This document shows positions 1 through 19,568 of a stretch of 19,568 nt of DNA, piece by piece. The DNA is from an uncultured beta proteobacterium (GTDB lineage Bacteria > Pseudomonadota > Gammaproteobacteria > Burkholderiales > Rhodocyclaceae): positions 1 through 19,568 of the forward strand of contig CAIZHL010000200.1 in assembly GCA_903932755.1 (NCBI GenBank). The letters are read 5' to 3'. Below the pieces are notes generated by a model that saw only the letters and a program-made list of their open reading frames with translations, was not told where the DNA came from and did no database searches. The number at the start of each line of letters is the position of its first letter. Position 1 is the first letter of the stretch. Position numbers and translations under genes: made by a program.

Positions 1-36
1 GGTGGTGGCGGCCGCGGCGGCGGCGGCCGTCGCTAG
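1..36 (+). CDS. C-terminal end of a Gly/Arg-rich protein, probably DUF3300 (partial)
   Basis: Frame 1 reads eleven codons of only glycine and arginine (GGGGRGGGGRR) and then a TAG stop that overlaps the Shine-Dalgarno sequence of the next gene. DUF3300 proteins often end in such Gly/Arg-rich tails and are commonly encoded directly before DUF2950 genes. The identification therefore rests on the tail composition and on the DUF2950 neighbour, not on any domain visible here. The body of the gene lies outside the window. Confidence 0.45.
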   Translation, partial: GGGGRGGGGRR

Positions 37-45
37 GAGCTGACC

Positions 46-1011
46 ATGAATCCCCTGCGTGCAATCAACATTGTGATGACTCTCATGATCTCATTCGGAA
101 TCGAAGCCGGCTTGCGCCGGCTGGCACTGATCTTTTTGCTGGCTTTGCCGCTGGCCGCCACGGCTGCGGAGCAGCGGACCTTCGCCACTCCGGAGGCAGC
201 CGTCGACGCCCTGGTGGCGGCGTTGAAGGCGAACGACGAAGCGGCGCTTGCGGCGATTTTCGGCGACAAGCACAAGGAACTGGTCGACAGCGGCGACGCG
301 GCGCAAAACGCAGCGGCGCGGGCGAAAGCGTCTGAGGCGCTGGCCGCCTTCCGCGTGCTCGACAGCCGCGGCGAGGATCGTCGCGTGCTGATGATGGGCG
401 TCAACGCCTGGCCGATGCCGATTCCGCTGGTTAGGGTGGGCGGCGCCTGGCGCTTCGCCACCGAGGAAGGTGTCGAGGAACTGATCAACCGGCGTATCGG
501 ACACAACGAGAACAGCGCCATCGAGGTCTTGCGCGCCTATGTCGACGCGCAACGCCAGTATGCATCGACCGATCGCGACGGCGATGGCGTGCTGCAGTAT
601 GCGCAAAAGCTCGCCAGCACGACCGGCAAGCATGACGGCCTCTACTGGCCTGCCGATGCCGCCAAGGGCGAGGAAGAAAGCCCCTTCGGTCCGCTGATCG
701 CGGCCAGTTCGGCCTATCTCAAGGGCCACAAGGAAGGTGACGCCTATCGCGGCTATCATTTCCGCATCCTGACGCGCCAGGGCAAGAGCGCCGCCGGCGG
801 CGCATACAGCTATGTCATCAACGGCCGCATGATCGCCGGCTTCGCCATGGTCGCCTTTCCCGCCGAGTATGGCGTGAGCGGCGTCATGACCTTCGTCGTC
901 AGCCACAATGGCAAGGTTTTCCAGAAGGACCTCGGCAAGAATTCCGGGAAGGTCGGTGCGGCGATGGCCAGCTTCGATCCGGGTGCGGGGTGGATCGAAG
1001 TCGCTCCGTAA
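46..1011 (+). CDS. Exported DUF2950 family protein
   Basis: This 321-residue protein matches the DUF2950 family in length and in its features: an N-terminal ATPEAAVDALVAALKAND block, an Asp-rich stretch near residues 175-185 (STDRDGDGVLQYAQ), and a C-terminal GYHFRIL...INGRMIAGFAMVAFPAEYG...GVMTFVVS core. A hydrophobic signal-peptide segment (LALIFLLALPLAATAA, residues about 26-41) implies export to the periplasm or envelope. The ATG at 46 has AGGAG 6 bp upstream. An inner ATG just before the hydrophobic stretch would give a more typical signal peptide but has no better ribosome binding site. The biochemical role of DUF2950 is unknown; it is typically paired with DUF3300, as appears to be the case here. 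Confidence 0.85.
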   Translation: MNPLRAINIVMTLMISFGIEAGLRRLALIFLLALPLAATAAEQRTFATPEAAVDALVAALKANDEAALAAIFGDKHKELVDSGDAAQNAAARAKASEALAAFRVLDSRGEDRRVLMMGVNAWPMPIPLVRVGGAWRFATEEGVEELINRRIGHNENSAIEVLRAYVDAQRQYASTDRDGDGVLQYAQKLASTTGKHDGLYWPADAAKGEEESPFGPLIAASSAYLKGHKEGDAYRGYHFRILTRQGKSAAGGAYSYVINGRMIAGFAMVAFPAEYGVSGVMTFVVSHNGKVFQKDLGKNSGKVGAAMASFDPGAGWIEVAP

Positions 1012-1019
1012 TCCGGGGT

Positions 1020-1046
1020 AACCGGGCAGTGGAGTTCTGCCCGGTT
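1020..1046. terminator. Perfect 10-bp inverted repeat between convergent genes
   Basis: AACCGGGCAG (1020-1029) and CTGCCCGGTT (1037-1046) are exact inverse complements around a 7-nt loop. The repeat lies between the DUF2950 stop and the stop of the leftward patatin gene, where a bidirectional terminator would sit. Neither strand has a good T-tract after the stem, so it may be a weak terminator or an RNA-stabilising 3' stem. Confidence 0.5.
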
Positions 1047-1098
1047 CGAAATTGACTTTAGTCGCCGTCTTCGCGCAACAGAGATCGCCCTGCCGGCA

Positions 1099-3348
1099 TC
1101 AGAACGGCCGGCCCAGATAGAAGTACCAGTTGTTGGGCCCGTCCTGCGCCTGTCCGTAGCCCAGATACGCCGGTCCGAGCGGGGTGTCGGCGGCCACGAA
1201 GATGCTGGCGGCGCGGACCCAGTCGTCCCGGTTGCCCGGGATCAGCGGTTTGCTGACCTGGCCTGTCTCCAGCGAGATGCCGCCGTAGGCGCCTTCGAAA
1301 ATGGCGCTGCGCGACAGCCGGTGGTAGTACATGGCGCGTCCGAACTTCATTTTTTCGCCGACCAACTGACCCGTCGACATGCCGGACAACTGCAGGAAGC
1401 CGCCCAGCGAAAACTGGTCGTAGGCCGGCAGCAGTTTCGAACCTGAAAGGCCGCCGGCCATCCCGGAAAGGTTGATCGTATGCTCGCCGAAGGAATGGAT
1501 GAGGTTGCCGCTGAAGTCCCATCTGTCATAGGCGTCGTCCGCACCGAGCGCGCTGACCGACTTCAGGTAGCGCGCGTCGACCTTCCAGCCCGCACGCGGG
1601 AAATGCACGCTGTCCAGTTGGTCGAGTACCAGGCGTGCGGTATACCCGCCAACGTTAATCTTGTCCGAGCTGACCGGGATTGGCAGCGTTCCCGTATCGA
1701 TGTCGCGCTTGACTTTGCCCGTCATGACACCCATCCGGAACGTTCCGTACTCGTACAGATTGGCACCCAGGTCCAGCCTCGCCTCGGCCCTCTTCCGTTC
1801 GATGTCCGCGATGTGCGAATCGCCCTGGTATACCGCCCCGATCCGGCGCTCGAAAAACACGTTCGGTGAAACAAACAAGGCGCCGGAAGACGTCAGCGGC
1901 TGATAGAACTCGCTGCCGATGCTGGTGGTGCTGCCCAACTGCAGGTCGGTTCTCCACTCCGCGCCGAGCGGGTTGATCCAGCGCTTGCGATAGGAGACAA
2001 GCACGTTGTACAGGGCGTCTCCGGCGAAATCGCTGGACAAGCCGAGGCCGAACCTCAGGCTGTCCGGGCCCCAGGATTTTTCGACGGCATCCACCGCCAT
2101 GATGCGCTTGCCGGGTTCTTCGATGAAACGGTAATTGACATGTTCGAAGTCGCCGCTGCCGTATATGCGGCGCATGTCCATGTCGACCGTCTTCTGGTCG
2201 ATCGGCTGGCCGGGCTTGGTCTGCATGTGGACGCGCACCGCCTCGGGGTTTACCAAGGCAAGGTTCTCGAAGCGGATTTCGTCGACCGGCCGGGTATCCG
2301 GGACGACGGCGACCATCTGCCGCTCGCGCAGGGCTGCATACTCCGCCGCCGGAATCGACAGCCGGGCCAGGCGGTCGGCCACCTTGCGCGCCGCGGGCTC
2401 GCCGAGCGGCGCGATCTTTTTCAGGTCGTCGAAGTCCCCGGTGCCGAATCCCTCCAGGTCCGGTGTGATCAGGATGTCGTCGGTCTTGAGCGAAGCCAGC
2501 GAGGCCTGCACGTTCTGCTCGGTCAGGATGCTCAGCATCTGTCCGACCACGCCGCCGATTCCGTTCAGCTCATCACGCTTCAGCAGGGGGGTGCCGACAT
2601 TGACGGCAATCACGAGGTCGGCGCCCATCGCACGCGCCGCATCGACCGGCAGGTTGCTGGTGAGCATGCCGTCCACCAGCATCATGCCGTCGAACTCGGC
2701 CGGCGCCACCGCGCCCGGTACCGACATGCTCGCGCGCATGACGTTGGCCAGTTCGCCATCCTTGAATACCACGGCCTTGCCGGTCACCAGATCGGTCGCC
2801 ACGGCGCGGAAGGGGATCGGCAGCCTGTCGAAGTTCTGGTAGCCCTTGATCTTGGAAAGCTGGCGCAATACGGTTTCGAGCTGGACGCCTGTGACGATGC
2901 CTTTACCCAGCGAGATCTTGCCGCCGGTGATGCCGATTTCCGGGCCGAAGAAGGACCGGTAGTCGTCCGCCTTGCGGCGCATCGACAGCTCGGCGCGCGG
3001 CGGCTTTTCCTTGAACAGCAGTTCCGTCGTGATGCTCGCCATGATCTCGTCCATTTCCGGCACGGTGGTACCGGAGGCATAGGCGGCGCCGACCAGCGAG
3101 CCCATGCTGGTGCCGGCGATGCAATGGATCGGCACGCGATACTCTTCGAGGACCTTGAGCACCCCGACGTGGGCCGCGCCGCGCGCGCCGCCACCGGACA
3201 GCACCAGGCAGATTTTCGGCCGCTTGGCCGTCGGCGCCGGCGCAAGCGGTTCGGCGGCGCCGGCCGGCAGGGCCAATGCCGCCAGCAGCAAAGGCAGACC
3301 CAGCCAGGAAACGGCCCCGATAATCGCTGCATGAAGTCGATGGTTCAT
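1099..3348 (-). CDS. PlpD-like patatin phospholipase with POTRA and outer-membrane beta-barrel (type Vd secretion)
   Basis: With the ATG at 3348 the protein has 749 residues; an in-frame ATG at 3360 would give 753. Using the 753-residue numbering, it has a signal peptide (to about residue 36), a patatin domain with oxyanion loop GGGARG (56-61), nucleophile motif GTSMG (Ser85) and the Asp230-Gly231 of the Ser-Asp dyad, then a POTRA-like segment (about 355-425) and a C-terminal beta-barrel ending in ...YLGRPF, the terminal Phe expected for BamA-dependent barrels. This order is that of PlpD-type Vd autotransporters, which are lipolytic proteins delivered to the cell surface. The upstream DUF4105 gene ends in an ATGA overlap with the 3360 ATG. 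The sequence ATGAGGATTGCAATG puts AGGA just before the 3348 ATG, which I prefer as the start. Phospholipase activity is inferred from the motifs. Confidence 0.9.
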   Translation of the reverse strand: MNHRLHAAIIGAVSWLGLPLLLAALALPAGAAEPLAPAPTAKRPKICLVLSGGGARGAAHVGVLKVLEEYRVPIHCIAGTSMGSLVGAAYASGTTVPEMDEIMASITTELLFKEKPPRAELSMRRKADDYRSFFGPEIGITGGKISLGKGIVTGVQLETVLRQLSKIKGYQNFDRLPIPFRAVATDLVTGKAVVFKDGELANVMRASMSVPGAVAPAEFDGMMLVDGMLTSNLPVDAARAMGADLVIAVNVGTPLLKRDELNGIGGVVGQMLSILTEQNVQASLASLKTDDILITPDLEGFGTGDFDDLKKIAPLGEPAARKVADRLARLSIPAAEYAALRERQMVAVVPDTRPVDEIRFENLALVNPEAVRVHMQTKPGQPIDQKTVDMDMRRIYGSGDFEHVNYRFIEEPGKRIMAVDAVEKSWGPDSLRFGLGLSSDFAGDALYNVLVSYRKRWINPLGAEWRTDLQLGSTTSIGSEFYQPLTSSGALFVSPNVFFERRIGAVYQGDSHIADIERKRAEARLDLGANLYEYGTFRMGVMTGKVKRDIDTGTLPIPVSSDKINVGGYTARLVLDQLDSVHFPRAGWKVDARYLKSVSALGADDAYDRWDFSGNLIHSFGEHTINLSGMAGGLSGSKLLPAYDQFSLGGFLQLSGMSTGQLVGEKMKFGRAMYYHRLSRSAIFEGAYGGISLETGQVSKPLIPGNRDDWVRAASIFVAADTPLGPAYLGYGQAQDGPNNWYFYLGRPF

Positions 3349-3356
3349 TGCAATCC

Positions 3357-4412
3357 TCATTGTTGGTGGTTGCCGCTGCCGGATGGATTCAGGGCTGGTT
3401 TTGGATTTGCCGCTGCCGGTTCGCGGATGCGTCGCGAAAAATCGGCGGCAGTGTCGGCGGCCTGAGCCCGTGCATTGACATGGGCGAGGCGCTGGAGCTG
3501 CGGGAAAGGCAGGCTGGTATCGAGCCGGCCGGATTCATACAGATACTCGGGAACATAGCCGCTGGCGAGGATCTTCCAGCTGAATTGCATATGCGTTGCA
3601 TTGACCCGGGTGTTGTACCAGATGTCGGTGGTGCAGTTGTTGACCAGGGTATTGTAGAAGTCGGGCTCGGCTTTCAGCGCGTTCATCTTGCGTACATACT
3701 CGAGAAACAGCTTGCGGCCGTTCTCGATCCGCCCCTGCGTCCGATATACATAAACGTCCTCCGGCGGATCATGGCGATAGTTGGTGCGCAGACGGATTAC
3801 ATCGCGCTCGTCGGCGACTACGTAGTAGAGCTCGTACTGGCGGAAGAAGCCCTTGATGGTGGAATACGCCTCGCCCTTTTCCTTGCGCGTTTCGATGGAA
3901 ATCGCGAGATGGTCGCCGCCGGCAAAGGCGAAGCTGACGAAGGTGTGGGCGATGGCCGGCCCCATCCAATAGACTGCCACCAGATCGACGCCTTCCAGCT
4001 TGCTGAGGTCGTAGGTCTTGTCATACCAGGCGGGGGTGTAGTCGGTTTCGCTGCGGTAAGCGAAGTTGCGGATGTTGTGCACCGTGATCCTGTCGCCTTC
4101 GATGGTGGCGTAGGCAAGCCTGGCCACGTCCGGCTGCCAGTCGCGATCGTTGGAAGGTTCGATGCCGAGCCACCACGCCGTCACGGCGGCAAACAGCACA
4201 AGGTAGGCTGCCAGCGCGCGCCAGCGCCAGCGGCGAAAGGCCAAGCCCGTCAGAGCCAGCAGCGCTGCGAGGGCAAATGTTGCGGCCAGACCGGCTTGCA
4301 CAACGGGCGCCTGCGGGCCCGAATAATAGAGGGCCAGCGCCCCCCATGCGCCGCTCGCGATGATCGATGCGGCGAGCAGGATCCAACCCGGAATGGCGAC
4401 AGCATGTTTCAC
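3357..4412 (-). CDS. DUF4105 (Lnb N-terminal-like) membrane protein
   Basis: This 351-residue protein has three N-terminal hydrophobic segments (about 8-30, 37-58 and 65-82) followed by a soluble domain. That domain has the DUF4105 signatures: AHTFVSF with His156, an IETRKEKGE stretch near 174, and VNNCTTD with Cys260. The conserved His and Cys of this family resemble a hydrolase or papain-like site, but that is inference. The topology puts the main domain outside the cytoplasmic membrane. The start is GTG at 4412 with a GGAAG motif 9 bp upstream. Its stop overlaps the 3360 ATG of the PlpD-like gene (ATGA), so the two are translationally coupled and may act together in envelope lipid or lipoprotein processing. 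Substrate unknown. Confidence 0.8.
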   Translation of the reverse strand: MKHAVAIPGWILLAASIIASGAWGALALYYSGPQAPVVQAGLAATFALAALLALTGLAFRRWRWRALAAYLVLFAAVTAWWLGIEPSNDRDWQPDVARLAYATIEGDRITVHNIRNFAYRSETDYTPAWYDKTYDLSKLEGVDLVAVYWMGPAIAHTFVSFAFAGGDHLAISIETRKEKGEAYSTIKGFFRQYELYYVVADERDVIRLRTNYRHDPPEDVYVYRTQGRIENGRKLFLEYVRKMNALKAEPDFYNTLVNNCTTDIWYNTRVNATHMQFSWKILASGYVPEYLYESGRLDTSLPFPQLQRLAHVNARAQAADTAADFSRRIREPAAANPKPALNPSGSGNHQQ

Positions 4413-4838
4413 GGCTGCGATCTTCCGCTGCGGATGTTCATGGTGGTTGCCGGCACGAATGCATCGCCATCGATGTTCCGATGCGGGCCGGACTTGGTCG
4501 CCGGCAAAGACGATGCTGCGGATCCGTCGGGCCGGGAAAGGTCTGATGATTTTTTGTGATTTCCCATGCGCCGCTTTGCTCGAATCGATCAGCGGTGCAC
4601 TTTACCATCAAGGGCACAAGGCCGCGTTGGTAAGCAATGTGGCAAGGAAGGACAGAATCGGCCGCCCATCTTTTGTCATCCCAAATAAAGTTCATGCGTT
4701 GCAGGAGGATAAGGTGGAGCCGCCAACGGTCGATCATGCGGCATGCGCAAAGCTTTCGCAGTTCACGCCCTGCGGTCGGTGATGAAAATGCACTAAGAGG
4801 TTAAAATACTTTTTTCGGAATCAAAGGGGAGAAACGTC
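4413..4838. other. 426-bp intergenic region between divergent genes, without a convincing gene
   Basis: This gap separates the leftward DUF4105/PlpD pair from the rightward exported-protein cluster and should hold promoters for both. Its base composition is less GC-rich than the flanking genes, and the reading frames crossing it have no recognisable protein features. A 22-codon GTG ORF at 4714-4782 follows a good AGGAGG (4703-4708) but codes for nothing I recognise. No RNA gene or strong hairpin was seen. Confidence 0.6.
4802..4807 (+). promoter_or_regulatory. Possible -10 element for the exported-protein cluster
   Basis: TAAAAT matches five of six bases of the sigma-70 -10 consensus and lies 31 bp before the ATG of the DUF3313 gene, in a local AT-rich stretch. 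The hexamer 17 bp upstream (GTGATG) is a poor -35. A weak or alternative-sigma promoter is possible. Confidence 0.35.
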
Positions 4839-5507
4839 ATGCACATCGGTCGTTGGGTAATTGTGTTATGCGCCGGGAGTTTTCTGCTTGCCGGTCCTGT
4901 TGCTGCCCAGGAGAAAGCTGCCAAGTCGATGGAGTCCGGCTTCCTCGGGGGGGGCTATTCGAAGCTGAAAGAGGCCGAATCTGCCTCGGGACTCAAGGTC
5001 AAACGCTGGATTGCCCCGGAAATGAAGGCGGGCACCTACGAGTTTGTCCTGCTCGAACCGAACATTTTCTATCCCCAGCCGCGTAGCACCGACCAGGTTT
5101 CCGAGCAGACGCTGAAGGAAATCAATGCGTATTTTGACGAGGCCGTGCGGCGGGAACTGGGAGGCCTGTTCCAGTTTGCCCGGGAACCGGGTCCGAAAAC
5201 CTTGCGTCTCAAGACCGCCATAACCTCCGTAGCATCGAAGGACATGGGCTTGAAGCCTTACCAACTGCTACCGATCGCATTTATCGCTACCGGCGGCAAG
5301 ACTACCAAGCAGGCCGCTATCGCTGCCGAATATGAAGTGCAGGACACCGATACCGGCAAGGTTGTCGCCATCGGCATGCGCGAGGGTACCGGCGTCGAAC
5401 TCAAGAGCGCCACCGAGAAGCTGACGCTTGCCCATGTCAAGCCGGTCATCGACGCCTGGGCCAAGGATGTGCGCGCTTTCGTCGAGGCGGCCAGGCAAAA
5501 GAAATAA
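4839..5507 (+). CDS. Exported DUF3313-like protein
   Basis: The 222-residue product starts with a signal peptide (residues about 1-24, ending near GPVAAQ). It continues with the pattern of DUF3313 proteins: SGFLGGGYSKLKE, then an EFVLLEPNIFYP strand, an acidic helix that begins after VSEQTLKEINAYFDEAV, and a C-terminal helix with VIDAWAKDVRAFV. Many DUF3313 members are lipoproteins, but this one lacks a lipobox cysteine at the cleavage site, so it is probably a soluble periplasmic form. The ATG has a GGGGAG ribosome binding site. It is the first of five consecutive small exported proteins. Molecular function is unknown. Confidence 0.75.
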   Translation: MHIGRWVIVLCAGSFLLAGPVAAQEKAAKSMESGFLGGGYSKLKEAESASGLKVKRWIAPEMKAGTYEFVLLEPNIFYPQPRSTDQVSEQTLKEINAYFDEAVRRELGGLFQFAREPGPKTLRLKTAITSVASKDMGLKPYQLLPIAFIATGGKTTKQAAIAAEYEVQDTDTGKVVAIGMREGTGVELKSATEKLTLAHVKPVIDAWAKDVRAFVEAARQKK

Positions 5508-5605
5508 AGCATGATTGAAAGGGCGCACCCACCGTCATGGTGATATAGCGCCTGAACTATCGGTATCGTTTCCGCAGGAACAATCTCAATTTTAAGGAGC
5601 ACAGC

Positions 5606-6163
5606 ATGAACAAATATTTTTCGGTGACCAAAGCGTTTTTCCTACTGATGGCCATGGTTTTCGGCCTGACTGCGCCGCGCCTCGCCGCTGCCGCCGATTC
5701 CAAGATCGAGGCGGATTCGCGCGCGGCACTGAAGTCGCTCTATGACGGCTCACCGGGGGCCAAGGCGCTGGGCGCCAAGGCGCGCGGCATCCTGGCTTTC
5801 CCCAACGTCGTCAAGGCCGGGCTGGTGGTCGGCGGGCAGGGTGGTGATGGCGTGCTGCTGGTCAACGACAAGGTTGTCGATCACTACAACACGGCGGCGG
5901 TTTCGATCGGCCTGCAGGCCGGCGCCCAGTCCTTCGGCTACGTGCTGTTTTTCATGAGCGACAAGGTGTTCAACGACTTCCGCAAGAGCAAGAACTTCGA
6001 GATCGGCGTCGGACCGAACATCGTGATCATCGATGCCGGTGCGGCGAAGGATCTCAACACCGAGACGGCCAAGGCCGACGTCTATGCGATGATTTTCGAC
6101 CAGAAGGGCCTGATGGCCGGCATCGGTCTGCAGGGTTCGAAGATCACCAAGCTCAAGCGCTGA
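5606..6163 (+). CDS. Exported SYLF (Ysc84-type) lipid-binding domain protein
   Basis: This 185-residue protein has a signal peptide (about residues 1-30) and then a single SYLF/Ysc84 domain filling the rest. The typical sequence is ARGILAFPNVVKAGLVVGGQGGDGVLLV, followed by SIGLQAGAQSFGYVLFFMSDKVFNDF, then VIIDAGAAKDLN and KGLMAGIGLQGSKI near the C-terminus. Eukaryotic SYLF domains bind phosphoinositides and membranes; bacterial exported forms are presumed to bind envelope lipid, with no assigned process. A TAAGGAG ribosome binding site precedes the ATG. The 98-bp gap to the previous gene holds only a weak stem with no T-tract. Confidence 0.9.
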   Translation: MNKYFSVTKAFFLLMAMVFGLTAPRLAAAADSKIEADSRAALKSLYDGSPGAKALGAKARGILAFPNVVKAGLVVGGQGGDGVLLVNDKVVDHYNTAAVSIGLQAGAQSFGYVLFFMSDKVFNDFRKSKNFEIGVGPNIVIIDAGAAKDLNTETAKADVYAMIFDQKGLMAGIGLQGSKITKLKR

Positions 6164-6205
6164 ACGCGCGATTCATTCACCGACATTTAAACCAAGGAGA
6201 AAAAC

Positions 6206-6811
6206 ATGATGCGTAATTTGACCAAGACCGCGCTGTTGGCCCTGATTTTTTCTGCCCAGCAGGGCTTCGCCCAACAGGCTCCGGTGGGCGCAAAAATCAC
6301 CGAATCCTCTCCCGGCAAAGTGGCCATGGCCGAGGGCGTCAAGGCTGCCGCTTTGGTGACTGCCATAGACAAAGCAACGCGCACCATTACCCTGAAGGGG
6401 CCGGAAGGTCGCAGCTTCGACGTGGTCGCGGGCGACGCCGTGAAGAACTTCGCCCAGATCAAGGTCAATGACGAAGTGGTTGTCGAGTACCTGCGGGCGC
6501 TCACCCTGGAAGTAAAGAAGGGCGGCGGAGTGCGTGAACGGGTCGAAACCACCGATGCGGTGCGCGCCAAGCCGGGTGAAAAGCCCGCCGGCGCGGTCGG
6601 TCGTGAGGTGAAGGTTGTCGCCGACGTGATCGACGTCAATCCGGCGAACAAGACCATTACCGTCAAGGGCCCGAAAGGAAATATCGTCGAACTTGACGTG
6701 AAGAACCCCGACCACTTCAAGGTCGTGAAGAAGGGCGACCAGATCGAAGCCCATTATGTCGAAGCGGTTGCCTTGTCGGTGCAACCGGCCCCGAAGGGCG
6801 CCAAGAAGTAG
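6206..6811 (+). CDS. Exported protein with two tandem beta-rich repeats
   Basis: I do not recognise a named family. The 201-residue protein has a short signal peptide (about residues 1-22) and two copies of one module. Copy 1 spans about residues 47-103 and copy 2 about 136-193. Each has a VxDxxxxxxTITxKGPxG core, a DxxxxF segment, a KxxDxxxxxY turn and a final ALxxxV strand. The pattern resembles small OB-like or DUF5666-like beta-barrels, which is inference. A Lys/Pro-rich linker joins the copies. AGGAG at 6195-6199 serves either the ATG at 6206 or the one at 6209. The gene sits 42 bp after the SYLF gene and is probably cotranscribed with it. Confidence 0.75.
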   Translation: MMRNLTKTALLALIFSAQQGFAQQAPVGAKITESSPGKVAMAEGVKAAALVTAIDKATRTITLKGPEGRSFDVVAGDAVKNFAQIKVNDEVVVEYLRALTLEVKKGGGVRERVETTDAVRAKPGEKPAGAVGREVKVVADVIDVNPANKTITVKGPKGNIVELDVKNPDHFKVVKKGDQIEAHYVEAVALSVQPAPKGAKK

Positions 6812-6830
6812 GGTTGGAAGGAATTGCGGA

Positions 6831-6855
6831 ACCGCAGGGCTTTACCGCCTGCGGT
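6831..6855 (+). repeat. Inverted repeat forming an 8-bp stem upstream of the terminator-like hairpin
   Basis: ACCGCAGG (6831-6838) and CCTGCGGT (6848-6855) are exact inverse complements around a 9-nt loop. The stem lies only 5 bp before a second stem with a T-tract, an arrangement seen in attenuators. Confidence 0.5.
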
Positions 6856-6860
6856 GAGTC

Positions 6861-6887
6861 GCGTTGCTGGTTTGCAGCGCAATTTTT
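6861..6887 (+). terminator. Probable intrinsic terminator or attenuator before the glycine-zipper gene
   Basis: GCGTTGC (6861-6867) pairs with GCAGCGC (6874-6880), seven base pairs with one G-U, around a 6-nt loop, and is followed by AATTTTT (6881-6887). It lies directly against the GGAAG ribosome binding site of the next gene. Transcription of the downstream pair may therefore be partly separate from the upstream genes. Confidence 0.6.
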
Positions 6888-6899
6888 GGAAGTCACACC

Positions 6900-7379
6900 A
6901 TGAACAGAATCAAGAATGCCTGCGCGCTGGCTGGCGGCCTTGCCGTCATCGGCTTCGCGATCGGCCAGGCTCACGCCAAGCCCATCGTCTATCCTTCCAA
7001 GGGCCAGAGTCCGCAGCAGCAGCAGAAGGATGAAGGCGAGTGCTACGTCTGGGCCAAAGGCAATACCGGCATCGATCCGGCAGCCGTTGCTGCGGCCCCG
7101 GCGCCGCAGCAGCAGACCGGTCCGGCGGTGGGCGGCGGCGAGCGCGCGCGGGGCGCACTGCGCGGTGCCGTCGTCGGCGGCATAATCGATGGCGGCGACG
7201 GTGCCGGCAAGGGTGCTGCCGTGGGGGTCGTGGCCGGCGGTGCGCGCGCGCGGAACAACCAGAAATCGCAGAATGCCCAGGCCCAGCAGCAGGCACAAAG
7301 CCAGAAGCAGGACGCCATCAACACCTTCTACCGTGCGCAGGGCGCTTGCCTCGAAGGTCGCGGCTACACCATCAAGTAA
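6900..7379 (+). CDS. Exported glycine-zipper protein
   Basis: From the ATG at 6900 the product has 159 residues. It has a signal peptide (about 1-26, ending QAHA), a Gln-rich segment (37-42), a single Cys48 in GECYVWAKGNTGIDP, then a YMGG-type glycine zipper (about 78-115, GALRGAVVGGIIDGG...GAAVGVVAGGARARNN). A Gln/Ala-rich coil (about 120-138) and a C-terminal segment with Cys150 (YRAQGACLEGRGY) complete it. Glycine-zipper proteins of this type sit in or on the envelope and can oligomerise in membranes; no specific role can be assigned. A longer frame starting at 6864 is unlikely because it overlaps the terminator hairpin. GGAAG lies 7 bp upstream of the chosen start. Confidence 0.8.
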   Translation: MNRIKNACALAGGLAVIGFAIGQAHAKPIVYPSKGQSPQQQQKDEGECYVWAKGNTGIDPAAVAAAPAPQQQTGPAVGGGERARGALRGAVVGGIIDGGDGAGKGAAVGVVAGGARARNNQKSQNAQAQQQAQSQKQDAINTFYRAQGACLEGRGYTIK

Positions 7380-7388
7380 GGGCCAGCC

Positions 7389-7781
7389 ATGAAAAACATT
7401 CGTACCCTGATTTTGTTGAGCTTATCCCTGCTTGCATTCTCTGCGTCGGCATCCGATTTCGACGGATCGAAACCGCTGCTCTGCGCCACGCAGGCGGCGC
7501 TGGACTGCTCGCGCGGTGATGACTGTGCCGCCGGCTTGCCGGAAGAAATCGGTGCGCCGGCATTCATGCGCCTCGACCTGGCGAAGAAATCCGTGATCGG
7601 CCCGCAAACCACCTCGGAGATCCTGTTGCAGGACAAGTCCGGCAAGCAGTTGCTGCTGCAGGGCAGGGAAGCCGGATTCGGCTGGACCATCGTGGTCGAT
7701 CAGCAGAGCGGCGAACTGACCGTGACCCTGACCAACCGCAACGGAGCATATGTTTTGTACGGAGCCTGTACCGCGCTCTGA
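7389..7781 (+). CDS. Small exported Cys-containing protein of unknown function
   Basis: This 130-residue protein has a clear signal peptide (about residues 1-22, cleavage near ASA-SD). The mature part begins DFDGSKPLLCATQAALDC and holds four cysteines (32, 40, 46 and 127), enough for two disulfide bonds in the periplasm. The central part alternates polar and hydrophobic residues as in beta strands (SEILLQDKSGKQLLLQ, ELTVTLTNRNGAYVLYGAC). It starts 9 bp after the stop of the glycine-zipper gene and is probably cotranscribed with it. I cannot name a family. An intrinsic terminator follows. Confidence 0.7.
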   Translation: MKNIRTLILLSLSLLAFSASASDFDGSKPLLCATQAALDCSRGDDCAAGLPEEIGAPAFMRLDLAKKSVIGPQTTSEILLQDKSGKQLLLQGREAGFGWTIVVDQQSGELTVTLTNRNGAYVLYGACTAL

Positions 7782-7831
7782 GGTGTACTTCAGATTTCAG
7801 ATCCACCGCTGCCTGATGGACTCCGACAAGA

Positions 7832-7866
7832 ACGGGTGCCTGGTTTCAGTCACCCGTTTTTGTTTT
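7832..7866 (+). terminator. Intrinsic terminator of the exported-protein cluster
   Basis: ACGGGTG (7832-7838) pairs with CACCCGT (7851-7857) around a 12-nt loop and is followed by TTTTTGTTTTTG. It lies 50 bp after the last stop codon of the cluster and before the stop of the convergent FFLEELY gene. Confidence 0.8.
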
Positions 7867-7902
7867 TGAATCGCCGGCAGTAGCGCGACCCGCCACGCAA
7901 CA

Positions 7903-8625
7903 TCATGAAACCGGGCGCCTGGCATTCGGGTTGGCGAACAGTTCCTTCATCAGGGCTGTTTCGCGTTCGGTGACGATGGCGAGGAACTCGTCGGCGCCTT
8001 TCATGAAGCTGAAGGCGTCGAAGCCCCTTTGCAGGAAGGAATGCAGGTCGCCCAGTCCCGCCAGGTGCGCCGGTCCGTTCATCAACTTGAGTGAGAAGTG
8101 GATCAGCGGCATGCGCGTCAGGCGATCCAGGGTCTTGCCTATCCTGTCGATCAGGTCGATCTGCAATTCGCGGTCCTTCCTGCGGCCGCAAAGGCGATAG
8201 GCCGCGACGTAGGACGGCCAGTCGATCGCACTGCTTTTGCCGAGCTTGCGCAGTGCCTGCACCATCGCGGTATCCAGCGACTCGGAGAGCGCGTCCATCT
8301 TCACCGCTTCGAGCAGCGTCGCCAGCGCCCGTGCCGGCAGCACATGGACCATGATCGGCACCACGCGCGCCAGTTCATCGTCGCGGCTGCGGAAATCCTT
8401 GGGGCCATAAAGGTCGCTGAGGAAAAATTCCGCAGCGGGCTTGTGCCGCGGACTGGCGAGCAGGTCCGCGTAATTGCCGGCGAGGCGCGCCGCCTGCCAC
8501 TCCTTGAGCCGCGGAAAATCCCCGGGGGCGGAATCATCCATCCGTTCGGCACGCAGCGCCTGCGCTTCGGCGATGCCGGCGGCCAGTTGGTGGCCGATGG
8601 CTTCCTTGTCGAGGTCCTCATCCAT
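7903..8625 (-). CDS. FFLEELY-motif protein of unknown function
   Basis: From the ATG at 8625 the product has 240 residues and is mostly helical. It contains AAEFFLSDLYGPKDF (FFLSDLYG at residues 67-74), which fits the FFLEELY-motif family known from Betaproteobacteria. There is no signal peptide or membrane segment, so it should be cytoplasmic. A TTG at 8649 would add eight residues, but neither start has a strong ribosome binding site. The gene is divergent from the aldehyde dehydrogenase gene, and the conserved palindrome at 8660-8679 lies 35 bp upstream of its start, so it may share that control. Function is unknown. Confidence 0.75.
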   Translation of the reverse strand: MDEDLDKEAIGHQLAAGIAEAQALRAERMDDSAPGDFPRLKEWQAARLAGNYADLLASPRHKPAAEFFLSDLYGPKDFRSRDDELARVVPIMVHVLPARALATLLEAVKMDALSESLDTAMVQALRKLGKSSAIDWPSYVAAYRLCGRRKDRELQIDLIDRIGKTLDRLTRMPLIHFSLKLMNGPAHLAGLGDLHSFLQRGFDAFSFMKGADEFLAIVTERETALMKELFANPNARRPVS

Positions 8626-8659
8626 GGGGCCGATTATCCATCCGGCCAAGCCATTCCCG

Positions 8660-8704
8660 TTAGAGTGGCCTGCCTAATCAGCCGGTTCACCGCCGCGTAG
8701 ACTG
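8660..8704 (+). promoter_or_regulatory. Palindromic operator-like site plus -10-like TAGACTG, upstream of ALDH
   Basis: TTAGAGTGGCCTGCCTAATC (8660-8679) is an imperfect palindrome with TTAG/CTAA ends, and TAGACTG (8698-8704) lies 18 bp further on. A near-identical pair occurs upstream of the phasin gene at 15795-15829, with 16 of 20 bases shared in the palindrome and all seven in TAGACTG. If TAGACT is the -10, the palindrome centre falls near -41. No consensus -35 is visible, which would fit an activator, but this is inference. Confidence 0.6.
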
Positions 8705-8741
8705 GCAACATGCGCTATGCCCATGCAGGAGGAGGATTGGA

Positions 8742-10187
8742 ATGAACGCAAGCGAAGCGGTAGCAGGCGCGGTCGCCGGGCAGGACGTCGATTCGGCCGG
8801 ATTCGGCGGCGTCTTCCGCGCCATGCATGCCGCCACCCGTCGCAATGCAGGTGTGGCGCGCAGCCGCCGCGAGGCGCAACTGGATGCCCTGTTCGCCCTG
8901 CTGCACGACAATGCCGACAGGTTCGTGGCGGCGATATCCGCCGACTTCGGCCACCGTTCGGCGCATGAAACCCGCCTGCTGGAAGTGTTCCCCAGCTTGG
9001 AGGCCGTGCGCCACAATCGCTCCCGCGTCGGCGCATGGATGAAGCCGCAGAAGAAGTCGCCCTCGATCTGGTTCCGCCCGGGGCGGGCGCGCATCATCCC
9101 GCAACCACTGGGCGTGGTCGGCATCATCGTGCCCTGGAACTACCCGCTGTTCCTCGCGGTTTCGCCGCTGGCGGCGGCGCTGGCGGCGGGAAACCGGGTG
9201 ATGATCAAGATGTCGGAATTCACTCCGCGCACGGGCGAACTGCTGGCCGAACTCGTCACCAGGTATTTTGCCGGGGATGACGTCTCCGTCGTGCTTGGCG
9301 ATGCGACCGCCGGCGCCGCTTTCGCCCGCCTTCCCTTTGATCATCTCCTATTCACCGGGTCCACCCGCGTCGGCCACGACATCATGCGCATGGCGGCGGC
9401 GAACCTGACGCCCGTCACGCTGGAACTGGGCGGCAAGTCGCCGGCGATCGTCGGCCCCGGCTATCCGCTGCAAAAGGCCGCCGAACGCATCATGGTCGGC
9501 AAGCTGCTCAACGCCGGACAGACCTGCATCGCGCCCGACTATGTGCTGGTGCCCGCCGGCAGCGAGCAGGCCTTCGTCGAGGCGGCCCGCGCCGTGGTGG
9601 CCCGGTGTTATCCGGCACTGGCCAATACTCCGGACTACACCGCGATCATCAACGACCGCCACTACGAACGCCTGCAGGCATACGTGAGCGACGCGCAGCA
9701 GCGCGGGGCCCGGATCGAACCGCTGTCGGCGGCCGCCGCGGATGCCGCCAGCCGGCGCCTGCCGCCGCTCGCGCTGCTCGGGGTCGACGATGACATGCGC
9801 GTGATGCAGGACGAGATCTTCGGCCCGCTGCTGCCGATCCTGCCCTATGCCGACCTCGACGCCGCGATCTCTTATGTGAACCGGCATCCGCGCCCGCTGG
9901 CCCTGTATTGCTTCGAGAACGACTCCGCGCGCATTGATCGCGTCCTCAACGAAAACGTGGCCGGTGGCGTCACGGTCAATGACACCCTGCTGCACATCGC
10001 GCAGGAAGAGCTCCCCTTCGGCGGCGTCGGCCCCAGCGGCATGGGGCATTACCATGGCATCGAGGGCTTTCGCACCTTCTCCAAGATGAAGGCAGTGTTC
10101 TATCAGTCGGGATTGAACGGCATGTCGCTGTTCAACCCGCCGTACGGCGCGATGTTCGAGCGCCTGACGAAGTTTTTGATTCGCTGA
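8742..10187 (+). CDS. Aldehyde dehydrogenase, coniferyl-aldehyde-dehydrogenase-like
   Basis: This 481-residue NAD(P)-dependent aldehyde dehydrogenase oxidises an aldehyde to the acid. Visible landmarks are PWNYP (131-135), Lys156 of the cofactor site, FTGST (204-208), the general base Glu228 in LELGGKSP, the catalytic Cys262 in GQTC, and EIFGPLLP and LPFGGVGPSGMGHYHG further on. The GHYHG and FRTFSKMKAVFYQ endings are typical of the CalB-like group, which also includes medium- and long-chain aldehyde dehydrogenases. AGGAGGAGGA (8727-8736) is a very strong ribosome binding site. The lipase gene starts 9 bp downstream and a GMC alcohol dehydrogenase follows, so the likely substrate is the aldehyde made by that enzyme, a fatty aldehyde in this context. 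Confidence 0.92.
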   Translation: MNASEAVAGAVAGQDVDSAGFGGVFRAMHAATRRNAGVARSRREAQLDALFALLHDNADRFVAAISADFGHRSAHETRLLEVFPSLEAVRHNRSRVGAWMKPQKKSPSIWFRPGRARIIPQPLGVVGIIVPWNYPLFLAVSPLAAALAAGNRVMIKMSEFTPRTGELLAELVTRYFAGDDVSVVLGDATAGAAFARLPFDHLLFTGSTRVGHDIMRMAAANLTPVTLELGGKSPAIVGPGYPLQKAAERIMVGKLLNAGQTCIAPDYVLVPAGSEQAFVEAARAVVARCYPALANTPDYTAIINDRHYERLQAYVSDAQQRGARIEPLSAAAADAASRRLPPLALLGVDDDMRVMQDEIFGPLLPILPYADLDAAISYVNRHPRPLALYCFENDSARIDRVLNENVAGGVTVNDTLLHIAQEELPFGGVGPSGMGHYHGIEGFRTFSKMKAVFYQSGLNGMSLFNPPYGAMFERLTKFLIR

Positions 10188-10196
10188 AAGTCGGCG

Positions 10197-11114
10197 ATGG
10201 CGGCACGGCACATGCGCTGGCTCCTGCTCTGCGAACTGCTGTTGTACGCGCTGCTGGGTGGCTGGCTGGTGTCGCGGGCCGGCTGGACCCCGCTGCAGGC
10301 GGCCGGTCTCGGGTTGGCAGGATTTCTTGGCGTGCGCCTGTTCCTTGTGTTGCTGAGCTTCGGCTTGATGCTGACGGATTCGACCGCGGTACCCGCAGGC
10401 CTGCGCATCGGTCCGCTCGGTGCGCTGCGCATGGTGGTCGAGGAATACTTCGCGCTGCTTGTGCTGTTTTCCGCAATTCAGCCCTTCGAGTCCTTCTGGC
10501 TGGGGCCGGATCGGCTGAACAAGCTGAGCGGGGAGCGGCAGCCCCTGCTGCTGATCCATGGCTACCAGTGCAATCGCGGCTTCTGGTTCTGGCTGCGGTC
10601 GCGACTCGAAGCGGCCGGCTGGACCGTGGCAACCCACAGCATGGAGCCGCCATGGACGGAAATCGAAAACTATGCTGGGGGCATTGAGCGGCGCATCGAC
10701 GACGTGCTGGCGGCGACCGGTGCAAGGCAAGTGATCCTGATCGGCCACAGCATGGGCGGACTGGCCTGTCGCACCTATCTGCGGGCTCACGGCAAGGACA
10801 AGGTGGCGCGCATGATCACGCTGGGATCGGTGCATCACGGCACCCGCCTGGCGCACCTGGGCATCGGGCCGAATGCGCGACAGATGCGCATCGGCAACCC
10901 CTGGCTGCTGGCGCTGGGAGCAAGCGGAGCGGTGCCGCTGCCGCGCGGCTCGGTCTCGATCTACAGCTGCCACGACAATTTCGTTTACCCGCAGGAAACC
11001 GGTTCGCGGCTGGAGGGCGCCACCAACGTCGCCATCGGCGGCGTCGGTCATCTGGGCATGGCGTTCTCGCCTTTTGTGCTGGGCAAACTGCTGGAGGCGC
11101 TGGAGGCGACATGA
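10197..11114 (+). CDS. Membrane-anchored alpha/beta hydrolase, lipase-like
   Basis: The 305-residue protein has two N-terminal hydrophobic segments (about 7-25 and 35-58) and another near 85-94, then a lipase-type alpha/beta hydrolase domain. The oxyanion motif HGYQCNRGFW begins at 121, the nucleophile elbow is GHSMGG (Ser185), and the likely acid and base are Asp260 (SCHDNFV) and His285 (GVGHLGM). The fold resembles bacterial triacylglycerol lipases and PGAP1-like esterases. Between an aldehyde dehydrogenase and a GMC alcohol dehydrogenase it could release acids and alcohols from esters at the membrane; substrate is not shown. Its stop overlaps the next ATG (ATGA at 11111-11114), so the two are translationally coupled. 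The ribosome binding site is weak. Confidence 0.85.
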   Translation: MAARHMRWLLLCELLLYALLGGWLVSRAGWTPLQAAGLGLAGFLGVRLFLVLLSFGLMLTDSTAVPAGLRIGPLGALRMVVEEYFALLVLFSAIQPFESFWLGPDRLNKLSGERQPLLLIHGYQCNRGFWFWLRSRLEAAGWTVATHSMEPPWTEIENYAGGIERRIDDVLAATGARQVILIGHSMGGLACRTYLRAHGKDKVARMITLGSVHHGTRLAHLGIGPNARQMRIGNPWLLALGASGAVPLPRGSVSIYSCHDNFVYPQETGSRLEGATNVAIGGVGHLGMAFSPFVLGKLLEALEAT

Positions 11115-12715
11115 AGCAGTTCGATTACATCGTGATAGGCGGCGGGCCCGGCGGCTGTGCCGTGGCCGGGCGCCTTTCGGAGGATCCGGATGTCAGCGTC
11201 TGCCTGCTCGAAGCCGGCGGCAGCGACGACCGGATGCTGGTCAGGGTGCCCTTCTGCACCGTGCTGATGCTGCCCACGGCGATCAACAACTGGGCCTTCG
11301 AATCGATTCCCCAGCCAGGGCTGAACGGCAGGCGCAGCTATCAGCCGCGCGGCAAGGTGCTGGGCGGTTCGAGTTCGATCAATGCGATGGTTTACATGCG
11401 CGGCCATCCATCGGACTACGACCGTTGGGCGGCGCTGGGCAATGACGGCTGGTCCTTCCGCGAGGTATTGCACTACTTCAAGAAGTCGGAACACAACGAG
11501 GATTTCGACGACGAGCATCACGGCCGCGGCGGGCCGCTGAATGTCGCGCATTTGCGCTCGATGAACCCGTTCCAGGAAATCTACCTGGAGGCCGCGCGCC
11601 AGGCCGGATTCAAACTGGTTCGCGATTTCAACGGCGCCGACCAGGAAGGCATCGGCATCCATCAGGTGACCCAGAAGGACGGCGAACGCTGGAATGCCGC
11701 GCGCGCCTACCTGACCCCGCACCTTACCAGCCGCACCAACCTGAAGGTCATCACCGGCGCGCGCGCGCGGCGCATCCTGTTCGACGGTAGGCGTGCCAGC
11801 GGGGTGGAATTCCTCCAGGGCGGCGAAATCCGCGTGCTCCATGCGCGACGCGAACTCATCCTCAGCGCCGGCGCATTGCAATCGCCGCAACTGCTGATGC
11901 TGTCCGGCATCGGCGACGGTGCGGAACTGCAAAAATTCGGGATTCCGGTGATCCACGACCTGCCCGGTGTCGGCAAGAATCTGCAGGACCACCCGGACTA
12001 TGTTTTCAACTACCGCGCCCGGTCGCCCGACCTGCTCGGCGTCTCCATGGCCGGTGCGCTGCGCTTGCTGAAGGACATCGGTCGCTACCGGAAATCCCGC
12101 ACCGGCATGATCGCGTCAAACGGCGCCGAGGGCGGCGGCTTTCTGCGACGGTTTGCTGATTCGCCGGCGCCGGATTTCCAGTTGCATTTCGTCGTCGGCC
12201 TGATCGACAACCATGTGCGCAGGCTGCACTGGGGACACGGCTACTCCTGCCATGTCTGCCTGTTGCGGCCGAAGAGCGTGGGCACGGTCGGCCTGTCCGG
12301 CGCCGACCCCGCGGCTGCGCCCGTCATCGATCCGAGGTTCTACGATCATCCCGATGATCTCGACGCGATGGTGGATGGCTTCAAGCTCACCAGGAAGATC
12401 ATGGACGCGCCTGCCCTGGCCGGCATCCGCAGCAGCGAGCTTTACAGTGCGGGGATGGATTCCGATGAAGCCATACGCGAGGAACTGAGGAATCGCTCGG
12501 ACACCATCTACCACCCGGTCGGCACCTGCAAGATGGGCATCGACCCGATGGCCGTGGTCGACCCGCAGTTGCGCGTGCACGGCATCGCCGGCCTGCGGGT
12601 GGTGGATGCATCGATCATGCCGACGCTGATCGGCGGCAACACCAATGCGCCGGTCATGATGATCGGCGAAAAGGCTGCGGACATGATCCGCCTCGCGGCC
12701 GCCGACAAGGCCTGA
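11111..12715 (+). CDS. GMC-family FAD alcohol dehydrogenase (AlkJ/choline-dehydrogenase-like)
   Basis: This 534-residue flavoprotein has the dinucleotide motif GGGPGG (10-15) with Glu34 for the ribose, the first GMC signature near 79-98 (PRGKVLGGSSSINAMVYMRG), the second near 252-269 (SAGALQSPQLLMLSGIG), and the C-terminal active-site pair His468 (YHPVGTCKMG) and Asn512 (GGNTNAP). It is close to the AlkJ and BetA groups, quinone-linked dehydrogenases that convert alcohols to aldehydes at the inner face of the cytoplasmic membrane. Coupled to a lipase-like gene and preceded by an aldehyde dehydrogenase, it probably oxidises the alcohol part of esters. Whether the substrate is a fatty alcohol is inference from the nearby reductase and WS/DGAT. 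Confidence 0.92.
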   Translation: MKQFDYIVIGGGPGGCAVAGRLSEDPDVSVCLLEAGGSDDRMLVRVPFCTVLMLPTAINNWAFESIPQPGLNGRRSYQPRGKVLGGSSSINAMVYMRGHPSDYDRWAALGNDGWSFREVLHYFKKSEHNEDFDDEHHGRGGPLNVAHLRSMNPFQEIYLEAARQAGFKLVRDFNGADQEGIGIHQVTQKDGERWNAARAYLTPHLTSRTNLKVITGARARRILFDGRRASGVEFLQGGEIRVLHARRELILSAGALQSPQLLMLSGIGDGAELQKFGIPVIHDLPGVGKNLQDHPDYVFNYRARSPDLLGVSMAGALRLLKDIGRYRKSRTGMIASNGAEGGGFLRRFADSPAPDFQLHFVVGLIDNHVRRLHWGHGYSCHVCLLRPKSVGTVGLSGADPAAAPVIDPRFYDHPDDLDAMVDGFKLTRKIMDAPALAGIRSSELYSAGMDSDEAIREELRNRSDTIYHPVGTCKMGIDPMAVVDPQLRVHGIAGLRVVDASIMPTLIGGNTNAPVMMIGEKAADMIRLAAADKA

Positions 12716-12750
12716 CAGGAGCCCGATCCGCACCGGAGTCGCGATCGCCG

Positions 12751-12771
12751 TGGCGCCGGCGCCGACTTTTT
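12751..12771 (+). terminator. Possible intrinsic terminator after the GMC gene
   Basis: TGGCG (12751-12755) can pair with CGCCG (12760-12764), five pairs with one wobble, around CCGG, followed by ACTTTTT. The stem is short, so this is a weak candidate. The segment also belongs to a near-exact direct repeat with 13692-13708. Confidence 0.4.
12755..12771. repeat. Direct repeat, left copy, flanking the secreted hydrolase gene
   Basis: GCCGGCGCCGACTTTTT (12755-12771) recurs as GCCAGCGCCGACTTTTT at 13692-13708, 16 of 17 bases identical, in the same orientation on either side of the hydrolase gene. Confidence 0.6.
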
Positions 12772-12786
12772 CGCCCCGCGCGCCTT

Positions 12787-13677
12787 TCAGTCCGGCGGCG
12801 GAGCCCCGGGCGTCTCCGCTCCGGGAGTCGTGCCGCGGCGTATCCACTCCAGCATCGCACGTACTGTCTCGCGCTCGACGCCGACAAAGCCGTGGGCTGA
12901 AAACGGTTCGCAGGGCCCGCCGCGTCCCGGTCCGCCACCGCGCATCGTCAGCAAGGGCTTGCCGGATTTCGCGGCGAACTCGCGGGCGTCGCGGTAGCTG
13001 GTGTAGCGGCAGGGATCGTCTTCATGGTGCACCCACAGGGCTGCCGGCGGCAGCGCGCCGAAATCCATCGCGGACAGCCCGGGACCATTGCGCGAGGCGC
13101 TGAACACCGAGGAGGTGAGGATCAGGCGCCGCGCCAGCCCGGGATTCATGCGCGCCGCATGGAAGGCGCTGAGGGAGCCTTCGCTGGTGCCGACGAAGGT
13201 CCAGTCCGCCACCCGGTAGCGCGCGGAAACGTCGCCCAGCAGCGTCGCGATGTCGGCGCCGTAGCGCGGGGTTTCGCGCCACTGCTGGCTGAAGGTCGCC
13301 CACTGGTCGGAGGGGGCATCGAGCACCGCGACCAGGATGTCGTCATCGAGCCACTGCCTTCGCGAACGTACCAGGAAGTTGCCGCGCAGATCCAACTGCA
13401 ACTGGCCTGCTTCCTCGCGCAGCTTCAGGATTCCGGGATGTCCGGGGAACAGCGCGATGCCATGGCGGAAGGCCTGCGGCGCGGCGTGATGGGTGACCAG
13501 CGCCGAGATGCTGTAGCCCTCCCGCTGCACCTGGTGCAGTCGGGTTGGGAATTCGAGGTTGGGGTCGGGCGCCGTCGCGCCGCCTTGCTGGGCGATGGCC
13601 GCGGCGGCGGGAGCCAGCAGGAGCAGGGCGCCAAGCAGGAGGCCCGGGGCCGTCTGCATGCACCGCCGGGCGTTCAT
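12787..13677 (-). CDS. Secreted alpha/beta hydrolase
   Basis: The 296-residue protein has a signal peptide (about residues 1-30, ending near AIAQ) and one alpha/beta hydrolase domain. The nucleophile motif is GTSEGS (Ser165), likely acids are Asp220 or Asp221 (VHHEDDPC), and the likely catalytic His262 lies in SAHGFVG. Cys223 and Cys256 flank the active-site region and could form a disulfide. The C-terminus is Pro/Gly-rich. It starts 31 bp after the acyl-CoA reductase stop on the same strand and is probably its downstream operon partner. Near-exact 17-bp direct repeats flank the gene. Substrate unknown; an ester or lipid would fit the neighbourhood. The start could also be the Met at codon 7. 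Confidence 0.8.
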   Translation of the reverse strand: MNARRCMQTAPGLLLGALLLLAPAAAAIAQQGGATAPDPNLEFPTRLHQVQREGYSISALVTHHAAPQAFRHGIALFPGHPGILKLREEAGQLQLDLRGNFLVRSRRQWLDDDILVAVLDAPSDQWATFSQQWRETPRYGADIATLLGDVSARYRVADWTFVGTSEGSLSAFHAARMNPGLARRLILTSSVFSASRNGPGLSAMDFGALPPAALWVHHEDDPCRYTSYRDAREFAAKSGKPLLTMRGGGPGRGGPCEPFSAHGFVGVERETVRAMLEWIRRGTTPGAETPGAPPPD

Positions 13678-13691
13678 CCCTGCGCCGTCCC

Positions 13692-13708
13692 GCCAGCGCC
13701 GACTTTTT
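13692..13708. repeat. Direct repeat, right copy, flanking the secreted hydrolase gene
   Basis: This is the second copy of the 17-bp repeat described at 12755. It ends one base before the stop codon of the acyl-CoA reductase gene on the minus strand. Confidence 0.6.
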
Positions 13709-15694
13709 TCAGAAATGGATGCCGCGCATGATCTGGCTGAAGGCCACCTGGTCGGCTGACGGCATCGGCGCCGCGCCGTCGGCCTTGCCCTTGGCCGCGG
13801 TGGAGTCGGGGAACATGCGGTAGGTGGTGTTCATGATGATCTGCGCCACGCGCGGCGCCGCCGCGTGCAGCACCTGGCCGAATATCCCGAGGCGCGTGGC
13901 GATGCGCACCGGGCGGTGGATGATGGCATCGACGATCATGTCGCCGGCATCGTCCGGGGTCAGGGTCGGCACGTGGTCGTAAAGCTTGGTCGGGGCGATC
14001 ATCGGCGTCTTCACCAGCGGCATGTTGATGGTGGTGAATTCGACGCCGCGGTCGACGAACTCGGAAGCCGCACAGCGGGTCCAGGCATCCAGTGCGGCCT
14101 TCGAGGCGACGTAGGCCGAAAAGCGCGGCGCGTTGGTCAGGACGCCGATCGACGAGATGTTGATGACATGCCCGGAGCGCCTCTCGGTCATTTTGGGCAG
14201 GACGCCCAGCGTCAGGCGCAGGGCGCCGAAGTAGTTGACCTGCATGGTGCGCTCGAAGTCGTGGAAGCGGTCGTAGGAAGTCTCGATGCCGCGGCGGATG
14301 GAACGTCCCGCGTTGTTCACCAGGATGTCCACGCCGCCGTGCTCGGCATTGAGCTTGGCGACCAGCTCTGCGCACTGCTGTTCGTCGCCGACGTCGGCCG
14401 AATAGGCGATGATCGTAAGGCCGCGTTCCCTGGCTTCGGCCAGGGTCTCGTTGATCTTTTCCATGTCGCGGGCGACGATGATGGTGATGGCCCCGGCCTC
14501 GGCGATTTTCAGTGCCGCGGCCTTGCCGATGCCCGATGAACCGCCGGTGATCAGCACGACCTTGCCGGCAACGCGGCCCTTCAGGCTGCGGTCGATGAAC
14601 AGATCGGGGTCGAGCCGGCGCTCCCAGTAGTCCCACAGCTTCCAGGCGTAGTCCTCCAGCTTGGGCACGCTGATGCCGGAGCCGGCGAGCGCCTTTTCGG
14701 TTTCGCGGTTGTCGAAGCGGGTCGGATAGTTGATGAACTGCAGGATGTCGTCGGGCAGGCCGAGGTCCTTCATGACGGCGCGCTGGATGCGCCGCACCGG
14801 CGTCAGCGCCATCAGGCTCTTCTTGACGCCGCGCGGGATGAAGCCGAGCAGCGCGGCGTTGATGCGCATGGTCATCTCCGGCGCATGGCCGGCGCGGGCG
14901 AAGATGTTGAGCACGTCGCCGACGCGGCGCGGATGCGGATCGGTGAGGTGGAAGGCGCGCCGGTCGAGGCCCTTCTTGTGCGCCAGGAAGTTCATGGCGT
15001 CGACCACGTAATCCACCGGCACGATGTTGATGCGACCGCCTTCGAGGCCGATGGCCGGCATCCAGGGCGGCATGATGCGCCGCATCTTCTGGATCAGCTT
15101 GAAGAAGTAGTAGGGGCCGTCGATCTTGTCCATCTCGCCGCTGCGCGAATCGCCGACCACGACGCCGGGCCGATAGACGCGCCAGGGCCGCTTGCACTCG
15201 GTGCGGACGATCTTCTCCGACTCGTGCTTGGAGCCGAAGTAGGGATGCTCGAGGTTTTCCGCTTCGTCGAACATGTCTTCGCGGAAAACGCCTTCGAACA
15301 GACCCGCCGCAGCGATCGAGCTGACGTGATGAACGCAGCCGGCCTCGATGGCATGGGCCAGGGCCACGGTGTTGCTGGTGCCGACCACGTTCGCCGCCAT
15401 CTGGACCTCGGCGCTGGCGCCGAGGTCATACACGGCGGCGAGATGGAAAAAGTGGTCGACCTTGCCCTTGAGCTTCTTGATGTCGGCCTTGCCGACGCCG
15501 AGGCAGGGCTGCAGCAGGTCGCCGACGATGGGGATGGCGCGACCCCTGTCGTCCCAGAGCGCATGGAGCGCGTCAAGCCGTTCCGGGCTCTTGTCGCGGG
15601 TCAGGAAGTAGACCGTGGTCGCCGGCTTTTCCAGGAGTTTGGCGACCAGCCGCTTGCCGATGAATCCGGTTGCCCCGGTGACAAAATAAATCAT
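13709..15694 (-). CDS. Alcohol-forming fatty acyl-CoA reductase, two-domain Marinobacter type
   Basis: At 661 residues this matches in length and order the Marinobacter reductase Maqu_2220, which reduces fatty acyl-CoA to the primary alcohol. The N-terminal extended-SDR domain has TGATGFIG (6-13), HLAAVYD (84-90) and Tyr152-x3-Lys156. The C-terminal classical SDR domain has TGGSSGIG (383-390), NNAG (460-463), Ser514-Ser515 and Tyr528-x3-Lys532. By analogy with Acr1, the C-terminal part should make the aldehyde from acyl-CoA and the N-terminal part reduce it to alcohol, using NADPH. Blocks such as YYFFKLIQKMRR and INISSIGVLTNAPRFSAYVA agree closely with what I know of that family. GAGGAGG precedes the ATG. 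The wax ester synthase at the right edge would use the product. Confidence 0.93.
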   Translation of the reverse strand: MIYFVTGATGFIGKRLVAKLLEKPATTVYFLTRDKSPERLDALHALWDDRGRAIPIVGDLLQPCLGVGKADIKKLKGKVDHFFHLAAVYDLGASAEVQMAANVVGTSNTVALAHAIEAGCVHHVSSIAAAGLFEGVFREDMFDEAENLEHPYFGSKHESEKIVRTECKRPWRVYRPGVVVGDSRSGEMDKIDGPYYFFKLIQKMRRIMPPWMPAIGLEGGRINIVPVDYVVDAMNFLAHKKGLDRRAFHLTDPHPRRVGDVLNIFARAGHAPEMTMRINAALLGFIPRGVKKSLMALTPVRRIQRAVMKDLGLPDDILQFINYPTRFDNRETEKALAGSGISVPKLEDYAWKLWDYWERRLDPDLFIDRSLKGRVAGKVVLITGGSSGIGKAAALKIAEAGAITIIVARDMEKINETLAEARERGLTIIAYSADVGDEQQCAELVAKLNAEHGGVDILVNNAGRSIRRGIETSYDRFHDFERTMQVNYFGALRLTLGVLPKMTERRSGHVINISSIGVLTNAPRFSAYVASKAALDAWTRCAASEFVDRGVEFTTINMPLVKTPMIAPTKLYDHVPTLTPDDAGDMIVDAIIHRPVRIATRLGIFGQVLHAAAPRVAQIIMNTTYRMFPDSTAAKGKADGAAPMPSADQVAFSQIMRGIHF

Positions 15695-15715
15695 TGCTGC
15701 CTCCTCGTCGTTGTT

Positions 15716-15741
15716 CGATAGCGGCGCTCTGCGATAGCGGC
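15716..15741. repeat. Direct repeat pair in the acyl-CoA reductase leader
   Basis: CGATAGCGGC occurs at 15716-15725 and again at 15732-15741, 16 bp apart start to start. Both lie between the possible -10 of the reductase gene and its ribosome binding site, where they could act as an operator or leader element. Confidence 0.5.
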
Positions 15742-15754
15742 CCCTTTGGCCGGA

Positions 15755-15760
15755 ATCATA
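15755..15760 (-). promoter_or_regulatory. Possible -10 element of the acyl-CoA reductase gene
   Basis: On the minus strand this reads TATGAT, five of six bases of the -10 consensus, about 60 bp before the reductase ATG. No good -35 is visible at 16-18 bp. It lies about 40 bp from the palindrome at 15795, so both divergent genes could be controlled together. Confidence 0.4.
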
Positions 15761-15794
15761 CAGAAGGCGCAGTCCTTGCGGTGCGCGCCGGACA

Positions 15795-15829
15795 TTAGTG
15801 TGACCTCTCTAATCCGAGTCGCTAGACTG
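15795..15829 (+). promoter_or_regulatory. Palindromic operator-like site plus -10-like TAGACTG, upstream of the phasin
   Basis: TTAGTGTGACCTCTCTAATC (15795-15814) is followed 8 bp later by TAGACTG (15823-15829). It is the partner of the site upstream of the ALDH gene; there the gap to TAGACTG is 18 bp, exactly 10 bp longer. If TAGACT is the -10, transcription would start near 15835, just before two hairpins in the leader. Confidence 0.6.
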
Positions 15830-15837
15830 CCGCGCAT

Positions 15838-15875
15838 GGCAGGCATGAGGCCTGCCGCAGCCTCGCAGGCGAGGC
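15838..15875 (+). repeat. Two tandem perfect hairpins in the phasin leader
   Basis: GGCAGGC (15838-15844) pairs with GCCTGCC (15850-15856), and GCCTCGC (15860-15866) pairs with GCGAGGC (15869-15875), the latter in practice six pairs around a 4-nt loop. Only 3 nt separate the stems. They lie at the predicted 5' end of the mRNA, about 20 nt before the GGGAG ribosome binding site, and could protect the transcript or bind a regulator. Confidence 0.55.
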
Positions 15876-15905
15876 ATCGGGAATACCTTCAATCGGGAGA
15901 TGGTC

Positions 15906-16376
15906 ATGGTCAAGAAGCTCGTGGCAAAGAAACTCAAATCCGTCGGCAATGACAGCCAGCTGTCTGCCACCATTCGCGAATCGGCCCAGCAAATCTGGCT
16001 GGCCGGGCTCGGCGCATTCGCCAAGGCGCAGCTGGAAGGCAACAAGGTGTTCGATGCCCTGATCCGCGAAGGCGAAGCGATCCAGCAGAAAACCCGCAAG
16101 GTGACCGAAGACAAGGTGACCGAAATGGCCGCCAAGGCGACCGGTACCTGGGACAAGCTCGAACAGGTGTTCGAGAACCGCGTCGCGCGTTCGCTGAACA
16201 GCCTCGGCGTGCCGACCAAGGACGACGTCGCGCTGCTGGCGAAGCGCGTCGCCGAGTTGAAGGCCGAAGTGGAAAAGCTCAACAAGGCTTCGAAGCCGGC
16301 TGCCGCTGCAGCGAAGCCGGTGCGCCGCGCGGCAGTGAAGGCGGTGCGCAAGCCCGCAGCCAAGGCCGCAGCCTGA
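15906..16376 (+). CDS. PhaF/PhaI-type phasin (inclusion-coat protein)
   Basis: From the ATG at 15906 the product has 156 residues. It is a typical granule-associated protein: the RESAQQIWLAGLGAFAKAQLEG amphipathic segment near residues 24-45, a long helix with hydrophobic and charged repeats, a leucine-zipper-like coiled coil near 108-128 (DDVALLAKRVAELKAEVEKL), and a short AAKP-type basic tail (about 130-156). In Pseudomonas such proteins coat PHA granules, and the PhaF tail binds DNA to partition them. GGGAGA (15895-15900) is well spaced for 15906, while the ATG at 15900 overlaps it, so I chose the later one. No PHA synthase lies in the window; with the reductase and WS/DGAT nearby it may coat wax-ester inclusions instead. 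Confidence 0.88.
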   Translation: MVKKLVAKKLKSVGNDSQLSATIRESAQQIWLAGLGAFAKAQLEGNKVFDALIREGEAIQQKTRKVTEDKVTEMAAKATGTWDKLEQVFENRVARSLNSLGVPTKDDVALLAKRVAELKAEVEKLNKASKPAAAAAKPVRRAAVKAVRKPAAKAAA

Positions 16377-16426
16377 TCGCCGGATTCCCTGAACGCGCCC
16401 GATGACCTCCGGCGGGGAGCGTTGAA

Positions 16427-17665
16427 GTGAGTTCGCCTCCCCCCCGGCCGCGCACCGCCCTGGCGCTGGCCGGGGGCGGACCGCTCGGCGCGGTGTATGA
16501 GATCGGCGCGGTGATGGCGCTCTCGGAGGCGCTGGATGGCCTCGATTTCAATGACCTCGATGTCTATGTCGGCGTCAGCGCGGGCGGCTTCATCGCCGCC
16601 GGCCTGGCCAGCGGCCTGAGTCCCGCCTACCTCTACCGGATGTTCATCGACAGCGATTCTGCGGAGGTTCCGTTCGAACCGGCGATGCTGCTGCAGCCGG
16701 CGTTCGGCGAGTACGCGCGGCGCGCCGCAATGGTGCCGGCCCTGCTCGCCGAGGCTCTGGGCGAGTATTTGCGCAGTCCCCTGCGCCAGGATTTCCTCGC
16801 ATCCTTCCAGCGCCTGTCGCGGGCGATTCCCACCGGCATTTTCGACAGCTCGGGAATCGACGAGTTCCTGCGCCGGCTGTTTTCTCTGCCCGGCCTGAGC
16901 AACGATTTCCGGCGCTGCAGGAAGCGCCTGTTCCTGGTGGCGACCGACCTCGATTCAGGAACATCGGTCGCGTTTGGCGCCCGCGGCCATGACGCCGTGC
17001 CCATCTCCACCGCGGTCCAGGCCAGCGCGGCGCTGCCGGGCCTGTTTCCGCCGGTCGAGATAGGCGGGCGCTGGTTTGTCGACGGCGCGCTGAAGAAGAC
17101 GTTGCATGCCTCGGTTGCGCTGAAGGAGGGGGCGCGACTTGTCATCTGCATCAACCCGCTGGTACCGTTCGATGCCCGGCACGCGTCCCACGAAAAGCAT
17201 CTCCGGCGCCGCCGCCTGGTCGACGGCGGCTTGCCCGTGGTCCTCGCGCAGACCTTCCGCGCCATCATCCATTCGCGCATGAAGACCGGGCTGGCGAAGT
17301 ACGAGATCGAATACAAGGACGCCGACGTCATCCTGTTCGAGCCCGGATCCGACGATGCCGACATGTTCTTCACCAACATGTTCAGTTATGCCGATCGCAA
17401 GCGGCTCTCGGAACGCGCCTATCGCAAGACGCGCGAGGAACTGCTGCGCCGCCACGACGAACTGGCGCCGAAGCTGGCGCGGCACGGCGTTGCCATCAAC
17501 CGCGCGGTGCTCGAAGATCCGCACCGGTCGCTGGCGCGCTGCATGGCGCGGCTCAAACGCCGTCGCGCCGGCGCCATGGGACTCACCGCCCTGCGCCTGT
17601 CCGACACCCTGGACGATCTGGCGCTCGGGCTCAGGCGCCTGCGGCACGCGCGCCGGCCGGCATGA
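16427..17665 (+). CDS. Cytoplasmic patatin-like phospholipase
   Basis: This 412-residue protein has an N-terminal patatin domain without a signal peptide. The oxyanion loop is GGGPLG (16-21), with Pro-Leu in place of the usual Ala-Arg. The nucleophile is Ser51 in GVSAGG, and the dyad Asp219-Gly220 lies in FVDGALKK. It ends in an unusually basic, helix-prone region (about residues 330-412, rich in Arg and Lys). The start is GTG with GGGGAG 7 bp upstream. It lies 50 bp after the phasin gene. A patatin beside an inclusion-coat gene suggests a depolymerase or lipase acting on stored lipid, as lipid-droplet patatins do in other organisms; this is inference. Confidence 0.88.
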   Translation: MSSPPPRPRTALALAGGGPLGAVYEIGAVMALSEALDGLDFNDLDVYVGVSAGGFIAAGLASGLSPAYLYRMFIDSDSAEVPFEPAMLLQPAFGEYARRAAMVPALLAEALGEYLRSPLRQDFLASFQRLSRAIPTGIFDSSGIDEFLRRLFSLPGLSNDFRRCRKRLFLVATDLDSGTSVAFGARGHDAVPISTAVQASAALPGLFPPVEIGGRWFVDGALKKTLHASVALKEGARLVICINPLVPFDARHASHEKHLRRRRLVDGGLPVVLAQTFRAIIHSRMKTGLAKYEIEYKDADVILFEPGSDDADMFFTNMFSYADRKRLSERAYRKTREELLRRHDELAPKLARHGVAINRAVLEDPHRSLARCMARLKRRRAGAMGLTALRLSDTLDDLALGLRRLRHARRPA

Positions 17666-17719
17666 CGGGCGGGTTTGGCGTTTCTGCTATCCTCTGCGGC
17701 TAGCGGAGATTGCCCATAG

Positions 17720-18367
17720 ATGGAAAGAAAGCCCAAGCGCCGCACGCGCGAGCGCATCCTCGAAACGTCGCTGGTGCTGTTCAACGAATTCGGCGAACCG
17801 AATGTCACGACGCAGCTGATTTCCGACGAGATGGGGATCAGCCCGGGCAACCTGTATTACCACTTCCACAACAAGGACGAAATCATCGAGTCCCTGTTCG
17901 CCGACTTCGAGCACGGCATCGAGGAAACGCTGGCTGCCCCGGTGCGGCGTGCGCCCGACGTGGAAGACATCTGGCTGTTCCTGCACCTGCTGTTCGAGGC
18001 CATCTGGAAGTACCGCTTCCTTTACCGCGACATCAACGAGCTGCTGTCGCGCAACCGCCTCCTGGAAACGCATTTCAAGCGCATCGTGGCGCACAAGGTG
18101 CATACCGCCGCGGCGATCTGCCGCGGGCTGGTGGCGACCGGCGACATGCGGGCCGGCCCCGCCGAGATCCAGGCGCTCGCCATCAACATGACCGTGGTGG
18201 CGACCTACTGGCTGTCCTTCGAGTTCGTCAGCGATCCGCGCAAAAAGATCGACGGCAAAAGCCTGGCGCGCGGCGCCTTCCAGGTCATGGCGCTGGCCGC
18301 GCCCTACCTGGCCGGGCGCTCGCGCGAACTGTTCGAGGAACTTTCAAAAACCTACCTGACCGATTGA
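17720..18367 (+). CDS. TetR-family regulator, PhaD-like
   Basis: The 215-residue protein has an N-terminal helix-turn-helix (about residues 10-56, RERILETSLVLFNEFGEPNV and MGISPGNLYYHFHNKDEII), followed by a helical ligand-binding domain with DIWLFLHLLFEAIWKYRFLYRDI near 86-108. This layout and wording closely follow PhaD of Pseudomonas, a TetR-type activator of the pha genes including phaI. A GGAG lies 11 bp upstream of the ATG. It sits between the patatin gene and the TPR-like gene and is probably cotranscribed with the phasin. It is the best local candidate to bind the palindromes at 8660 and 15795. The ligand is probably an acyl-CoA or lipid derivative, by analogy only. Confidence 0.85.
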   Translation: MERKPKRRTRERILETSLVLFNEFGEPNVTTQLISDEMGISPGNLYYHFHNKDEIIESLFADFEHGIEETLAAPVRRAPDVEDIWLFLHLLFEAIWKYRFLYRDINELLSRNRLLETHFKRIVAHKVHTAAAICRGLVATGDMRAGPAEIQALAINMTVVATYWLSFEFVSDPRKKIDGKSLARGAFQVMALAAPYLAGRSRELFEELSKTYLTD

Positions 18368-18383
18368 ATGGAGGAGACCCATC

Positions 18384-19166
18384 ATGGCAAAGGCGGCCTG
18401 GAAAAAATTCCCGCATGCGGACAAGGCGTATGTGTTCGCCGGTGCGGCGCTGAAGAAGAACTGGGAACGCCTGCACCGCGGCGACCGCGAGCCGTATCCG
18501 GCCGATGCGGCGGTGCAGGAGGCCTGGCGCCTGTACCACCAGGGTGAGTTCCACAAGGCCTGCGAGGCGGGCCTGGCAGCGGGCGCCGACGGCTACAACG
18601 CGGCCAACAAGGCGGCGATGATCTACGCCAATTACCTGGAGACCGATGACAAGCGCAAGCTGGCGCTGTTCCAGGAAATATCCGAGCGCTGCGAGGACCT
18701 GCAGCAGGCGCTGCCGAAGAACGCCAACGCGTACTACATCCAGGCCTACGCGCTGGGCCGCTACAGCCAGGGGATTTCGGTGATCAAGGCGCTGACGCAG
18801 GGCCTCGGCGGCAAGATCAAGTCGGCGCTGGAAACCGCGATCAAGCTCGAACCGAAGCACGCCGACGCCTACAGCGCGCTCGGCGCCTACCATGCCGAGG
18901 TGGTGGACAAGGTCGGCGCCATGGTGGGAAAACTGACCTACGGCGCCAGCAAGGATGTGGCGGTCAAGCATTTCGCGTCGGCGCTGAAAATCGCGCCCGA
19001 TTCGGCCATCGCCTGCATCGAGTACGCCAATTCACTGGTCATGCTGTTCGGCCAGGCCCGCATGGACGAAGCGGTCAAGCTCTACGAAAAGGCGGCGGCG
19101 GCGACTCCGCTCGACGCCATGGAGCGCCTCGACGTCGAACTGGCGAAGTCCGAACTCGAGGACTAG
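18384..19166 (+). CDS. TPR-like helical repeat protein of unknown function
   Basis: This 260-residue protein begins AKAAWKKFPHADKAYVFAGAALKKNW and has no signal peptide. It is almost all helical with pairs typical of tetratricopeptide repeats, clearest at about 125-175 (ETAIKLEPKHADAYSALGAYHAE) and 185-240 (HFASALKIAPDSAIACIEYANSL and EAVKLYEKAAAATPLDAMERLDVEL). The pattern resembles the RMD/TPR-type proteins, but I do not assign a family. GAGGAG precedes the ATG by 7 bp, and it starts 16 bp after the TetR stop, so it is the last gene of the phasin operon. It may be a scaffold for inclusion proteins, which is speculation. Its stop is 3 bp from the stop of the convergent WS/DGAT gene. Confidence 0.75.
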   Translation: MAKAAWKKFPHADKAYVFAGAALKKNWERLHRGDREPYPADAAVQEAWRLYHQGEFHKACEAGLAAGADGYNAANKAAMIYANYLETDDKRKLALFQEISERCEDLQQALPKNANAYYIQAYALGRYSQGISVIKALTQGLGGKIKSALETAIKLEPKHADAYSALGAYHAEVVDKVGAMVGKLTYGASKDVAVKHFASALKIAPDSAIACIEYANSLVMLFGQARMDEAVKLYEKAAAATPLDAMERLDVELAKSELED

Positions 19167-19169
19167 GAC

Positions 19170-19568
19170 TCAGGCGAGCTTGCGGAAGCGCTTCGGCACC
19201 CGGATCGCGGGGGCGGGCGGCGCAGATGCGGCAGACACTGATTTGGCCCGAGTTGGTAGCTTGCCGGGCGCGGACCTGGCGCCGGGGGCCCCTGGCGCCT
19301 TCCGCCGGGTCCGCACCGCCGTGGCTTCCGGCGCTGCGGTGCCGGGTGGCGGCAGTGCCTTGCCGAACAACTGCTGTTCGACCTGCGCCAGGTCGAAAGG
19401 CTGCTCCCAGTCCAGCATCAGCAGGGCCAGCATCATCTTTTCCACTTCGGCGGCGAACAGCGGGGTGATGGTTTCGGGGTCCGGGATGAAATGGCGGACG
19501 GTGATGAGGCTGAACTGGACGTGGTCGACGTAGCTCAGTATCGAGACGCCGATGCCGATGTCGCCGGA
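19170..19568 (-). CDS. Wax ester synthase/diacylglycerol acyltransferase, C-terminal part (partial)
   Basis: Read through the window edge, this minus-strand frame gives 132 residues without interruption. The start, SGDIGIGVSILSYVDHVQFS followed by LITVRHFIPDPETITPLF and AAEVEKMMLALLM, is the C-terminal end of the WS/DGAT fold: a GIxVSxLSYxDxVxFxL strand, then R...IPDPE and a helix. These enzymes join fatty alcohol and acyl-CoA into wax esters, and many also make triacylglycerol. The HHxxxDG active site lies outside the window. After the domain (...QLFGKALPPPG) comes a tail of about 55 residues rich in Pro, Ala, Lys and Arg, ending RVPKRFRKLA, which many relatives lack. The gene is convergent with the phasin operon and completes a pathway with the acyl-CoA reductase at 13709-15694. 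Confidence 0.85.
   Translation of the reverse strand, partial: SGDIGIGVSILSYVDHVQFSLITVRHFIPDPETITPLFAAEVEKMMLALLMLDWEQPFDLAQVEQQLFGKALPPPGTAAPEATAVRTRRKAPGAPGARSAPGKLPTRAKSVSAASAPPAPAIRVPKRFRKLA

Follow-up and report, generated by a model that had tools for sequence, protein, structure and literature searches.

A probable regulated module for wax-ester synthesis, coating and oxidation in a Sulfuritalea-like bacterium

Do the lipid-related genes in this DNA form one unit that makes, coats and mobilises wax esters? The stretch analysed (19,568 nucleotides, the window) is a whole contig of a Sulfuritalea-like MAG with a genome of 2.8 Mb. It contained genes for a two-domain fatty acyl-CoA reductase (FAR), a phasin, a patatin, a TetR-family regulator and a TPR protein, and at its right end the C-terminal part of a WS/DGAT. 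An earlier note had named all of these except the TPR protein (18384-19166, + strand), and each of them was recovered in its place. We consider it likely that the cluster forms one regulated module in which wax esters are made, coated and oxidised. This reading is based on the observed gene identities, active-site motifs, synteny, co-occurrence and shared dyads. The unit is larger than reported before, as it includes an operon for an aldehyde dehydrogenase (ALDH), a lipase-like hydrolase and a GMC-family flavoenzyme as well as an FFLEELY (DUF8198) gene, located behind the same dyad.

The FAR (13709..15694, − strand) was a predicted alcohol-forming reductase of the PRK07201 type. It passed the NF005539 model over its full length (residues 1-661; 1001 bits, cut-off 549), and its translation showed the motifs GATGFIG, YFGSK, GGSSGIG and YVASK. 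Maqu_2220 is, we assume, a member of the same two-domain type. Judging from its sequence, the FAR would reduce fatty acyl-CoA or acyl-ACP to fatty alcohol. In passages of a review, Maqu_2220 is described as an enzyme that makes alcohol from acyl-CoA, acyl-ACP and aldehyde (PMC9113324).

The last 132 residues of the WS/DGAT were encoded at 19170..19568 (− strand), where the gene is cut by the contig end. This part matched PF06974 (25 bits, cut-off 20.7) and scored 21 bits with TIGR02946 (cut-off 310). The right end of the window dovetailed with the end of contig C561 over 361 bp, gap-free and with 96.1% identity (window 19208-19568, C561 14653-14293). From this overlap and the identical gene order in relatives, we infer that the two contigs adjoin. 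The C561 ORF at 13057-14652 was a WS/DGAT (TIGR02946 375.5 bits, cut-off 309.95; PF03007 116 bits; PF06974 125 bits). The earlier note had expected the right-edge gene to be a WS/DGAT with the motif HHxxxDG rather than a member of another family, and this expectation proved correct: HHSIADG was read in the C561 ORF, past the contig end of the window. The motif was likewise present in 68 of the 69 WS/DGAT frames of relatives scoring above 400 bits, the single miss being a truncated frame. The convergently encoded enzyme would join the fatty alcohol to a second acyl-CoA, a putative specificity. A gene for an MBL-fold/cNMP protein past the WS/DGAT on C561 was considered as part of the cluster and dropped, as it was unmatched in the loci of relatives.

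In one set of 250 genomes of the same order, the FAR occurred in 35 genomes and WS/DGAT (PF03007) in 37, including all 35 with the FAR. A PF05597 phasin over the cut-off was found in 40 genomes, among them all 37 with WS/DGAT. PHA synthase was far commoner (170 genomes, among them all 40 with the phasin). The Fisher p values were 1e-40 for FAR with WS/DGAT and 3e-34 for phasin with WS/DGAT inside the 170, both inflated because the genomes are related. Counted by genus, co-occurrence held in 16/16 FAR genera and 18/18 WS/DGAT genera. FAR and WS/DGAT were at most about 10 kb apart in 24 of the 35 genomes (via the dovetail in the window's own genome); in the other 11, the distance was greater or the two lay on separate contigs. 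Thus, the proposal that these genes are linked across relatives stood for the gene order, which was kept in many, and failed for FAR and WS/DGAT in those 11. Named FAR loci whose phasin side extended for 8 kb or more numbered 66; of these, 61 had the phasin, 40 had phasin, patatin, TetR and TPR protein together, and 29 had these four and the WS/DGAT. Co-occurrence and synteny show that the linkage of the cluster genes exceeds chance.

The gene set is not fixed, since 19 of 31 same-genus genomes were without this FAR, yet kept WS/DGAT and phasin. The idea of one unit making, coating and mobilising wax esters gained from HHxxxDG, the conserved order and the family co-occurrence, and has to be modified in that the unit is larger and its composition variable. 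In 16 of 17 FAR-less same-genus loci (the FAR-less genomes G009 and G024 lie outside these 17, and the contig of G006 begins at the phasin), the FAR slot held an acyl-ACP-reductase-like (AAR-like) protein and an iron alcohol dehydrogenase (Fe-ADH). This swap still points to a supply of fatty alcohol, as far as predicted functions go. Cultured carriers exist of both forms: Sulfuritalea hydrogenivorans has the AAR-like variant, and Quisquiliibacterium transsilvanicum (locus L085) the FAR variant. The AAR-like protein, which was not found in the window, missed the AAR model TIGR04058 (63 bits, cut-off 449.7) and was closer to PigE (179 bits, cut-off 850); it resembles AAR by sequence and is not filed as one. 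Its residues 355-660 aligned with cyanobacterial AAR (TIGR04058, PDB 6jzq), with GATGSIG and a Cys-x-Ala-Glu stretch, the Cys of which presumably is the catalytic Cys of AAR. Unlike AAR, it carries some 350 additional residues at the N-terminus, and its tail is basic. Its AlphaFold model was poor (mean pLDDT 40.6).

Retention of the WS/DGAT in same-genus genomes without this FAR would also fit a triacylglycerol or mixed neutral-lipid locus, with the WS/DGAT acting mainly as a DGAT and the reductase serving, for example, ether lipids or aldehyde detoxification. WS/DGATs are bifunctional, as passages of the review state (PMC9113324). They can also make triacylglycerol, and a second WS/DGAT was encoded elsewhere in the genome (contig C373). 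However, none of the 250 genomes had the FAR without WS/DGAT, and the slot in the 16 loci was filled by a reductase of the aldehyde-forming type with an alcohol dehydrogenase. We assign this alternative a low probability.

The phasin (15900..16376, + strand) matched PF05597 (130 bits, cut-off 28.8) and TIGR01837 (95.6 bits, cut-off 94.7), and its translation ended in a basic Ala/Lys/Pro-rich C-terminal tail. In the wax-ester module it would coat the droplet. PF05597 phasins take their name from PHA granules, and the phasin, the TetR regulator and the patatin (as a depolymerase) might instead serve polyhydroxyalkanoate, with FAR and WS/DGAT as mere neighbours. The phasin of the Pseudomonas PhaF/PhaI-PhaD granule system is of the same kind (TIGR01837) and has a basic Lys/Ala/Pro tail, and the regulator of that system belongs to the TetR family. 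Moreover, PhaC was present in 40/40 genomes with this phasin and in 37/37 WS/DGAT genomes, and the genome studied here had two PhaC_N matches, one of them, among the matches listed, on contig C342. In contrast to the Pseudomonas system, the 20 window ORFs scanned with Pfam included no recognisable PHA synthase, and across the 250 genomes the phasin tracked WS/DGAT and not PhaC: it was absent from 130/170 PhaC genomes and present in 37/37 WS/DGAT genomes. This distribution weakens the PHA explanation. Two PF05597 phasins, one by the FAR and one by the WS/DGAT, were present in six genomes, all from a single family (G081, G126, G194, G221, G246 and G270). This also argues against a PHA-granule locus, which we hold to be very unlikely.

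Downstream of the phasin, the patatin-like lipase (16427..17665, + strand; PF01734, 104 bits) showed GGGPLG and the Ser-Asp dyad motifs GxSxG (GVSAG) and DGA. The TetR-family regulator (17720..18367, + strand), which the earlier note had called PhaD-like, matched PF13972 (C-terminal domain, 151 bits) and PF00440 only, with no NCBIfam model above the cut-off. The predicted fold of the TPR protein most resembled TPR proteins of the TatT/TPAT/BstC type, but a generic TPR protein scored almost as high. We therefore keep a possible role in lipid handling at the droplet as no more than a weak lead. On the other side of the FAR, the ORF at 12787-13677 (− strand) encoded a hydrolase-like protein with a GTSEG motif and no Pfam family. 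It was left out of the module because it was matched only in the locus of G022 (L034 and L062, one genome reached by two routes) and in one FAR-less locus (L247).

The operon that extends the unit began with an ALDH (8742..10187, + strand; PF00171, 288 bits) of class-3 or fatty-aldehyde-dehydrogenase-like type, whose best PDB relative was a steroid ALDH (9nxl, 374 bits), with a fatty aldehyde dehydrogenase at 297 bits (4qgk). It was followed by a lipase-like alpha/beta hydrolase with GHSMG (10197..11114, + strand; PF00561; Bacillus LipA-type lipases in the PDB, 64 bits) and a GMC-family flavin alcohol dehydrogenase/oxidase (11111..12715, + strand; PF00732/PF05199), related to choline dehydrogenase (9lq0) and alcohol oxidases (8rpg, 8rpf). 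The substrate classes of the three are inferred from distant homology. The patatin and the lipase-like hydrolase would free alcohol and acid from wax ester, and the GMC flavoenzyme and the ALDH would return the alcohol to acid by oxidation, feeding beta-oxidation. Divergent from the ALDH was the FFLEELY-motif/DUF8198 gene (7903..8649, − strand; PF26621), identified from precomputed domains and the source names of close homologues; a Pfam scan of the ORF returned no family.

The two regions were connected by an operator-like dyad, TTAG-N10-CTAA, found in the divergent FAR/phasin gap (TTAGTGTGACCTCTCTAA, 15795..15812) and repeated before the ALDH operon (TTAGAGTGGCCTGCCTAA, 8660..8677). The pattern TTAGNG-N8-CTAA occurred at these two places of the 2.8-Mb genome and no others. 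TTAG-N10-CTAR or YTAG-N10-CTAA was present in 57 of 88 FAR/phasin gaps (shuffled mean 0.6). FFLEELY and ALDH were divergent in 16 of 18 loci with both, 15 of these 16 with the dyad between them. Among the 17 FAR-less loci, ALDH-type dyads were found in the nine that span FFLEELY and the ALDH start; the other eight stop short. In 17 relatives the dyad had 54 places, 30 of them at FAR/phasin (17) or ALDH (13). Of the remaining 24, 16 were inspected and eight left out; at six of the 16, a lipid gene, a TetR gene and a shared small gene were all absent alongside. Reversed control patterns outnumbered the dyad (6 and 5 in the own genome, 10-68 per strand in relatives), so its rarity is partly base composition and the placement of the copies is what counts. 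Apparent sites at the WS/DGAT in L039 and L127 were discarded as artefacts, since the start positions used ran past the locus edge. As the sigma-70 consensus had no match in 15600-19568, we make no promoter claim.

The TetR of the cluster is the candidate reader of the dyad and probably binds the copies before FAR/phasin and the oxidation operon. Storage and oxidation would then be under one signal, perhaps an acyl-CoA. TetR occurred without a strict dyad in 17 loci and the dyad without TetR in three. In three relatives (L221, L229, L232) the dyad also adjoins other TetR-like genes, so another regulator may be its reader.

The apparent ALDH/lipase-like/GMC operon with its own dyad might alternatively belong to a locus for the catabolism of alcohols, waxes or alkanes from the environment. 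FAR and WS/DGAT would then store excess alcohol and acid while the cell grows on these compounds. Six relatives examined had another GMC protein in the GMC slot, and this use of one slot by two GMC types would suit such a role. Against it, many of the more distant loci keep the FAR/phasin core with no ALDH in the stretch examined (it may sit elsewhere in such genomes, as in G003, G036, G037 and G047), and the scan of 20 window ORFs revealed neither an alkane hydroxylase nor an uptake gene. We regard the catabolic explanation as unlikely.

The wax-ester module would share its two-step chemistry with the Marinobacter pathway (Maqu_2220/Maqu_2507 reductases and WS/DGAT). Set against that pathway, the window clusters reductase, WS/DGAT, phasin, patatin, TetR, TPR protein and oxidation operon, with a common dyad in two intergenic regions. 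The earlier statement that no described locus has this gene set needs tempering. Passages of a study of sediment metagenomes describe a betaproteobacterial ws/dgat that adjoins a Maqu_2507-type FAR and lies near a PHA-system protein, another scaffold with a phasin, and an alphaproteobacterial WS/DGAT among genes of PHA metabolism and regulation (PMC10351704). These contexts resemble the window in the proximity of WS/DGAT to a fatty acyl-CoA reductase and in the phasin on one scaffold. They differ in that the reductase is compared with Maqu_2507 and not with the two-domain type; in these passages, patatin, TetR, shared operator and oxidation operon are absent, and the terms 'patatin', 'tetr' and 'regulator' do not occur in the main text (PMC10351704).

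More tentatively, a wax-ester droplet system might be widespread in Betaproteobacteria, with a phasin class and an operon-pairing operator (TTAG-N10-CTAA) of its own and a swappable alcohol step (FAR, or the unrecognised AAR-like protein with Fe-ADH). Basic Ala/Lys/Pro-rich C-terminal tails, common to phasin, WS/DGAT, AAR-like protein and Fe-ADH, would bring the enzymes together at the droplet and anchor the droplet to the nucleoid. We see this as possible rather than probable. PhaF reportedly tethers PHA granules to the nucleoid. The tailed genes counted numbered 44, with the window's own phasin and WS/DGAT outside this count and their tails read from translation. Accumulibacter, known for PHA, had cluster loci as well (L074, L075, L077, L079). 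A conserved, co-regulated wax-ester module in Sulfuritalea-like bacteria and their relatives within the order, Accumulibacter among them, would mean a second carbon store in organisms so far modelled on PHA alone. The phasin family would be re-read as a neutral-lipid coat, with a candidate operator and regulator on offer, and cultured Sulfuritalea hydrogenivorans would have a new kind of aldehyde-forming reductase. The wax-ester storers named in passages of the review are Acinetobacter, Marinobacter, Rhodococcus and Mycobacterium (PMC9113324). Among eight FAR loci from other orders of the same class (9.8-20 kb), seven had the FAR but none of the other window genes that were looked for, and one (L177) had it with TetR, phasin and FFLEELY.

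The earlier note had grouped five genes as a wax-ester locus, and all were present in the window: a two-domain fatty acyl-CoA reductase (FAR; 13709–15694, reverse strand), a phasin (15900–16376), a patatin (16427–17665), a TetR regulator (17720–18367) and the end of a WS/DGAT (19170–19568, reverse strand), of which the window held the last 132 residues only. An additional TPR protein, not among the claimed genes, was encoded between TetR and WS/DGAT (18384–19166). The source genome comprised 2.8 Mb in 603 contigs and was 70% complete, the window being one entire contig (C200). This contig dovetailed with contig C561 of the same genome over 361 bp (96.1% identity, gapless), and both contig ends coincided exactly with the match ends. 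Across this join, which we infer, the WS/DGAT frame on C561 scored 375 bits with TIGR02946 (cut-off 310) and contained HHSIADG; the main objection to the claimed WS/DGAT, that the right-edge gene might lack HHxxxDG or belong to another family, was therefore answered. HHxxxDG occurred in 68 of 69 distinct WS/DGAT frames above 400 bits in the loci examined, the sole miss being a truncated frame. The window also encoded a second patatin (1099–3360) as a fusion with an Omp85-type barrel domain (PF01734 + PF01103), with no link to the cluster seen.

The cluster is a real and conserved module, predicted from its genes to serve wax-ester storage and turnover. The nearest named FAR loci among the matches listed came from MAGs labelled Sulfuritalea, Rhodocyclaceae, Rhodocyclales, Burkholderiaceae and, with 82%, Propionivibrio. 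We studied the best 80 of at least 582 named FAR loci and counted genes on the 66 that spanned at least 8 kb on the phasin side. Phasin was found in 61 of these by HMM, patatin in 50, TetR in 51, TPR in 51 and WS/DGAT in 36; the first four occurred together in 40 and all five in 29. The HMM count found no phasin in L084, L086, L103, L106 and L138, although tblastn detected one in L138. We also looked at eight FAR loci from other orders of the same class (stretches of 9.8–20 kb); in seven, FAR was the only one of the window genes sought that was found in the stretch. The exception (L177) had TetR, phasin and FFLEELY besides FAR, and an Fe-ADH lay near FAR in L182. Two MAG contigs labelled Acidobacteria and Blastocatellia (L103, L107) carried a FAR 67–68% identical to that of the window, and the rest of the cluster was not found in the stretch examined around it, reflecting either transfer or misbinning.

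Co-occurrence was assessed in one draw of 250 genomes, used for all four family searches, from what was taken to be the GTDB order Burkholderiales (NCBI files Sulfuritalea under Nitrosomonadales); the source genome was included, and completeness was 95% or more in all others. FAR was found in 35 genomes at E values of 1e-100 or below. WS/DGAT (PF03007) occurred in 37, namely all FAR genomes plus G137 and G199, and phasin (PF05597, above cut-off) in 40, namely all WS/DGAT genomes plus G258, G298 and G306; two sub-cut-off phasin matches (G183, G206) were left out. PHA synthase (PhaC, PF07167) occurred in 170 genomes, including all 40 with phasin. Within these 170, PF05597 was present in 37/37 genomes with WS/DGAT versus 3/133 without (Fisher 3e-34, the genomes being non-independent), so this phasin tracks WS/DGAT rather than PhaC; by genus the counts were 18/18 versus 1/108. 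By hand count, 24 of the 35 FAR genomes had FAR and WS/DGAT no more than about 10 kb apart (23 on the same contig, the source genome via the dovetail); in the other 11 (G062, G063, G097, G108, G163, G173, G202, G228, G239, G252, G282) the two were more distant or on separate contigs. Two phasins, one adjoining FAR and the other WS/DGAT, were present in six genomes from a single family (G081, G126, G194, G221, G246, G270).

The gene order was conserved in many relatives, but the gene set was not fixed within the genus. Of 101 relatives, 50 had WS/DGAT, 48 had phasin and 29 had FAR, and all 29 FAR genomes also had WS/DGAT and phasin (in G043 the FAR match was C-terminal only). WS/DGAT was present in every one of the 31 same-genus genomes and phasin in 30, but FAR in only 12; one genome of this genus (G002) was complete (3,802,648 bases). 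The absence of FAR from 19 of them is a result against a simple fixed-set picture. The cluster was retained in all 17 FAR-less loci examined from these 19 genomes. In 16, the FAR slot held an Fe-ADH (PF00465, 157 bits) followed by an acyl-ACP-reductase-like (AAR-like) protein of about 750 residues; the contig of the 17th (L251) begins at the phasin. The AAR-like gene lies at 9024–11285 (reverse strand) in L235, with counterparts adjoining Fe-ADH in 15 more same-genus loci (L236–L250). Its product, named 'dehydrogenase', 'predicted amino acid dehydrogenase' and similar at source, was related in its C-terminal half to PigE (179 bits with a model whose cut-off is 850), to acyl-ACP reductase (63 bits, cut-off 450) and to PDB 6jzq (52 bits); GATGSIG was present and the aligned Cys was residue 616. 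FAR had no match in these 16 loci, nor did the AAR-like protein in the stretches examined of the other loci searched. We read this as replacement of the one-enzyme fatty-alcohol route by a predicted two-enzyme route, in which the AAR-like protein would possibly represent a new family of aldehyde-forming reductases. A further full WS/DGAT (449 bits with TIGR02946) was encoded between the AAR-like gene and phasin in G012 (L240:9167–10792, reverse strand).

The cluster is probably co-regulated. Of 88 distinct FAR/phasin gaps, including that of the window (dyad at 15795), 57 held an operator-like dyad, TTAG-N10-CTAA (counted as TTAG-N10-CTAR or YTAG-N10-CTAA), spaced by exactly 10; the shuffled mean was 0.6 (maximum 4), and other spacings gave 0–2. 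Allowing one mismatch to TTAG-N10-CTAA, it occurred in 75 of 88 (shuffled 3.2), and several gaps held a second copy 22 bp off. The other window copy (8660) precedes an apparent operon of ALDH (8742–10187), a hydrolase (10197–11114) and a GMC protein (11111–12715), as also in relatives. The dyad is common to ALDH and the divergent FFLEELY/DUF8198 gene (7903–8649, reverse strand), which also occurs in FAR loci of other order members; it lay between 15 of 16 such pairs. FAR-less loci kept the phasin-side dyad in 16/17 and the ALDH-side dyad in 9/9 reaching that gap.

TTAGNG-N8-CTAA occurred in the source genome at two places only, both in the window. The reversed control pattern was commoner than the dyad both in relatives (10–68 per strand) and in the source genome (6 and 5), so this rarity is partly compositional; the telling point is that copies fall in the FAR/phasin and ALDH gaps. 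Of 54 dyad places in 17 relatives, matched to coordinates by hand, 17 were in FAR/phasin gaps (16 genomes) and 13 at ALDH (13 genomes); 16 of the remaining 24 were examined. Five of the 16 touched lipid genes: a divergent WS/DGAT–phasin pair (L224), a phasin paralogue (L227), the region ahead of a hydrolase–WS/DGAT pair (L233), two genes that we take from their sequence to be acyl-CoA-dehydrogenase-like (L219), and presumably a second-type phasin about 234 bp downstream of a site inside a short ORF (L216). Three adjoined TetR-like genes other than that of the cluster (L221, L229, L232), perhaps indicating cross-regulation, two preceded a small unknown protein (L226, L228), and six had none of these alongside. 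Across the 88 gaps, the strict dyad and cluster TetR occurred together in 53, TetR alone in 17, the dyad alone in 3 and neither in 10, five being too short (p 5e-4); cluster TetR is therefore the best candidate reader of the dyad.

The ALDH was similar to steroid-aldehyde and fatty-aldehyde dehydrogenases, the hydrolase to LipA lipases, and the GMC protein to choline dehydrogenase and alcohol oxidases. Oxidation of an alcohol through the aldehyde to the acid, as predicted for this operon, would run opposite to the FAR step and fits mobilisation of the wax-ester alcohol. Another GMC protein occupied the slot in L036, L042, L043, L044, L045 and L046 (L036 and L045 by family scan), with a TAT-signal-like small protein nearby in L042 (by eye) and L046 (below cut-off).

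Among open-licence PMC papers, the nearest published locus was in PMC10351704; a single paper, on plants, was found to bring wax esters and acyl-CoA reductase together with phasin and patatin, and no mention of 'FFLEELY' was found. According to PMC5648520, a Zoogloea strain was inferred to store PHA only, as no TAG/wax-ester synthesis gene was predicted.

Basic Ala/Lys/Pro-rich C-terminal tails were found in 44 of 373 ORF-model genes from 30 loci, recurring in L033–L046 and L235–L249. By position, we assigned 16 to WS/DGAT, 11 to the AAR-like protein, 10 to phasin and 4 to Fe-ADH, leaving 3 with none of these. The window phasin and WS/DGAT end also had such tails. A PKRFR-type motif ended 19 of 55 complete WS/DGAT C-termini, mainly in Sulfuritalea-like loci, and the window WS/DGAT ends in RVPKRFRKLA.
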